Shown: one piece after another, positions 1-64,000 of the stretch
Layout of the letters: every line of letters begins with the position of its first letter
How positions within the stretch are numbered: position 1 is the first letter of the stretch
Origin: Mucilaginibacter rubeus
GTDB taxonomy: Bacteria > Bacteroidota > Bacteroidia > Sphingobacteriales > Sphingobacteriaceae
Direction of reading: 5' to 3'
NCBI RefSeq assembly: GCF_014643835.1
Contig: NZ_BMKD01000001.1
Location: forward strand, 1,178,001-1,242,000
DNA: 64,000 nucleotides
Notes under the pieces: generated by a model
Database searches by the model: none
The model's input: only the letters and a program-made list of their open reading frames with translations
What the model was told of the DNA's origin: nothing
Program-made: the position numbers and the translations under genes

Positions 1-1134
1 TGTCCATCTGAAAAGGAACTCTCCATGCGCGGAGCCGATCAAGTCAGTTGAAGAGGTTCGAACCAGGGCGAGGCATTTAGCACTGGTCGGCTTTACAGCT
101 GCCGCATACTGTGGAAAACGTTGCCGCAGGTCCTTGCGCATCAGTTCAAAAAAAGAAGAGTTTAAAGATGCTGGAACAGAAAACTCATAACAATAGGAGT
201 TTTTCTTTGCCCAGTCATGGTATTCCGCCCCGCTCTTTTTTGAAACAAAATGCAACGAATCACCGGTTTTATAAATAACACGATTGGGAGCAAGATAAAT
301 ACTATCCGTTCCGTATGCGATCCTGTAAATCCAGTCCAGGTTGACATTTATGAAAGTGATACGACGTCCCTTCACGCTATCAATAGGGCTTACACGATAT
401 TCAGCAAAAAAGCCTTCTGTGAACGGAGTCAAAACCGACAAAGGCTGCTCTGGTTGACTCTCTTCTAAATTTTTGAAGTTTGCCAATGATCGATCAAAAT
501 TGAACGAAACTGCTTTGGAATCTTTTTTTTCACGAAACGTGAACTTCTCCCCTTTCAACATCAACGCGATGTTCTCGGCCGTGACATCTTTATGTTCAGT
601 TATCGCTCTTACAAAGCCATCCCTATCGATCCATACGAAATGCGGGAGCGTATTATGCGGAAATAGCATAGTCAGCTTTTTATCAGCAACGACGTCTGGC
701 AGTGAAAAATGCTTCTTTTGCTGCTTTTCGAATCGTAATAAAAAAGTCCGTACTTCGGCAGCTGACTGATAGGCTACGGGCAGGATCTGTACTTTGCCTG
801 CAAACTCTCTTTGCAGCGAGTCGAGTTTAGGGATCATGGCGATACAGGGAGAACACCAGGTCGCCCAGAAATCCAGGATAAGTATTTTGCCTTTGAAATC
901 GGCAATAGATACCTGATGTTCTTGATGGTTTAAGACATTTGAAAGTACTATTTCGGGTACTTTGTTCCCTATTTCCAGCGCTTTAAATATGGTATCCGTC
1001 TTCCTGGTAAAATTGAGAACCGCGGTAGCCGGGTTTATAAACAAGTATAGTAAGAATGAGAAGGACAAAAGTAATTGCTTGCGAAAGGAAAATTTAGGCA
1101 ATAGTTGTCCTGTAAAGCGAATTTTCAGCTTCAT
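1..1134 (-). CDS. TlpA-like thioredoxin protein, C-terminus cut by window edge
   Basis: The reading frame is open from an ATG at 1134 to base 1 without a stop, so 378 residues are seen and the C-terminus lies outside. Residues 20-38 are a hydrophobic signal/anchor. The segment that follows (about 55-180) is a thioredoxin fold with the redox motif WCSPC (Cys94, Cys97), typical of periplasmic TlpA/ResA thiol-disulfide reductases. The region after residue about 250 has a pattern (LDWIYRIAYG, then a basic stretch, then DLRQRFPQ) that recalls the DUF3738 domain often attached to such thioredoxins in Sphingobacteriaceae; that part is a recollection of the family, not a proven match. It probably acts in the cell envelope in disulfide exchange. 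Several short open frames on either strand inside it are shadows. Confidence 0.85.
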   Translation of the reverse strand, partial: MKLKIRFTGQLLPKFSFRKQLLLSFSFLLYLFINPATAVLNFTRKTDTIFKALEIGNKVPEIVLSNVLNHQEHQVSIADFKGKILILDFWATWCSPCIAMIPKLDSLQREFAGKVQILPVAYQSAAEVRTFLLRFEKQQKKHFSLPDVVADKKLTMLFPHNTLPHFVWIDRDGFVRAITEHKDVTAENIALMLKGEKFTFREKKDSKAVSFNFDRSLANFKNLEESQPEQPLSVLTPFTEGFFAEYRVSPIDSVKGRRITFINVNLDWIYRIAYGTDSIYLAPNRVIYKTGDSLHFVSKKSGAEYHDWAKKNSYCYEFSVPASLNSSFFELMRKDLRQRFPQYAAAVKPTSAKCLALVRTSSTDLIGSAHGEFLFRWT

Positions 1135-1272
1135 AAGATATTAGATTAGGTAAAGAAATAGTTGGACAGGACTATACAATCCTGCAATTTGAGCATCTCT
1201 AAATACTCGGGGGATCTGAATCCCGGAACCCCTGAAGTTTAACCGTGCTAATGAATCAATAATTTATGAATA

Positions 1273-1377
1273 CTACTGTCTCCTGTAGTTAACCCAGAGA
1301 AAAACCAATATCCATAAGATGAAAAGGGCAACCAGGTAATGTAACTGACCGGTTTTATCTTTTTTTTGATTTTTCAT
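1273..1377 (-). CDS. 34-residue single-pass membrane peptide (possible)
   Basis: A short frame begins at ATG 1377 and ends at TAG 1273. It has a charged N-terminus (MKNQKKDKTG), a membrane segment of about 18 residues (LVALFILWILVFLWV), and a basic end (NYRRQ). This positive-hydrophobic-positive layout is typical of genuine small membrane proteins and unlike random translation. It lies 138 bases upstream of the thioredoxin gene on the same strand. There is no clear ribosome binding site, as is usual in this phylum. No function is recognised. Confidence 0.4.
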   Translation of the reverse strand: MKNQKKDKTGQLHYLVALFILWILVFLWVNYRRQ

Positions 1378-1467
1378 TTTTTCGATTTTAATGCTTCATT
1401 AAAGGCAATAGAATTCCCGGAAGCTTATTAGCCTCAATTTTTGGATAGAGAAATCGGATATAAAAGA

Positions 1468-1514
1468 ATAGCGGCAGTTAGAGTTTAACTATTAACTGAC
1501 CAAACTGCCGCTAT
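1468..1514. terminator. 12-bp perfect inverted repeat, possible terminator
   Basis: The arms 1468-1479 and 1503-1514 (ATAGCGGCAGTT and its complement) pair perfectly across a 23-base loop. A short T-rich stretch follows on the plus strand. It may be a terminator of a decayed gene, but neither flank has a canonical U-run. Confidence 0.35.
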
Positions 1515-1661
1515 CCCTATTTTCATTCAGGGGGGCAGATAACTACAGAAAGGATGTTTTTACCAACTGTCATTCTCCGCTTTTTTGATGGTTACAAAAT
1601 TCGTAAGATGAGCCGGCCAGAAAAAAATAAGGCATGGAACTCAGCTTACCGCCTTAGTGGC

Positions 1662-1748
1662 CCTGAGAAGCCTTGACACGAGTAAGTGAGCCCATACCTA
1701 TGGCATGAGCATATCACTTATCGTCTTGCGTCAATGAAATTTCTCAGG
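1662..1748. other. Long imperfect hairpin of about 87 bases
   Basis: Arms CCTGAGAA (1662-1669) and TTCTCAGG (1741-1748) enclose further nested pairing: TTGAC with GTCAA, TAAGTGA with TCACTTA, and a central CCATA with TATGG. The whole element could fold as one interrupted stem, either as a structured RNA or a small palindromic repeat. No promoter or terminator was identified. Confidence 0.4.
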
Positions 1749-1860
1749 TTTCTAAGACAAGACATTAAGCGAATGCTTCTAATTTCTTGAAGTAAACGCG
1801 AAAGTATTTATAAAATGATCTTGTTACAAATCTTAAATCCAAGATACGAATAAAAACGGA

Positions 1861-1884
1861 ATAACATAGCTATAGCTATGTTAT
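1861..1884. promoter_or_regulatory. 24-bp perfect palindrome upstream of HTH gene, likely operator
   Basis: Two 12-base halves (ATAACATAGCTA and its complement) abut with no spacer, 32 bases before the start of the HTH gene at 1917. Perfect dyads at this position are typical binding sites of small dimeric XRE regulators, which suggests autoregulation. A following T-rich stretch means it could also work as a hairpin in RNA. Confidence 0.5.
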
Positions 1885-1916
1885 TTTTATGATTTTTTGC
1901 TATTTTTTCGTATCTA

Positions 1917-2150
1917 ATGAAAGATATTTCGGAATTAGATAAGTATGTGATTGAGAAAGTGAAGATTCTACGTCAAGAACAGAATATTTCACAACAAAAA
2001 TTGTCGCAACTAATCGGATTTTCTGAAGGCTTTATTGGAAATATTGAAAATCCGAGACTTCACGAAAAATACAACATAAAGCACCTAAATTTACTAGCTA
2101 AAGCTTTAAATTGTTCACCCAAAGATTTCTTTCCCGATCAACCTCTATAA
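1917..2150 (+). CDS. Small XRE-family HTH transcriptional regulator
   Basis: This 77-residue protein is almost entirely one lambda-repressor-like helix-turn-helix. It has the family pattern of a first helix (VKILRQEQNISQQKLSQLIG), a recognition helix (FSEGFIGNIEN) and the closing LNLLAKALNCSPKDFF. It has no second domain, so it is likely a small DNA-binding switch. The 24-bp palindrome directly upstream is its probable operator. It faces away from the retron and Argonaute operons, and its stop lies next to the end of the convergent gene at 2155-2706. Whether it controls the neighbouring defence genes is unknown. Confidence 0.85.
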   Translation: MKDISELDKYVIEKVKILRQEQNISQQKLSQLIGFSEGFIGNIENPRLHEKYNIKHLNLLAKALNCSPKDFFPDQPL

Positions 2151-2154
2151 AGGT

Positions 2155-2706
2155 TTAATGGGGTATTCTCTCATATTCGTAGGCATTGGCTGGATCAGCG
2201 GAAATAGCGTCAGTGTAGTACTCATTTGTTAGCTTTTTAAAGATGCCAAATTGATTTCGCCGTTCAATAATTTGTTTAACGGTAAACTTCCAATTTTGAT
2301 CATTTGAATATTGATAGCACAACTCACTACAAATTTGTGCGAGTAAGACTTTTATCTTAAAATCTCGCATCTTTAAACTTAATGCTTTATCAGCCAGATT
2401 CTTTGCTTTCAATAAATCCTGCATAACATGTGATTCTCCAGGATATGGATAAAATAAGATACTATTGAACACAGAATATAGGAAAGCCCGATGAAATAAT
2501 GCTGTTGTATCAGATAGATTTGATTTCAATTTGAATTCCAGACTATCGGTATAGGCAATATATCTTTTAGAATCAGGTTTGAGAAAGCTGCCATCATTCA
2601 ATCTTAGTTGTCCATTTGCTATAATTATAGGAAGTTGGGCTTTGAGATGATCAATTACAAGAACTAACAAAACTGCAGTAATAAGAGATATTTTGAACGA
2701 TTTCAT
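2155..2706 (-). CDS. Secreted hypothetical protein
   Basis: A 183-residue product with a cleavable-looking signal peptide (MKSFKISLITAVLLVLVIDHLKAQ; cut expected near residue 24), so it is probably periplasmic or envelope-bound. The rest is helical with repeated Leu/Ala spacing (around residues 90-125) that could be one or two TPR-like hairpins. No family is recognised. It follows the three-gene retron operon on the same strand, but 123 bases separate them, and its exported character argues against membership in that system. Confidence 0.65.
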   Translation of the reverse strand: MKSFKISLITAVLLVLVIDHLKAQLPIIIANGQLRLNDGSFLKPDSKRYIAYTDSLEFKLKSNLSDTTALFHRAFLYSVFNSILFYPYPGESHVMQDLLKAKNLADKALSLKMRDFKIKVLLAQICSELCYQYSNDQNWKFTVKQIIERRNQFGIFKKLTNEYYTDAISADPANAYEYERIPH

Positions 2707-2829
2707 AAGCGGCTATTTATAAAATCTAAAATAAATATTGTCTCGATTAATAGGAAATCTTAAATTATAACTTGTGGTTATATATAATCGAACTGCTTTT
2801 CGAAAAAAAGTATAAGCGAGCTTAAGCCG

Positions 2830-4626
2830 CTATGACAAAAATCCGTGCAATAAATTAATCAAGAACAAAACATCTGATAATTCAATCTGCCTCTTCGCCG
2901 TATTAACATCCCCGGTATCATGAGCCGCGAGATTACTTCGCAAATAATTTAGTTCAATTAGTTTCTTAATTCTATCATTGTCTAGATTAAATCTAAACTT
3001 TAATACGGCAACCGTCTTAAATAAGTTTGTTATTTTATTCAACCTTGTACTTTGAAAAACAACGTCTATAATATTTGTTTCAGTATTATTCTGGAAATCA
3101 AAATACCCCCGCTTTAATTCAAATTCAGCCCACAATTCCTCTCCGGATGAGCGAATGACATTTATAATATTCGAATCCTTAGTTTCAACCCCGCCCGAGG
3201 CTATAAAATAAAAAGTACAAAGTTTCTCAAGTAACTTGTAAGCATTTAGAAATGCCTCCGACAGAAATATGCTTTTAGAGCCTTCCGTAAGCGCAAATAT
3301 CTTGTCAGGAATTCCACCCTTGCCTACGATTCTGTCGCGGAATTCTTTTTTATCAGCATTCGTCTCGGTACTAAACAATGATGTAGCTTTGATTTGTCGT
3401 ATCGTATTATATAGAGAAGCAAGAAAACTCTTAGCAACAGCATCTTTTACATGAGCTGAGAATTCTTGGAATAAAGCGTAACTATCATTTCTAGTTAGAA
3501 CCTGTTCAGGAGATTCTTTCAATATGTATCGATTTACCCCTAATTCAGCTGCCCTAGTAACATTTTCTGCCCTTTTGGAGGCAGTAAAAATTATGATTTG
3601 AACACCTTCATTTATCCTTTTAATCTCTTTAATTAATTCAAACCCGCTCAGTTCGCTTCCTTCTTTTTTATCAAAGTCGTCATCGCACAAACGGAGATCT
3701 ATAATGAAAACATTAAAACCATTTTCAATAAGTTCAGCGATTTTTTCTTTAAGCCTTTTAAGTAAGTCGACTTTCTGCTCTCCTTTAGGAAATTCTGCGC
3801 AATAGTCGAATCTGCCGGCATTCGTGTACTCTTTAAAAATAAATTTGGAAAATAGATTTCCCCAGCCTTTTCTTTGTTCATCGTCAATGTAATAGACTTT
3901 CGCAGAATCTTCGGGACTAAATGGAATGAGTAATGGCATTTTCTTTTTTTCCATTTTAAATGACTGCCTTTGTTCTCGAACAGTAGATTTCCCCTCTAGA
4001 TATTTAAAATAAAGAGTCTCTGTGGTTTGAATAAGGCCCCAAATTTCGTCGCGATCTACTTCCGAAAGATTTTTTGCCATATCTGTCCAACGCAAAATTG
4101 ACCACTCATTCGTAATCGAATGATGGGTTTGATAATTGGCTGGCGGGGCTACTCTAATTTTCTCGATGAAATCAACATAGCTACCAAGCGAATGTATTTT
4201 TCGCTCTGCCATCAGTTTAATAAAGTTATCATACGCCTGACTTGTGTCTTTTATGAGATAAACACCCTCTGTAAAAAGGATATCTGCCAAGTCGGTTGTA
4301 CGACCAAGGAAATGATATGACTCCTCTCCGACAAATACTATAGGCGTGGCAGATTTTCCTTCCAAACTTTTACTAAGCCGAATATGATAAGCCAATCGCA
4401 AGCCCAGATATTCTAAATAATTTTCAGACAGCGCAATTTTTATAAAAATCACATCCGATTTTAATATTTTATTTCGTAGGTCGCCTCTATCAAGTTCCGC
4501 AGTTATATAATGATCAATATCAAAAATATTTGCACCCGGATTAAATACGAATTGTTCGCCCGTCTCAAAATTAATTCCGTCCAGCAATATGCTTTTTTGG
4601 CTATGTATAAGTAGTTTATTGATCAT
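2830..4626 (-). CDS. Pseudo-receiver + receiver + HEPN-like protein, candidate effector of retron operon
   Basis: 598 residues. Residues about 50-130 resemble a receiver fold whose phospho-acceptor position is replaced (IFIKIALS). Residues about 243-385 form a complete response-regulator receiver: Asp248/Asp249, phospho-acceptor Asp310 (FIIDLRL), Thr348 (IIFTAS) and Lys370 (YILKES) are all present. The C-terminal 200 residues are helical and end with RSNLAAH (Arg563 to His569), the R-x4-6-H signature of HEPN ribonuclease-like domains. Receiver domains are normally switched by phosphorylation, and HEPN domains in defence systems often cleave RNA. A receiver-gated RNase effector is therefore my inference. 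Its start overlaps the stop of the upstream gene by 4 bases (ATGA), so it is translationally coupled to the retron RT operon. Confidence 0.75.
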   Translation of the reverse strand: MINKLLIHSQKSILLDGINFETGEQFVFNPGANIFDIDHYITAELDRGDLRNKILKSDVIFIKIALSENYLEYLGLRLAYHIRLSKSLEGKSATPIVFVGEESYHFLGRTTDLADILFTEGVYLIKDTSQAYDNFIKLMAERKIHSLGSYVDFIEKIRVAPPANYQTHHSITNEWSILRWTDMAKNLSEVDRDEIWGLIQTTETLYFKYLEGKSTVREQRQSFKMEKKKMPLLIPFSPEDSAKVYYIDDEQRKGWGNLFSKFIFKEYTNAGRFDYCAEFPKGEQKVDLLKRLKEKIAELIENGFNVFIIDLRLCDDDFDKKEGSELSGFELIKEIKRINEGVQIIIFTASKRAENVTRAAELGVNRYILKESPEQVLTRNDSYALFQEFSAHVKDAVAKSFLASLYNTIRQIKATSLFSTETNADKKEFRDRIVGKGGIPDKIFALTEGSKSIFLSEAFLNAYKLLEKLCTFYFIASGGVETKDSNIINVIRSSGEELWAEFELKRGYFDFQNNTETNIIDVVFQSTRLNKITNLFKTVAVLKFRFNLDNDRIKKLIELNYLRSNLAAHDTGDVNTAKRQIELSDVLFLINLLHGFLS

Positions 4627-5258
4627 ATTGATTCCGAAATTAAAGTATTCAACTTAACATAAAACTCTTCGATTTGGTCTTCATTAACAGGGCTAAAGTC
4701 TGGTTTATTCAACCATTCTAATTTAAATGAAGTAATCAATTGCTGTTTGATCTGATTGTTAATTTTGAGATCCCATATTACTCTAATGCTATGGCGCTGC
4801 TTCAAATAATTTATATCATTACGTAGGCGAAGAAGTAATGTCAAACGCCACCTCGTTCCGAATTGAAGCAGCAACAAATTAATACTCCCAGTATTCCGAA
4901 CATCCTCAATGAACAGTGTTAGATTAGAATAAAAATCTTTCGAATTTATTTGTAAATATTTAAATGCCGTATCGTTATAAACACTGGCTGTAATTCCTCC
5001 AGAGAAGAATACTAATGGCTTAGAAATTGAACTACAATAATCTGTGAGCAATTCAATTTGCTTTCGATCGAAGGCAGAGCGATGGGCTAAAATACATTGG
5101 TAATCTGTTAAAGACTCAAATTTGCCTTCAGAAAATAGACTATCGATTTTCTGAAAATCAACACCTGAGATCAGGGTCAATTCGTGCAAATCGGAAATGT
5201 TTCCGGTAAAGAATCTTTGCATTCGATCCGTTCTGTCCTCTATTAACGCAATTCTCAT
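4623..5258 (-). CDS. Degenerate receiver-like (pseudo-REC) protein
   Basis: 211 residues. The first 125 follow the receiver layout: a beta-strand ending in acidic residues (RIALIEDRTDRM), a third strand where the phospho-acceptor Asp is replaced (CILAHRS), and the Ser/Gly strand (PLVFFSGG). It is therefore likely a non-phosphorylated receiver used for protein-protein contact. The helical C-terminus (about 125-211) is unrecognised. It overlaps both neighbours by 4 bases, so all three genes form one transcript. It could bridge the RT and the receiver-HEPN protein; that role is inference. Confidence 0.65.
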   Translation of the reverse strand: MRIALIEDRTDRMQRFFTGNISDLHELTLISGVDFQKIDSLFSEGKFESLTDYQCILAHRSAFDRKQIELLTDYCSSISKPLVFFSGGITASVYNDTAFKYLQINSKDFYSNLTLFIEDVRNTGSINLLLLQFGTRWRLTLLLRLRNDINYLKQRHSIRVIWDLKINNQIKQQLITSFKLEWLNKPDFSPVNEDQIEEFYVKLNTLISESI

Positions 5259-7360
5259 TTATAAAAAGTAAAAAGATAAGTAAAGCCAACGGCATATTGA
5301 ATAGGCTCGACTGAAGCAGTGTTAGGATCTGACGCTAAAAAATTTAGTCGATAACTTCCTTCAGCAAATTCCGTCTCTATCGACCAATCGCATAGGTTGT
5401 TCAGCCTTTTTTTTATTGTACCGAAATCACCTTTTGTAAGCAGAAATTTTTCACTGGCTATCGAGACACCGCGAAGTCTTGAACCATAATTGATGATTGC
5501 TAACTGATAATATGATGGATCATCAATCAGACGATAACCAACCAATTTCTCATTACCTGGATATTTAGCAATGTTTCCAAAAACCAAATCCAAGGCTTTA
5601 TGCAGGTAATCTACGTCAGTATAAAAGTTTTTATCGTTTAGATTAGTGAATTCCATTATTTCGAAACTCTGCAAATGCTTAAAATGATAATCGTATATCA
5701 ATTCTTCGAGTACTGGGCCATCATTTCTTATCTCGATTTCATTTTTGAAGATGTCTATTACTTGTTTAAACTTCTGGATTGTCTGTGTTCCCCCTCGCTG
5801 TGAAGTAACTCTGAATTGCGCATGTTCTGGCAAAACCATATTCTCCGGCATCATCTCTGGCGTTCTTTCCATTGCTTCTTTCAGTTCTGGAGAACTCCAC
5901 CCAAACCTGACCCGACGCATGCCCCATTTTATTCCTACACGCTTGTTAAAAAGAAAGGATAATATCTTTGCTCTTAATTGCGGATTAAGCTCGTTCAATG
6001 AGCTGCTAACAACGTTAAATTCTTTTTTTGCCTTTCTAATAAAATCCGGATAATTCTTAAATATTTTATCATCTAATCCTGCTTCCCAACTATGCGTAGC
6101 AAATTTCAGTGCAGATTCATTAATTGAAAACATCTTAAGAATTTTCACTACCTCGAGCGGGGTGTGTAATACCGGCAGGCCGTCTATAACAGGCACTGCG
6201 ACACAATTCGGTTCAGCAGTATTCTGATTTTGCAATTCTTCCTTTACAATGTCTGTCAGAATTTCAAATCTTTGATTAAGTTTAAAAAAAGTTGGGTCAT
6301 CTTTTCCTTTGACCATCTTTAAGAAGTCCAATTTCCCTCTGATTACTTTTGCCATGACTGGATTTGTTGCACCCAAGTAACCTTTATCGGCCGAATATGC
6401 CGATTCAAAAAATACACTTGCTTTTTTATAACCGTAATTCTCCCAGTAATAAAGCCATTTACGCAAATCTTTGATATATCTACGCTGGACGTTAAGTTTA
6501 CTGTTTACAACTAAACCTGTTACTTCCTGCCGATATCCCCGCTTCTGTAACCTCGTTTTTGAATATTTAATATAAAAGCCATGATCAGTTATCTGCCTTT
6601 CCAACTCATTGATAAATTCACCTTCTTTTTGATAAACGAAATGAGAAGAACTGAACGTAATATCGTCAGCATATCGACTGTAGGTCAACCCAAAGCGCAA
6701 AGCTACCCTGCCTAAATAATAATCAAGCTGCTGGCAAATGATATTAGTTAAAACTGGAGATGTTGGAGCTCCTTGAGGCAATACGTTACGCACTTCTTTC
6801 AGCCATGCCCCATCTTCTCCTTTTCGCTCTACAATCATGCTTTGACAGCATAAGCCAGCAATTAAATTAGCCAGTTCGTGCCTACCTACACTACCATTTA
6901 ATTGGAATGGTTTTACTTTTAGGCGCGCCCAGATACGAGCCTGATCAACCCCTGTAAAAAAGTCCTTGAGATCAATATTATAAACGTAAGCTTTTCCAAT
7001 GTGTAAGTGGGCATTATCGGCGATAGAACGACCTGGAACAAATCCGAAAGCATGTTCATCGACATCATAAAGCGCTTGCAAGATTATATTCAAACAACGC
7101 TGAATCACCTTTAATCCCTTATTAGGTGCATGAATAATTCGGCTCCCACCTGATTTTTTTTTTATAGAAAATTTAATATATCGTCGGTTGTTATTCGCGG
7201 GGTTTGAATGGTAATTTAGACTTTTCAACACAATCGGGTGAAACTTCTCACCATACAGAATATTTTTCACGTAGTTCAACAAAGTCAAAAAATCTTTTTT
7301 TGACTGCATTTTTCTAAATGATTTCCTAATATATTCTACTTGGGGTTTTTGAAGCTCCAT
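5255..7360 (-). CDS. Retron-type reverse transcriptase with C-terminal GHKL-like extension
   Basis: 701 residues, about twice the usual retron RT. Residues 1-370 hold the RT: the retron signature NAHLH (116-120), first catalytic Asp130, QGAPTSP (196-202), catalytic YADD (230-233) and the retron VTG motif (270-272). NAxxH and VTG are the sequence features that separate retron RTs from group II and DRT enzymes. Residues about 380-560 are unrecognised. Residues about 560-680 resemble a histidine-kinase-type ATPase fold: VFGNIAKY (593-600) matches an N box and IINYGSRL a degenerate G1 box. This part is a weak-pattern inference. The two overlapping downstream genes carry receiver-like domains, which fits a kinase-like partner. 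A candidate ncRNA lies just upstream. All RT catalytic residues are intact. Confidence 0.9.
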   Translation of the reverse strand: MELQKPQVEYIRKSFRKMQSKKDFLTLLNYVKNILYGEKFHPIVLKSLNYHSNPANNNRRYIKFSIKKKSGGSRIIHAPNKGLKVIQRCLNIILQALYDVDEHAFGFVPGRSIADNAHLHIGKAYVYNIDLKDFFTGVDQARIWARLKVKPFQLNGSVGRHELANLIAGLCCQSMIVERKGEDGAWLKEVRNVLPQGAPTSPVLTNIICQQLDYYLGRVALRFGLTYSRYADDITFSSSHFVYQKEGEFINELERQITDHGFYIKYSKTRLQKRGYRQEVTGLVVNSKLNVQRRYIKDLRKWLYYWENYGYKKASVFFESAYSADKGYLGATNPVMAKVIRGKLDFLKMVKGKDDPTFFKLNQRFEILTDIVKEELQNQNTAEPNCVAVPVIDGLPVLHTPLEVVKILKMFSINESALKFATHSWEAGLDDKIFKNYPDFIRKAKKEFNVVSSSLNELNPQLRAKILSFLFNKRVGIKWGMRRVRFGWSSPELKEAMERTPEMMPENMVLPEHAQFRVTSQRGGTQTIQKFKQVIDIFKNEIEIRNDGPVLEELIYDYHFKHLQSFEIMEFTNLNDKNFYTDVDYLHKALDLVFGNIAKYPGNEKLVGYRLIDDPSYYQLAIINYGSRLRGVSIASEKFLLTKGDFGTIKKRLNNLCDWSIETEFAEGSYRLNFLASDPNTASVEPIQYAVGFTYLFTFYK

Positions 7361-7378
7361 GCTTGGTTAAAAATGCAC

Positions 7379-7609
7379 TTCGAAGCTCACCATCTTTTTC
7401 TTTGTGTATGCAACACCGAATCACCCGTATAATGGTATGGCTGGAAAGCATATAATTTATAAACTATCAGGTAAATAAGTGTAACCTGTATAAAATTACA
7501 GTGTTCACTTTCAGTTATCGGAAAAGCTATGCCTTACAGATAACTGCCTGCCGATTTTTCGACCATAGCCGAACAGCAGACATATTTCAAAATTTTGATG
7601 AGCTTCAAA
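7379..7609 (-). ncRNA. Candidate retron msr-msd RNA
   Basis: The RT gene is preceded by a 373-bp non-coding gap, where retrons normally encode their RNA. Two complementary 11-mers, 7599-7609 and 7379-7389 (10 of 11 match), could be the a1/a2 pair and enclose 231 bases, a usual retron size. Inside are a hairpin with perfect 8-bp arms (CAGTTATC/GATAACTG on the minus strand, about 7513-7546) and a longer AT-rich hairpin around CAGGT/ACCTG (about 7450-7495) that could be the msd stem. An alternative outer pair is TTTTTCTT/AAGAAAAA (7689-7696 with 7395-7402), followed directly by TTAGC, which resembles a retron branching-G context. Boundaries are therefore uncertain. Confidence 0.5.
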
Positions 7610-7733
7610 GAACATATGCGAATAATCAGCCAACTTTACAGTAGCTGCACAAATCTAATCAATAAAGTTATAATTGTCCTCTAACGCTAAGAAAAACCTG
7701 CAATACACCAGAGCATGCGAGTCTATTATCTAA

Positions 7734-8771
7734 TCAGGATTTCACAATGACCTCAACGTCAAAAGTATGCTCATTTTTATTTCGAATTCCATTCAAGTCG
7801 TGAAAATTTGCGATATCCCTCGTCTTTTTATAAGGATCCCAAACGAAGCAAAATAACTTTTTTAGCCATTTACACTCATGGTACGACTCGAAATCCACCT
7901 TTAATTGCTCAATGAAGTGAGTTTCATTACTGTCAGCTGACTTGATCATTTTTACTTCGATAAGAATGTCTTCCTGCCTCAATATCAAATCTATTTTAGT
8001 TGATTTGCCCCCAACCTTTGGTATCGGGTCTTCATCCCGTAAAAGGGGAAAAACACATTTCAAAATGACATATAATATGTCTTGAACGTCATATTCGTCC
8101 ACGATTGCATATGCAGGATGACCTTTTCGTCTTTCCTTGACAACTTTTTGTACGGCGTTACTAAAATTATTCAATATATCCCTAACCATCTCTTCAGCCT
8201 GCTTATTTAGATATTTCACCTTCAATAATACAGATTCAAGATCTTCAAACAATATCTGCAATTGAAAATCTGGTTCTACCTTTGACAAATAAAGTATAGC
8301 ATTATCTAAGTCCTGCTCATGACAAACAGAGATATTTAGTATATATCTTATTACAGTTGAAATCGGATCCGAAGTGCGACTGTTTACCTCTTGAACCAAT
8401 AGCGCTGTATAATCCGGTGCGAGCTTAGCAATAAAATATTTTTGTTTCAGCTCGCTTTGCGCAAACTTCTGGTCCATCACAGATTTTAGTCCTATATTAT
8501 CAGCTAGATATAGTCCCAGAAATTTATAAATATTGGATGTCGCATCCATACCTTTTATTTTGGGTTTACTGACAATGCTTTGAATCACCTTACTTTCAAT
8601 ATTTTCCTGCTTATAACCTTTCAACGCAACTTCCTCGTCCGGCGTTAGCTCAAAATTATTATGAAAGAGTTTTTGAGGCGAAGCGATCGCCAAATAAGCC
8701 GCCAATTCAATATTTCGATTTTGGGATAGCCGACGTAGGTTTTCGAGAATATATTGTCTTAAATAAACCAT
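7734..8771 (-). CDS. PD-(D/E)XK nuclease, pAgo-associated effector
   Basis: 345 residues. The C-terminal third has a restriction-endonuclease-like core: Asp261 in KIDLILRQ and Glu272-x-Lys274 in IEVKMIK, the D...ExK arrangement. It is followed by EQLKVDFESY and LFCFVWDPY, as in the DpnII/MboI-like nuclease domain seen beside Argonautes. The N-terminal 200 residues are helical and unrecognised. Its start overlaps the Argonaute stop by 13 bases, so the two are co-translated. Inactive long Argonautes of the B group are known to activate co-encoded nucleases after guide-directed target recognition, leading to abortive infection. I infer the same here. Confidence 0.8.
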   Translation of the reverse strand: MVYLRQYILENLRRLSQNRNIELAAYLAIASPQKLFHNNFELTPDEEVALKGYKQENIESKVIQSIVSKPKIKGMDATSNIYKFLGLYLADNIGLKSVMDQKFAQSELKQKYFIAKLAPDYTALLVQEVNSRTSDPISTVIRYILNISVCHEQDLDNAILYLSKVEPDFQLQILFEDLESVLLKVKYLNKQAEEMVRDILNNFSNAVQKVVKERRKGHPAYAIVDEYDVQDILYVILKCVFPLLRDEDPIPKVGGKSTKIDLILRQEDILIEVKMIKSADSNETHFIEQLKVDFESYHECKWLKKLFCFVWDPYKKTRDIANFHDLNGIRNKNEHTFDVEVIVKS

Positions 8772-10759
8772 AATTTATCGCTTACTGCCTTTAGTCTATC
8801 AAAATCCCAACCATCCACTTTCTTTAATTCTTCAGTCATTTTCGCCATCAAAGATGGATACATAATTGTTACTGTTCGCTTCGACGGCATATAACTGCGA
8901 TGCGATAAATGTGAAAACCAAAAAACTTGCTTCGCAATGTAAAACAAGCTTGTAAAATCTGATCTCTTGTCTATGTCAATCTTTAAGGGTAAATCACTCT
9001 TAGGAACAAAATGTAATAACGCAGAATGACGACTCAATTGAATATATGTACCTTGTCTGATGTCAGATATTCCGTCATTGGAGTACACGCGATAATTATG
9101 ACCATATCCTAAATGGACAAGGGCAAACTCAAAGTTGTATGCAACCAAGCGATTCTTTAAATTTTCGATTGCTTTTATTTCATATTCTTCACTGGCGGAT
9201 TTGAACAAATGAAAGATTAAACGAAACTTTCCAGTTTTACTCATTTCTTCAAGTAGAGGGGAAAGTGTCTTAAATAAATGATTCTCTAGACTTACAGGAT
9301 AGGTAGCGAATGTGGACAACGGTGAACAATCTCCGGTCATATATCGTCCGTCGTTGTGAAAAACTTGGGCGATCCCTAACACAAATTCCCCGCTATCAGA
9401 AACCGTAGAGCCTATGCCTATCACAAGCTCATCCCTTAATCGGTCTTCTTTTTCAATCGTCCAGGCTGTACCTCCTAATTTTGCGTAGGTATTCAAAGCG
9501 ATATTCGTCATTGTGAAATTACTCAAATTTTGACGGATCGTTTCAATTTGAATATCCTGAGTAGGAATACCGTTACCAATCAGCTTTGCTTTGCATACAA
9601 AATATGGTGAAAATTGAGGCTGGAGTTTTTCTTGTGCTTCGTTTACAATGACATATACGAGTTGACATTCTAATAAATCATCTTCATAAAGTCTTTCTTT
9701 GTAGCTATCTAAATCTGTTCCGGAAATAGTTTTGAAAACGAATGAAAGGGAATTAAAATGAAAAGTTTCCTTCAATTTGTTTTCGATCTTTCTAACGAAC
9801 CCTTCAGTTTCACCTTGATAGGCTGCCGGACAAATTACACCTATTTTCATTGCCTTATGCTGATAAAGTTCTAATGAATAAGGTTGGTAAGCTTGAACCA
9901 TTTTATCATAATAAATTAATCCTTCAGTATTTTTACGATTGCTGTAAAAATATCTTTGAGGTTTTCCGATAACTTCGGACTTGATAATGTCAGTATCAAA
10001 TGGTAAGTATTTTCGGCTAATTGATTTGACTCTTAAACCAAATGGCATAACAATATTATCCCGATTTTTATGCAACCATTCCTGAAAGCCAATTATGATT
10101 TGAAAAACTTTGCTGTTTTTGTTTTCTTGAATAACTGCTTTTTCGTATATTTCTCTAACGCCACGAGAATCTAGAAATCGCTTAATAGATGAGAGATTTG
10201 CAAAAATAACATCTTCGTTGCCCTTTAGTCCAGTTGTATCTATTCCCGCAATCGCAAATTCATCTCGTGACCATGTGAAGGTATTTTTAAGCGCTGCCGA
10301 CAGATTAAATCCAAAAAAAAGACGATCTTCTTTAAAAAAGAAAGTAGTTGAAAAGTGAACAACCCGGTTTAAAGATAACCCTCGGATATTATCGTTTAAA
10401 AGATCCTTTTTGGCGATAATTTCCCAAACATTAGCGTGCTTGTTCCTGAATATTCGATAACTACCGCTTTTAGCAATGAGTTCAATTAGGGCAGTTTCAA
10501 ATATTTTAGCCAGTAGTTTCGGTTTGTCTTCAATATTAGCACTCGTTAAACTGGCGCTAGCAGGCAACACAGCTTGATCATTTTTTGGCCACATATGTAT
10601 AAGGCCCTGATCTCGATAGAACCACCAGTCACGATACTGCTCTTTTAAATTTTTAAAAGCTTCTTTTGTCGCAAACAAAGAGTAAGGAAGGGTTGGGAAA
10701 TCGATAGGGCCAGTTGCTGGTATATCGAGGTGAAAAAAATTCAGAAACAGACCACTCAT
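8759..10759 (-). CDS. Prokaryotic Argonaute, long type, catalytically inactive PIWI
   Basis: 666 residues. The MID domain starts near residue 300 (KIGVICPA) and keeps the 5'-phosphate pocket pattern: Lys390, PTQ (399-401) and Lys427 in YAKLGG. The PIWI domain runs from about 445 to the end, but the first catalytic Asp is absent (IGIGS at 447-451) and the second region reads FHLFKSASEEYE instead of a DG motif, so target slicing is not expected. The 300 N-terminal residues leave room for N and PAZ-like parts, which points to the long-B group. It probably uses a short nucleic-acid guide to sense invading DNA or RNA and signals to the overlapping nuclease gene downstream. No genes for guide production are seen. 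Confidence 0.85.
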   Translation of the reverse strand: MSGLFLNFFHLDIPATGPIDFPTLPYSLFATKEAFKNLKEQYRDWWFYRDQGLIHMWPKNDQAVLPASASLTSANIEDKPKLLAKIFETALIELIAKSGSYRIFRNKHANVWEIIAKKDLLNDNIRGLSLNRVVHFSTTFFFKEDRLFFGFNLSAALKNTFTWSRDEFAIAGIDTTGLKGNEDVIFANLSSIKRFLDSRGVREIYEKAVIQENKNSKVFQIIIGFQEWLHKNRDNIVMPFGLRVKSISRKYLPFDTDIIKSEVIGKPQRYFYSNRKNTEGLIYYDKMVQAYQPYSLELYQHKAMKIGVICPAAYQGETEGFVRKIENKLKETFHFNSLSFVFKTISGTDLDSYKERLYEDDLLECQLVYVIVNEAQEKLQPQFSPYFVCKAKLIGNGIPTQDIQIETIRQNLSNFTMTNIALNTYAKLGGTAWTIEKEDRLRDELVIGIGSTVSDSGEFVLGIAQVFHNDGRYMTGDCSPLSTFATYPVSLENHLFKTLSPLLEEMSKTGKFRLIFHLFKSASEEYEIKAIENLKNRLVAYNFEFALVHLGYGHNYRVYSNDGISDIRQGTYIQLSRHSALLHFVPKSDLPLKIDIDKRSDFTSLFYIAKQVFWFSHLSHRSYMPSKRTVTIMYPSLMAKMTEELKKVDGWDFDRLKAVSDKLWFI

Positions 10760-11051
10760 GAAATTAAAAAGATAGGGTTTAGCCCAGTTATAAAAATATG
10801 AATTTAATATTATTCGATTAAAAGAAAAATATTTCCTCTCAATTATGTGATAATGTTATCAATCGATTATTTGTCCATAAAACGATGAGTTTAAGTACCA
10901 CAGTTTTTGAAGAAAAGAAATCTATACTTTGACAAGTAATGATTAGACAAATCTATTCAATACACTGTTAATCAAATAGTATCTACATTAAGCCCCAGCA
11001 ACCAAAGGCAAAAACTCTCTAACGTAAATTATTGATTGTCTCCACTAAACA

Positions 11052-11081
11052 CGGCGACCATGGCTTTTGCCATGGCCGCCG
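11052..11081. repeat. GC-rich 13-bp hairpin
   Basis: The arms 11052-11064 and 11069-11081 (CGGCGACCATGGC against GCCATGGCCGCCG) pair at 12 of 13 positions with a four-base loop. There is no adjacent U-run, so it is either a second stop signal or an unrelated palindrome. Confidence 0.45.
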
Positions 11082-11134
11082 AAAATGCAATATATCCCAA
11101 CCGGTAACACATGAAATAAAATACATGGGAATAA

Positions 11135-11164
11135 AACCCGGTTGGTAGATTTACTAACCGGGTT
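11135..11164 (-). terminator. Rho-independent terminator of the 11173-12075 gene
   Basis: The arms 11135-11147 and 11152-11164 pair at 12 of 13 positions (AACCCGGTTGGTA). On the minus strand the stem is followed by TTTTATT. It sits 8 bases after the stop of the minus-strand gene. Confidence 0.75.
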
Positions 11165-11172
11165 CGCCCCTC

Positions 11173-12075
11173 TTACCAGTTTTGCTTTTTGACAAATGTT
11201 TTTATCTCCTTCAGGCTGATCTTATGACAGCCTACCCTAATAAAATCCTTATTAATCTCTTCAACTCGGTATTTGTCCATAAGTGTCATGTTGCATTCAG
11301 TACATCCACCATTATTGATTGCCTCGATAACAAAGCCATAAAAACGCTTGGCAATGGCTTCAGGAATTTCAACGCGTTGTGAAGTCTGTACTCGTTTGCT
11401 CTTCGAGTCAAAGCGAAGATAATCGAAGCCGATGCGTGTTTTGACATAAGTGGTTTTGAAGGCCCGCCAATCCTTTAGTTGTGCCTGATGAATTTTAAAA
11501 TCCCGCTTGTATCTCTTTTCTTCTTCCACCTTCCTGAAGGCAGCTTCTTTCTGAACAATCGCCGAATACTGATCTAAATTCTGAATAGCACCCGCCTCGA
11601 TCAGATTTTCAGGAACCGCCAACCCATAAAATTCTGCATATTTTTCTGCGTCACTAAACACGCCTCTGATCTGCGAAACATATTTTTCCGGCTTTCTTGC
11701 TGTCTGAAGATTACCGGCAATCACCTTTATCTCTTCATACCACTTTTCGAAAACTTGTTCATGATCCATTCCCGCCACAGGCACCCGTAGTTGCGTCAAA
11801 TGGTTGGAGGCGCTTAAAACGATATTCACTTGCCCATTAGTAGTATTACTATTTTTTTCACGGGTAATAATAACCGCATGCTGTCCCCTATCGTTTTGCG
11901 TATGATAACCGATCAGAAAATGTGAGCCATACGACCAGATGCGGTCGTTTTCAAAGTAAAAGTTCCCTGAAGCTGTACGTGCATCGCTCTGAGAGCGGTT
12001 TGCCCAAAGGTGGGCAACGGTGTGTTTGTCAACTACTCTTTTCATCCTGTTCTGCCTTAAGTGTTTAGAAATCAT
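11173..12075 (-). CDS. Hypothetical protein of mobile-element type
   Basis: 300 residues, soluble. The first 90 residues (VAHLWANRSQSDARTASGNF, then WSYGSHF and AVIITREKNSNTT) resemble a short domain I recall from phage and plasmid hypothetical proteins of Bacteroidota, but I cannot name it. A long basic helix lies around 170-205 (AAFRKVEEEKRYKRDFK). The C-terminus has a Cys pair (GGCTECN) near 258. It has its own terminator and a long untranslated upstream region. It is probably accessory-element cargo; the function is unknown. An alternative start at Met11 is possible. Confidence 0.7.
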   Translation of the reverse strand: MISKHLRQNRMKRVVDKHTVAHLWANRSQSDARTASGNFYFENDRIWSYGSHFLIGYHTQNDRGQHAVIITREKNSNTTNGQVNIVLSASNHLTQLRVPVAGMDHEQVFEKWYEEIKVIAGNLQTARKPEKYVSQIRGVFSDAEKYAEFYGLAVPENLIEAGAIQNLDQYSAIVQKEAAFRKVEEEKRYKRDFKIHQAQLKDWRAFKTTYVKTRIGFDYLRFDSKSKRVQTSQRVEIPEAIAKRFYGFVIEAINNGGCTECNMTLMDKYRVEEINKDFIRVGCHKISLKEIKTFVKKQNW

Positions 12076-12585
12076 TTCGGCAAAAGCCTCAATTGGCCTT
12101 TGATAGAGGCAGAATATTTGCGCGTGGGGCGGGTGAACAATGCTGACTTAAAAAATACTACCCGCACGAAGTAAGGCGTGGAGATTTTTTAAAGGTCACT
12201 TGCATGGCATTGAGAGCCGAAGAGGTATAATTTCGCCTCAGGCAAAGGTCAAATGAAAGACTCAGTTAAACACAAATGCCATTGAAAAGAAAACTCCAGT
12301 AATTGTTCGGCAGGTATATAAATTGAACTGCATCCCGGTTTTAGTACCGGGCGCAGCACCCGGAGGGCATCGGTTTAATTTTGTACCTAGCTTCGAATCT
12401 TCAGACATTTTGAAAAGTCAGGTATACCAATAACCTGTAATATTGCCAGAATATCAGTAGTATCTGTTAGTGGGCTTGATGAGAAAACATCAGGTCTTAC
12501 GAATTAAATAGTTAACAATAATTGATATCGTAAAAAGTGCATTAGAAAACAGCCTGACTCATTTAAATTTGCGGCCACTAAATAA
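12076..12585. other. 510-bp stretch without a gene
   Basis: It separates divergent genes. It includes a small GC hairpin around 12334-12350 (CCCGG/CCGGG). No coding frame is supported. Confidence 0.5.
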
Positions 12586-13389
12586 ATGCTATATTCTATG
12601 GAATGTATTTTTTGCACGAAAACTAATACCGCTAAATCAATAGAACATATCGTATCTGAATCGTTAGGAAATACTACCTACTTAATGGATAGAGGAGCTG
12701 TTTGTGATGATTGCAATAAAAAGTTTTCGAACTCGGAACGTGAAGCGTTAAGCAGCACTATATTTTTAATGGAACGAGCAAGAATGGGAGTTCCCAGCAA
12801 GAAAGGAGCGCCGGCAAGTGGGCAGCTGGGTGGTTTCGGTATACAAGGGAGCCAAAATTTGGTAAAGAATCTCATTTTCCTAACCGGATTAAAAGAAGAA
12901 GACCTGGTGGATTGGGACGCAGACAAAAAGACTTTCACCCTCAAATTACCCACTTTTGAAAAAAATGAAGTTGCCGTATCCAAAACACTTCTAAAAATAG
13001 GCTTAGAAGCATTATATACCTCACAGCGAAAATTGTATAAAAAACATGATTTTACAGAGCTGAGGCAATTCTTGGATAATACCAATCGAATAGACTGGCC
13101 CTTTATTGTTTCGGATGATGAAGTCGGTTCTTTTGAAAGTATACCGATTAATTATCAAAAACATCAACTTAGCAAATTCAGGTGTAAACTCTTGTATCAG
13201 GAAACTAACGATAAGGTTTTATTATTCAAGTTTAGCTATGGGGCTGTAGCAATGGTCATTAACCTTTTAAATAGGGATCTATTATGGATGGAACAATACC
13301 AAACCAATAAATATGATACAATCTACCCTATCCACTTCCGCACAAAATTAGAAAGATTGCTTAGAAGACAAACAAGGGCCACTGATTAA
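12586..13389 (+). CDS. HNH endonuclease (HNH_5-like)
   Basis: 267 residues. The N-terminus carries the zinc-finger HNH pattern: CIFC (residues 7-10), SIEHIVSESLGN with the catalytic-type His, then CDDCNKKFS. This is the layout of the HNH_5 family. The remaining 200 residues are unrecognised and probably give target specificity. A second start at Met5 (12598) would give MECIFC and cannot be excluded. It stands alone on the plus strand between minus-strand genes and could be a stand-alone restriction or homing-type nuclease. HNH_5 genes are common in defence islands, but a defence role here is inference. Confidence 0.8.
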   Translation: MLYSMECIFCTKTNTAKSIEHIVSESLGNTTYLMDRGAVCDDCNKKFSNSEREALSSTIFLMERARMGVPSKKGAPASGQLGGFGIQGSQNLVKNLIFLTGLKEEDLVDWDADKKTFTLKLPTFEKNEVAVSKTLLKIGLEALYTSQRKLYKKHDFTELRQFLDNTNRIDWPFIVSDDEVGSFESIPINYQKHQLSKFRCKLLYQETNDKVLLFKFSYGAVAMVINLLNRDLLWMEQYQTNKYDTIYPIHFRTKLERLLRRQTRATD

Positions 13390-13443
13390 AAAATTAGTAA
13401 AACGTGTAAATCAAATTCCAGCAATGAAGAACCCTATCTCTTT

Positions 13444-14340
13444 TTATTTCGAAAAACTGTTAAAAATTTCGGGCGCAAGCTCATCCCATTCCTTCTTGAT
13501 CAACGATTTACCCTTTAGTTTCAGAAATTGTAAAAGCTGGTCTAATAACATAACAAGTTCGCCAACGCAGTTTTGATAAATAACGATATCATATTCAATA
13601 TGGTGAAGTAACAGGTCATGCGCTTTTGGGCTGAAATGTTGGTATTGACTTAAATATTTAAAAAGCGCTTCCAGGTTGTCGTGCATCTTGATCCCACGGG
13701 CTTTTATAAACCTGAGTTTTGCAGCTTCGGAAATAAAGCCATTACTATCTCCCTGATCAAGCAGATCAATAAAATATTGATTGCTACTTTCTCGTAACTC
13801 ATTATTTTTTTTCCAATTCCCATTTACATCAACAATGTCTGGGTTAGACTTCTTAAATTGTTTTTCAATATTACCAGTATTGGGCTTGACCGAGCCATCC
13901 AGGCTTTCAACATATCGATTAAATTTCTGACTGGCTTTTATGCCTTTAATCGAACTCATGATAAACTCTTTATGAAAAATGGTGAGTTCGTTATTCAGCG
14001 CGATCTGATTGGGATCTGCCAATGCGACTGTGCCGAAGAGATAATAAGAATTAATGATATCATCAATTATGCCCCTATAAATGAGATTTATACTGGTTTT
14101 AAACCTGTAGTCGTCAAACAGCATTGGAAGCAGTAAATTGGCAGATTCAAGATTGAACCTCATTTTCGCCAGCAGTTGAAGAAAGGCGTCACAATGTTTT
14201 AACTGTTTTTCACCATTGCTTGCCAGTAGATATCTAATTAAAAAATTAAGGACCCGATCTTGTCCAAGCTTAAGGTTTTGAAGCCGCTGGTAAAGGCGAT
14301 TGTTTAATTCATCATCAAAGTGTACGTTGTTATAACTCAT
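13444..14340 (-). CDS. Helical hypothetical protein, possibly DUF5677/HEPN-like
   Basis: 298 residues, predicted nearly all helical. The middle (NLIYRGIIDDIINSYYLF) and the late LFKYLSQYQHFSPKAHD recall the arrangement in DUF5677-type proteins, where a helix with Tyr/Ser/His faces a conserved Arg. The similarity is weak. It converges with the HNH nuclease gene and is followed upstream by another helical minus-strand gene. No catalytic motif is certain. Confidence 0.6.
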   Translation of the reverse strand: MSYNNVHFDDELNNRLYQRLQNLKLGQDRVLNFLIRYLLASNGEKQLKHCDAFLQLLAKMRFNLESANLLLPMLFDDYRFKTSINLIYRGIIDDIINSYYLFGTVALADPNQIALNNELTIFHKEFIMSSIKGIKASQKFNRYVESLDGSVKPNTGNIEKQFKKSNPDIVDVNGNWKKNNELRESSNQYFIDLLDQGDSNGFISEAAKLRFIKARGIKMHDNLEALFKYLSQYQHFSPKAHDLLLHHIEYDIVIYQNCVGELVMLLDQLLQFLKLKGKSLIKKEWDELAPEIFNSFSK

Positions 14341-14577
14341 AAAATTTAAATTATTTCACTTGAGACTTGGTGAGGCGCGAGTTTGTCGATGTCCATTAAT
14401 ATACCTTACCAATTGTATTAAAATAGTATTGACCACTGCCTTTAGTCATCTACAACACTAATAAATGCCCTTTAGTAAAATATAACCCGTTCCTACTTAC
14501 GCAGGCCGGAAAATTGTTAAAATCAGCCTGCCCCAAACGAAATCTTGTGTCATTGATACTATATAACTTCTTCGGCG

Positions 14578-15318
14578 CTACGATTCATTGTCATCAGGAA
14601 CAAGAAATATGGACAAATCCCGAACTGGCGGACAACACTCCCCTTTTTTATCGATAGCAGCCACAATATTATTTCCCAACAACCTGCAAACTTGTTTAAT
14701 GTCCGTTATCATATCATGAAGCCTTAAGTTAACAGAAGTGATTTTCCTGCTTTTCTTTGAACCCGTGATTTTGTAAGATCGAAACCAAAGTTTTTTTTCA
14801 TTAAACATTTCCTTATCAGACATTCCGCTGCCACTTTTTTTGAAACCACCAACTCCAAAACTAGACTGCCATCTATAGTAATCACCTTCATAAGAAAGCT
14901 GAAGGAATGGTTCAGCCTGATGGCCAAACTCTTGCAATCTTTCTTCGAAATGTTCAGAGGTATTTCTTAATCCGATAATATCTTCATGAAGTTTGTCGAG
15001 ATTATCATAATTAAACTTTTCAAACACTTTTTGGGGGTTCTTTACTTTACCATCAGCGATTCCCAAGGACAATTTAACACAGCGGATAACTTGAGCATAT
15101 TCAATTACAAAATCATCGATCGCCTTAAACAGCTTGTAGTCCTGGCTAAAATTAATTGTATCTGCTGTAAGCTCTGAAGCAAGCGATTCTACCTTACTAT
15201 AACTTTCAATGGCGTCGATCAACTTGGCACGTAAAAACTCTGCAGTTAAGTCAAATAAATCTCCTTCATTGACTGGCAACGAAGTAAATGGGGCTCTATT
15301 TAACTCTGATATATCCAT
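14578..15318 (-). CDS. HEPN-motif protein
   Basis: 246 residues. The N-terminal half is a helical bundle ending in GLRNTSEHFEERL: Arg118-Asn-x-x-Glu-His123, the RNxxEH(F)xE form of the HEPN signature. The C-terminal half (GDYYRWQSSFG, SYKITGSKKSRKITS) looks like beta strands and is unrecognised. HEPN domains are RNases or their inactive relatives, frequent in abortive-infection and toxin-antitoxin loci. No cognate antitoxin (MNT-type nucleotidyltransferase) is visible next to it. It lies upstream of, and divergent from, the CHAT-gasdermin operon. Confidence 0.65.
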   Translation of the reverse strand: MDISELNRAPFTSLPVNEGDLFDLTAEFLRAKLIDAIESYSKVESLASELTADTINFSQDYKLFKAIDDFVIEYAQVIRCVKLSLGIADGKVKNPQKVFEKFNYDNLDKLHEDIIGLRNTSEHFEERLQEFGHQAEPFLQLSYEGDYYRWQSSFGVGGFKKSGSGMSDKEMFNEKKLWFRSYKITGSKKSRKITSVNLRLHDMITDIKQVCRLLGNNIVAAIDKKGECCPPVRDLSIFLVPDDNES

Positions 15319-15552
15319 TTCAATTCTTTAAACAAACTTACGGGGATCAAATTCTTTGAAGTGATCCTATTGAGCGAATGTTAAAAGTAAAAAAAACACC
15401 CGAATAATCACCGATAGCGTAGACCTATAATTGCAGGCAAATACATACGGTTAAAGGATAGCGTATATCAGCAGGAGCGTACAACTGTCCATCAGGTATC
15501 GTTACTTTCTAAATTATTTGCAACAAATTGATAATTCAAGTACTTTAGATCA

Positions 15553-15693
15553 GTGGCAGCCGGATGTTGCATTATCCGGTTAGACTGCTGGACAAGTATC
15601 GGATCTCCGGAAGGGGATGTTGAATACTGCTTATTCGATCAAGCGATCGGAAAGATCACGGGGGGTATCTTTGTTGAGACCCCCTCGTTTTTT
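15553..15693 (+). ncRNA. Structured leader or small RNA ending in a terminator, before CHAT gene
   Basis: The stretch can fold into a hairpin with stacked arms GCAG-CCGGAT and ATCCGG-(5 bases)-CTGC (15556-15588), a small CGATC/GATCG stem near 15636-15650, and finally the terminator hairpin at 15658-15693. The terminator ends 10 bases before the ATG of the CHAT gene, so transcripts begun upstream must read through it to express the operon. It may be an attenuating leader or an independent small RNA. A 60-codon open frame overlapping it lacks coding character. Confidence 0.45.
15658..15693 (+). terminator. Strong intrinsic terminator directly upstream of CHAT ORF
   Basis: Arm ACGGGGGGT (15658-15666) pairs with ACCCCCTCGT (15679-15688) with one bulge over a 12-base loop, followed by TTTTTT. 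It is in plus orientation and reads into the operon start, which is unusual unless regulatory. Confidence 0.7.
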
Positions 15694-15703
15694 AACCTAA
15701 CTT

Positions 15704-17383
15704 ATGCATATTATATTTCAATTCCCGATTACTGATTTACGGCTGATTAAAGATGAGGGGCTGCGCCTAGTTCGGCCATTTTGGACTTCGCCGGATATTG
15801 ACAGAACCAGGCCCTTTATCAGACAATTCGGGAGACTTAGAGACCGTAAAAACGGAGGCGTCACCGGGTGGCCTGCGGAAGAACATTACTGCGATGCCAG
15901 ATTATCGATTAAGTACAAGGATATACATAAAAGCGGATACGTTATAGATGAAGGAGAAAAGGCCATCATATATAAAACTTATCGCAGATTGTATTCTGAT
16001 GGAAAATTCATGAATAAAATTGAACTCGGCTTTTTCGATGACATTGAAGAAAGACTTAAACTCAAGAGGCCGGGAATGCTAATAAAGTTAATCGACGTTC
16101 TTAAACATTACAGCAACCTTCCTATTCAAATTGACGGCGACACAGTTCAATTGGCGGGATCCGGCCCGAGGCTCCGTGATAAATTCACTCAGGCTACCAC
16201 CTATAAAAGCAAATACACAAAAACGATTAACAAACTCGTTGTAGACGGGCAGCTAAATATCACAGTTGTATTAACGTCAAACGATAATATAGAGCTCCCT
16301 GAAGATGCACGTTTAATAAACGAGTATCGGGTATCACAAAAAAAGATTTGTCTTTATGGATGGAAAATGGAGCTACCGCAACGAAGTGTAAAAGTCTGGC
16401 TGATCAAAGTTTTTAAAGATACGGACAAGCTTCCTAAAGAAAATCCTGTAAAAACCGTCGTTAGAAACCTGCGTATCAACCTGGCGAGAATCCATGCTGA
16501 AAGGGAGACGCTGAGAATTTTACTCTCCAATATTATGAACGGAACGCTTCCGTTGGAAGCAGGCAGTAACGAGGCAAAACTGGTTAAAACTTATGTAAAA
16601 AAGATTACTGCCAAGCTTTTTGCAAAAAAGAGAAATAAACTGGACCAAGAAGACATATTGCGTTTTGCGCTCGCAAGTGAAGAACTCGTGTTGCCGGGAA
16701 GCCTGGAATCATTGAACGAAACGGCGATCTCGTTCAACGATAAATACACAAAAAATGCCATTAAAAAAATGGCCGATGAATTAGAGAATAGTAAGGTGTC
16801 AACGATCTTATATCTCACCTCGAGCCCTAAAGATAAACAGCTTCTTGACATTCAGCGCGAAATTGGAATGATAAAGGATAAACATATAAGTGGCCTGCAT
16901 CGCGATAGGTATAAAATTGAATTTGAACCGAGTGTAAAGAAAACAGATTTACTCTCGTTGCTTAACAGATATAAGCCAACGATCTTGCACATATCATTAC
17001 ATGCCTCAAAAGTCGACGGCCTGTATTTTGAAGGTCCGGATCACCAACCGGCTCCATTGTCGGTTAAACAATTCGAAGATGTCATAAAAATCTATAATAA
17101 AAATCGCTCATTAACGGCAATTATTTTAAGCGCCTGCAACTCAATTAATCACGCAAAGGCCGCCCTGCCATTTTGTTCTTATGCAATGGGCACAAATGCA
17201 GCTATTCCGGACGAGGCAAGCCCATTATATGCAGAAGGATTTTATAATATATTATTCAGCTCTGCACCCCCTGTTTATACTTTCTGTCACGAATCGGCAA
17301 TATTGAGAATCCAGCAAGCTGATTTGGAGTCGCCTGATGACAGACCCATCGATCAAATGTTTGAACTTTTAACTAATCCATAA
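15704..17383 (+). CDS. CHAT (caspase-like) protease, partner of gasdermin
   Basis: 559 residues. The C-terminal 200 residues form a CHAT/caspase-like domain: strand STILYLTSSP (366-375), catalytic-type His433 in LHISLHAS, and Cys478 in AIILSACNS, followed by the conserved small-residue strand YAMGTNAAIPDEAS. The N-terminal 330 residues (FGRLRDRKNGG, WPAEEHYCDAR) form an unrecognised domain that may sense infection. It ends 4 bases before the gasdermin gene, so the two form an operon. Bacterial gasdermins are activated by cleavage by a neighbouring protease, many of them caspase- or CHAT-like. This gene is therefore the likely activator. The start codon is weakly supported; the ATG directly follows a terminator. 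Confidence 0.85.
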   Translation: MHIIFQFPITDLRLIKDEGLRLVRPFWTSPDIDRTRPFIRQFGRLRDRKNGGVTGWPAEEHYCDARLSIKYKDIHKSGYVIDEGEKAIIYKTYRRLYSDGKFMNKIELGFFDDIEERLKLKRPGMLIKLIDVLKHYSNLPIQIDGDTVQLAGSGPRLRDKFTQATTYKSKYTKTINKLVVDGQLNITVVLTSNDNIELPEDARLINEYRVSQKKICLYGWKMELPQRSVKVWLIKVFKDTDKLPKENPVKTVVRNLRINLARIHAERETLRILLSNIMNGTLPLEAGSNEAKLVKTYVKKITAKLFAKKRNKLDQEDILRFALASEELVLPGSLESLNETAISFNDKYTKNAIKKMADELENSKVSTILYLTSSPKDKQLLDIQREIGMIKDKHISGLHRDRYKIEFEPSVKKTDLLSLLNRYKPTILHISLHASKVDGLYFEGPDHQPAPLSVKQFEDVIKIYNKNRSLTAIILSACNSINHAKAALPFCSYAMGTNAAIPDEASPLYAEGFYNILFSSAPPVYTFCHESAILRIQQADLESPDDRPIDQMFELLTNP

Positions 17384-17387
17384 GCAA

Positions 17388-18182
17388 ATGTCCATCGCAC
17401 TGAAAAATATTTTTGCGGAACACGGCTACAATCTTGTTTCTTTGCCAAAGAGCGATATCAAGCCCCTGTTACTTTTATATAAAGTAGGCAGCGACGTGTC
17501 CTCCGCCCAAAGCCAGGTAACTACGCTTTTTCCTGCTGATGAAATACCAGCGCCAGCCATTAAAAAAAATATAGATGTTATGCCAATCGTGGGTAAAGCT
17601 GAGGTCGCCTTCGATGCAAAAGCCGGTTTAAATTTCCTGGAAGGCTTATTGTCTAATTTTAAAAAGGGAAAGGCCGCGGCGAAAATTAAAATCAGCGACG
17701 AGGATGTGCTGACGTTTTCGTTTCAAGATATAAAAGAAGACTCAATAGACTTGTTAGCCCTTGACAGATTTATTAGCGGCACAGCTCCTGACATCTCACG
17801 GTTTACTGCCTTTGGGGAAAAATTAAAAAAAAGCGAACTATTTATTATCAATGCGGTATTAAAAAGTACTTCCTTCACTATAAAAATCACTGACAAAAGT
17901 GGTCAGGACGTCGATGTGGAGGCTCAAATAAAAGGTATGGCAGAAGCTAATGTAAAAATGTCCAGAGCTAAAAACAATTCAATTACCCTTAGCCATAAAG
18001 ATGAGCAGCTGCCTTTAATATTTGCATTCAGAGCACAACGAATTAAATATGACCAGCCCGCATTTTGGAGTACAAAAAAAGCCAAATTCAGGATTATAGA
18101 TCAGCCCGATGTCGTTTTAAGGGATACCGGAAATATCGTTACTGAACCACTCTTGTTAGGTTTATATACTACGGAGCTTTAA
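17388..18182 (+). CDS. Bacterial gasdermin pore-forming protein
   Basis: 264 residues, the usual length of bacterial gasdermins (about 250-280). The N-terminus has their hallmark (GYNLVSLPKSDIKPLLLL, then a YKVGSDV turn and LFP), followed by a Pro/Ala linker and alternating amphipathic strands with small helices. The last 20-30 residues after the beta-rich part may be the inhibitory tail removed by proteolysis. The N-terminal cysteines that are palmitoylated in some family members are absent here (MSIALKNIF). It lies 4 bases behind the CHAT protease gene, the classic arrangement. After cleavage it should insert in the inner membrane and kill the infected cell. I recognise it from pattern, not from a search. 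Confidence 0.82.
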   Translation: MSIALKNIFAEHGYNLVSLPKSDIKPLLLLYKVGSDVSSAQSQVTTLFPADEIPAPAIKKNIDVMPIVGKAEVAFDAKAGLNFLEGLLSNFKKGKAAAKIKISDEDVLTFSFQDIKEDSIDLLALDRFISGTAPDISRFTAFGEKLKKSELFIINAVLKSTSFTIKITDKSGQDVDVEAQIKGMAEANVKMSRAKNNSITLSHKDEQLPLIFAFRAQRIKYDQPAFWSTKKAKFRIIDQPDVVLRDTGNIVTEPLLLGLYTTEL

Positions 18183-18196
18183 CTCTGTAGTATATA
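18163..18196. terminator. Hairpin spanning the gasdermin stop codon
   Basis: The arms 18163-18176 and 18183-18196 pair at 13 of 14 positions and surround the TAA. The flanks are AT-rich without a clear U-run. It probably ends the CHAT-gasdermin transcript. Confidence 0.6.
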
Positions 18197-18310
18197 ATAA
18201 TTAAAGATTGACTGATGAGGTCGGCGAAATCTGTATTGTTTTAACTTACGAGAATTGCGTTTGGTAACTTAAATTTAGAAAACACATTTAGCGGTAATAA
18301 CATGTGATTA

Positions 18311-18880
18311 TCATAACAGGCCTCCGGCGTCACGAGACGACCTAAAGCGTTGGTGTAATTGCTCGATTTCGTTGACAATTGGTTCCAGTTCATACTCCAT
18401 GTCAAGCGAGCAAAAAACACCTTCATCCACGTAGTATGCCCTGAAAAACTTGGGAGGAACCTGTTCATCTCGCTTACGATAACCGATGTGTTGTGGAACA
18501 ATTACCCCTGCTATCAACTGGGAAAGGAAAATGTCGAGATTTTCATCAAAATGCTCGACAAAGTTTCTGACTTTTCGATCTTTAAGTGGGTTGTCGTCTG
18601 TAATACAAAAGGAATCTCGCAATTTTGCTGCGCGATTTTGATGTATCCTCTTTTTCGAGGCTGGCCAAAAATATCTCGAAAGGATTCCGGCGCAGCTGAT
18701 AATATTTTGCACAAAATCAAGCATTTGATCTGGATCCACTCCATTTCCCGAAAAAAGCTGATCAAGACAGCTTTGTAATTGTCCAACATTCTGCCGCGCT
18801 GTTCTTGTAACCGACAACAGGCTTTCAATATAGAAAACCTCGTGGGGCGGCCATATAGCTAACTCGTTTTCAATCTCCAT
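18311..18880 (-). CDS. HEPN-motif protein (RNxxEH)
   Basis: 189 residues, helical. Residues 105-116 read RNFVEHFDENLD, with Arg105 and His110 in the R-x4-H arrangement of HEPN domains. The same RNxxEHFxE(R/N)L form occurs in the protein at 14578-15318, so the two may belong to one family. It is the last of three consecutive minus-strand HEPN genes and converges on the gasdermin operon. It could be a toxin-like RNase or a structural partner; no catalytic data can be inferred beyond the motif. Confidence 0.65.
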   Translation of the reverse strand: MEIENELAIWPPHEVFYIESLLSVTRTARQNVGQLQSCLDQLFSGNGVDPDQMLDFVQNIISCAGILSRYFWPASKKRIHQNRAAKLRDSFCITDDNPLKDRKVRNFVEHFDENLDIFLSQLIAGVIVPQHIGYRKRDEQVPPKFFRAYYVDEGVFCSLDMEYELEPIVNEIEQLHQRFRSSRDAGGLL

Positions 18881-18980
18881 CTCTTTAACAATACTTATAC
18901 TTTACATTTTACTTAATTGACCCTGGTGAAAAGGCCGGTCCAATCGCCTGACTTCTTCGGTCTTTGTATTGAACTTTGAA

Positions 18981-20519
18981 TCAGGTGCGCATATATGCAG
19001 GAATTGTTGCGCTGCCTATAGGTAATGATCGCGTTTTATCGAATTCTTTCACACTCTCCTCGTGAGAGATCGCGATAGCGGAATACATGATCGCAGCCCT
19101 CGTGAGTTTTAGCAATTTCATCGTTTTTTGTTCAAAAGCAGAACGCGAGATCGAGTACGAAATATCCGGTTCCTTAAACCCATCGGAGAATTCGGGCGTG
19201 TCAGATACAACCTTAAATCCCTTATGCTCAATATAGTTTCGTATGGCAGCGATCTCCTTCGCGTCCGGTTCAAGTACAGTATCGAAATCGCTATCTTTCT
19301 CATAAAGGTCTTTGCTTAACCAGAAAAGCCCGCGGAGCGCCCAGTTCTTACTTTCTTCGAACGGAGCTTGGAGCCGTTTCTTATTGATATACCACAAACT
19401 TCTAAAACTGACCTTGTTCAATTCGATATTTAATCCCATGTAGTCATTAAGGAGATATGCTATCTTGTCCAGGATTGAATAGCTCAGGCGAAATGCGATT
19501 TTCAATTGTTCAACGTAATAAGAATAACGAACCATTTCCATAGTTTCAACCAGGGGGGTATCAAGATCTGAAAAGTGGATTAGCCCTTTAGAAGCGGAAG
19601 TATAATAACTATATCTTGCTGTAGCATATTCTTGTTTGATCTGGTTAAAAAGATTAAGACATACCGGCGGGCGATTAGCCGGCAATGTAACTGTCGGCAA
19701 ATTAAGGCAGTCGTGACATGCTATCCTATGAGGCCCGAGATCGTTCAAAGGGTTAATGAATAGCGTATTGGACAAACACCATAAACGATATTTATTCAGC
19801 TCCTCATCGTCGCCCATATCGTAGTTATCCAATTCCGGATAATCACGCATATATTCGTCCGGAAAGTTACTACTGATATAGATCCTCAATGAATCATGCA
19901 TGCTTTGAAAGCCCGATGCCGCGTCCGGATGAAGGCTCTTTTTATTTTTCAAAGCCTGTATAAAGTGATGGTAGGCATAAACCAGAAAAAGATTAGAGTG
20001 GACCTGGTCGTATAGCGCCCGCCCGTAATAAAACAGTCCATTGGCCATATTGCCAATGGACATGGCAAAATCAGGCGTGGCACGTAAAGCCTGTTGAAAA
20101 TACTCCTGGGCCTCCACAAATCTCCCCATAAAGGAAAAGCTGTTTCCCAGATTTGTATATATCTGACTCTGCCGCCAGCCTTCGACTCGGGAAAAACCGG
20201 AAGAAGCGATAGCTTTTCTCAAATAAAATATCTCCTTCGTCAGCTCTTCCATTTGGAACAGCCAACTATCCTGTGATTCATGGTATTTGATCTTACGGTA
20301 ATAACTCCACCCATTTGCAAGATCATAAAATAAAAGAGTCTGTAATTCGGGGGCAAGAGCTTTCATGTTAATTTGTTTGGAAAGATTGAATGCGTATTCC
20401 AGACCATCTAACCTTTTTTGGTCAAATGAAAGATCTAACAGAGACCCGATAATATCTATCTGTTGCCTCTGCGATTTACCCTCTATTGTGATCGTCGTTA
20501 AGTCTTCTTTTAATTCCAT
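18981..20519 (-). CDS. TPR protein with C-terminal LA2681-like HEPN domain
   Basis: 512 residues. Residues about 85-200 contain TPR-like hairpins (YTNLGNSFSFMGRFVEAQEYFQ and further repeats). The C-terminal part (about 330-490) matches the LA2681-like HEPN family: NYMGLNIEL, SLWYINKK, NWALRGLFWLSKDL, then IRNYIEHKGFKV with the RNxxEH signature near 430, and a closing helical segment. LA2681-like HEPN proteins with TPRs are widespread in defence islands, but their mechanism is unclear to me. It ends 100 bases upstream of the shorter HEPN gene and follows the AbiU2-like gene after 15 bases. Confidence 0.75.
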   Translation of the reverse strand: MELKEDLTTITIEGKSQRQQIDIIGSLLDLSFDQKRLDGLEYAFNLSKQINMKALAPELQTLLFYDLANGWSYYRKIKYHESQDSWLFQMEELTKEIFYLRKAIASSGFSRVEGWRQSQIYTNLGNSFSFMGRFVEAQEYFQQALRATPDFAMSIGNMANGLFYYGRALYDQVHSNLFLVYAYHHFIQALKNKKSLHPDAASGFQSMHDSLRIYISSNFPDEYMRDYPELDNYDMGDDEELNKYRLWCLSNTLFINPLNDLGPHRIACHDCLNLPTVTLPANRPPVCLNLFNQIKQEYATARYSYYTSASKGLIHFSDLDTPLVETMEMVRYSYYVEQLKIAFRLSYSILDKIAYLLNDYMGLNIELNKVSFRSLWYINKKRLQAPFEESKNWALRGLFWLSKDLYEKDSDFDTVLEPDAKEIAAIRNYIEHKGFKVVSDTPEFSDGFKEPDISYSISRSAFEQKTMKLLKLTRAAIMYSAIAISHEESVKEFDKTRSLPIGSATIPAYMRT

Positions 20520-20534
20520 AAGATACCTGATAAA

Positions 20535-21221
20535 TTATTTTCTTTCGCTGGGAGGCAATTCATGATGTAAATTGCATTTCCTACCCTCTTCGTAAAGAGG
20601 GGCCAAAAACCGGCGCCGATCCTCGTTCAATACAGACATGATCTTCTTTAAACTTAAAACAGGTGAACCGACCGGCTCATCGATCAGAAAAGAGGAATAA
20701 CTCGTAATCATATAAATGTCTTTCAATATATTTTGCACCAATACGATTATCCTCTTTAAATCGGTTAAACTGATACCTTCTGCTTTATCTTTAGTATGGT
20801 TTCTGTCTTTGTGCGCTATCTCTTTATTTCGGCGAGTTGAAATACGTTTTACTGTAGCACTTAATTTACCCAGCTCCCCCTCCCACAATACTATTTTATT
20901 TTCAGGAATAACTCCCGCGAATTTACCTTCAGAACCCAATTTTTTCAAAAACCTGGCAATACTAAAATCCTCTTTAGGCGTAAGCAATATATTGAGTTTC
21001 AATAAAACACGTTCCGCATATACAGATGTGGTAAATCTCCAGAAATAGTCTCTTTTACTTAAATATACATCTACGTCCGGATCGGGCAGGAGTAAATACT
21101 CCAGGATTTTGAGACACTCCTGCGCGTCCAAAAGGATTTCACTGATTCTCGATGCTTCATCCCTCAAACCGAGTGGGCTGTTCTCATCACCCTTATCAAC
21201 TGACTTATCGAATTTCTCCAT
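20535..21221 (-). CDS. AbiU2-like HEPN-motif protein
   Basis: 228 residues, helical. The centre reads STRRNKEIAHKDRN (Arg131 to His137), the RxxxxxH signature in the context I know from AbiU2-type HEPN proteins (RNKxxAHKD). Preceding residues (YFWRFTTSVYAERVLLKL) fit the same family, in which a helix carries aromatic residues. It is first of the three-gene minus-strand HEPN cluster, with 15 bases to the next start. AbiU-related proteins were described in lactococcal phage abortive infection. Extending that role to this protein is inference. Confidence 0.65.
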   Translation of the reverse strand: MEKFDKSVDKGDENSPLGLRDEASRISEILLDAQECLKILEYLLLPDPDVDVYLSKRDYFWRFTTSVYAERVLLKLNILLTPKEDFSIARFLKKLGSEGKFAGVIPENKIVLWEGELGKLSATVKRISTRRNKEIAHKDRNHTKDKAEGISLTDLKRIIVLVQNILKDIYMITSYSSFLIDEPVGSPVLSLKKIMSVLNEDRRRFLAPLYEEGRKCNLHHELPPSERK

Positions 21222-21494
21222 AAATTATTAATTTAATATTTAGAATTACCCAACAAAAATGCAATCGTACTGCGCACCCTATCTGCGCAGTGTTCTGTTA
21301 GTTTCTATATCATTTTGTGGCTTGTTATTGAGTAATGTCCTGGCGACCCCAAATTCAGGACGAGCCGTTGAAGTCACGAAATTAAAAAAAAAACGAGCGT
21401 CAATAATATATCATCAATTATTATGGCACTTTTATAGCTATTCATCTTCAAAACATGTGTATATTTTATATATTTCGATCGAATATCTACTTAA

Positions 21495-23899
21495 ATGAAC
21501 AAAACATTCATTATATTATTTGTTTGCTTTATTTCCTTTCAATCACTCGGACAAAAAAACAATTACAAGTTAAGATAGCTGACCAGGCCAATAATATCAT
21601 ACCTTTTGCCAGGGTAACCATTTCGTCTCAAGGATCGCAACATAAACTCCACATAGTCAGGACTGCCAACGAAATTGGTGAATTATCTCTTTCTATAGAC
21701 ACTTTAACAGGAAATTATCTTGTCGAAGTCACGCATGTATCATATGATACTTTAAAACGAAGTATTAACCTTCAGAATGCACCGAATCCTTTACTATTAA
21801 GCCTAAGAGCTAAACTCATGAGCCTTAAAGGAGTAACTGTAAGTGCCCCAAAAGATCTGATCTACAGGGAGCGGGACAAAGTAATTATGAACATTGAAGA
21901 TAACCCCAATACCGTAGGGCAAAATATTTTCAACATACTGCAACTGGCACCGGGTGTCTCAGTTTTTAATTCAAGTATATCCATCAATGGTATTTCCGGG
22001 GCGAGGGTACATATCAACGGAAAACCACCACAACTAAGCGGTGCAGCTTTAACTACATATTTAAATACTTTGCGGTCAAATGATATCAAATCAATTGAGA
22101 TCATCGCCCATCCGTCGGCAGAATACGACGCTGAAGGCGTAGGCGGTATAATTAATGTAGTTTTAAAAAGCCCGGCCTTTCTAGGTTGGTCGGGAAGCAT
22201 TGGGTACGATCAATCTTTGGGGCTCGGAAAATACCCCACCTACAACCCTTATTTTTCGATGAACTTCAAAAAAGACAAATTGCAGCTATCTGCCCAGTAT
22301 AGCTATTCCAACCAGAAAGACTATCTTGAAATGGCGGAAAAACGAGTCCAGGCAGGTGGTGGCAATCAATCTACCAACACCGACAGAGTGGGTAAATACC
22401 TGGCTAACAATATCAGTCTCTCTGCGATATATGACATCAACAGAGATCAGAGTCTCGGGGTAACGCTCAATGGTAATTACACCAATTCTAAAGAACTGAT
22501 GCAGAGTAATACTTTAATAAACTATCCGACTGAAACCGATAATGTTCGGTCAATCGGTTTGTTTCCCAACAGTTCCGATATATCGTATCGCAACGTTGGT
22601 ATAAACTATGACTGGAAAACAGATACACTAAATTCTAAATTTTCATTCGCTGCCGATTACACCAATAATAGAAACAACGCGCTAAGTGAAACCAATAATA
22701 GGACATTCAACTTTCAAAATCAGTTGATCGGAGATACGGTATATAACCTTGTATTTCCGGCTTTATCCAAAATCTTTACGGTTGAGGCGAAATACAATAA
22801 AATCTATAAATCCGGACAGGAACTGACTATCGGTGGTAAGTTTGCGGCTACATCAATTAATACTGATAAAACCTATAATGTTTTCTCGAACAACTCTTTT
22901 CAACAGGACGATGCCAATTCGTTCAATTATCATTATAAAGAGGACATAAGCGCTGCATACATACAAACGGCGGGCAAATTGATCGCACTTGATTATAAAG
23001 TCGGCCTTCGGTTAGAGAACAGCTACGTCCAGGGGACATTAAACAGGCAAGATCAGGATACGGTAAATACCCAGAAGTATCTGAATTTATTTCCATACCT
23101 GTACATCGGAAAAAGTTTGGATAAAAAGGGCAACCATACCCTATCTTTATCTTATAACAGAAGGTTGACCAGGCCATCTTATGCGGCTTTAAACCCATTC
23201 ACTTATTTTATCGATAATTACACGGTCATTTCGGGCAACCCTTACTTAAAACCATCTTATGGAGATGCGATTGAACTCGGGTATACTTTACATAAGAAGT
23301 ATTTTGTCAGCCTCAGCTATAATTCGATAAAAGACCAGATCAACCAGGTGCTGGTCACTGATGACAATACCAATATTGTGACGATGATCAGGAGAAACAT
23401 AGGCACGACAGACAAATTCACAGGTAATTTCTCTGTACCGGTTACGATTACCAAATGGTGGACAACCAATAACTCCCTGCTGCTACAGCATGTTCATGTC
23501 GAAGCTCCCGAATTCGATATAGAGAAAAACACTTTTACATTTCAATCCAATCATCAATTCAAGGTAAGCAAAACAACCTCACTGAACTTTTCCGGTTTTT
23601 ACACGCCCCGAACTATTTACGGTAACACGGTAACGGATCAATACTCCAACGTCACCGTTGGCCTAAGGCAGCGATTTTTTAAGAGAAAATTAATCGCCGG
23701 GGCGAGCATCTACGATTTATTCTACCAGAACAACCCTCACTCAGAAAGCTACTACAACAATGATGTGATCAAAAGGTATCAGAAATTTCAAACCCGGTTA
23801 TTAACGTTCTCACTGGTATATAACTTCAAAATCGGCAAATCATTTGAAGCGAAGGAAAACGACAGAAGCAATGAAAATGAAAAGGACAGACTACAATAA
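21495..23899 (+). CDS. TonB-dependent-receptor-like outer membrane beta-barrel, apparent frameshift near start
   Basis: About 800 residues in the SusC-like/OMP_b-brl family. After the N-terminal segment comes a carboxypeptidase-regulatory-like domain (QVKIADQANNIIPFARVTI), a plug domain (NPNTVGQNIFNILQLAPGVS, then GGIINVVLKS) and a long beta-barrel. The signal peptide (MNKTFIILFVCFISFQSLGQ, from ATG 21495) is in a different frame from the rest. The two frames meet at an A7 run (21553-21559); an eighth A would join them exactly. So this is a frameshift mutation, a sequencing error in a homopolymer, or slippage-based expression. Without the joint the long frame starts at 21455 with no signal peptide. 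The substrate is unknown. Confidence 0.8.
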
Positions 23900-24142
23900 T
23901 GAAATATTGGCCGATAGAAGTTTTTATCTGCAAAAATCAGGTTCAAAATATTTGAATATTTTAACATTTAACTGGAATGGAGGCAATAGGCTAGTTATCC
24001 AGAGCAAGATGCTTTAAAACCTCATTAGTCTTGTCTGTAAAACAGGGACCTCCATTCTTCCGGTGATCAGGAAATAGGCGAAGCAGTTAACGATTCCTAT
24101 TTGCTTAAAATGACCATTTTTATAAAACATCAACTTTCTGTT

Positions 24143-24880
24143 ATGTCAGATCACAAAAAATACTTAACCATGCTCCGGATGCTGAAAGAGGGCTACCAGG
24201 AGAACAACAGCGAGCAGGAAATCTATCTTTTGGAGGAATTGCGCCGGACAGAGGATATTGATGAGTTCAAAGCCATTGCGGGCGTGATAGGTGCTACCGG
24301 CGGGCTATTTTGTATTCCGACCCTGATGGCTTTTTCGGTTGAACAAGGGTCTCCAAAGGTCATGCCTGCCATTTTTGCCATCACCGACATTTATAGCAGA
24401 GTAGAAAAAACGGAAGCTCCGGAAATACACTACCTGTTTACGCCGGCATGGTGGCAGCCAAGATGGAAAGGCAGCTTGCCAGCCTTTATCAGTTATGTAT
24501 TTTGCATAACTGAAATGATAAGATCGGTACCCGAACACCAGGACGAAACTGTTGACACTATTGGCGGGAAACTAGCCAAAGAGTTTGCATTGAGTCTATT
24601 TCCCTGTGAGACGTTCCGCGAACTCAGGCTTAGTACCCCAGAAAGTAATTCAGAGTCTGGCATCAGGAAATTAGTATCAGAAGTTGACAGTGATATGCTT
24701 ATGATGTCTATGTTTAATGAACAGGATATCCATAAAAGCAAAGAAGCGCTTTATGAAGAAAATATACTCAATATGCGGTGCGACTACCTGTTGACCAGGT
24801 TGAACTTCAAATTGGAATACCAATTGTTCCGTTATCTTCTGAAAACAGCAGAAGTTTTAAACGCCCCTGAACATCATTGA
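24143..24880 (+). CDS. Hypothetical protein
   Basis: 245 residues from the preferred start MSDHKKYL (an upstream ATG at 24101 would add 14 residues of hydrophobic, poorly structured sequence). The first 70 residues are helical with repeat-like spacing (LEELRRTEDIDEFKAIAGVIG), possibly HEAT-like. The rest is unrecognised. It converges with the macro-domain/PRTRC operon and may mark the left end of that module. Confidence 0.6.
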   Translation: MSDHKKYLTMLRMLKEGYQENNSEQEIYLLEELRRTEDIDEFKAIAGVIGATGGLFCIPTLMAFSVEQGSPKVMPAIFAITDIYSRVEKTEAPEIHYLFTPAWWQPRWKGSLPAFISYVFCITEMIRSVPEHQDETVDTIGGKLAKEFALSLFPCETFRELRLSTPESNSESGIRKLVSEVDSDMLMMSMFNEQDIHKSKEALYEENILNMRCDYLLTRLNFKLEYQLFRYLLKTAEVLNAPEHH

Positions 24881-24940
24881 AATTCTGAATTGTATCTAGC
24901 CCTCTGATCACACCATTTCGAAACCCCATACAATAAAACG

Positions 24941-25029
24941 CAACGGCTGTATTCAGCTAAAGCAAAACTGGCGAATGCGGGTATTGTTTTAGCTGAAGTC
25001 AGGCAGCAAAGCACGCCGGAAGCCCGTTG
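24941..25029. repeat. Nested inverted repeats between convergent genes
   Basis: An outer pair CAACGG (24941-24946)/CCGTTG (25024-25029) surrounds an inner pair TTCAGCTAAA (24952-24961)/TTTAGCTGAA (24988-24997). The cruciform layout resembles structured recombination or RNA elements, but core sequences typical of integron attC are absent. Confidence 0.4.
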
Positions 25030-25065
25030 CGGATAAAAGGAGCATTGGCTTCCGGCCGGATTTTT

Positions 25066-25518
25066 TCAGGCCGGTTCATACACAGAGATTGCACAATCCA
25101 ACCCATCCAGCGCCTCTGCGATCATAGGCTTTACCTTATCCCACTCCAAACCACCGTTACCACAGCCTAATGCCGGCATTGCCAGGCTTGTTATTTGATT
25201 ATCCTGTATAAAGGCCTGAAGTTTGATCAAACCCATTGCCACATATTCATATTCCGAAGGGTCGCGCCAATCCTTTTTGGTCGGGAAGTTAATAATCAAC
25301 CTCTGGCCCATGAGCAGGGTGCTGTCAGGCACGACAAATAATTCGCCAACACGCACATTTCCTGTATGACATGCAGTACGATACCGCAGGTAATTATCAG
25401 GGAAGGCCTTTTTAAAGGCAAGGGCGATACCTTTACCCATAGCGCCCACCGTATTTACCGTATTGACCAGTGCAAACGCCTCATCAGTCAGCAGGTCTCC
25501 TTTTTTATAAGTTATCAT
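25066..25518 (-). CDS. Macro-domain protein, DarG-like
   Basis: 150 residues, a single macro domain. It has the ADP-ribose-binding motifs of the DarG/ALC1-like branch: NTVNTVGAMGKGIALAFK (18-35) and ALGCGNGGLEW near 115-125. It is likely to bind or remove ADP-ribose. DarG macro domains reverse DNA ADP-ribosylation by DarT, but no DarT gene is visible in the window, so this may be a stand-alone phage- or plasmid-type enzyme. It is the last gene of the PRTRC run, and a GC-rich stem (CCGGCC/GGCCGG) overlaps its stop codon as a possible terminator. Confidence 0.85.
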   Translation of the reverse strand: MITYKKGDLLTDEAFALVNTVNTVGAMGKGIALAFKKAFPDNYLRYRTACHTGNVRVGELFVVPDSTLLMGQRLIINFPTKKDWRDPSEYEYVAMGLIKLQAFIQDNQITSLAMPALGCGNGGLEWDKVKPMIAEALDGLDCAISVYEPA

Positions 25519-25523
25519 TCTTG

Positions 25524-25736
25524 TCAGTCGTGTTTCTCTGTTTCGTGGTTATCCTGTTGCTGCTCCAACAGCAGTAATTTAATATAAGTATCTTCCCAGT
25601 AAGCCTGTTGCTGACGGTTATACTCCGCCTTATCCGAGCCTTTCAGCTGATAATGGCGGAAATCGTCAGCCTGTAAAATTGCCAATTGCAGGTCAATAAT
25701 TTTAATCTTTTTGCCATATAAATCCATTATTTCCAT
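25524..25736 (-). CDS. Small hypothetical protein of PRTRC region
   Basis: 70 residues, highly charged and helical, Gln-rich at the end (LLLLEQQQDNHETEKHD). It is spaced 5 bases from the macro gene and 11 bases from the ThiF-like gene, in the same orientation, so it is part of the operon. No family is recognised. Confidence 0.6.
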   Translation of the reverse strand: MEIMDLYGKKIKIIDLQLAILQADDFRHYQLKGSDKAEYNRQQQAYWEDTYIKLLLLEQQQDNHETEKHD

Positions 25737-25747
25737 CGCGCTGAGTA

Positions 25748-26572
25748 TTAGGCCACTTTCAGGGGCTGCATCCGGTGATCTTTAAGGTTATAAAAGAATC
25801 CGCGGTCGAACACCATCCCTTCCCGGAACATCCTGTTTAAAATTTCCACACCGGGGTAAGCGAGTGAGGCATTAATGAATAAATCCTGCTCTTCCAATGC
25901 AGAAGCCGTCGAACAATTATGTCCCGCATCTTTTTCTTCTCCCGCTTTTAAAAGTTCAGGAAACTCATCTGTTACCATTCGCAACACGCTTCGGGTTTCA
26001 TATTTTTCCGATTCAGGTTGTTTGATCTCCCCTATGGTCGACAGGATCACCTGCCCCGAATCGCGGCTGTTGCCGAAATCCAGCCAATATCTTGGCTTAT
26101 TCCGGGAATAGGAAGCGTATTTGTGTACCATACCCAGAATAGTAGCAATTTCAAATCGCGCGTTTACCGAATCTACGGCGGTAATAGTGATGGCAGCCAT
26201 TGCCATTTCAGGAAGCTCTTTGACCAGTAGATTGTCAAACTTTTCGGTCACAGCTTTCCAGTTCAGACCAAACGCCCGGTTGATCCTGTTGATCAGGACA
26301 ACAGATTTGTGCAGCCCCACTTCTGTATCGTTAAATAGCATGCGCAACCTGTTGTTATGTTCAATGATGTCATCGTCAAACAACCGGACATGCAACCCCG
26401 GATGACCTAATTCATTCAGCATGAAGCTCAGCCTCATCAAGCCTGTTAATACGTGGCTTCCGGTTCCGCCCGCTCCGATCAGGTTAACCATAACCGGATT
26501 TAATGGCTGTAATAATTCGTGGTCAACAATATGTACCGGGATTTTTGGGGTAATGGTGATATTCTTTTTCAT
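25748..26572 (-). CDS. PRTRC system ThiF-family protein
   Basis: 274 residues from the preferred start MKKNITITPK at 26572, whose ATG overlaps the upstream stop (TAATG). The longer open frame to 26656 overlaps protein B and is unlikely. It has the E1/ThiF Rossmann signature (NLIGAGGTGSHVLTGL) and an acidic strand (VRLFDDDIIEHNNRLR) that binds ATP in the family. PRTRC ThiF proteins belong to a conserved plasmid/ICE cluster of unknown biochemical role, probably forming an adenylate or ubiquitin-like conjugate with protein C; the latter is speculation from the literature on the cluster. Confidence 0.85.
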   Translation of the reverse strand: MKKNITITPKIPVHIVDHELLQPLNPVMVNLIGAGGTGSHVLTGLMRLSFMLNELGHPGLHVRLFDDDIIEHNNRLRMLFNDTEVGLHKSVVLINRINRAFGLNWKAVTEKFDNLLVKELPEMAMAAITITAVDSVNARFEIATILGMVHKYASYSRNKPRYWLDFGNSRDSGQVILSTIGEIKQPESEKYETRSVLRMVTDEFPELLKAGEEKDAGHNCSTASALEEQDLFINASLAYPGVEILNRMFREGMVFDRGFFYNLKDHRMQPLKVA

Positions 26573-27312
26573 TATAGTATTTTTTGAAGTGTGAGGTCTG
26601 TTTTTACCAAATAATTTTCGGGGAACTTTTGTAACGTTCGCCCCTGTTCCTGCCAAAGCTGTACAATATTCACGGAGACTTTACTCCCGCCGTCGATGGT
26701 ATGGCTGAAATAACTATTGAAAAAGTAACTTTCCCAAAGTGACATAAAATCTTCGAGGCAGGTATTTGGTTCGATGCTAATGCGGACAGAACCCATACAA
26801 ACGCGTCCGTCCGGGTGCATACTGAAGTAAGGCGCATGGTAAAGCAAGCTTTGCACATGGGGCTTTCGGCAGCCTTTTACGGCAAAGATCTGCAGGCTTT
26901 CCCTCCCTGCTTTCCATATCATCGCAGGGATTTTGGCAGGAAGTGAGGGTATACCGAGCCTTTCAACAAAAAATAGTTGCCGTTCCATCGGCGGGGTATA
27001 CCAAACGGCATAACCCTCGTTTTCAGAATTGATGGACAGTACATTTGGCGGGATGATGCCCCTGCATTTCAGGAAAGTATTTTTTGCATCCTGACCGCTC
27101 TTTAGAATATCAGCCAAAAGGATAGATTCTTTAGCAGACAGCGGGTGTGCATTAACAGGCCTCCCGTTTTTTGAAATGTCATAACTTTCTACATAAATTT
27201 CCTCATTTGTCCCGTAGTAGTTATTTACTTCAGTCTTGCTTTTAGCATAGATGAGCAACGCTTTAAAGGGCGTGTAGATATGGCTGATATTATTGGTGAT
27301 GTTTGTCGTCAT
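26572..27312 (-). CDS. PRTRC system protein B
   Basis: 246 residues. The pattern VWYTPPMERQLFFVERLGIPS, IPAMIWKAG, then HAPYFSMHPDGRVCMGSV and a late WESYFFNSYFSH is that of PRTRC protein B, whose sequence resembles E2-like folds. It overlaps the preceding gene by 23 bases and the ThiF gene by one base. It is part of the operon. Confidence 0.8.
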   Translation of the reverse strand: MTTNITNNISHIYTPFKALLIYAKSKTEVNNYYGTNEEIYVESYDISKNGRPVNAHPLSAKESILLADILKSGQDAKNTFLKCRGIIPPNVLSINSENEGYAVWYTPPMERQLFFVERLGIPSLPAKIPAMIWKAGRESLQIFAVKGCRKPHVQSLLYHAPYFSMHPDGRVCMGSVRISIEPNTCLEDFMSLWESYFFNSYFSHTIDGGSKVSVNIVQLWQEQGRTLQKFPENYLVKTDLTLQKIL

Positions 27313-28393
27313 AATCGTAATCTGTTAAAAAATCTATCAATTCAGCGATAAGGGCAAAAAGCCTCGGTTCATAATCGAAATTATGTTGCTCCTGCTGCTG
27401 CGGGGTATCAAACCATTGCACCGTAATAGGTTCAATCTGTTCACCGCTTTCGTTCAGGTCATTATTGACCATATCAAAAAACACCTCCCGGAACATATCA
27501 TTGGCACTCCAGTAAAAGGAAAGATATTGTTCAATGTGGATATTACCCGTTTCATCAAACTCATAATATCCATTGGGAACACTGTCATAAATGGAACGTG
27601 CGGGATAATCGACAACCATTTTTTCAATTTCCATCGCCAGATTGGCGAAACCTTTATCACAGCAGTAACTATTGAGATAGGCCATGAATACTTTATGGAA
27701 AGTATTGACGCGGAACGGCTTTTTAATGATGTCCAGAAACAGGTCTCCGAAATTCTTTATTCTTTCGAGTTCCTGCAATTGTTCATCCCGATACGCCTCT
27801 CCTTTTCCCTCATCGTCGTCGTTGATCCAATCCTCTATCATCGAATAGGTAGATTGCAGGTAACAATAATTTCTGTAATAATCAATCTTAATGACCTGAT
27901 AGAAGTAGGCGCAAATGTTGCACAATAAATTAAAAAGAGGCTTTAATTCCGGTATGCCCATGATCCAGGCAATTGCATTGACCGGAATGTAATAAAGCGT
28001 ATAACCCGTATCGAAGCGTTTTGTAGTAGCTAATGTTGCAGGGCGGAAACTGTCCTGCATGATCCGGCAGGTCACTCCCGTTTTCCGTTCAAGTTTTTCC
28101 GCGATCTGCTGATGACAAACCATCATGTTTTGCGGGAAAGATAAGCCGGAAACATCCGGCCTGTCCATCTCATATAAAGTGCAGATATTTTCTACCGACT
28201 GAAAAAAAGCTGTCTCCGCTTTGCGCCAGTCCCGGAGGCAAAAGCCGTTGAAAGGTAAAAAGCGGTATTTCAGAAAACCATATCGGTCAAATCTGTGGGG
28301 GCGCTTCTGCGCTGAAGGCTTTGCGCCTCCCCTGCTTCGGGGAGCGAGTCCAGTTTGTCCGTTAGTTTTTTGAATTGCTGATAAAGTTTCCAT
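27290..28393 (-). CDS. PRTRC-region protein (F-like), start uncertain
   Basis: 367 residues as drawn. Coding character is clear from about residue 35 (RYGFLKYRFLPFNGFCLRDWRKAETAFFQ) to the acidic end. The first 35 residues overlap a likely separate small gene at 28270-28446 and look less natural, and no other ATG lies in frame near the junction. Position between proteins C and B, and the size, suggest the PRTRC F-type slot. I do not recognise a catalytic motif. Residues about 195-205 form an acidic loop (NDDDEGKGEA). Confidence 0.7.
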   Translation of the reverse strand: METLSAIQKTNGQTGLAPRSRGGAKPSAQKRPHRFDRYGFLKYRFLPFNGFCLRDWRKAETAFFQSVENICTLYEMDRPDVSGLSFPQNMMVCHQQIAEKLERKTGVTCRIMQDSFRPATLATTKRFDTGYTLYYIPVNAIAWIMGIPELKPLFNLLCNICAYFYQVIKIDYYRNYCYLQSTYSMIEDWINDDDEGKGEAYRDEQLQELERIKNFGDLFLDIIKKPFRVNTFHKVFMAYLNSYCCDKGFANLAMEIEKMVVDYPARSIYDSVPNGYYEFDETGNIHIEQYLSFYWSANDMFREVFFDMVNNDLNESGEQIEPITVQWFDTPQQQEQHNFDYEPRLFALIAELIDFLTDYDYDDKHHQ

Positions 28394-28446
28394 TGGCTGT
28401 TTTTGGGGTTAATGTTTACTTTTCGTTCGATGATGATTGTTTTCAT
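28270..28446 (-). CDS. 58-residue PRTRC-operon protein missed by longer frames
   Basis: A short frame starts at ATG 28446, 3 bases after the stop of PRTRC protein C, and ends at TGA 28270. Its sequence (MKTIIIERKVNINPKNSQW, then KLTDKLDSLPE) has a convincing amphipathic start and soluble character. It overlaps the N-terminus of the 367-residue frame by 124 bases in another frame. The spacing and start favour it as a real gene, and the downstream protein probably starts later. Confidence 0.55.
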   Translation of the reverse strand: MKTIIIERKVNINPKNSQWKLYQQFKKLTDKLDSLPEAGEAQSLQRRSAPTDLTDMVF

Positions 28447-28449
28447 GGC

Positions 28450-28668
28450 TTATCCTTTCGTTCCCATGGTGCTTTCAAAGCGGTACTGTATTTTATCGTT
28501 TTTGATCTCAGGCCCGGTAACGCGGGCGTTGGTGAGTATGGGATATGTGGGTGCGTAAAAGTTCAGCACCGCTTCCGGGCTAAAATTGTCGTTTGGGTCG
28601 GACAATTGAATTTCCTGCCCGTTTTCCTTATGTATAAAAATTCTTGGTAATAGCGTAGTACGTAACAT
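28450..28668 (-). CDS. PRTRC system protein C
   Basis: 72 residues (MLRTTLLPRIFIHKENGQEIQL, then SPEAVLNFYAPTYPILTNARVTGPEI), the pattern of PRTRC protein C, a ubiquitin-like small protein in some descriptions. The open frame can be drawn up to 28983, but that extension is antisense-type shadow of protein E. The chosen ATG lies 16 bases after the protein E stop. Confidence 0.85.
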   Translation of the reverse strand: MLRTTLLPRIFIHKENGQEIQLSDPNDNFSPEAVLNFYAPTYPILTNARVTGPEIKNDKIQYRFESTMGTKG

Positions 28669-28684
28669 ATCGAATGAGTTGAGT

Positions 28685-29251
28685 TTAAAATAAAAGATTC
28701 TTTTTCTGTTCCCGCTTACGTTCCAGTTCCGCTTTTCGCCTGGTGATTTCCGCTTCCCGGTCGGGATAGTCCGCAACGTTTGGCAGGATTTCGAGCGCCT
28801 CGTCGTATTTGCAAAGGCTTTCGAGTTCGACGATCTTTCGGAGCAGGTCGGTATAGGCCTTTCGTTTTTCGGCGTTATCCGAATCCGCTTGCTCCGCCCC
28901 TCCCGATGTACCATCAGTTTTGGCTTTCGGTGACTTGCTTTTATTGTCCTGCACCATTTTCGATTGTTCTTTAGCCTTGGCAAGCCCTTTCAGGTAATCA
29001 TCCATATTGTGCAGCAGTCCTGCGGTTTGCCTGACCGGGGCTTCGAGCATGCCGAAATAACCCTCGTCAAACTCCTGTGCCGTGCCATTTAACACAAAGG
29101 GCTTGATGAGTTTGGAAGCTGCATCCCCGGTTGCAGCAATAGTGAAATGAGTGGATACGGTAAACCCGCCCTTATCATCGGTCTGGACTACGATGTTCCA
29201 AATGCCGGGAACATTGATATCGGCGATATTTTGAAAAAAGTTAGTTTTCAT
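28685..29251 (-). CDS. PRTRC system protein E
   Basis: 188 residues. The N-terminal 90 (FFQNIADINVPGIWNIVVQ, then GAASKLIKPFVLNGTAQEFDEGYF) match PRTRC protein E. The C-terminal 90 form a low-complexity Lys/Ala/Ser linker and a coiled-coil (ITRRKAELERKREQKK). It starts 11 bases after the 220-residue gene upstream. Confidence 0.85.
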   Translation of the reverse strand: MKTNFFQNIADINVPGIWNIVVQTDDKGGFTVSTHFTIAATGDAASKLIKPFVLNGTAQEFDEGYFGMLEAPVRQTAGLLHNMDDYLKGLAKAKEQSKMVQDNKSKSPKAKTDGTSGGAEQADSDNAEKRKAYTDLLRKIVELESLCKYDEALEILPNVADYPDREAEITRRKAELERKREQKKNLLF

Positions 29252-29262
29252 GTTATGGAGTT

Positions 29263-29925
29263 TTAAATGTTATTGAGTTTTTCGAGATGATTGGCAGACT
29301 TACCATCGGCTGTAAACAGGAAATCATTGTTTAAGAAGCTTTCTTCGACCGCAGCGTCGCTGCACAGGTAATCGTATTGGTTTTCGATGCTGTTAAAAAG
29401 GTGATTGTTCAGCACTTCGCCGACGCTTCGCAGCCATTCTTCTAATTTTTGGAGTTCATCAAAGATATTGGGGTGCTCTTTACCATTTTCATCAATGACA
29501 TAGATGCCGAGGTCAACGACGATACCGAACTGCTTTTTCCGGCAGATGATCTGCGGTTCGTCGGGCAACAGGCCTTTAGCAACAAGGTTCATCACCCGAT
29601 GGTCGATAGCTGCGGGCATCAGGTTAAATTCCTGCTTTGGCGCATAAGTTTTCCATGACTGCTCTTTAATGGCAAGCTGCAAACGGGCTATATCAACTAT
29701 AGCTGAAAAGCAGCTGCCGTCTCCCTGGCAATAAAAGCCACGGAAATTGATGGTTTCTTTTAGCACCCGGATACCCATGTACCCGCAGAGGTTCACAAAA
29801 TCCTCGAGTTCGCTGTCCCACCATTCAAAGCCGAAGTTTAATTCGCGGTTGCTGATCAGCGCTTTTTGTTTAGCTTCCCTGTCAAGTTCAGGGAAGCTGT
29901 ATAAATTAAATGTGATTGTTTTCAT
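29263..29925 (-). CDS. Hypothetical protein of phage/plasmid type
   Basis: 220 residues. The start (ITFNLYSFPELDREAKQKALISNRELN, WWDSELEDF) and FRGFYCQGDGSCFSA are typical of a small phage-borne family in which a leading YxFxELxxxAKxKA motif precedes a QGDGxxF motif. Function is unknown. It overlaps the upstream 160-residue gene by 4 bases and is spaced 11 bases from protein E. Confidence 0.7.
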   Translation of the reverse strand: MKTITFNLYSFPELDREAKQKALISNRELNFGFEWWDSELEDFVNLCGYMGIRVLKETINFRGFYCQGDGSCFSAIVDIARLQLAIKEQSWKTYAPKQEFNLMPAAIDHRVMNLVAKGLLPDEPQIICRKKQFGIVVDLGIYVIDENGKEHPNIFDELQKLEEWLRSVGEVLNNHLFNSIENQYDYLCSDAAVEESFLNNDFLFTADGKSANHLEKLNNI

Positions 29926-30404
29926 GATTCGTTATTTTCATCTACCGGAGGCACAGCGGGGATTGAAGTGATTTCGTCGTTTTTGATATTGATCTGAGCG
30001 GGGTTGGCAAAGATGGAATCGAAGATTTCTTTGATTTCCCCGTCAGTAAGGTTCCGGGCGTAAACGGTTTCCCGGTATACCCCGGTGATGTCAACGATAC
30101 CGTCAGACTGGAGCGCCATAGCGACCGGCACGCCTCCAACCCCGGCATCCACCCATAGGCTTAGCCACAGGTCATTGGCGTATTGCATACCTATAATCAG
30201 CGTATCATGTCCGGTCAGTCCGCCGTCCTCCCAATGTTGGTTGATACGTTCATCTTTAAACCATACCCTTGCCACCCGGTTATATTTAAAGGCGACAGAT
30301 TCCGCCATTTCCTTTGCGAACAACAAAGGGGACATCGCACCGTGGATGACACCTTTTCGTTGGCTAAGCAGGCTCTGAACTGAAAATTGAATTGGTTCGT
30401 TCAT
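29922..30404 (-). CDS. Hypothetical protein, PRTRC operon
   Basis: 160 residues from MNEPIQFS at 30404, 10 bases after the ssb stop. A longer frame to 30608 merely overlaps ssb antiphase and is rejected. The sequence is mixed alpha/beta (ARVWFKDERINQHWEDGG, then DLWLSLWVDAGVGGVPVAM). No family is recognised. It is co-transcribed with ssb and the PRTRC genes. Confidence 0.65.
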   Translation of the reverse strand: MNEPIQFSVQSLLSQRKGVIHGAMSPLLFAKEMAESVAFKYNRVARVWFKDERINQHWEDGGLTGHDTLIIGMQYANDLWLSLWVDAGVGGVPVAMALQSDGIVDITGVYRETVYARNLTDGEIKEIFDSIFANPAQINIKNDEITSIPAVPPVDENNES

Positions 30405-30414
30405 GGCTTCGGGA

Positions 30415-30807
30415 TTAAAAAGGTAAATCATCATCGTCAGCACCCGATCCGGCAGCAGCTTTTGCTTTTTCCGCCTTGCCTGTTTCCTGTGTTGCTTTGG
30501 CAGCAACAGAAAACAGCTTGATGTTGTCGCAGGTGCAAACCAACCTGCCATTGGCCTCTCCCGTATTGGTCTTGTAGCCCTGCGCTTCAACCCATCCTGA
30601 AATTTCAACTACCGCACCTTTGGTGAGGTACTCGGCGATACCGGTATTACGCCAGTAGGCGCAGTTAACAAAAGCTGATTTTTCCTTTTTATCACCATCC
30701 TTATTAGTCCATCTCTGGTTAATGGCTACGGTGAAATTAATTACCTGTTTGTCACCTTTTACCGCTGTTACTTCTGCATTTGCGGTGATTCTTCCTGTGA
30801 ATAGCAT
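30415..30807 (-). CDS. ssb: Single-stranded DNA-binding protein
   Basis: 130 residues. The N-terminal 100 form an OB fold (MLFTGRITANAEV, VINFTVAINQRW, FVNCAYWRN, GAVVEISGWVEA, TCDNIKLF). The acidic tail ends in DDDDLPF, the SSB tip that recruits partner proteins. The element-borne copy is shorter than usual chromosomal SSBs. It heads the PRTRC operon, in line with a role in plasmid or ICE replication. Confidence 0.9.
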   Translation of the reverse strand: MLFTGRITANAEVTAVKGDKQVINFTVAINQRWTNKDGDKKEKSAFVNCAYWRNTGIAEYLTKGAVVEISGWVEAQGYKTNTGEANGRLVCTCDNIKLFSVAAKATQETGKAEKAKAAAGSGADDDDLPF

Positions 30808-31222
30808 ACTCTTAAATGTTTAAATGATGAATAATTATTTGTTTGCTCTTCCTTTGTCGCCCTGTCCTGGTGGATTATTTTTAAAAGAAAAAGGGAAAAA
30901 AGAAAGCAATAGGAAGTGCCGGAAGAAAGGGCAAAAGGAAACTGAATAATTGGAGGGGACCCTTTGGGGAGGCAACCGTTTATGCGGTAGTCTTTTGACG
31001 ACCCCAACGACAGGTCCGGCAGGATATTAGCTGCGCTTTTTACCCGTTTCAGTTAAAATACATCCTAAATAAAAAATCCCCAACGAGTATATCGCCGGGG
31101 ATTAAAATAGGATGATTAGAATAAACTTGTACGTCAGTTCATGTAGCAACTTGTTCTCTCTTGCTTTTTAATAGGTAGCCAAAGGACTATGATCGGCTCG
31201 CAAACGGGTAGAAAGTAAGTAT
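30808..31222. other. 415-bp region upstream of ssb operon and downstream of Mrr-like gene
   Basis: It holds the promoter region of the ssb-PRTRC operon and the terminator at 31075-31103. A 79-codon minus-strand frame across it is not coding in character. Confidence 0.5.
31075..31103 (-). terminator. Terminator of Mrr-like nuclease gene
   Basis: The arms AATCCCC (31075-31081) and GGGGATT (31097-31103) pair perfectly. On the minus strand the stem is followed by TTTTTATTT. It lies about 120 bases past the stop of the minus-strand gene. Confidence 0.65.
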
Positions 31223-32206
31223 CTAATCTAACTTGAGATTCTGGTTGGATTTATCAAAAATCAGCGGCAAATCAAAAGGTTGTTTAGCGAGCTTTTTATA
31301 AAATGTCTCAATAAATGGCCTGCCTTTATGGTCGAATCTGGAATAAAAATGAGGACAGGCAAACTTGTCGTCTCCTTTAAGAGTGTAACTAATGATGTCT
31401 TCGAATGCTACAATCTCAGTTACGGCTACTTTAACAGCTATTGAACCGGTAACGTTTTCTTTAGTCCAACTCTGGTTTTCCAACCAATAAATGGTATCGA
31501 TACCAGTAATAAAACCTATTCCACTATGATAAATAGCATCAATTTCAACCCGAAACCATTGAGGTTCATCAAATGAGTTGTATACATGAACAGGATAATC
31601 CTTGTCATCTATGGAATGCAAGATCATACTTGATGCGCGGGTTCGATGATCTGCACTAAAATTAAGCCATAGTCCAAAATCTCGTTCAAGGCTCGTTTTC
31701 ATCTTTATCCTGGATTTAACAAGCTCTTCATTTGTCATTTGTTTATGGATATAATTCGGATAATGTTTTTGCAGCGTCTTGTTAGTCAGCCCAAGCTTTT
31801 CCTGTATTGTCTCCCATCCCCAGCAAATGACCGTCGATGGTAAACCTTTTTCCTTTCTTAGTGCCTCGCAATGTTCATCAAAATCAGGATCCTCGGAAAG
31901 CGTTGTTACTATAAAGACAGTATCAAAAGAAATTTTTGGCTTCCCTGCGATCAATTTATCGATAGTATCTTCAATATCAGCCAGAAATTCCCTTTTAAGC
32001 TGGCTTTTACTTCTGTTCAGGTCTTTCAATTTACATTGTACAACAACTTTTGAATCATTTGAAAAGATGTCTATCCCTTTTTGCTGGTGGCCGTTCTTGC
32101 CAAATAATTTATAGGTCGGCTTTGTATAGATTTCATTAAACAGATCGCAAATCATTAGTTCGAAGTTTGCTGCATCTTTCAATGGCGGTAGTTGATATAT
32201 TGGCAT
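31223..32206 (-). CDS. Restriction-endonuclease-like protein (Mrr-type)
   Basis: 327 residues. Residues 15-62 hold the PD-(D/E)XK core: FELMICDLF, then GIDIFS (Asp46) and VVVQCKLKD (Gln57-x-Lys59). The D...QxK variant is common in Mrr-like nucleases. The next segment (LIAGKPKISFDTVFIVTTLSED) continues the fold. The C-terminal 150 residues are beta-rich and unrecognised, possibly a sensor. It is divergent from the giant STAND gene across a 203-bp gap, and the two may be one regulated defence unit. Alternatively it is a stand-alone type IV-like restriction enzyme. Confidence 0.75.
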   Translation of the reverse strand: MPIYQLPPLKDAANFELMICDLFNEIYTKPTYKLFGKNGHQQKGIDIFSNDSKVVVQCKLKDLNRSKSQLKREFLADIEDTIDKLIAGKPKISFDTVFIVTTLSEDPDFDEHCEALRKEKGLPSTVICWGWETIQEKLGLTNKTLQKHYPNYIHKQMTNEELVKSRIKMKTSLERDFGLWLNFSADHRTRASSMILHSIDDKDYPVHVYNSFDEPQWFRVEIDAIYHSGIGFITGIDTIYWLENQSWTKENVTGSIAVKVAVTEIVAFEDIISYTLKGDDKFACPHFYSRFDHKGRPFIETFYKKLAKQPFDLPLIFDKSNQNLKLD

Positions 32207-32409
32207 AAAAAGTTCTTAAAAGATTCTTGTCGTGTCCGGAAAATCATCCAGTGGCTTTAAAATCTGATGATGGCTTACTAAATTATTATAGCATAAACTT
32301 ATCAATATTTACCAACCAATAATATTTTATTAAATAAAAAATTGAACGAAAACTCAGTATTAACATATATGTTTTCTTAGTTTTAGCTGAGAAGAAATAA
32401 TTAGTTTAA

Positions 32410-35400
32410 ATGGTCAATAAAAAAAGAGCCGGTGAAGTATCAGCTTTAAGCGGGTTCGGTTTCCAATACGAAATTTTTGCTACGCAGATTTATAATCACC
32501 TATTGAACGATGAATTAGAATGGATTGAATTTGCAAGCGAAAGAGCAGGTAAATTGGACGACGTCTTAATTGGTTTACCTGATAGAATTATAGCCTACCA
32601 GGTTAAAGAAATAGCTTCTTCGAAGTTTACATACAGCCAGTTCACCACTTCAGATACTGAAAGTATTTTCCAAGGAGTCTTTAGGGGGTGGAGAAAATTA
32701 AAATCGGCCTATTCTAATAAGGTTATCGACGCCCGTTTGATTACGACTCAACCGGCTTCAGAAAACGATGCTATACCCTTTTTTAATGGGTCACCCAAAC
32801 CGTCGTTTCAAAAATTTAACAATAATTTCTGGACACCGATCCGGGAAGGGCGTTATGATTACCAAAACTTACCTGCAGTATGGGCTCCTGTGTTCGAACA
32901 TCTCAAAAACTGCGTCGAAGCAAGTGCCCAAGAAGTTATTGACTTCATCCGCGACTTTACTTTTGTTTTTGATTATCAGCTTAACCAGGTGCTGCTGGAC
33001 CACTATACACTAGCTAAAAGAAATGGTCACATTGAAAGCATTGTTAAAAACATTTTCCGAATCGTGTCAAAACAAGGCAATGTTGTTCTAAATAAGTCCC
33101 AATTCTTGTTGGAATTTGGCCTAAAAAATCAATTTGAAACCCATTTTCAACACGCTTTTTTTGTAGATGAAAAACACTATCAGCCTATAAGCGATACGAT
33201 CGAATTACTTGAAAACCTGATCAACACGAAAGCGAAAGGCTATATAGCTCTTTTAGGAAACGCGGGCTCCGGAAAGTCAACGCTATTGACTAAGTGGCTC
33301 AGTGAAGGAAGTTATCGGGTTTTGAAATATTATGTTTACACCAACCTGGATATGGGTTATGACTTTGGTTACAGAGGTGAAGCGAAGTATTTCCTGCATG
33401 ATATTATTACGCAAATCCGGGAAAAGAAATTTGCATTTCAGGATAGGCTACCAGAAAAGGACTTATTGGATCTTCAACAACACTTCCGGACTGAAATGGG
33501 GAACCTGGCTAAAAGAGAAGGTAAAGTATTTATCCTCGTGGATGGCCTCGACCATATAGACCGGGAACAAAAAGTTGATAAAAGTTTATTGGAAATTCTA
33601 CCACATCCTGACGCTATTCCTGACAATATTTATTTCGTTTTAGGATCCAGGACAATTCACCAGTTGAATGATCTTCACTTTGATATCAAGCAGGATCTAG
33701 AAAACTCAAACAGTATTGTATCCATTAGCCCATTGAATAAAGTCCAATTACAGCAACTGATAGAAAGTTATCGGCTACCTTTAACGGAACGACTATTTGA
33801 AGAATTACTCAGCAATACACAAGGTCATCCCTTATTTGTACGCTATACCCTCGAGGAATTAATTCTTGCTGACGAATCAAAATACCAGCAAATTATCGAC
33901 TCAAGGCATTTCAGCGGAGACATTTACACGGAGTACCAAAAGTTTTGGGATAAATACAAAGATGAGGATGAGTTTATTCATATTTTGGGAATAATTGCCC
34001 GGTTCAGATTCCCATATTTTGATACTGGGTTATTGGCTCATTTCAACATCAGTCGAAGAAATGCGCAAAAGGTGAATAATGTTGCAGAATTCTATTTTTA
34101 TAAATCTGAAAATATCTGGCAATTTTTCCACAATAGCTTCAAGGAATTCCTGACACAGGAATCTGCCAAGGACCTGTTTAGTTCCAAATTCCGACCGGAA
34201 TCAGACAAAGAGTTTCACCTGGAGATCGCGAATGCGATTAAAGACGTGGAAAGCGATTATAGATTTAACGCTCTGTTTCATTTTTTTAAATCAGGTCGGC
34301 ACTCCATGATCACGGAAATGATTTCGCAGCAATACTTTCGCGAACAATGGTTCGCTTTTAGAAATGATGAAATTATTTTTGAGGATATTAAGCTCGCAGC
34401 GGAATCAGCGTATTTAGAAAAGGATCAGCGAGGAGTAACGACCTGTTTTTTTGCTGTATTTGAATTAAAACAGCGCGTCGGCAATTTTCAGTTAGATCAA
34501 TTCTACGAGCTGTTTATGATGGTTGGGTGGCTTGACGTGGCAAGTTCATTTGTTTTCGACAGGGCCCGTTTACTCGCCGACCGAAAGACTGCTTTACATT
34601 TTGCCCGGTTATTATTTTCCCAGGGACATGAGGCATTGGCACATGACCTTTTTAACAGGGCCACTCCCATTCATTTATTAAGTATTGGCAAAAAGGTGAG
34701 TGCCCGGCGTATCAATTACACAGATTATTCAGAAGTTAACGAAACTGAGCTGGTAACGGCATGGGCCACTACCGCCAGCCTATTCATGACTATCCCTAAT
34801 ATCGTGGAAAAGGTAAGAGGAATAATCATCGAACCTGAGGGTTATGATGAGCCAGAGGAAGAATTCTTGCCGAGGGTAATCATTGATCTGGTTTATTTTT
34901 ATCTTGATCTCAAGAATTTTGAAAAGTTAACTGAATTGCAACCAATAGTAAAGCGGGAATTAAATGAATTAGATCAATTCGAATTTTATTATAAGATATT
35001 GGAAATCGCAAAAAAAAATGACAAGCTATACCGGGAAGCTGTCGTTTTTTTCGATCAATGGCAACTATCGGATGATCATGATACCAATCTCAGGTATGCT
35101 TTGGTATACACCCTGTTCGAACAGGATATGGATCGATCTAGGGCAGCATTCGCAGCTTTACGAACTCCGTTTAAGTTAAAAGAAGAACAGTCTCGTTCGG
35201 GTGGCTTTTCACTCGCATCTTACATATTTAACTATGTAAGACTAGCATACATCATTAATAAAGACTTCTCAATTACTCTGCAGTCAATAGTACCGCTTGA
35301 TGATAAACCTTCCATAAATCGCTTTAATATGGCATTTGCTGAACTTGGAAGATCTTACGCCTGGATCTATTATGGGTACAAGGATGCTTCTGCTGGATTT

Positions 35401-38400
35401 TTTTCAGGCTTTGATAAATTACTTGGAGCGTTTCATTATAGCCATGTCGACCCGGAATACGATTATGACATATTTTCAGCTAAGCCATATCTTATAAAAT
35501 TGATTTTGAGGGTCGCGGCTTTCTTATCTGATACCATGGTCGAAAGTATACTTCTGAAATTAACTATTGAATGGAACACCAATAAGCGATACTGGTCAAA
35601 TGGTAGCATCCAGAAAATAATCGAAGTGGTCATTAAAGAGGGCTGGTCTAAATCCTGGTGCGCAGAAAGTCTCAACATGCTTGATGATCAAATCTACAAT
35701 AGCGGTTATTTAAATAAGCGCCTGGAAGAAGGCGCAAAACAGGGAGAACTTTGGGCGATGGCCGGGGATAACACCAAAGCTGAAATCACGATTAACAAAT
35801 TGATGTCGCTTTCATTGGACCTTCGTGGCGAAGATGATTCACAACTGGAATATATCGTTAACTGGATCAGTAAATTTGAAGCATATTCCCCCGCCGAACT
35901 GCAATATTATGTTGATCGGCTGGATTCGGTTTCTGATAAAGTCAATTCACGTACACATACACCCGCGATTACCTTATTGGAGTTATCTTTGAACCAGGGA
36001 AACGGCTTTAGCGTATTAGAACAATTTGCATTCAACGGCTTTGAAGACCTGCTTGACGGCATTGAATCAATTTCCCTATACTTATCCAACTCATTACCCA
36101 GAGCGAAAAACATTGCTTTAAAACTATTTACCAGATTTGTAATGGCACTCGATGATAATCATGGGGCCAGAAGAAACTTTATTTATAGTTTTTTTAAATC
36201 GAATCCCGATTTACAACAAATTAAGGAATTAGTCATTGATACGGAAATTTATGCGGTATACGAATACCGGGAAGACTATCTTTTTGAAATTCAGGAGCGG
36301 GTAAACCAAGCTGGACTATTACCTGCCTCAGTAGGAATTGTAAAGAAGATTGAGAAAAAAAGGGAGAATAGCAGCTACGCAAACTCCATACGACTTAAAA
36401 CCGGTGAAGTATTGACAGAAGAGGCGATCCAACCGACGATTTACTCAATATCCGATATAGAACAGCTTCAGCAAAACGAGGCAGAATACAGTCATTTTGA
36501 CTATACCAATCTCCTGATAAAAATCATTCCAGGAGCATCGGCCAGCATTTTAGAGAGGTATATATCCGAAAAAGAATTAGAGCCAAGAAATGCTATCGAA
36601 ATCGCAAGCGCACTAAGGAATAGCGGCCATCCCATTCTTGCCAGAAAAATACTTTTGAACTCTTTTAAAAAATCACGCTACAGCGGGTGGGGATCCATTT
36701 TTGACGTAAATCAAAAATACAAATTATACAAGGCATTAGAAACGGTTGAAAGCATAAACGCAGTACAGGACCTGGCATTTAAAGACTTCTCATCGAATAT
36801 CACTTTTACTAATTTACGGGAGATGGAATTGGTGTTGAAAGACCTTGATAAGACCTTCGAACTCTTCTTTGACCAGGTTGATAAAGACCAGATTTACCAT
36901 CAGGTAGTACAATTCAGAGACGAGTTGCTGAAAAATCATTTCACTGAAAGAAGGGTGGAAATTCAGGGAGCCGGCAATGACGCTGATCTTTTAATTGATC
37001 TCGTTTACTTCCTTATCACTTTTCCTGCAACACTTTATGAGACGATTTTCTCGCTCCTGATCGAAGAATCCGAGCGTCTTCATCCCGAAATAGATACTAT
37101 TATTGAAAGATTATTCGCTGATGGTTACACGCTTAAATATGTGATGTTACTGTCAAGCCTGTCAAGAAAAGATCTTTCAATTATAGAAAAGCAAAAGGAC
37201 AATTTGCTTGCGCTTGTACAAACCAATCGATTTGACGTATTCATATTGGCTGTGAACCTTTTAAATAAGGCGCAAATTGATTGGGACAGACAACCCTTAA
37301 CGAGGGAAACACCTTTAGGTTATAAGCTTCAGCTTCATCGTGAGATGGGCATTGTTGATGGCAATAAACAACCGGTAGACAATATCGACGAAAATGGTTT
37401 ATTAAAGGCTACTCAAGACCCGTTGATGCATTCCAGGATATTCTCGGGAGAAATCATTTCCCTGGCACGGGCGACTGGTTTTACACCCTATAATATTGCT
37501 TACCGGATAAAATCATTGGATGGTAAATTGCAGTTTCCCCAATGGTGCACCAATTGCAGCGAGGAGGAAATAGTTAATAAACTAAATAGGATGAACCTAC
37601 ACATTCCTTACAAGCGTCCGCAAATTCAAGGCGTTATCGACGGCTTTGCTAAAGTCTTGATGGAGTTGTATGATTTAAATCTTATCGATACCAATTTGGC
37701 ATGCGAATTATTACCTTATTTCGACGAGTGCTGCTATTTTGTTAAAAGCGTGAGACGGCCATCATTTGTAGGGACGATAATAACTAAACACGGTTCTGCG
37801 CCATCAACAGACAGAAAGTGGCCAAAGGAATTAACTAAAGAATATCTTAGAAATGCAAGTCCACTAAGCTGGGGTAAAAGGATCATCCTTGCTGAAAAAA
37901 CTGTTTTAGGAGGCATGGCCCACGGCACTGCTGTTGAAACACGCCAGGCTTTTGTAGATGTATTAGACTGGGATCAAAACGAAGCATACTGGATATTTCC
38001 CGACAAGCAACAATCATCGTTCGAATACTATCCTCATCTCGAAGGAAAAGGCATCTGCATTTACAATGATGTAAAGACTACAAATTCGAAAGACCAATGG
38101 ATTGCTGTGAACCCACATCTAGCCCACGATATGGGGCTTACCTACAATCCTTCCATAGGATGTTTTCGATGGGATGATAAAAATGGGAATATGGTCATTG
38201 AATCGTTATATTGGATGGAGGGAGATTCATTAAATAAGAACTCTCACCATCATTCCGAAACCGGCCAGGGATGGGTTGTTTTAATTACGGAAGAGGGCTA
38301 CAGCGAAATGTCAAAAATACTGAACGGACGCAAACTTTTTCATCATAGAAAAATAAACCGTGAACTTAGATTTAATCAACGACAATACGGAACCCACATT

Positions 38401-38463
38401 GATGAAAAAGGTGAATATTATTATTGGGATGAGGTGGAAAGTCTATCTCCCGGAAACGTTTGA
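32410..38463 (+). CDS. Giant STAND NTPase with N-terminal Cap4/DUF4297-like nuclease (Avs-like)
   Basis: 2017 residues. The N-terminal 170 carry a nuclease fold: FGFQYEIFATQIYNHLL, then DDVLIG (50-55) and AYQVKE (Gln64-x-Lys66), as in DUF4297/Cap4 dsDNases. From about 265 a STAND NTPase follows, with Walker A GNAGSGKST (283-291) and Walker B ILVDGLDHID near 375-383. Residues from about 650 on are long helical repeats of TPR kind. The last 200 residues carry a separate domain rich in Trp/His. The layout of effector, STAND and repeat sensor is that of Avs proteins, which recognise conserved phage proteins and then cleave DNA. A palindrome AACATATATGTT lies 36 bases before the start. No accessory gene except the divergent nuclease is adjacent. 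Confidence 0.85.
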   Translation: MVNKKRAGEVSALSGFGFQYEIFATQIYNHLLNDELEWIEFASERAGKLDDVLIGLPDRIIAYQVKEIASSKFTYSQFTTSDTESIFQGVFRGWRKLKSAYSNKVIDARLITTQPASENDAIPFFNGSPKPSFQKFNNNFWTPIREGRYDYQNLPAVWAPVFEHLKNCVEASAQEVIDFIRDFTFVFDYQLNQVLLDHYTLAKRNGHIESIVKNIFRIVSKQGNVVLNKSQFLLEFGLKNQFETHFQHAFFVDEKHYQPISDTIELLENLINTKAKGYIALLGNAGSGKSTLLTKWLSEGSYRVLKYYVYTNLDMGYDFGYRGEAKYFLHDIITQIREKKFAFQDRLPEKDLLDLQQHFRTEMGNLAKREGKVFILVDGLDHIDREQKVDKSLLEILPHPDAIPDNIYFVLGSRTIHQLNDLHFDIKQDLENSNSIVSISPLNKVQLQQLIESYRLPLTERLFEELLSNTQGHPLFVRYTLEELILADESKYQQIIDSRHFSGDIYTEYQKFWDKYKDEDEFIHILGIIARFRFPYFDTGLLAHFNISRRNAQKVNNVAEFYFYKSENIWQFFHNSFKEFLTQESAKDLFSSKFRPESDKEFHLEIANAIKDVESDYRFNALFHFFKSGRHSMITEMISQQYFREQWFAFRNDEIIFEDIKLAAESAYLEKDQRGVTTCFFAVFELKQRVGNFQLDQFYELFMMVGWLDVASSFVFDRARLLADRKTALHFARLLFSQGHEALAHDLFNRATPIHLLSIGKKVSARRINYTDYSEVNETELVTAWATTASLFMTIPNIVEKVRGIIIEPEGYDEPEEEFLPRVIIDLVYFYLDLKNFEKLTELQPIVKRELNELDQFEFYYKILEIAKKNDKLYREAVVFFDQWQLSDDHDTNLRYALVYTLFEQDMDRSRAAFAALRTPFKLKEEQSRSGGFSLASYIFNYVRLAYIINKDFSITLQSIVPLDDKPSINRFNMAFAELGRSYAWIYYGYKDASAGFFSGFDKLLGAFHYSHVDPEYDYDIFSAKPYLIKLILRVAAFLSDTMVESILLKLTIEWNTNKRYWSNGSIQKIIEVVIKEGWSKSWCAESLNMLDDQIYNSGYLNKRLEEGAKQGELWAMAGDNTKAEITINKLMSLSLDLRGEDDSQLEYIVNWISKFEAYSPAELQYYVDRLDSVSDKVNSRTHTPAITLLELSLNQGNGFSVLEQFAFNGFEDLLDGIESISLYLSNSLPRAKNIALKLFTRFVMALDDNHGARRNFIYSFFKSNPDLQQIKELVIDTEIYAVYEYREDYLFEIQERVNQAGLLPASVGIVKKIEKKRENSSYANSIRLKTGEVLTEEAIQPTIYSISDIEQLQQNEAEYSHFDYTNLLIKIIPGASASILERYISEKELEPRNAIEIASALRNSGHPILARKILLNSFKKSRYSGWGSIFDVNQKYKLYKALETVESINAVQDLAFKDFSSNITFTNLREMELVLKDLDKTFELFFDQVDKDQIYHQVVQFRDELLKNHFTERRVEIQGAGNDADLLIDLVYFLITFPATLYETIFSLLIEESERLHPEIDTIIERLFADGYTLKYVMLLSSLSRKDLSIIEKQKDNLLALVQTNRFDVFILAVNLLNKAQIDWDRQPLTRETPLGYKLQLHREMGIVDGNKQPVDNIDENGLLKATQDPLMHSRIFSGEIISLARATGFTPYNIAYRIKSLDGKLQFPQWCTNCSEEEIVNKLNRMNLHIPYKRPQIQGVIDGFAKVLMELYDLNLIDTNLACELLPYFDECCYFVKSVRRPSFVGTIITKHGSAPSTDRKWPKELTKEYLRNASPLSWGKRIILAEKTVLGGMAHGTAVETRQAFVDVLDWDQNEAYWIFPDKQQSSFEYYPHLEGKGICIYNDVKTTNSKDQWIAVNPHLAHDMGLTYNPSIGCFRWDDKNGNMVIESLYWMEGDSLNKNSHHHSETGQGWVVLITEEGYSEMSKILNGRKLFHHRKINRELRFNQRQYGTHIDEKGEYYYWDEVESLSPGNV

Positions 38464-38860
38464 CAGCAAGGATCGTCACAAATCAAAATTGAAGGCTATC
38501 TGGAACTTAATAAGTGTCGATTATAGCAGCAGACCCTGTAATTGTAATTCACCTGGCTTTTCAGCTCCGCGACAAACAGCTTCAAGTTATTTAAAACCAA
38601 CTACTTAACTTTACTTTCCTACTCGCGATTTATTACTTTAATTAATATTTTTTATTCATCCCTATCCATTATCAGGTGTTGACGACTCGCAAAAAAACGT
38701 AAGATATCCGTCGCCCAAATCAAGTGCCCAACATCGGGAATTGCAAATCTAAATCCTACCCCCATTGGAAGCAGGCTGACCATTATGCATTATAATGGAG
38801 TTCGCAAAAACCACTCCCTCCTTAACTTTTGCGAAGAGAAATCAAAAGTTTAAGCCTTTA
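38464..38860. other. 397-bp convergent intergenic region with 9-bp inverted repeat
   Basis: It separates the STAND gene from the convergent membrane protein. Arms TTCGCAAAA (38801-38809) and TTTTGCGAA (38827-38835) pair perfectly over a 17-base loop and may terminate the minus-strand gene from the other side. Nothing else was seen. Confidence 0.45.
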
Positions 38861-40657
38861 TTAATAAATAATATCAGCATTGTCGAACATACGATGATTA
38901 TTTTCCCTGAAAAATGTCATCACCAGTAAAATTGCAGATACCAATAGAGCGCTAACAAGTAAACCTCCGCAACACCAAATAATAGCATCAATATTAAATA
39001 TAAAGGTGTTGGCAAGTGGCACAATTGTGCCGAAAATCAAAATGAATATCGTATTAAAAAGTAAATGTAGAAACCCCAAAGGCAGCGGTCGTTCTACAAT
39101 GGGGGCCTGATCGTTTAATTTAAGCAGTACACTATTAAAAATATATTTTTCAATACGCACTAAATTATTTAACACATCCTCCTCCGAAGTAAATGCCCCT
39201 TTCTTGAGCAGTTTGCCATAAAAAGAATGCTTTGATACCACTTTTAAAAATTCTTCCATGCCATGAACGGCATCAGGGCTCTTTTTAACGCACTCAGCAA
39301 GTAATTGAAAAACAGAAACCTGAGACATCTCGATTAAGAATTCATTAATTGTACGGTGATCATATGCAACAACGTGATGGATTTCGGCTACATGAGAAAA
39401 GATATCAGCGGGTGTAGAGCAAAAAAAAACTGTTTTTTTGACTAGCAGAACGAAATCAACAAATGGATAATCCTTATCTGCCATTTCGGTTTCAAGTATC
39501 TTCCATTGTTCGGCGTCCAATTTATCATTTTCACCGAAAGATCGGTAAAATGCTAACGTCTCTCGATCTACTTTAAGCTGAATCGCTTTTTTCTGCTTCA
39601 AATGGTCATATTGCTCAAGATGTTCGAAAAACAACCTGCATAAATATCGGTATTCTGTAACAGATACCCACAAAGGGCGCGAAATATCTATCGCTACTTC
39701 TTTTTGTGTTCGAATGGAAAATACTTTTTGTAGCAGATAAGTTAATAAAACAGATGCGTAAATAGCAGACACAGAAATTATATAATAGGTCTTGTTTTGG
39801 TCGATTGTTTTTTTACGAACAGCAACCCAGCAAAGTGCAAGACCTAATAAAAAACCCACACACGAAACGATATTATAGCTGTTAAGCCAACTGCCAGGAT
39901 TTGAAGGCTTTGCTGAACTTGATAATATTCGGGTGCGCATGTAGTCGAACCAGACTTTTAAAATTTTAGCTGATAAGCCAAGGCAAAATAAAAATGATAC
40001 AAGATACTTCAGCCACTCTTTTTCTCCAGTCTCGGGCTTTTCCCTATTCAAGGTCAATTGTTGATCTGCAACATCATCAGCTCTTTTAATTACTTCACGC
40101 ATAATATCCTTATGTAACACATCAGGCGCCTTGAAGCCTGGATTAGCTGGCCAATTAAATACAAATTGATCGCTATGGCCAATTTGCAGATAACCCTTTT
40201 CGTGGAAAACCGCACCCTTTGTGTAATTTACAAACTGCCACCACCTATTATCCGCTGGACCGTTGTCCATTAAGGAAATCATTTTGGTAAACCATTGATA
40301 TGTTTCAATTTGCCTTACCGATGCGTTACTGTCAATTTCTAAAAACATAAGTTGGCCATAAATAAAATTACGGACGTCCTGGAAATGACCGTTTACAGTG
40401 GCATTTTCTTGTTGAAAATGGTTTAGTTTACGTGTTTGCTCGAATTGATTGAGGCCATAACATAACCCAAGAAAAGAGACCAATAGCCATCCGCCTTCCA
40501 CGAAAAACCATAGTCCGGCATTTCCGTTCGTGCTAAATGGACGCATTAAAAAAAATAATATCAGACAACAAAAAATCGTGCAAAACAAGAAGGAAATAGT
40601 CAGTATCATATTGAAAAGTAGAACATCAAAAATAGAGAAAAATAGATCGTTAAACAC
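38861..40657 (-). CDS. Multi-pass membrane protein of unknown function
   Basis: 598 residues. Two helices at the N-terminus (about 10-40 and 48-68), a central pair (about 212-235, 262-325 containing two or three) and a C-terminal pair (about 520-585) are hydrophobic. The loop between 70 and 205 and the loop between 335 and 515 are hydrophilic and helical. No known domain is recognised. It faces the giant STAND gene convergently, so it is not part of that transcript. It could be an ordinary chromosomal gene or a membrane effector; there is no evidence for the latter. Confidence 0.6.
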   Translation of the reverse strand: MFNDLFFSIFDVLLFNMILTISFLFCTIFCCLILFFLMRPFSTNGNAGLWFFVEGGWLLVSFLGLCYGLNQFEQTRKLNHFQQENATVNGHFQDVRNFIYGQLMFLEIDSNASVRQIETYQWFTKMISLMDNGPADNRWWQFVNYTKGAVFHEKGYLQIGHSDQFVFNWPANPGFKAPDVLHKDIMREVIKRADDVADQQLTLNREKPETGEKEWLKYLVSFLFCLGLSAKILKVWFDYMRTRILSSSAKPSNPGSWLNSYNIVSCVGFLLGLALCWVAVRKKTIDQNKTYYIISVSAIYASVLLTYLLQKVFSIRTQKEVAIDISRPLWVSVTEYRYLCRLFFEHLEQYDHLKQKKAIQLKVDRETLAFYRSFGENDKLDAEQWKILETEMADKDYPFVDFVLLVKKTVFFCSTPADIFSHVAEIHHVVAYDHRTINEFLIEMSQVSVFQLLAECVKKSPDAVHGMEEFLKVVSKHSFYGKLLKKGAFTSEEDVLNNLVRIEKYIFNSVLLKLNDQAPIVERPLPLGFLHLLFNTIFILIFGTIVPLANTFIFNIDAIIWCCGGLLVSALLVSAILLVMTFFRENNHRMFDNADIIY

Positions 40658-41039
40658 CTAAAAGGTATCCCATTTCGTTGCGTTTATTATTTTCTGAATT
40701 GGTTTGAGGGAAATCAAGATAAAAACATCTTTAGCTCATTAACACGTCAGATCATATTGATACCCTGTCTCAAAACAGACATATCAAGCCAAAGTATCTC
40801 AATTCTCTCGTTGGCTCGGAATTGGGATCGTGTTTAATTAAATATAAATTCATGCGCACTAAAATATGAACTAGACTCTTTACCCCCGATTGCGTTAATA
40901 TCTAAAATATTTTGTAATCCTATTTTATCTCTTCTTGTATTAAGTGATGACATTAACATACTTGGTCAAAAACTAATTTTTTTAGTAAAAATTCTACTGT
41001 CATATTAGTTTTTCATCAACCTTCATTACATTTACGGCC
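40658..41039. other. 382-bp divergent promoter region
   Basis: AT-rich sequence between two divergent genes. No gene and no strong hairpin were seen. The region before 41040 must contain the promoter of the S1/P1 nuclease gene. Confidence 0.5.
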
Positions 41040-42179
41040 ATGAGAAAATACATAACTATCTTTTTACTGAGCGGGCTTGCTTTTACATTGATTTCGTGGG
41101 GCGGTAAAGGGCATCGTGCAGTAGCGACTATTGCACAACAACATTTGACCAGTAACACTGCATATGCTATTTCTGCATACCTAAAAGGCGAAACGATGGC
41201 CGGCGTGAGTACCTGGGCAGATGAACACCGTAATCCAACCACCGGCAAATGGCATTTTTTAAATTTACCCCTTGGTTTGAACCATCAGCAATTCGTGGAC
41301 TATGTGAACCAACAAAGTAATGATAATGTATATGCCGCCATACTAAAAGAAGAAGCTGTTATCCAGGACAAGACTTCAGCTTTTGATCAGAAAGCGCTCG
41401 CATTGAAATACCTTATACACTTGGTTGGAGATGCACATCAACCGATGCATATAAGCCGCAAAGAAGATAAAGGCGGAAATACCATACAGGTTCGTTTTGA
41501 TAACAAAGGTACAAACCTGCACAGCCTTTGGGACAGCAAACTTATCGACCACGAAGGATTTAGCGAAACAGAAATAGTACAGAAATATGACCGGGCCACT
41601 GCGTCTCAAATCGCGAAATGGCAGGCGGACAGCCCAATGGAATGGTTGTGGGAGAGCTACCAGATCAGCAGTGAACTTTACCGTAACATTAAGCCCGGAC
41701 AGGAAATCGATGAAGCTTATTATAAAAAATATATTCAGACAATTCAATTAAGGATTAACCAGGCGGGTATCCGGCTTGCCGGAGAACTCAATCGCTTGTT
41801 AAACGATACAAAAGGGATTACGGCGCCATCAACTTCTGGCCTGCAAACTCCGGTGGGCGAGAAATCGTTAAGCAGTACGGCAACACTGGACTCAGTAGCA
41901 CCGGAAGTACAACTTAAAGATATTAGCGGTTTTCTTAATAAAAACGTTGCTGTAACAGGCAAAGTATACGGTGTGAAGGATATCGGTAGTATGGTCCTGG
42001 TTAATATGGGCGCTGCCTATCCTAAACAGCTGTTGACATTGGCGATGAAGGGTAAAGCAAAGGCTGTGGGCTTGACCCTCACAGGAAAGACGATTACAGT
42101 AATAGGTAAAGTCATTTCCTACGACGGTAAACCTGAAATTGTGGTTACCGAACCAGATCAGGTTCAGGTAGGTCGATAA
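41040..42179 (+). CDS. S1/P1-family nuclease with C-terminal OB-like domain
   Basis: 379 residues. A signal peptide ends right before Trp20 (FTLISWGGKGHR), as in this zinc enzyme family where the mature N-terminal Trp binds metal. Further zinc ligands are visible: His25, Asp61 (TWADEHR), His127/Asp131/His137 (HLVGDAHQPMHIS) and His161/Asp165 (NLHSLWDS). The nuclease runs to about 265. The remaining 110 residues (VAVTGKVYGVKDIGSMVLVNM, then ITVIGKVISYDGKPEIVVTEPDQV) look like an OB-type binding domain. It likely degrades single-stranded nucleic acid in the periplasm or outside. Followed by a terminator. Confidence 0.85.
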   Translation: MRKYITIFLLSGLAFTLISWGGKGHRAVATIAQQHLTSNTAYAISAYLKGETMAGVSTWADEHRNPTTGKWHFLNLPLGLNHQQFVDYVNQQSNDNVYAAILKEEAVIQDKTSAFDQKALALKYLIHLVGDAHQPMHISRKEDKGGNTIQVRFDNKGTNLHSLWDSKLIDHEGFSETEIVQKYDRATASQIAKWQADSPMEWLWESYQISSELYRNIKPGQEIDEAYYKKYIQTIQLRINQAGIRLAGELNRLLNDTKGITAPSTSGLQTPVGEKSLSSTATLDSVAPEVQLKDISGFLNKNVAVTGKVYGVKDIGSMVLVNMGAAYPKQLLTLAMKGKAKAVGLTLTGKTITVIGKVISYDGKPEIVVTEPDQVQVGR

Positions 42180-42210
42180 GGAAGCCTTCAAAAAAGAAAT
42201 ACGACCAACG

Positions 42211-42270
42211 GTCTTCAGTAATGGCTTCGGTTATGCATAAGGCGCAGCATCAGGCATCATTACTGAAGAC
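42211..42270 (+). terminator. Terminator after S1/P1 nuclease
   Basis: The arms GTCTTCAGTAATG (42211-42223) and its complement (42258-42270) pair perfectly; TTTTCTGTTT follows on the plus strand. The 34-base loop is long but can itself form a small stem. Confidence 0.7.
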
Positions 42271-42452
42271 TTTTCTGTTTAGTCCTAATATCAAAAAAGA
42301 CCTCTCACCGTGAGATACATGTTCATTTTTGAAACGCGATTTGAAGAGCGATCTTCTGAAGTTAAATTTTAAAACATTCTTTCAAAGCCCTCCCCTGATC
42401 ATTAACATTAAAAAAATAACCTCAATTTAAGATTCCGCCGTAGAATCTGCCC

Positions 42453-44180
42453 CTATTCCTTAGGCAATGCCTCTGCGAGGTCAAATGCCCGTATAGTCTC
42501 TGCAACATATTCCCGTTTGGGATTATCGGCCGGTAATTTCGCCTCCGACAGCTGTTCAAATGTTTCGTAGACATGTAAGTGGTCGTTTAAATCACGCGTC
42601 CGGTTTGAGCGTTTCTTCTTTGCAGCTACCTGAGCGTGATATTCATCTATCAATTTAGTTAACTCAAAACCGCTTGTTTCCAACAAATCAAAGTATTTCA
42701 TGAGAAAGTTGAGATTGATAAAAGCAAGCGGCTTTATTTTTTTGAAATGTTTTTCCAGCTCGTTTTCCCTGACTTTTTCACAAAAAGACTTTGCGAGATA
42801 TTGATCTATCCCGGGCATATTGAACATTTGATCAGCATAAATAATTACCGGGTAGACGGTAAGATTTCTCGCATATTTGTAACCCGGCGAACGTTCGTAT
42901 GGCTTTTGGCATAGGAATTTCAATTGCTTGATAAATTGGCCTGTACCTTTTCCGCTATTATTTACCTTTTGATCAATGGCAGCCACAATCTTATCGTATG
43001 AAAACGAGTTAATTGCGTTTGCAGGGAAATACGCATCTTTTATCTCGAAAAGGACAACAGTATTTCCCTGCCGGTAGTAAGCGTCGGGAAAGCCAGCGAT
43101 TTCGTGTTCATCAAATAACAAGACCCCGTACTTTTTCTTAAACAATGCCTGAAGCATTTTCCGCGACAAGTACCGCTCAGTGATTTGCTCACCGACAAAC
43201 CGTTTAAAATCCGTAAAACGCTTAAAATCTGCATGCTCTTTAATGCCGGATTGGTGAAAAAAATCAAACACCAAGCCTTCGTACAACTTACCTGAAAGCG
43301 ATCCCCAGCTCAGGACCAGATAATTGCTCTTATTGTATCGCCAAAGAGGTTGTGACTTTATCCCTGAAAAGTTACTCTTGCTTTCCCCATATTGCAGGGC
43401 ATATGCTTTCTGATCCATGCAAAATTGGGCAAGCAGGGTTTCAAACCCCGGCGTATCGCTAATTGAAAACGATGCCCAGCCGGTTTGACCAAGCTCCTGC
43501 GTCTTTTTATGGCCGGCGATTAGCAACTGATAAATATCTCCAAGATAATTGAGCGCTGTAGCTTTATTATGCTTTTGCAAATATTTCAGGACATACCCGC
43601 TATATTCCGAATGCATCTGCAGGTAATTAAAAAAGACCGATCCCCGCACCATCACCGCATAAGGATGAACGTGTGTATTCAGTTCGAACTGATCGATTAA
43701 GGTCGGCCAGGTCATCCTGGCAAAATACTCGTCGTTAAACTCAGGGGCCGTCCTAAGTGTGCTTTTGTATTCCCTGTTGACCTCTTCTACAACTAAAAAA
43801 TATGATTTAAAAACTTGAAGCTCCTGTTCCGGTGTGAGTTCGATATCTGGCAAATCTCTGAAATTGGTCAGCTCGTGGTGCAAAAAATTCATGTTATAAA
43901 GAACAGAAAAGAAATGAACGTCTTCATTCCGGTTCCTACCTACTTTGGCAAATGCTTTATCCAGAATATCACGACGGGTTCCTGCGGGTTGACGCCGCAA
44001 TAACATATCGAATATCCTTGCCTGTGTTTCGTCGCCGCGATCATTGAAATGTAATTCCGCATTCAGCATGGCCATTAATGCTATGGTGAGTGCAGATGGG
44101 ATATCTGCCAGCAAGTCGCTTATATTTTCCTGTGGGCCGGTAAACAGGTCTTTATATTCGGGCGTGATGATAATCTTCAT
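42453..44180 (-). CDS. Putative PD-(D/E)XK-type protein, second gene of a pair
   Basis: 575 residues, soluble. Around residues 360-385 it reads FPDAYY, then VVLFEIKDAYF, an Asp followed by E-x-K, matching a PD-(D/E)XK nuclease core. N-terminal 340 residues are helical and unrecognised. The gene starts 11 bases after the stop of the upstream gene, which also has a nuclease core, so they form an operon. Possible role: a two-component restriction or defence system. An alternative is a single larger nuclease family with a helper. Confidence 0.65.
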   Translation of the reverse strand: MKIIITPEYKDLFTGPQENISDLLADIPSALTIALMAMLNAELHFNDRGDETQARIFDMLLRRQPAGTRRDILDKAFAKVGRNRNEDVHFFSVLYNMNFLHHELTNFRDLPDIELTPEQELQVFKSYFLVVEEVNREYKSTLRTAPEFNDEYFARMTWPTLIDQFELNTHVHPYAVMVRGSVFFNYLQMHSEYSGYVLKYLQKHNKATALNYLGDIYQLLIAGHKKTQELGQTGWASFSISDTPGFETLLAQFCMDQKAYALQYGESKSNFSGIKSQPLWRYNKSNYLVLSWGSLSGKLYEGLVFDFFHQSGIKEHADFKRFTDFKRFVGEQITERYLSRKMLQALFKKKYGVLLFDEHEIAGFPDAYYRQGNTVVLFEIKDAYFPANAINSFSYDKIVAAIDQKVNNSGKGTGQFIKQLKFLCQKPYERSPGYKYARNLTVYPVIIYADQMFNMPGIDQYLAKSFCEKVRENELEKHFKKIKPLAFINLNFLMKYFDLLETSGFELTKLIDEYHAQVAAKKKRSNRTRDLNDHLHVYETFEQLSEAKLPADNPKREYVAETIRAFDLAEALPKE

Positions 44181-44191
44181 TTATTACTGTA

Positions 44192-45025
44192 TTATTTATC
44201 AATCCGCTCATAAACTAAGCCATTGATGTTACGTTGTTTTTCATCGAAGCTTATGCCCACGCCTATGATTTCTTTTCGTTCAATCAGAAATTTTTGAGCA
44301 TATTTTTTCAACTTCACTTGATTAAGTGCCTGTTGGCTAAGGTCTTCGTTGTCCCCAAATTTAAACTCCAAGATATAGATCAGGTCGCTGAGCCGGATAA
44401 CTGCGTCAATACGCCCTATATTGGTCATTTCTTCAGAGATAATTTCGAATCCAAGCAATTTAAGTACGACATGGACATTGGAGTGAAAATAGCCCTCCTT
44501 CACTTTCACGATTGCATAAGATACGCTGGCCATGATACTTTTCAAAGTCGTAACGAATCCATTAATATTTTTCGTGATTAACTGATAACGGAGCTCCTGG
44601 TAGGGAATAATTGCTTCCTCCTGGTCATATAGCTTTTTAACGTAGTCAACCATATCAACAAGATCATCCTTAAACTCCTGAATATAGGTAATGATCATAT
44701 CCGTATCCTCACCTTCAAAATTATCGTCCAGCATATATTGCTTACTGTTTAAAAAGCTTTTGAAGTCATTCAGGAATTTAAACAGCCGTTCCGGCGTTAC
44801 GAATTTATGCGGGATCAGGTGGTCGAAATGTAAATGATCCTCGACCCTCGCATGAATGCTGATGACAAAATCCATCAACTTTGTGCCATGCTTCAATTTG
44901 TAAATGCCCCAGGTACGTTGTTGATGTGTCGTGCGGTAAAAGAAATCTAATGAGTCAAAACGTTCCGAAAAAAAAGCGCGTAAATAGTGTTCAATCCTAT
45001 CAATTGGTGTCATATAGAATCTCAA
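44192..45025 (-). CDS. PD-(D/E)XK nuclease superfamily protein (PDDEXK_9-like)
   Basis: 277 residues. The C-terminal part (GRIDAVIRLSDLIYILEFKFGDNEDLSQQALNQV) has the Asp and the E-x-K of the PD-(D/E)XK fold in the form seen at the C-terminus of the Bacteroidota AAA/PDDEXK_9 proteins. The usual N-terminal AAA-like ATPase is missing. Instead, the first 150 residues are helical and unrecognised. It is the first gene of the pair with 42453-44180. The catalytic status cannot be decided from the sequence. Confidence 0.7.
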   Translation of the reverse strand: MRFYMTPIDRIEHYLRAFFSERFDSLDFFYRTTHQQRTWGIYKLKHGTKLMDFVISIHARVEDHLHFDHLIPHKFVTPERLFKFLNDFKSFLNSKQYMLDDNFEGEDTDMIITYIQEFKDDLVDMVDYVKKLYDQEEAIIPYQELRYQLITKNINGFVTTLKSIMASVSYAIVKVKEGYFHSNVHVVLKLLGFEIISEEMTNIGRIDAVIRLSDLIYILEFKFGDNEDLSQQALNQVKLKKYAQKFLIERKEIIGVGISFDEKQRNINGLVYERIDK

Positions 45026-45505
45026 ATTTAGATATTTTTAAATATCGTAGAAAAGCCGAAACAGGTTATTGATGTCCTGAGACAATTGGTAAGGAACGAC
45101 CAGGGGGCTGACCGCCTGAAAGACAAAACCGTGTTTGGATAGAGCATAGCAGGTCGTATTTAAACGAAATTCAGCGTTCCGTTAGGGATAATAGTGGAAA
45201 TCCTTTGAAAAAGATTGGAACGGATAGCCCGGACCGAAGGTAACGGCATAAGGTAGTTTCTTATAAAAGTCATTAGAATTCATCCGATGAAAGGACATCA
45301 AAAGTTTACGGTAAAAAGCGATAGACAGGTTGAACAACTATAAAAAAGGCAAAACGTTATTCGTTTTTAAAATGAAATTTAACACTAAGCAATAAAAACG
45401 AAACCAGAATATCAGCAAAAGGTATTTTAAAGATGTATTGTTAAATTTAACAATACTTAACCTGATGTAACTAAACTTTTGACTTTATGCAGTAAATCAT
45501 AGATA
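45026..45505. other. 480-bp stretch without a supported gene
   Basis: On the plus strand, around 45060-45140, a 29-codon frame without a start resembles a gene tail (VIDVLRQLVRNDQG, then TVFG) and may be a remnant. Nothing else stands out. Confidence 0.45.
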
Positions 45506-46066
45506 TCATGCAATATCACTGATGTTAAAGGGCCTTGCACGGCTTACAGAGCCAATACGTTTTTTCAGTCCGTTGTCTAACTTTTCAATAGCCAGGTCAT
45601 CACGCATGGAGTTGACCACCGAGTCGAAAAGCTCGTTCAAACCGTTTTCGAACTCTTCGATCTCTTTCTCTTTCGTTATATTTTCAGGGAAATTCTCTTT
45701 GTTAAAGACATCAAAGTAATTATCAATATGTTCGAGTACTTCGTCTGGTAATAATAGAATCTGTTCCTGAACCGTGTCTTCCAATAAATAATATGCCTTG
45801 GTTAACTCCATATCGATCTTATCTTTCACTTTTTTAAGGCTTTTTCCTGACGACTTCATGTCCCAAAAAACGTTGGCACATTGAACATAAACAGCACCTG
45901 CAGTATTCATAGCTGCAATTACATTACGGTAACTTTTGAACTTCTCTTCAAATAGTTTGTTTTCGTTAGGTAGTTTCCTGCTGATACGGTAATTAAGCAG
46001 GGCCACGATAAAGGCGCTTGCCGCAATCAGCGCACTTGCAGCACTGATAATCAAAGAATAATTCAT
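45506..46066 (-). CDS. Membrane-anchored hypothetical protein
   Basis: 186 residues. An N-terminal transmembrane helix (residues 5-27, IISAASALIAASAFIVALLNY) is followed by a helical cytoplasmic domain (about 40-186) with coiled-coil spacing. No family is recognised. It stands alone between non-coding stretches. Confidence 0.6.
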   Translation of the reverse strand: MNYSLIISAASALIAASAFIVALLNYRISRKLPNENKLFEEKFKSYRNVIAAMNTAGAVYVQCANVFWDMKSSGKSLKKVKDKIDMELTKAYYLLEDTVQEQILLLPDEVLEHIDNYFDVFNKENFPENITKEKEIEEFENGLNELFDSVVNSMRDDLAIEKLDNGLKKRIGSVSRARPFNISDIA

Positions 46067-46213
46067 AATGGTGATAAGTTTGATTGCGCAATTTACGCGA
46101 TTTATAATCTTTATGAACGGTTATACGCAGATTGTGTGACACACATTTTTTTGCGAAGACAGCGAATTCTTTCCTTATCACTTAAGTGATCATTAATCGA
46201 GTATTTGACACCC

Positions 46214-47086
46214 CTAAATCCCGTGATCACAGGAATGCGATCTAATTGACTTTTGGCAAGCATCATTTAAATATTTATATAGAAGATCATTTACCGTCCG
46301 CCATTGGTCTATTTGAGGAAAATGACGGGCATTAGAAAGCTTATAGATTTCTTTATAACAGATGTTGCCAAGATCGTCATCCAGGTAATCGATATTACAA
46401 AGAGGATCCGAAGCCCCGAATATTACCAATGGCTTAAGTCCGCTTCCTGTAATCAGTCTAATCTCATCACTATAAAATTCTTTCATCACACTTTTATGCA
46501 GCATTGATCTGAAATCTCCCTTAACTCGATAGTAATCGGACTTGATCTTATTGAATATTTCTTCCTGGTTATCTTCAATACATTGACCCAACACATTTTC
46601 GACCTCTCTTTCTTCGACATTATCTGTAAAAAAGACGGACACGTTTGCTCCGGGTTTGAATAGTTTATTTAAAGTATTGCCATCCGTTATAATGGACGGA
46701 CTTATGAGGACAATGCCGGAAATATTTACATATGGGAGTATTTCCGCTACAACGTTTGTCCCAAGGGAGAGCCCAACCAATACGAATGGGTTATCAGCGA
46801 TGAGTACTTTTACAACCGCAGCCAGCAATGCTGCCATTCCCAAAACCGAAAAGTCAAAAAGATCTTCCGGAATGGATGAGTTTCCGTGAGCCGGCAAATC
46901 TATCGCTATTATTCTGTATTCCTTAAACAAGGGTTCTGTCAATTGCAGGTTCCAGGTATCAGCTGATCCGGAATTCCCGTGAATAAAAAAAACTGTATAT
47001 TGTTGTTCCGGGTTGACAATCTGACAGGCTATCGCTGCATTATTCACGCGAACAGCATGATGATGAATTTGACTTCTCATTATCAT
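46214..47086 (-). CDS. Alpha/beta hydrolase
   Basis: 290 residues. The oxyanion/strand motif FFIHGNSGSADTW (33-45), the nucleophile elbow VGLSLGTNVV with Ser107, an acidic residue in GASDPLCN near 227, and His near 258 (NARHFPQ) give a complete catalytic triad. The substrate is unknown; small-molecule ester or lipid hydrolysis is likely. It starts 5 bases after a LuxR-type regulator gene stop, so the two are co-transcribed. Confidence 0.8.
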   Translation of the reverse strand: MIMRSQIHHHAVRVNNAAIACQIVNPEQQYTVFFIHGNSGSADTWNLQLTEPLFKEYRIIAIDLPAHGNSSIPEDLFDFSVLGMAALLAAVVKVLIADNPFVLVGLSLGTNVVAEILPYVNISGIVLISPSIITDGNTLNKLFKPGANVSVFFTDNVEEREVENVLGQCIEDNQEEIFNKIKSDYYRVKGDFRSMLHKSVMKEFYSDEIRLITGSGLKPLVIFGASDPLCNIDYLDDDLGNICYKEIYKLSNARHFPQIDQWRTVNDLLYKYLNDACQKSIRSHSCDHGI

Positions 47087-47091
47087 AACAA

Positions 47092-47910
47092 TTATATAAG
47101 ATTCTTCTTTATAGAATAGGCGAGTAAACTAATCGCATTGGGAGTATTCGTTTTTTCCTGCATTTTCCTCCTGTGATTGATCACCGTATGTTCGCTAAGG
47201 CACAACTTGTCTGCTATTTCCCGACTGGTGTAACCGTCCGCCATCCATAATAGAACTTCTCGTTCCCGTTTGGAAAATCGCCTATACTCATAATCATGAT
47301 AATAATTGGTGATCTTAACAAGCTGGCTCCCCACCCCAAATACATCACAATCATCCATTTTATCTATTCTGTGAATTACTTTATCAGGGTCCACATGATG
47401 TGTCACATCGTAAACTATCCCTAAACTCATTAAGGGGTTTCCAAACTGATCCGATTGTATAAAAGAATTCTTTTGCAGTATACTGATAAAGTGACCAGCT
47501 CTGGTCTTTATCCTGAAATTATAGCTGAACAAGTAATTCTTATGTTCCAACGGTGACGTTGTTTTTAGGAATTGCAGACGATCTGGAAATATTTGTTCAT
47601 TAAATAAGCGGAGATCGTCTTTATGAAACAAGCTTGCTGCAAATCCAATGCCTCCCTGGGTAAAACATTCCGCTTCGAAGCCACTTAACGCTTTTATTGT
47701 TTTAGACATAAAAACGTAGCTATTATTCCTATAATCATTTAAGTAAAAAACCGGGGCATGATGTGAAAGTAATCCCGAAGACTGGGTATTCAAAGTACCG
47801 ATCAATTCTTCAACTGTATTGTTTTTTGTAACATCCGGATGTAAATCAAAAACATTATTTTTCGATTTATGTAAATATTTTAACCAGGTTGCAGGGGGCG
47901 CGCAATACAT
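47092..47910 (-). CDS. PAS-like/LuxR-type transcriptional regulator
   Basis: 272 residues. The C-terminal 65 residues are a LuxR-type helix-turn-helix (FSKREREVLLWMADGYTSREIADKLCLSEHTVINHRRKM). The middle (YNFRIKTRAGHFISILQKNSFIQ and LGIVYDVTHHV) looks like a PAS-type sensory fold. It is the likely controller of the downstream hydrolase. Confidence 0.8.
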   Translation of the reverse strand: MYCAPPATWLKYLHKSKNNVFDLHPDVTKNNTVEELIGTLNTQSSGLLSHHAPVFYLNDYRNNSYVFMSKTIKALSGFEAECFTQGGIGFAASLFHKDDLRLFNEQIFPDRLQFLKTTSPLEHKNYLFSYNFRIKTRAGHFISILQKNSFIQSDQFGNPLMSLGIVYDVTHHVDPDKVIHRIDKMDDCDVFGVGSQLVKITNYYHDYEYRRFSKREREVLLWMADGYTSREIADKLCLSEHTVINHRRKMQEKTNTPNAISLLAYSIKKNLI

Positions 47911-48215
47911 CTTTTAATGCTGTATATCAAAACATTACAGTAATTTATTTTAAAAATAGCAAGAAATTGTCATTTATTTTCAGTGCCAATAATATAATTT
48001 CATATTGTATAATAATTGTATCAAAATGCGCGCAGTTTCAGTAGTTTTTTTGCGATTGTTAGAATGTGGCTTCTTTAAACAATACAATTTCTTCGCTGCA
48101 TTTTTCTATAAGGGAATATTTACTGCCAGCTGATTTCTAACTAAACAACAGTATTAAAACCATAATCACCGGACCGCCGAAAACGGTATTTACAGTAGGC
48201 ATAGCAAACTATAAT
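47911..48215. other. 305-bp divergent intergenic region
   Basis: AT-rich promoter region between the LuxR gene and the Dyp-type peroxidase gene. No gene was seen. Confidence 0.5.
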
Positions 48216-49703
48216 ATGGACTTAAACCAATCTTTTGTTTCATTAGAGGTGGACACCTTTAAACCAATGTTGACCAGTCTTCAGGCCAACATATTGAAAT
48301 TTCATGGTAGAAATTTCGCCCATCACCTTTTTTTTCGCTTTATTGACGGCCAAAGCGAACCTGCTGCCACATGGATCAAGGAATTCGCGTCAACCAGATT
48401 GACCACAGCGTTAAAACAATTAGAAGACAGCAAACTGCGGCGCTCAGATCAAAATTTCGATGGCGGCCCTATCTTTACATTATCACTTGCTGCTACGGGG
48501 TATGACTTTTTAAATAAAAACGACCAAAAGCCCGATAGTATAACTTTCCAGAACAGAATGCGAAATAATAGTGATCTGCTTTTGGATAGCCCGGATGATT
48601 GGGATAAAGAATTTACAGGTCAGATCGATCTGCTAATAATTGTTGCTGATGACAACAATGCGACTGCCAGTGATGAAGCAAGTCAGATTATTAGCCAAAC
48701 CGCGCCATTTGCCGTGTTGCTCAAAAATCAGAGAGGCAATGTGTTAAAAACTGAAGTCGGGGTCGGGATTGAACACTTCGGCTACGCCGATGGCGTAAGC
48801 CAACCTATGTATCTTGCAGATGAAATTAATGATCAGGAGCAACCCCGGATTTGGGATGATAAAACCAACCTCGACCGGCTTCTGGTTAAAGAAGATAAAA
48901 TAGACACCAATGAATTTTACGGAAGCTACCTCGTATTCCGAAAGCTGAACCAAAACGTTTTGGCCTTCAAAGATGCAGAGGGGGACAACCGAGAGGCACT
49001 TCCATCTACAAAGCCGGACACAGCGCTTCTTCCCAGGGTTAAAGACAGTTCGGGAAACGATAACATAGAATTACCTGGGGCAATGATTGTCGGCAGATTT
49101 GAAAACGGCACTCCGGTAACCATGCGCAGCAATGAATTTCAAAACGACCTGCCTCCAACCGCTAACCTAAACCCCCACAGACCGACTAACGATTTTGATT
49201 ACTCGGACGATATTGGTGAATTAGCGCTTAAATGCCCTTATCACGCACATATCAGGCTCATGAATCCAAGAAATGGTGACCCCAAAGCTGATCCTTCAGA
49301 TTTGCGGACACATCGCATTACGCGCAGGGGCATGCCTTACGATGACAACTTCGACAATGAAAATGTAAGGATTCCTGATGAACATATCTTATCGATAACG
49401 GATGATATGTTAAAGAAGCAAAAGGGTATCAATGTCGGCCTGCTTTTTATGTGCTACCAAAATGATATTGCTAACGCTTTTGAAATATTGCAGGGTTTCT
49501 GGGCACAGGGTGATATAGCACCCAATGCCGACCTTAAAGGCATAGACAGCATCATTAGTCAGGCCTCCCAGGACTCCAGGGTTCTTCCGGAACAATGGGG
49601 CGTTCAGGGCAAGGTCAATCCGGTTAAATTCGACCACTTTGTTACGATGAAAGGCGGAGAATACTTCTTCACACCAAGCAAAAACTTTCTCATGAACCTT
49701 TAA
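48216..49703 (+). CDS. Dyp-type peroxidase
   Basis: 495 residues, on the long side for the family. The sequence IEHFGYADGVSQP around residues 187-198 is a variant of the GFxDGxxxP motif, whose Asp acts as the distal acid in Dyp peroxidases. The later segment FLNPRNGDP is preceded by a likely haem-binding His (YHAHIRLMNPRN). No signal peptide is seen. It is spaced 23 bases before a ferritin-like gene, suggesting a joint role in oxidative chemistry, perhaps an encapsulin-type or secondary-metabolite pathway; no encapsulin gene is adjacent. Confidence 0.8.
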   Translation: MDLNQSFVSLEVDTFKPMLTSLQANILKFHGRNFAHHLFFRFIDGQSEPAATWIKEFASTRLTTALKQLEDSKLRRSDQNFDGGPIFTLSLAATGYDFLNKNDQKPDSITFQNRMRNNSDLLLDSPDDWDKEFTGQIDLLIIVADDNNATASDEASQIISQTAPFAVLLKNQRGNVLKTEVGVGIEHFGYADGVSQPMYLADEINDQEQPRIWDDKTNLDRLLVKEDKIDTNEFYGSYLVFRKLNQNVLAFKDAEGDNREALPSTKPDTALLPRVKDSSGNDNIELPGAMIVGRFENGTPVTMRSNEFQNDLPPTANLNPHRPTNDFDYSDDIGELALKCPYHAHIRLMNPRNGDPKADPSDLRTHRITRRGMPYDDNFDNENVRIPDEHILSITDDMLKKQKGINVGLLFMCYQNDIANAFEILQGFWAQGDIAPNADLKGIDSIISQASQDSRVLPEQWGVQGKVNPVKFDHFVTMKGGEYFFTPSKNFLMNL

Positions 49704-49726
49704 ACTCTCTACAAACATTCAAAACC

Positions 49727-50761
49727 ATGTTAAAAATCGATCAGGCAATAATCGACGATTTAAACGCTGCAGAAAAACTTGAAGATCTCCACGCTTTTCT
49801 GCAGGGCGCAATTGCACTGGAGCATTCCACAATTCCGCCGTATCTTACCGCCGAGTTTTCAATCAAACCGGGAACCAATGCCGACGTAAAGAAAATAATC
49901 CACAGCATTGTAATACAGGAAATGTTGCACATGACCATTGCATGCAATATTCTCAATGCACTCGGTGGTAAACCGGAAATTTATTCAGCTGGCTTTGTGC
50001 CTGTTTATCCTACAACATTACCAATGAACATCAACACCGGCCTGGTTGTCGGATTGGAAAAAATGTCGAGGATATTGATCGAAAAAACTTTTATGGAAAT
50101 CGAGGAGCCCGAGGTCCCGCTGGTTTTTCCGGTTGTACTGGAGGCAATACAACCACAGGCACAAGAATTTTCGACGATCGGTCAGTTCTATAGAACGATC
50201 CAGCAAAAGATAATGGAACTTTCGGAGGACAATCTGCCCGGCGATCCGAATTTGCAGGTAGTCAGTGACTCGTTCACTGCAACTGAGCTTTTTCCGATAC
50301 TCACCAAAGCAGATGTGATCAAAGCTATTGATATAATTGTTGAGCAAGGAGAAGGTACAGACAAACTACCATTTGATCTGGAGATGGAGCTTGCACATTA
50401 TTATCGTTTTCAGCAAATTATTATGGGGAAAACACTAGAGGATAATAACGGCGTAATTACTTTCGGGGATCCGGCGATCGTATTCGACGAAGCATCTGTA
50501 TTTCCATTAATGGCAAACACTAAGACAATTGATCTTCCTGTCGGTTCTACAGCCAGGGATATCTCAGAGCAGTTCAATATTGCCTATTCAACCCTGTTAA
50601 AAATGTTACAGGAAGCCTTTAATGGTAATCCCGCGTCATTAGATGACACGATCGCTTCCATGTTTGATATCCAGAAGCTTGGAAAAAAACTGGTGGCGCT
50701 GCCACATCCGGCGGCGCCTGGCTTCAATACAGGTCCGTCATTTGAATTTGTTCTTATTTGA
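49727..50761 (+). CDS. Ferritin-like domain protein
   Basis: 344 residues. The N-terminal 220 form a ferritin-like four-helix bundle with metal-ligand Glu/His pairs: ALEHSTIPPYLTAEF (31-45) and VIQEMLHMTIACNIL, matching the ferritin-like family found with VioB-type and Dyp-peroxidase genes. The C-terminal 100 residues are helical and unrecognised. It forms an operon with the peroxidase gene, and its own iron-binding may supply or protect the peroxidase. A bidirectional terminator ends the transcript. Confidence 0.8.
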   Translation: MLKIDQAIIDDLNAAEKLEDLHAFLQGAIALEHSTIPPYLTAEFSIKPGTNADVKKIIHSIVIQEMLHMTIACNILNALGGKPEIYSAGFVPVYPTTLPMNINTGLVVGLEKMSRILIEKTFMEIEEPEVPLVFPVVLEAIQPQAQEFSTIGQFYRTIQQKIMELSEDNLPGDPNLQVVSDSFTATELFPILTKADVIKAIDIIVEQGEGTDKLPFDLEMELAHYYRFQQIIMGKTLEDNNGVITFGDPAIVFDEASVFPLMANTKTIDLPVGSTARDISEQFNIAYSTLLKMLQEAFNGNPASLDDTIASMFDIQKLGKKLVALPHPAAPGFNTGPSFEFVLI

Positions 50762-50846
50762 CTAACGGGAACAAAGAATGGCATTAATAATCCGTATAGG
50801 CTAAAAAAATAACCGACCATTGTAAACGAAAATGCCCTTTTAGCAA

Positions 50847-50879
50847 AACAGATCGCCCGGAAAAACCGGGCGATCTGTT
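50847..50879. terminator. Bidirectional terminator between convergent genes
   Basis: The 14-bp arms AACAGATCGCCCGG (50847-50860) and its complement (50866-50879) pair perfectly over a 5-base A-loop. It overlaps the stop codon of the minus-strand DUF262 gene and ends the plus-strand ferritin-like transcript. Confidence 0.85.
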
Positions 50880-53181
50880 AACTTTGCAAAAGCTCCTGAC
50901 AGAGCTGGACGAGGGACTGGATACGGTCAACTCCCTCCTCTTCCTGTAATAAATAATTTTTTCCAACCGATTGCAAACGGTATTGCTCAATCATTTCAGG
51001 GGTAACCCTACCCTTCTGAAGTTCCTGTACTAACCATCCTTTTTGCTGACAGTAGATTTGGACACGCCCCTTCAACCGCAAATGGCTGATGCCGTCCGAG
51101 AAACGGCCAGGGATGAGTGTTACCTTCTTGTGATTCAACAGATTCTCCACAGCAATAAGATATGGGTTGATGTGATAGGATGCCAGCGGGTGTTGACCGG
51201 AGTTACCGAGGCTGTTAACATCGAAGCCAAGGTCGTCAGCCCAGGTGAACAAATTAAACGTTTCGTAAATATGCGCAGTTAACTGATAATACTTAATAAA
51301 GTAATAGCGGAAATCCATAGCTCCATGATAACCGTCGATTAATGCATTTAATTTTTCGGTTGTCGTCCCCCTTAATGCGGAAAGACTTGATAGAAAGGTG
51401 TTGAGGATTGGCCTGATGGAGGCCTGTTCCTTTTCGAAGCCGGTTGTCAATATCCTGCCCCAGTTCCCCGCCGAACCGAAATACCATATATCCCCAAGGC
51501 GTGACCCATTGTGCGTTTGGATAGAAAAATCACCGCAGGTTAACATGCCCCGGATAATTCGGGAATTGTGAACCTCCGGGTTCCAGGTTTGATAAAAAGT
51601 TTCTGCGAGCAATGGAATATCTGTTTGCTCAAAATCCAAATTATCAGTGATCCCCTGGAGTTCAGGATGGTCTTCCAAACGCTGAATAGCCATTTTATTT
51701 GAATCGTCTTTCAACAGGAAGCCCGTTTTGTATTGTTCCGGACTGAGCACACCCCTGGTAAAGCCCTTGCCGCTATATCCGGCTAGAACTTCGTAAATCC
51801 TTTTCCCGTCATTCACTTTGATCTCGCTTGTGAAACCATGAATAAATTCACTATATTCATGAAAATCCGGCAAACGCAAATTTGAAGTAAATTCTATCCG
51901 TTTCCTGGAGTTGACTTGTCGAACGCGGGTCAAAAGGTTCCGGACGATCCTGATAAAATCTTTCAGACGATCTAAGTCTTCTACACCAAAGGTAATTATG
52001 TAGTGAAGAAGAGCATAAAGCAGGATCCTATTGCGGATATCAAAGCTTGCGCCGTTCAAGCTGCGTTCAAAAAGATCTGTGCTGCCAGTTTCGAAGAGGC
52101 TAACACGCCCGGGTATATATGAGCCTTTATTGCTAAATATTTCGCCGAAGAAATCCCGGGTTGCAGAAAGGCCGGAAAGCACATCTAGGGACCTGAACAA
52201 AAACAGGGTATTTTCCTGTTTACCATAAACATCCTTTACCGCATCCTCGAACACAAAAGCGTCAGCTTCCGTACGGTCCTTATAGTAGAGCATTTCGGTG
52301 ATATAACTTAGATAGTTGATCGTGCCGTTATCAACATTCACAGTCATCCTTTTATCCCAAAATAAATCCATCCACTTTCCATCCGCTTTGATAGAAAAAT
52401 AATCTTTGTAAGAGACTGCAACCCCCTCATAGGGCAGGCGCTCATTCTTATAATCTGATTGTGCAAGAAGATCTATAAACTCGGCCTTGAAATTCTCAAA
52501 CGGGGTCAATGCCTTGCCGCGCGAATTCATTTTAATATATAGTTCATCGGTAAGACGGAACTGCTCAGACTTAATATCGATAAACTCAAAAGTAATCGAG
52601 TCCTTACTAGTTAGTTTAGACCAGATGCCGGATGTGGTTTGAAAACTTTCGTGAATGGCATCCAGCATACTGAGCATAGACTGGATCGTAGGATCATCCT
52701 GCCAGGCGGACATAAACCAGGGTTGATCAATAATTCCTGCACTTAACTTTCCAGCCGCATAGCTGACCGACCGGTTAACCAGGCGATCACAAAACCGCTG
52801 TGACGACAACCGTGTTTTATAGGTAAAACGGGAGAGTAATTGCTTCAACAATAAAACAGAATCGGCGTCCTCGTTCAAGGTATTAAATTTTTGTTCCTTG
52901 ACAGCGATATACCAGTGTAGTAAAAATAAGGTAGTCAGGCGCTGCTGTCCGTCAAGCGGAACAAATAAGTCCTTGCCTTCTGTATACCCATAAACAAAAT
53001 CAAGGTGCAATCGTCCCTCGTCTATCCCATCAGACGATGGTTCACTCAATACCTGTTTAAGCTTAGATACAAAATTCTTCCTGATTGTACCTGCTGTTTC
53101 CCTGCCTTGTGCATAATCCCTTTGGATAAGCGGGATTGAAACCTGGTAGTTATTTAAAAGTTCGTAAAAAGTAAATCTCAT
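50878..53181 (-). CDS. DUF262-domain protein, second of a tandem pair
   Basis: 767 residues. The ParB/Srx-type DUF262 core shows IPLIQRDYAQG (16-26) and PLDGQQRLTTLFLLHWY with DGQQR at 77-81, the nucleotide-binding/hydrolysing motif of GmrSD-type enzymes. The rest is helical with a beta-rich tail and, unlike its neighbour, no clear DUF1524 HNH motif. It begins 2 bases after the neighbour's stop, so the two are one operon. Likely a DNA-modification-dependent restriction pair, by analogy with GmrS/GmrD; substrates are unknown. Confidence 0.8.
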   Translation of the reverse strand: MRFTFYELLNNYQVSIPLIQRDYAQGRETAGTIRKNFVSKLKQVLSEPSSDGIDEGRLHLDFVYGYTEGKDLFVPLDGQQRLTTLFLLHWYIAVKEQKFNTLNEDADSVLLLKQLLSRFTYKTRLSSQRFCDRLVNRSVSYAAGKLSAGIIDQPWFMSAWQDDPTIQSMLSMLDAIHESFQTTSGIWSKLTSKDSITFEFIDIKSEQFRLTDELYIKMNSRGKALTPFENFKAEFIDLLAQSDYKNERLPYEGVAVSYKDYFSIKADGKWMDLFWDKRMTVNVDNGTINYLSYITEMLYYKDRTEADAFVFEDAVKDVYGKQENTLFLFRSLDVLSGLSATRDFFGEIFSNKGSYIPGRVSLFETGSTDLFERSLNGASFDIRNRILLYALLHYIITFGVEDLDRLKDFIRIVRNLLTRVRQVNSRKRIEFTSNLRLPDFHEYSEFIHGFTSEIKVNDGKRIYEVLAGYSGKGFTRGVLSPEQYKTGFLLKDDSNKMAIQRLEDHPELQGITDNLDFEQTDIPLLAETFYQTWNPEVHNSRIIRGMLTCGDFSIQTHNGSRLGDIWYFGSAGNWGRILTTGFEKEQASIRPILNTFLSSLSALRGTTTEKLNALIDGYHGAMDFRYYFIKYYQLTAHIYETFNLFTWADDLGFDVNSLGNSGQHPLASYHINPYLIAVENLLNHKKVTLIPGRFSDGISHLRLKGRVQIYCQQKGWLVQELQKGRVTPEMIEQYRLQSVGKNYLLQEEEGVDRIQSLVQLCQELLQS

Positions 53182-53183
53182 GA

Positions 53184-55043
53184 CTATTTTAGTTTCCAGC
53201 GTTTATCAAGAAATGGATCAAGTGTGGTTTGTATATTTTCAATGTAGTTTTTACGGTCTTTCTCGTCCCAGACATAGTTATTTTGAGGAAAAGAAGTATA
53301 AGCTTTAAGAAAAGCGTTTCTCGTACAGAGTGGAATATAATGACCATCGACCTCCCGTTTCTTTATTTTTTCCCGCTTTACGTCGAAAACGGAATTGTTC
53401 AAATGGGCATTCGTATCTGCATCGACCAGGCAGAGGTTCCCGATCTTGTGAATGGAATTATCGGCAAGGTCCGTTTTCGTGTTATAAATTTTATTAACAG
53501 CGTCAAAAATCGAATTAAACTCGTCCTGAGCCAATGATTTCTTCTCCAACAATCTTTTCATTCGTTCAATGGTCCCAGAATAAAGCTCAGTATTTATAGA
53601 TCTTAAGGACCTGACGTGATCACTCAGCCAAAGTTTTTGGTTAACGGGATTGGTAATCACATCACTGTTCTGTGCGTGAATATGTTCCAGGCTCCATTTT
53701 TTTGTCCTCTTGGTCTGCTTGTATAAATTAAACGGAAAGCGGGCAAGCTCCTTATCACTGTTTAAAGTCGCAATTACATTGTGCAACAGTAATAAGTTAT
53801 GGATCTCTTTTTTATACTCTCCATCCTCAGGGGAATCATAGCACAAATCTTCAAACTTAATAAAATCCTCGTCCGGATCCCGGCTCTTCAGGTCGGGTAG
53901 GTTCACAGCATCATAGATACGGGATATCAATGTAGTTATGAATGCCTCTTTGGACTGCACTTTTGCTTCATTGATAAGAAAATCGATCTCCGAACGACCG
54001 TGCATGGTGATCAGAAACCCGATGTAATGGTACAGCCTCCGGTCTCGGTACCAGTCGAGAAAATAACCGTAATAAGTTGTAACTTCCTCCCAAAACAATT
54101 TTACAGCATTGATCCTTTTTTCATCCGGATTTACACCCTTATTGCGTTCAACATCAACCCTCAGCTGATCGAGATATGCAGCTATCAATAAATAAGTACG
54201 GTGTTTTATTTTATCTTTTCCGTCATAACCGAGCAGTCCTTTTTTCTTCTCTGCGATCAAATCAAAAATCAGTTCAATATGCGTCGGATTTTCTCTCAAT
54301 CCATTATTAAGAAAATACCAGAACTCTTCACGCTGCAGTCCATACTCGATCGTATCCCACTCGGCCCCGATTTCAAATAATGTATGTTGATATACAGGTT
54401 TATTTTTTTCTGTGTACTTATCCGATTGTAACAGGAGCGCTTTGATCAGCTCAGCATCCGTAAGCGGAATTTTCCCCACATTAAGGCGAATAAATGCATC
54501 AATAGGATGTTCTTCACCGATATCATACCAAATCAGTTTTACATTGCGATTGTTCTCGCCGTCGTTGTCCAGTAGAATGGGGACAAGCTTACTTTTGGAA
54601 CCAGGGTGGTTTTGAAACCACGTTTTGATATGCCCATAGGCGTTGCAAATATAATGATAGTCAATATTCGCGTTGTTCTCCCCATTTTCGAAGAGTTTGT
54701 CCTTTAAAAATGCTACACAATCCTTCCGGGTTTCATAAGTCAACGAAAACAAAGGTTGGTCATAACCTTCTTCCAGCCTTCGTTCTTCAAGATAAACAAG
54801 GATCAGGTAAAGGGTTGTCAGGCGTTGTTGTCCATCAATGAGATTGTATCGTTTTTCAGCGGTCTTTTTGACGACAATGGGCTGCAAACAATAAAATTCG
54901 CCGTTCCTGGCGGTCTTCTGGAATTCCCAAAGGTCATTTAATAATTCGGTGACCTCCTGTTCTCCCCAACGATACCCACGTTGATAAGCAGGTATATTAA
55001 ATTCGTTACCAAACAGGTCAATAACCGGATAAAGATTATTCAT
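53184..55043 (-). CDS. DUF262 plus DUF1524 (HNH) protein, first of a tandem pair
   Basis: 619 residues. DUF262 motifs are IPAYQRGYRWG (17-27) and LIDGQQRLTTLYL with DGQQR at 70-74. Near residue 450 the HNH/DUF1524 motif SLEHIHAQN appears, giving a full GmrSD-like fused enzyme. The pairing of a complete protein with a DUF262-only partner suggests a hetero-complex. It is transcribed first in the operon. Confidence 0.85.
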   Translation of the reverse strand: MNNLYPVIDLFGNEFNIPAYQRGYRWGEQEVTELLNDLWEFQKTARNGEFYCLQPIVVKKTAEKRYNLIDGQQRLTTLYLILVYLEERRLEEGYDQPLFSLTYETRKDCVAFLKDKLFENGENNANIDYHYICNAYGHIKTWFQNHPGSKSKLVPILLDNDGENNRNVKLIWYDIGEEHPIDAFIRLNVGKIPLTDAELIKALLLQSDKYTEKNKPVYQHTLFEIGAEWDTIEYGLQREEFWYFLNNGLRENPTHIELIFDLIAEKKKGLLGYDGKDKIKHRTYLLIAAYLDQLRVDVERNKGVNPDEKRINAVKLFWEEVTTYYGYFLDWYRDRRLYHYIGFLITMHGRSEIDFLINEAKVQSKEAFITTLISRIYDAVNLPDLKSRDPDEDFIKFEDLCYDSPEDGEYKKEIHNLLLLHNVIATLNSDKELARFPFNLYKQTKRTKKWSLEHIHAQNSDVITNPVNQKLWLSDHVRSLRSINTELYSGTIERMKRLLEKKSLAQDEFNSIFDAVNKIYNTKTDLADNSIHKIGNLCLVDADTNAHLNNSVFDVKREKIKKREVDGHYIPLCTRNAFLKAYTSFPQNNYVWDEKDRKNYIENIQTTLDPFLDKRWKLK

Positions 55044-55371
55044 ATTATTGCGATATAATATTGAAGGATTTCCTTCAATTGGTTTAGGGATAAAAACAAT
55101 TGGTCTTTGGCCCGGTGTGAATGTAAAAAGTTATTTATGTTTAAACAATTATTTTTAATAAATATTAAATTGTAATTGTCACTCAAAATCTAATAGGCCT
55201 GCTCATAGAAATTCCCTTTTTACAAGAATACATTATTACTTAGCACTAAGCTGTTTTTATTACCTCAATCGATTGTTTTATGACTCGATCTCCTATCACA
55301 TCGCTCCGGTATTTAAATAAGTTGGATATTTTTAATATATTCCAACAGCTTTTATGATATAGTATTGACTG
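55044..55371. other. 328-bp divergent promoter region
   Basis: Highly AT-rich region between the DUF262 operon and the 88-residue gene. No coding frame or hairpin was seen. Confidence 0.5.
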
Positions 55372-55638
55372 ATGAAAAATACTGCTGCTAAAGGATTTAA
55401 AGACAAATGCTCTCAGTTTTCTGTAAGTTTAAAATTGCTTGATACACAGTATCGTGATTTTCTGGATGAACATGCCCTCCAGGACATGGAGTCGTGCTTT
55501 GAGATAGTATTCACCCACAATAATTTCGGCCTGCCGTGTTTTCGTTTAAGGGCCAGGACAGGGCTGACAATTCCTGTAGAAATCAACAAGCCAGTACAAA
55601 TACTATTCAAGCAATGCCTGGGAGACTACGCCATATGA
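55372..55638 (+). CDS. Small hypothetical protein
   Basis: 88 residues (MKNTAAKGFKDKCSQFSVSLKLLDTQ, then RARTGLTIPVEINKPVQIL). The composition is natural and the frame is free of overlaps with other supported genes. No family is recognised. Confidence 0.5.
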   Translation: MKNTAAKGFKDKCSQFSVSLKLLDTQYRDFLDEHALQDMESCFEIVFTHNNFGLPCFRLRARTGLTIPVEINKPVQILFKQCLGDYAI

Positions 55639-56086
55639 TCCTGCAACGAGGCCTGCTCTAGTATAAGTCGTTGAATAACTGTATCAACGTTCAACAGCCG
55701 TGCCTGATATATCGCTTTTTGCCTTTGAAATGCTGACGATTCTCATTGCCGGACGCAGTAGCAAAAGCACCGCTCACATTTCCCTTCCGATTATCCCAAT
55801 TCATATAATACTCTCCTTTGTTCATTCCGGACAGATATTAATCTTAAAAGTTTGGTTAATACCCCTTCCTGGTTTGCAGCTAAACTTTTGACTACATAGC
55901 TGAGACAATGTCTATAATACACGTAGAATCCACCTTACGAAGGCCTTAGATGACAATAGCCGGTATAGCGGAAAATACCGAATAAATTCTTTGCCGTAAA
56001 TCCGTGCTATTCTTTCCAACAATTGGACTATTTCTGCCTGCGGTTTACGCTGACATTTGTATCAGCAAAAACAAATAAATAAAACA
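55639..56086. other. 448-bp stretch without a supported gene
   Basis: No frame with coding character; promoter region of the downstream SDR gene. An upstream in-frame ATG at 56057 for the SDR gene adds ten residues that do not belong to the fold. Confidence 0.45.
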
Positions 56087-56908
56087 ATGAGCAAGACAAT
56101 TTTCATTACCGGCGCATCAAAAGGGTTCGGTAAATTATGGGCAGAAGCATTTTTAAAACGCGGCGATAAAGTAGCAGCTACATCGAGAAATATAGATGGC
56201 CTGAAGGACCTGGCTGAGCAATATGGCAGTAACTTTTTACCGATTGCCCTGGACATCACAAACCGGGAAGCCGCAGTTGCTGCTATAAACGGCGCTCACA
56301 AACACTTCGGCAGCCTCGATGTCGTGATCAACAATGCAGGCTATGGCGTTTTCGGCGCGATTGAAGAAGTCAGTGAGCAGGACGCTAAAGATATATTTGA
56401 TGCCAATGTATTCGGCACACTTTGGATAACACAGGCGGCACTCCCAATCTTCAGGGCACAAAAATCAGGGCACATTATACAATTGTCAAGTGTGTTGGGC
56501 ATTTGGACACTCCCAACCCTTGGTATCTACAACGCGACCAAATTCGCTGTAGAAGGTATGACCGAAGCACTGGCCAGCGAAGTAACGGATATGGGCATCA
56601 AGGTTACGCTGATTGAGCCTAACGGTTATACAACCGATTTTGGTGGTACATCTGCAGTACAAAGCACACCAATTGACGCTTATGACGCCATCAAATCCGG
56701 TTTGGGCGCTATTGAAGGCCTGCTGCCTGAAGACTACGGAAAACCGGAGGCTACAATTCCGGCTATCATCAAGTTAATTGATGATGAAAACCCTCCCCTG
56801 CGCCTGTTCCTTGGTAAAATCGGGTTATCAAAAACAGAACGCGTTTATGAGGAAAAGCTTAAAACCTGGAAAGCCTGGGAAGAAGTCGCAATCGCGGCAC
56901 ATGGTTGA
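56087..56908 (+). CDS. Short-chain dehydrogenase/reductase (SDR)
   Basis: 273 residues from MSKTIFITG. It has the classical SDR set: TGASKGFGKLW (8-18) for cofactor binding, NNAG (82-85), Ser134/135, and the catalytic YNATK (148-152). The absence of an acidic residue after the second strand (ATSRN) favours NADP(H). It acts in the cytoplasm; the substrate is unknown. It is followed by a terminator and, 299 bases on, an AraC regulator that may control it. Confidence 0.9.
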   Translation: MSKTIFITGASKGFGKLWAEAFLKRGDKVAATSRNIDGLKDLAEQYGSNFLPIALDITNREAAVAAINGAHKHFGSLDVVINNAGYGVFGAIEEVSEQDAKDIFDANVFGTLWITQAALPIFRAQKSGHIIQLSSVLGIWTLPTLGIYNATKFAVEGMTEALASEVTDMGIKVTLIEPNGYTTDFGGTSAVQSTPIDAYDAIKSGLGAIEGLLPEDYGKPEATIPAIIKLIDDENPPLRLFLGKIGLSKTERVYEEKLKTWKAWEEVAIAAHG

Positions 56909-56928
56909 TTGATTAGGTAATTTCCGGG

Positions 56929-56958
56929 ACACCGGCATCTAACAGGTGCCGGTGTTTT
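56929..56958 (+). terminator. Terminator of the SDR gene
   Basis: Arms ACACCGGCATCT (56929-56940) and AGGTGCCGGTGT (56944-56955) pair with one mismatch; a T-run follows. It lies 20 bases after the SDR stop. Confidence 0.85.
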
Positions 56959-57207
56959 TCAAGCATTTATCGACTTTTTCAAAACCGAAATGCGGCACCA
57001 TTCAAAAAAAACAACTGATATATACAACATTTTCCTCTATTCATACCTCAATTTAAAGTAGAATCAGCGTTAACTTTAGCGAATGGCCAGTAGCCAGGAT
57101 CAGCCTCTGCGAAAGCCAATCACATTATTTGACCACTTGAATCAGGCACTACAAGAACCGGACTTGGGGTTGAGCTTATCAATGAACCCGGATAAAAGTA
57201 TTACACA

Positions 57208-58098
57208 ATGAGACATTATAAAACGTTATCGGAGATGCATCGTGAAAACGGATGGCCTCCACCGGAAAACCCGCTTCTTGGGTTGCTTGGCTGTAATAAG
57301 GACTGTCCGCTCGGAGACCGTGAATTTACAAGCGATTGCTATATGATCAGCTTTAAAAAACTCAAAGCTGGCGTTATTATGTATGGCCACACCCCTTACG
57401 ATCATAGCAACGGCTCGATGATGTTTGTAAAACCCCGGCAAATCATACAGATGAAAGACCTTAAACTGGAGGAAGCCGGCTTCATGATACTTATCCATGA
57501 GGATTATTTAAACGGGCACCCGCTCCATCAGGCCATTCAAAAGTACGGCTATTTCGATTATGAAATCAATGAGGCACTTCACCTTTCCCCTAAAGAGGAG
57601 GAGATAATATGGGACCTGCATGCGAAAATAAATGCAGAATATCATAACAATACCGATGAATACAGCAGGGAAATTATCATTGGGCATATTTCCTCGATCC
57701 TAATGTATGCCCAACGTTTTTATAAACGCCAATTCATTAACCGCGTAGACATGTCCGGTAAAATGGTTACACGTTTTAATGATGCCCTATCCGAATATTA
57801 CAGCAATGGGCATCTACAAACCTCGGGGCTACCATCTGTCAGCCAAATCGCAGAAAAGTTGTTTGTCTCGCCCCGCTATTTAAGCGATTTACTTAGGCAG
57901 GAAACAGGTAAGACAGCGATGGACCTGATACACCTGTCTTTAATGTCCGAGGCGAAAAACATGTTGCGGAGCGGAGAGCGAAGCATCTCGGAAATTGCTT
58001 ACACACTGGGGTTTGAAAACACTTCCTACTTTACCCGTCTTTTTAAGAAACAAAACGGTGTAAAGCCGCTGGAGTTCAAGAAAATGAATATGAATTAA
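57208..58098 (+). CDS. AraC-family transcriptional regulator
   Basis: 296 residues. The C-terminal 100 have two helix-turn-helices: PSVSQIAEKLFVSPRYLSDLLRQETGKT and ERSISEIAYTLGFENTSYFTRLFKKQNG, the AraC hallmark. The N-terminal 170 look like a cupin-type sensor. It sits directly downstream of an SDR gene, a common regulator/enzyme pairing. Confidence 0.9.
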   Translation: MRHYKTLSEMHRENGWPPPENPLLGLLGCNKDCPLGDREFTSDCYMISFKKLKAGVIMYGHTPYDHSNGSMMFVKPRQIIQMKDLKLEEAGFMILIHEDYLNGHPLHQAIQKYGYFDYEINEALHLSPKEEEIIWDLHAKINAEYHNNTDEYSREIIIGHISSILMYAQRFYKRQFINRVDMSGKMVTRFNDALSEYYSNGHLQTSGLPSVSQIAEKLFVSPRYLSDLLRQETGKTAMDLIHLSLMSEAKNMLRSGERSISEIAYTLGFENTSYFTRLFKKQNGVKPLEFKKMNMN

Positions 58099-58175
58099 TG
58101 CACCTAAATTTATTCAAATCGTATAATTCACCTTTAATGGTATGAACACTATATTGTTAAACGCTATTAATTAAG

Positions 58176-58208
58176 AAAGCCGCTTTAAATAAAATTAAAG
58201 CGGCTTTT
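58176..58208 (+). terminator. Terminator of the AraC gene
   Basis: Arms AAAGCCGCTTTA (58176-58187) and TAAAGCGGCTTT (58196-58207) pair perfectly, followed by a T-run. It lies about 80 bases downstream of the stop. Confidence 0.8.
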
Positions 58209-58292
58209 CGCGTATTTGGACTCGGAGGAACACCTGATCTTTTTCGCAGACCTTATATAATATTGAAAGCCCGCATTACCCTGATCCTAATT

Positions 58293-58670
58293 TTATTTAG
58301 GAGAGATTTTCATAGTCGCTGTTTTAGCCCTACCGCGTGTCATCGGCGCGAGGTAAGATTCTCCCGCATATTTTTTCCGGTATGCTTCATCAACTTTTTC
58401 ATTAATATCGCCGGTAACAGCCTGATAAGTGACTTCTTTAGTCATACCTGCTGCGATTATTCTTCCTGCTTTTTGTTCCAATGCAGCCTGATACCATCTC
58501 GATTTCTGACCATAATAGGCGCGTACATAGATCTCACCTTCAACAACGACCGACCAAATCCATGTTGGGGTACCATAGGTTACGCCGTCTGCGCGAAAAG
58601 GGGAAACATGGAGGTCATTCGCCTCGTCAATCTTCTGCAATTCTTCTGCAGTAAATTTTCTATTTTCCAT
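58293..58670 (-). CDS. DUF2255 family protein
   Basis: 125 residues matching the DUF2255 pattern (IDEANDLHVSPFRADGVTYGTPTWIWSVVVEGEIYVRAY, then SRWYQAAL). The fold is a small beta-barrel of the flavin-binding split-barrel kind; function unknown. It converges with the AraC gene. Confidence 0.8.
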   Translation of the reverse strand: MENRKFTAEELQKIDEANDLHVSPFRADGVTYGTPTWIWSVVVEGEIYVRAYYGQKSRWYQAALEQKAGRIIAAGMTKEVTYQAVTGDINEKVDEAYRKKYAGESYLAPMTRGRAKTATMKISPK

Positions 58671-59106
58671 AATTTAAAATTAATCTCTGTTTACAATTTA
58701 AATAATCGCCCTTGTGTAAAAAGCCCTGGCATTTATTCAGATGACATGTTTGAAGCGGTGCAAATAAAGCTCCAGGAGCCTACATCTTAAATAGCTTTTA
58801 GCCGATATTATTTGTGATCCATTTTCAATTCAAAATTAGTTTCCCCACAATTCCCTTCAATTTATCTATCCTGTATTTTACGGTACAGCTTAGCACAGAG
58901 AAAGCCTTAAAACACTCCGCAGCTACATTCTTCATTGTGCGTTCATTATTGGTATGAGTTTCTTCCTGCCGGGAAAATCGGAAAATCCCAGGCCATGATT
59001 TGATCCTCGCCATATAATCAGAAAATCACCAGTTATGTTTTTTCTGCGTATCTACCGAATGGCATTGGCCTCTTCCATTGAAACATTACGTCCCGCTTTG
59101 TGTATA
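58671..59106. other. 436-bp stretch without a clear gene
   Basis: It contains a 62-codon minus-strand frame (58825-59013) whose sequence is not convincing. No hairpin of note. Confidence 0.4.
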
Positions 59107-59220
59107 CTAAACTTCCAGACGGTCATCTGCTTTATTAAAAGGCGTGGCGATTATGTAGATTATTAATGCCAGACTTAACAATAAGACGGCATGAGTTGTG
59201 TAAAAAACGAAAGAGTCCAT
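59107..59220 (-). CDS. 37-residue single-pass membrane peptide (possible)
   Basis: A short frame from ATG 59220 to TAG 59107: MDSFVFYTTHAVLLLSLALI, then IYIIATPFNKADDRLEV. It has one strong membrane helix and a polar C-terminus. It is the second such peptide in the window (see 1273-1377), with a different sequence. No ribosome binding site is apparent. Confidence 0.4.
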   Translation of the reverse strand: MDSFVFYTTHAVLLLSLALIIYIIATPFNKADDRLEV

Positions 59221-59266
59221 AGAAGTCAGGTTAAATTTTGTTGATTGTTTATTAACCACCTGTGAT

Positions 59267-59294
59267 AACCTAGGGTCCTTGCGGACCCTAGGTT
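59267..59294 (-). terminator. 12-bp perfect hairpin after the outer-membrane protein gene
   Basis: AACCTAGGGTCC and its complement (59267-59278 with 59283-59294) pair perfectly over a 4-base loop, 30 bases after the stop of the minus-strand gene. No long U-run follows. Confidence 0.7.
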
Positions 59295-59324
59295 CGGCCT
59301 GATATTAAGTTACGACGTTCAATA

Positions 59325-59894
59325 TTATTTACTGGCTAATGCGTAAGCCACACGCAATCCCAGAAAATTCATTTTGCTGGTATTATCGCCACCCGTAAAC
59401 TTGGTAGAAGCCTCGTATCTTACCCCGGCGTTGATGAAGCTGTTGCTGCTGCCCAACGGAAATTGCAGCCCCACCTGGGGTGCATAAATAAACGCTGCAG
59501 TTTTTTGGTAATTCACATCTGATTTGTTGGTTACAAAGGCTGCACCAGCCTCTGCCTGTACATATAACAAGCCGATTGGAAAATATTTAATTCCTGCCTT
59601 CACCGGGATCAGGTGCAGATCAACGTTATTATCCTTTCCGAAAAAGTTATTATAGCCTGCGTTTGCAGTTATATACCAATTCGGGGCGACCGGAAAATCC
59701 GCCTGCAAAGAACCACCAATATTCCATTTATACTTGTCATTGAAATTACCTATGGTTACACCCGATTCTACGCCTGCACTATAGACTATTCCCTGAGAAG
59801 TTCTTTGCTTAGGCTCGCCCGTTTGTGCTTTTGCAGCAGCTCCCAAGCCTAATAGTGCAGCGAATAGAATTGAACTTTTTACTGAAGTTTTCAT
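59325..59894 (-). CDS. Outer membrane beta-barrel protein
   Basis: 189 residues. A signal peptide (MKTSVKSSILFAALLGLGAAAKAQ) precedes alternating aromatic strands ending in an outer-membrane type C-terminus (LGLRVAYALASK). It fits the small OmpA/Opacity-type barrel of porin_family. Likely structural in the outer membrane; ligand unknown. Confidence 0.8.
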   Translation of the reverse strand: MKTSVKSSILFAALLGLGAAAKAQTGEPKQRTSQGIVYSAGVESGVTIGNFNDKYKWNIGGSLQADFPVAPNWYITANAGYNNFFGKDNNVDLHLIPVKAGIKYFPIGLLYVQAEAGAAFVTNKSDVNYQKTAAFIYAPQVGLQFPLGSSNSFINAGVRYEASTKFTGGDNTSKMNFLGLRVAYALASK

Positions 59895-60513
59895 AGTTGT
59901 TGATTTTTGTTGTTATTAATTATTATTTATTGATTGAAAGAGCAGATTAGTTTTATCCGTAAATGATCACAACCACTTCCTGAACATAGAGGTAGATCAT
60001 TAACAGATGACTTTTAAGAAATTGGATGTATAATCGCACCATACGAAGGGTATGGGACGGCTGAAACCTAATCCGGACATCTGTCCCATTGGACCCAGTA
60101 TTATTGACAAATGTTATCGCTTCTCTATTATTGAAAAAAGTGACAAATGCTTCTAATTTTTTCATCCTCTTATTTAATAATGGCCGTTTCACAGATTATC
60201 TGATTTACAAAGCCATATGCATTACGCATACCAAAAATTAAATAACTGAATATCAATAACTTAAAACATACAGTAAAAAACAGGATGTGATATATCGAAT
60301 TTTAGCGAGCGATACGCGGGATATTGCCAACCTATATATGCGAGTCTTATAATTTTTGTAGCGCTGTAGTAATCAACTTTCAATTGTCAAAGCACCGCGT
60401 TACCCTGCCTAACCTTATTATTCCCGATCTGCCCACAAATGACATGCAGCAAGTTTGATACATTCATTTAGTGCCAGTACGTGCGGATTATTTTTATCTT
60501 TATTAAAAAAATC
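59895..60513. other. 619-bp stretch without a supported gene
   Basis: A 79-codon minus-strand frame (59953-60192) has no recognised features. The rest is the promoter region of the kinase gene. Confidence 0.4.
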
Positions 60514-62820
60514 ATGAACTCTCTTCGAATCTGCTCTTTATCCCTGTTAATACTCTTGGCCGGGTTGAAAAGCTATTGCCAGAACGGAGTTGAAGATTCG
60601 CTCAAAGAATATCATACATTGTTGAAAAAGAGCAGCGTGGACACAAATCGTGTAAGTGCGCTTTTACGATTGGGAAACTACTACCTTTTCCTGCCTCAGG
60701 AAAAGAAATCGGATCTGGACAGTGCCTTTAATTACTATAAACGTGCAGCAGAATTAAGCGAAAGTTTGCACTCGACTGAATGGCGTTATCGGATATTAGC
60801 CTATAAATCCCTGGCGTTCTTCGAGTCCGGAAAGCCAGATACCGGAAAAAAGATACTTAAGGAAGTGATCGGCTACTATCAAAAGACCGGCAACATTCGC
60901 CTGGAGGCTCATGCATGGGAATATCTTGGCAGCCACCTGCTTAACCAAAAGGCACCTGAAAACCGGGCCGAAGGTCATGCGAGCACCGAGCGGGCAATCA
61001 AGCTTTACAATCAGGCAGGAAATAAGTTTAAAGCTTTAGAGCTTCAGGCTGCGAACGCTACCGGCTACGTTTATGATAAAAAGTATGCCGAAGCTGAAAA
61101 AATCTTGCTGTCGGTCCATGAAGGTTTTAAAAGGATCAAATATTTCGGCGAAAGTGATGGCAGAGTTTTAGATTGGCTGGACTACATAGCGGGATTAAAC
61201 AATGACCTCAACAAGCAACTCTATTATGCGTCGCAGGAACTTGATAATTTACAGAAACATCCGAAGGAGTTCTCGAAAAGCAGGGAGGAACTTTTTTACC
61301 GACACTTATCAGTACTTTATAAGGATCTGGGGAATCTTTCTCAAAGTGAGTTATACGCCAGAAAACAACTGTCGCTTTCGTTAGAGTTGAAAACAGATTA
61401 CACCATTTCTCTTTGGAATTTAATTCCCAGCGTCGTGAAACAAGGGCGGCCTGCGGACGCTATGAAAATCCTAAATGAAACTGTAAAGAAGGCCCCTCCT
61501 GACTCCCTTCAGCAAATTTATGTTTATCAGTTCTATGGAGAAATTTATGCTGCCATGCACAACTACAAGGCAGCTGAGCATTATTACCAGCTCACTAATC
61601 GTCAATATGATAGAGTAGACCCCAAACATGAGAATTTATCGCTACTGGGCTTGGTTTACAGATCCATTGGTACTTTCTATGGTTCAATAAATCAATTTAA
61701 GAAAGCTGAACCTTTCTTAGCGGAAATAGCGGCTAAGAAACCTCCGATCAGACCGCTGCAAAAAAGTATCCTGGCGTTATTGCAATCCAGGATAGACTCA
61801 TCGGCAGGAAATTACTTTCCGGCGTTGCAACAATTCCAGCTCCACAAACGACTGAATGATTCAATATTTACAGTTGAAAAAAGCAGGCAGATTAACCAGC
61901 TCGAGGTCTCTTTTGAAACCAAGCAAAAGCAAATCAAGATTGATTTACTTAACGCACAAAATAAAGTTAACCTTGCACAAGCACAAAAGGCCAACATTCA
62001 GCGTAATATTACCGGAGGTGGCATCATAGTAATGTGCATAATATCAGGTGGTATTTTTTACGGTTTCAGAACTAAGATAAAAAGCAATCGTATTTTAACC
62101 TCTAAAAATAAGGAAATCGACCTAAAAAACGAGAGCCTGCAGACCCTGTTAAGTGAAAAGGAAATACTGCTTGGCGAAAAAGAGCTACTTCTTGCAGATA
62201 AAGACATGCTATTGAAAGAAGTTCATCACCGGGTAAAAAATAACCTGCAAATAGTAACCAGCCTGTTAAGTACCCAACTGGCATATTTGGAAAATAGCGA
62301 TGCTGTACAGGCTTTGGAAGAAAGCCAGCAACGGGTGCAGGCTATCGCATTGATTCACCAGAAGCTCTACCGGGAAACGGGAGGTGTCAGTATTGAAATG
62401 CAGTCTTATGTTCATGATCTTATTGAGGACCTGAAGGATGCATTTAACACATCCACCCGTCATATCCTGTTCAGGATTTCTATTGATGATATCAACCTGG
62501 ACATTGATTTGGCCGTACCTGTAGGATTGATCTTAAACGAAGCCATTACAAACTCAATTAAATATGCCTTTGGTGAAAAAGGCGGAGAGCTATCTGTGTC
62601 GATACTTAAGACAGAGGACGAACATTATGTTCTCACCGTCGCCGACAATGGCCGTGGATTACCCGAAGACTTTGACTTCGATAAAGTTAACACGCTTGGG
62701 ATGGTAATGATCAAAGGACTTGGAAGGCAAATACAAGCCTCGTTCGAGATTAGCAATTTGCAAGGATTAACGCTTTCTTTGAAATTTCCTTTTAGGAAGA
62801 CAAGCCAGGTCAAATCATAA
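60514..62820 (+). CDS. TPR-containing sensor histidine kinase (HisKA_2 type)
   Basis: 768 residues from ATG 60514; a GTG at 60481 in frame would add 11 residues before the signal peptide and is not preferred. The protein has a signal peptide (MNSLRICSLSLLILLAGLKSYCQ), a long periplasmic TPR region (about 40-470), one membrane helix near 510-530 (ITGGGIIVMCIISGGIFYGF), a coiled-coil, then the HisKA_2 box HHRVKNNLQIVTSLL near 570 and a HATPase_c domain (N box NEAITNSIKYAF near 675; G box DNGRGLP). The receiver partner is not in the window. It senses an envelope signal through the TPRs. Confidence 0.9.
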   Translation: MNSLRICSLSLLILLAGLKSYCQNGVEDSLKEYHTLLKKSSVDTNRVSALLRLGNYYLFLPQEKKSDLDSAFNYYKRAAELSESLHSTEWRYRILAYKSLAFFESGKPDTGKKILKEVIGYYQKTGNIRLEAHAWEYLGSHLLNQKAPENRAEGHASTERAIKLYNQAGNKFKALELQAANATGYVYDKKYAEAEKILLSVHEGFKRIKYFGESDGRVLDWLDYIAGLNNDLNKQLYYASQELDNLQKHPKEFSKSREELFYRHLSVLYKDLGNLSQSELYARKQLSLSLELKTDYTISLWNLIPSVVKQGRPADAMKILNETVKKAPPDSLQQIYVYQFYGEIYAAMHNYKAAEHYYQLTNRQYDRVDPKHENLSLLGLVYRSIGTFYGSINQFKKAEPFLAEIAAKKPPIRPLQKSILALLQSRIDSSAGNYFPALQQFQLHKRLNDSIFTVEKSRQINQLEVSFETKQKQIKIDLLNAQNKVNLAQAQKANIQRNITGGGIIVMCIISGGIFYGFRTKIKSNRILTSKNKEIDLKNESLQTLLSEKEILLGEKELLLADKDMLLKEVHHRVKNNLQIVTSLLSTQLAYLENSDAVQALEESQQRVQAIALIHQKLYRETGGVSIEMQSYVHDLIEDLKDAFNTSTRHILFRISIDDINLDIDLAVPVGLILNEAITNSIKYAFGEKGGELSVSILKTEDEHYVLTVADNGRGLPEDFDFDKVNTLGMVMIKGLGRQIQASFEISNLQGLTLSLKFPFRKTSQVKS

Positions 62821-62890
62821 AGCGGAACCTTATTTTCAAATCATTATAACACAACAAGTAGGTACTCCCTTCCGGTCATCTTGCACACAA

Positions 62891-62926
62891 TAAAAAAGCC
62901 TAAGAGCTGGTTTTTCGCACTCTTAG
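62891..62926 (-). terminator. Terminator of the alpha/beta hydrolase gene
   Basis: Arms CTAAGAG (62900-62906) and CTCTTAG (62920-62926) pair, followed on the minus strand by a run of Ts. It lies 10 bases after the stop of the minus-strand gene. Confidence 0.75.
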
Positions 62927-62935
62927 CCGCCTCCA

Positions 62936-64000
62936 CTATTTACGTGATCTAATGAATTCCGGAATATCTTTAAGCGTAGGATAATTGGGTAAGGCGGGTG
63001 GGGCGTCGTTCAAAAATTCATCGATTGAGTTTTTTACCCGTACATTGTTATTGTGTAAACCATTCCATAAAATGTGTCCTGCATTTTTGAAATACTGCAC
63101 ACGTTCGATTCCGGGGTTGATACGCAGGAGATCAAGCGGTGCGTTTCTTTCAATGTAAGAGCTTTCCCCCAGCATAAGCATCGACCTTACTTTGTTATGC
63201 TGAAATTTAGTTTTCAAATCTTTATTATAGACTGCTACCTGCGGAGGGATAATACCTATTACCGAGAAATTGATCAAACCCGGTTCTACTTTCGGAATGC
63301 TATTCCTGTCGTCTTTTGGAAAGGATTGAATAAAAAGTTTCTGAACCAGGTCCTGCCTGTTACTCATATAATTCAGGATTTCGTTTTGCGATGTAAAATC
63401 GCCTCCGGGATTTATAAGTATACCGATAATGGCCCTGAGAGGCAGGTTTACATCTTCGTTTAGGGCATTGGGCGACCTCGTAAACGTGGCAGTGCCAGCA
63501 GATGAAACAGTAACTCCGGGCTCCGCATAAACAGCTTTATATATACGCCCAGCCATTCGGCTATCTGATGCAATATCGGCCAAAAGTGACCCTCCATAGG
63601 ACTGTCCTATAACTATATATTGCTTTGCGTTAATAACATTAACAATGGCTTCAAAATCAAGAATATTCCGCAAGTGCGAGTACCCTGACTTAGGCAACAA
63701 TCCGCTTCTCCCGGAGCCAACCTGATCGTACAGGTATACATCGTAGCCGTCAATAGCGAACGTTTTAAAAAAATCGAGATCTAATTTTCTGACATAAGCA
63801 CCAGGCCCACCATGAAGGAAGATGATGGGTGTAGTTTTTTTAGCAATACCTGGTTTCGCCGCGATCTTATAGTATGCGATATGACTTCCGGTCTTCAGAT
63901 TCCAAAAACACGTAGGTACGTCACTAAAGTCCGGCGCAGGTTTCGGATTATCATTAGACGCTAACGGGGTTGATGTATGGATTACGAAAACCATAAACGC
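62936..64000 (-). CDS. Alpha/beta hydrolase (proline iminopeptidase-like), start beyond window edge
   Basis: At least 352 residues. Motifs are HGGPGAYVRK (61-70 counting from the internal Met), the GQSYGGS nucleophile elbow (Ser132), and NAGHILW near 308, which is the pattern of the proline-iminopeptidase/epoxide-hydrolase-type branch. The first Met (63994) stands in a hydrophobic segment (MVFVIHTSTPLAS) that looks like the end of a signal peptide, and the frame stays open to base 64000, so the true start is probably outside. Likely exported. Confidence 0.8.
   Translation of the reverse strand, partial: AFMVFVIHTSTPLASNDNPKPAPDFSDVPTCFWNLKTGSHIAYYKIAAKPGIAKKTTPIIFLHGGPGAYVRKLDLDFFKTFAIDGYDVYLYDQVGSGRSGLLPKSGYSHLRNILDFEAIVNVINAKQYIVIGQSYGGSLLADIASDSRMAGRIYKAVYAEPGVTVSSAGTATFTRSPNALNEDVNLPLRAIIGILINPGGDFTSQNEILNYMSNRQDLVQKLFIQSFPKDDRNSIPKVEPGLINFSVIGIIPPQVAVYNKDLKTKFQHNKVRSMLMLGESSYIERNAPLDLLRINPGIERVQYFKNAGHILWNGLHNNNVRVKNSIDEFLNDAPPALPNYPTLKDIPEFIRSRK

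Follow-up and report, generated by a model that had tools for sequence, protein, structure and literature searches.

The operon at positions 2830-7360 of a 64,000-nucleotide stretch of the Mucilaginibacter rubeus genome (the window) raises the question of how a retron might reach its effector through kinase-like and receiver-like proteins. In the retrons whose mechanism is known to us, a toxic effector is kept directly in check. Here three open reading frames on the minus strand, each overlapping the next by 4 bases, encode in order a fusion of a reverse transcriptase (RT) with a HisKin-conflict (HK) domain (701 residues), a protein of 211 residues (MID) and an effector/response regulator of 598 residues (RR). 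These coordinates and overlaps agree with the original prediction, which had proposed a relay from a retron sensor through a kinase-like domain and a receiver to a HEPN effector.

A retron-type RT and its candidate ncRNA

The RT domain (6176..7360, minus strand) occupies residues 1-395 of the 701-residue protein and matches RVT_1 in Pfam (8.6e-23). All motifs previously claimed to be intact were located: NAxxH (NAHLH) at residue 116, QGAPTSP at 196, YADD at 230 and VTG at 280. Among the 27 RTs of the module, YxDD and the TG motif are present in all 27 and NAxxH in 25. The closest of the PADLOC retron models listed as matching were types XI (2.1e-97), XII (5.2e-94) and I-C (5.4e-87); the RT_IX model was weaker (2.3e-45), and retron Ec67 was the best PDB match (3.1e-35). 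Assignment of the RT to the DRTs or group II introns was rejected, as Drt2 (1.6e-8) and group II (4.1e-18) fell far behind the retron models.

The PADLOC matches on this protein end at residues 301-389 (25 of 52 families listed). Types XI (RT-protease), XII (RT-TIR) and I-C (RT-Toprim) are likewise single proteins with a C-terminal effector, but neither PADLOC nor Pfam matched a protease, TIR or Toprim domain in the RT-HK protein; instead, the C-terminus is a HisKin-conflict domain, and two receiver-containing proteins follow. The 701-residue protein is thus a retron-type RT fused to a HisKin-conflict domain.

Retrons in general, types XI, XII and I-C included, possess an ncRNA with a1/a2 arms. 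Immediately ahead of the start codon of the RT we found a candidate retron ncRNA (msr-msd; 7361..7613, minus strand, ends approximate) with covarying a1/a2 arms and msr stem-loops, a feature absent from the original prediction. Since an Rfam scan of the window returned no family at gathering score, the ncRNA was identified by comparison of loci: it aligns across 21 loci with covarying helices, and its minimum free energy (MFE) of -76.8 kcal/mol corresponds to a z-score of -5.42 against 200 shuffles. The a1 arm, GTTCTTTGAAGCTCATC (7597..7613, minus strand), and the a2 arm in the 3' part of the ncRNA (7375..7394, minus strand) were assigned from their mutual pairing. The cognate duplex has an energy of -25.9 kcal/mol and ranks 1 of 30 when a1 is paired with the a2 arms of other loci (for non-cognate pairs, -11.8 kcal/mol on average and -18.0 kcal/mol at best). 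This test used 30 of the 52 RT loci; it omitted the repeats L003 and L013, loci that yielded no motif, and L021, L033, L036, L040, L047 and L050, for which a motif is listed but its distance is doubtful or the RT start unsure.

A conserved ATTTTGA follows a1 (7587..7593, minus strand). G26 and A27 of the ncRNA alignment are invariant (21/21), and the G of ATTTTGA is a candidate branching guanosine. Msr stem-loop 1 (7546..7581, minus strand) is a covarying helix that also appears in the MFE structure, with 96.5% of cells paired and double changes in five of six pairs. Stem-loop 2 (7513..7545, minus strand) varies in sequence among loci and is drawn from the MFE structure. Ahead of a2 lies a conserved CATAMACAAAGAA-like box (7397..7410, minus strand).

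The HisKin-conflict domain and the receiver proteins

The extension of the RT (5255..6169, minus strand; residues 398-701) had been described as in part GHKL-like, with an N box and a degenerate G1 box. It matches HisKin-conflict (PF22561) over residues 398-700 with an E-value of 8.9e-57, scoring 193.5 bits where the cut-off is 27, and all 26 HK members match it as well (E 0.01). The proposed N box, VFGNIAKY, is present at 593-600; however, only 4 of the 26 relatives aligned, the window included, retain its Asn, and the G1 position is mostly His-x-Asn-Ser, with DxGxG absent from the 26. The HATPase_c profile (PF02518), suggested earlier for a check of the extension, matched neither the 701-residue protein nor any of the 26 HK members at E 0.01. 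By hhalign the homology to HATPase is weak (E 9.7e-4, probability 22, against 0.06-0.6 for controls; the alignment is in register at the N box), and the only PDB profile match for a GHKL fold, YycG, is weak as well (E 0.16). Lysine residues vary in proteins outside the alignment (K39 in 5/7, K159 in 6/7). An H-box-like His423, in contrast to the degraded N and G1 motifs, is kept in 26/26 aligned members and in 7/7 HK proteins outside the alignment, and may serve as an H box with a role in phospho-signalling. These counts come from alignments trimmed to the HK domain (A4/A6); a profile iterated with whole fused proteins picked up RT sequence, and its HK column was discarded. Kinase chemistry is the weak point of the relay: given the weak HATPase homology and the degraded ATP-binding motifs, kinase activity and phosphotransfer by this domain are inferred.

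MID (4623..5258, minus strand) has no match in Pfam, Response_reg included. The receiver-like domain claimed for it is nevertheless borne out by its family profile, which matches 46 canonical receivers in hhalign with an E-value of 2e-6 and a probability of 89.5 (controls 0.12-0.52); against a smaller set of eight receivers the E-value is 0.018. His59 replaces the phospho-acceptor Asp in 21/21 aligned proteins, none of which has Asp at this position, and in 5/5 outside the alignment. MID is homologous to receivers, with His standing where their acceptor Asp would be.

RR (2830..4626, minus strand) matches iREC (PF22563, 2.2e-23; residues 30-125) and Response_reg (PF00072, 3.8e-9), the receiver spanning about 240-380; Response_reg was found in 23 of 24 RR members. 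The full receiver originally described is present, and every residue number given for it and for the C-terminal motif proved correct. D248, D249, D310, T/S348 and K370 are kept in 24/24 aligned proteins (Thr or Ser at 348), and the active-site residues in 8/8 outside the alignment. The C-terminal HEPN-like region carries R563-x5-H569, and these residues (R-x4-6-H) are kept in 24/24 aligned proteins and 7/8 outside the alignment; the L137 protein lacks the motif. Conservation of the receiver and HEPN residues both within the alignment and beyond it shows that their presence is not due to chance. A Pfam HEPN model was reached by only one of the 24 RR members (0.0072), and hhalign against the HEPN-like single-gene partners gave an E-value of 4e-4 (probability 35). 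The HEPN assignment is predicted from the R-x4-6-H motif, and the output of RR is probably a HEPN RNase.

Distribution of the gene set and its sensors

Joint conservation of the three genes had been proposed as a test of the relay, and it holds in roughly half of the RT clade: 24 of the 48 RT loci retrieved from genomes have the HK-MID-RR module, with both MID and RR present. RT and HK are fused in the window and in 11 of the 24 module loci, while in the other 13 HK is a separate ORF after the RT; MID shares an ORF with RR sequence in five of the 24. In a further 22 of the 48 loci the RT has another partner or none that was recognised, so it can do without the module; two more are cut by the end of a contig. 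A small HEPN-like gene stands in place of the module in 13 of the 48 loci, two of which are identical copies. There is some redundancy among the loci: L006 and L013 are identical, as are L014 and L133, L003 and L022 are from one species, and L048 and L049 share 98.9% identity over the RT; the tree omitted L003, L013 and L049.

Two Chryseobacterium plasmids carry the set as four genes. Searching plasmids with HK, and likewise with RR, yielded two Chryseobacterium records and nothing else. In viral contigs the RT query found one relative, without the module (L001), and the RR alignment found no match. Searching with the HK domain alone added four genomes (G385, G1100, G1152 and G1213), with MID unmatched in two; L134 and L135, RT-HK loci found later, have no MID by profile. 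Two weak HK matches from the order sample were set aside, one without any module profile (L138) and the other judged by eye to be a methyltransferase-like protein (L139). In two samples, six distinct Bacteroidota genomes exceeded the HK cut-off, and every one of them has an RT with HK.

In three Campylobacterota genomes the HK-MID-RR core stands without an RT and is joined by a membrane sensor or by ankyrin-like repeats; L061 has two hydrophobic segments, and L136 and L137 have ankyrin-like repeats (recognised by eye). Because other sensors take the place of the RT on this core, we read the retron as interchangeable: the comparison suggests that it is one sensor on a two-component-like switch whose output is probably a HEPN RNase.

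Proposed signalling and its alternatives

The retron RT, the covarying ncRNA, the co-occurring gene set with its RT-HK and MID-RR fusions, the conserved receiver and HEPN residues, and the membrane and ankyrin-like sensors replacing the RT on the same core are computed observations, and together they support the relay originally proposed, with phosphotransfer itself the presumed step. We consider it reasonably likely that the RT-ncRNA/msDNA particle is an infection sensor whose output is a two-component-like relay and not a directly held toxin. The retron would synthesize msDNA, and a phage would disturb the msDNA particle; the change would pass, in this direction, to the HisKin-conflict domain, here covalently attached to the RT, which would alter the phosphorylation of Asp310 in the RR receiver. 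Receivers often dimerise more readily once phosphorylated, and HEPN RNases act as dimers; the HEPN active site (R563/H569) would accordingly be assembled or unlocked by the phospho-state. The HEPN domain would then cut RNA, perhaps tRNA, and growth would stop, defending against the phage. Docking or setting a threshold is the likely role of MID, a pseudo-receiver, and of the iREC domain. A more specific version, which is plausible but less likely than not, is a retron-sensed His-Asp relay. Perturbation of the msDNA would drive phosphotransfer from an atypical histidine kinase without canonical ATP-binding motifs to the receiver, whose phosphorylation would dimerise the HEPN RNase, with the His-bearing pseudo-receiver built in as a relay or threshold element. 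The output as a whole would be a plug-in that has traded places several times with the small HEPN-like partner while the RT-ncRNA sensor stayed the same, and that is coupled to membrane or ankyrin-like sensors elsewhere.

The degraded ATP motifs of HK and the lack of HATPase_c matches would also fit a mechanism of conformational change only, in which HK is a dead kinase scaffold, the RT-msDNA complex holds the receiver-HEPN protein inactive, and phage triggers its release without phosphotransfer, the receiver being a docking or nucleotide-dependent switch. Such restraint of a HEPN dimer, with no kinase, is described for the type IX retron-Kva2 (PMC13405049), and 13 of 48 loci of the same RT clade have the small HEPN-like gene and not the module. 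A pure scaffold, however, would not be expected to keep the receiver active site in 24/24 and 8/8 proteins together with the H-box-like His in 26/26, and the same core also occurs with membrane and ankyrin-like sensors; we regard this mechanism as rather unlikely. Improbable in our view is another source of phosphate, with HK as a phosphatase or phospho-relay and His423 and MID His59 as relay sites, where basal phosphorylation would keep HEPN off and infection would remove the phosphate. In its favour are the His residues conserved in HK and, in MID, at the acceptor site, combined with the degraded ATPase motifs, but it is speculative, and Pfam recognised no kinase-like gene other than HK among the operon's three genes.

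The locus could also hold two independent adjacent defence systems, a retron without a known effector and a HisKin-conflict system, given that the HK-MID-RR core exists without an RT. There is a precedent in Retron-Sda1, where a HipA/DUF3037 pair next to the RT gave defence with neither RT nor ncRNA present (PMC12548924). Both loci place a retron RT beside kinase-type genes, but there the kinase is HipA-like, encoded separately and active without the retron (PMC12548924), whereas the domain here is histidine-kinase-like. RT and HK form one protein in the window and in 11 of 24 RT-found loci, the genes overlap by 4 bases, and RT accompanies HK in all six of the distinct Bacteroidota genomes; chance adjacency of two systems was rejected, and we give two independent systems hardly any credence.

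We know of no retron type with the HK-MID-RR module. Among the literature matches listed, no title or abstract opening describes a histidine kinase or receiver as part of a retron, which is not proof of absence. Histidine-kinase-based immune systems were reportedly described by Burroughs and Aravind in J Bacteriol in 2020. HisKin-conflict/iREC systems (PF22561, PF22563) share the domains found here, and their receiver-HEPN-like output occurs without an RT (L061, L136), whereas the sensor here is a retron RT-ncRNA. AbiA, to our knowledge, is not a retron and has neither a receiver nor a kinase. It likewise combines RT and HEPN within one defence system, as an RT fused to a C-terminal HEPN (PMC3710099, PMC8934634). 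The type IX retron-Kva2 also has a HEPN effector in its operon, where RT, ncRNA and a winged-helix protein keep the HEPN dimer in check and the HEPN lacks the canonical motif (PMC13405049); here, a canonical motif lies behind a receiver and a kinase-like domain. The type IX partner set of HEPN and winged-helix genes was not found in this operon, in which the 211- and 598-residue partners are receivers and have no PADLOC match.

A phospho-signalling layer normally serves gene regulation. In the relay favoured here, it would link a retron, as the sensor, to a predicted RNase; membrane and ankyrin-like sensors also occur with this layer. If the relay is real, phospho-control of an abortive-infection RNase becomes directly testable, retrons could gain graded or reversible control, and RT-ncRNA sensing would be modular enough to plug into a generic signalling output.

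The reverse transcriptase and its upstream RNA

The three predicted open reading frames lie on the minus strand, and their 4-base overlaps were confirmed. They encode a 701-aa protein with a reverse transcriptase (RT) domain and a C-terminal extension (5255..7360), a 211-aa protein (MID, 4623..5258) and a 598-aa protein (RR, 2830..4626). The RT motifs named in the original prediction are intact (NAHLH at residue 116, QGAPTSP at 196, YADD at 230 and VTG at 280). The best PADLOC models for the domain are retron models (XI, 2.1e-97; XII, 5.2e-94; I-C, 5.4e-87), and its best match among solved structures is Retron Ec67 (3.1e-35). Assignment to group II introns or DRTs was rejected, the group II model (4.1e-18) and Drt2 (1.6e-8) both falling far behind the retron models.

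Comparison of loci revealed a candidate ncRNA directly upstream of the RT start (7361..7613, minus strand), a feature absent from the original prediction. Pairing of its two arms, a1 and a2, was tested in 30 of 52 RT loci by matching a 28-base 5' arm to the 52 bases that end at the RT. The 5' arm was picked by the motif GTTCTTTGAA, at most 2 mismatches being allowed, and in L010 and L011 it was chosen by eye. Each of the 30 cognate duplexes reached -10 kcal/mol or lower (mean -23.9); shuffled 5' arms averaged -9.2 kcal/mol, and 36% of the shuffles also reached -10. The window duplex ranked first of 30 at -25.9 kcal/mol; non-cognate pairings averaged -11.8 kcal/mol and reached -18.0 at best. 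Cognate duplexes ranked first in 17/30 loci, close relatives having similar arms; the poorest ranks were those of L023 (9), L026 and L037 (7) and L028 (6, at -11.0 kcal/mol). Across 21 aligned loci, 24 named pairs were formed in 86.7% of cells, compared with 75.3% after shuffling, and 14 pairs (59 cells) carried changes on both sides. None of 500 shuffles attained any of five measures, a control that kinship among rows can beat even without structure; slid structures dropped to 36-48%, a control biased in favour of the structure because it was taken from one row (L004). Pairing of the a1/a2 helix was 93.7% in its inner half and 77.4% in its outer half in these loci, and the predicted fold of the window RNA has an energy of -76.8 kcal/mol (z -5.42). 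We take this layout to be the msr-msd anatomy of a retron; msDNA production is a prediction only.

The HisKin-conflict domain and the receiver proteins

The RT extension had been described as kinase-like with an N box. Residues 398-700 match the Pfam HisKin-conflict family (HK; PF22561, 8.9e-57); the Asn of the N box is present in only 4 of 26 aligned rows. When the HK profile was compared to a set of 31 canonical HATPase domains taken from four genomes, the E-value was 9.7e-4 (probability 22) with the N box in register, against 0.06-0.6 for unrelated pairs. The top match in a PDB profile search, YycG at 0.16, is not significant and is of the expected kind. The G1 position mostly reads H-x-N-S. 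All 26 rows share His423 and Lys539, which occupy positions 43 and 159 of the excerpt; outside the alignments the His occurs in 7/7 proteins and the Lys in 6/7.

RR matches iREC (PF22563, 2.2e-23) and Response_reg (3.8e-9) in Pfam. The receiver and HEPN residues predicted for it, D248, D249, D310, K370, R563 and H569, are identical in all 24 aligned rows, as are A349, H81, H169, N173 and K208; position 348 is T in 14 rows and S in 10. Among proteins outside the alignments, 8/8 retain the receiver residues and 7/8 the HEPN R/H, the motif being missing from RR of L137, a Campylobacterota locus. The iREC profile matched canonical receivers at 6.8e-7 (unrelated pairs 0.12-0.52). A Pfam search of MID gave no match, and its predicted receiver-like nature was borne out by profile comparison with 46 canonical receivers (E 2e-6, probability 89.5; unrelated pairs 0.12-0.52), in which His59 aligns under the acceptor Asp. 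This His is found in 21/21 aligned rows and in 5/5 proteins outside the alignment. The top PDB profile match of MID, RcpA at 0.66, is not significant and again of the expected kind.

Gene neighbourhoods and exchange of partners

The RT alignment, run as a scan over genome contigs, yielded 48 loci. Relatives of both MID and RR lie beside the RT in 24; other neighbours are found in nine, and two (L009 and L026) are cut at the contig end. The RT and HK are fused in the window and in 11 of the 24 module loci, HK forming its own ORF after the RT in the remaining 13. MID and RR sequence share one ORF in 5/24, and two Chryseobacterium plasmids carry RT, HK, MID and RR as four separate genes. PF22561 matches 26/26 HK members, and Response_reg and iREC match 23/24 and 18/24 RR members, respectively. 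The RR alignment (24 rows) excludes L016 and L024, where RR is split, the MID alignment (21 rows) excludes five fused MIDs, and L003 is in none.

In 13 of the 48 loci, two being identical copies, MID and RR are replaced by a HEPN-like gene of 232-319 aa with an R-N...HR-type motif, directly downstream of the RT except in L006 and L013, where another ORF intervenes. These two loci are a 16,137-base retron region present twice, identically, on a Pontibacter arcticus scaffold. Members of the same RT clade with the HEPN-like gene are L001, L006, L007, L015, L017, L020, L021, L025, L028, L033, L034, L041 and L044. PADLOC gave one match for the 13 members (0.028) and Pfam weak single matches (e.g. 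HEPN_Apea, 0.0045); the gene is possibly another unlisted retron effector. Its profile weakly matches the RR C-terminus (E 4e-4, probability 35) with the R..H motif in register, which would fit a common HEPN end point, short of proof. On a 50-row RT tree, in which the long-branch rows L051 and L063 are uncertain, the HK-fused, HK-split and HEPN-like labels require at least 6, 7 and 7 changes on well-supported branches alone, and are more clustered than in almost all shuffles. One kind of RT has thus been joined more than once with the relay or with the small HEPN-like partner.

The HK family was searched for on its own in genomes sampled by group. It occurred in 2/395 Bacteroidota genomes, one being the seed, and in 5/291 genomes of an order sample above the cut-off (7 at E 0.001). 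All six distinct genomes above the cut-off pair RT and HK: those of L004, L063, L132, L134 and L135, and that of L133, an identical copy of L014. The MID profile had no match in L134 and L135. Within these Bacteroidota samples, the output core has the retron as its partner. HK was found in 2/200 Campylobacterota genomes and in 4/150 of one family, two of these being the same genomes; L027 is the one of the four with an RT. In L061, two hydrophobic segments around ~150 residues precede HK, and in L136 (cut at the contig end) and L137 the domain accompanies ankyrin-like repeats, judged by eye; MID and RR follow in all three. As HK, MID and RR stand here without an RT, the output core also exists without a retron. 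The Pseudomonadota sample gave 0/398, a null that is no proof of absence.

The iREC domain alone was found in 5/395 Bacteroidota genomes (3 above the cut-off). L062 is among them; its 613-aa protein combines a receiver with a match to iREC and one to DUF4145 that falls below the Pfam cut-off. The L062 stretch fetched contains no RT-profile match. At 4279-12567, an 1181-aa protein without a Pfam match, bearing an H-box-like SHNIGSH stretch, adjoins a 243-aa protein, a receiver protein (iREC and DUF4145 matches) and a 701-aa protein; this group is perhaps a related kinase-based system without an RT.

Genomic setting and proposed relay

The window is a defence island. Directly upstream of the operon, on the same strand, are pAgo (PADLOC PDLC02395, 4.7e-278) and an overlapping helical DpnII/MboI-type nuclease gene (together 7734-10759, minus). 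A bacterial gasdermin preceded by a CHAT-type protein (15704-18182, plus; PADLOC bGSDM 7.9e-53, 'chat' model 5e-13) is likely a gasdermin-protease defence pair, and a TPR protein with an LA2681-like HEPN domain (18981-20519, minus; 2.6e-65) is likely another RNase effector of the island. Two neighbouring GmrSD-type restriction genes lie at 50878-55043 (minus; GmrSD_N 2.2e-17 and 1.7e-29).

The HisKin-conflict and iREC domains are already known, both being in Pfam, and Burroughs and Aravind reportedly predicted histidine-kinase-based immune systems in 2020. PADLOC returned no match for MID or RR. Among the papers listed by literature searches, whose scope did not extend to Burroughs and Aravind 2020 or Mestre 2020, none dealt with a retron that carries a histidine kinase or a receiver; one figure legend on predicted defence systems (PMC13092281) names HATPase and REC, with no tie to a retron in that legend.

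We propose that the retron particle would act as the sensor, the HisKin-conflict domain would pass the signal on, D310 of the receiver would be the switch, and the HEPN domain would form the acting end; a HEPN RNase can be a retron effector, as reported for retron-Kva2 (PMC13405049). This relay is favoured because the receiver chemistry is conserved and the sensors are exchanged. Its kinase step is the weakest part, given how degraded the ATP motifs are. A conformational-only model is the less probable account, at somewhat over a quarter of our expectation, and phosphate flow that is reversed or relayed appears improbable. Retron-Sda1, in which a HipA/DUF3037 pair adjoining the RT is reported to defend without RT or ncRNA (PMC12548924), is a warning that the neighbouring system might be independent of the retron; the RT-HK fusions count against such independence. 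With the relay as the preferred reading, we regard the operon as a retron with a two-component-like output.
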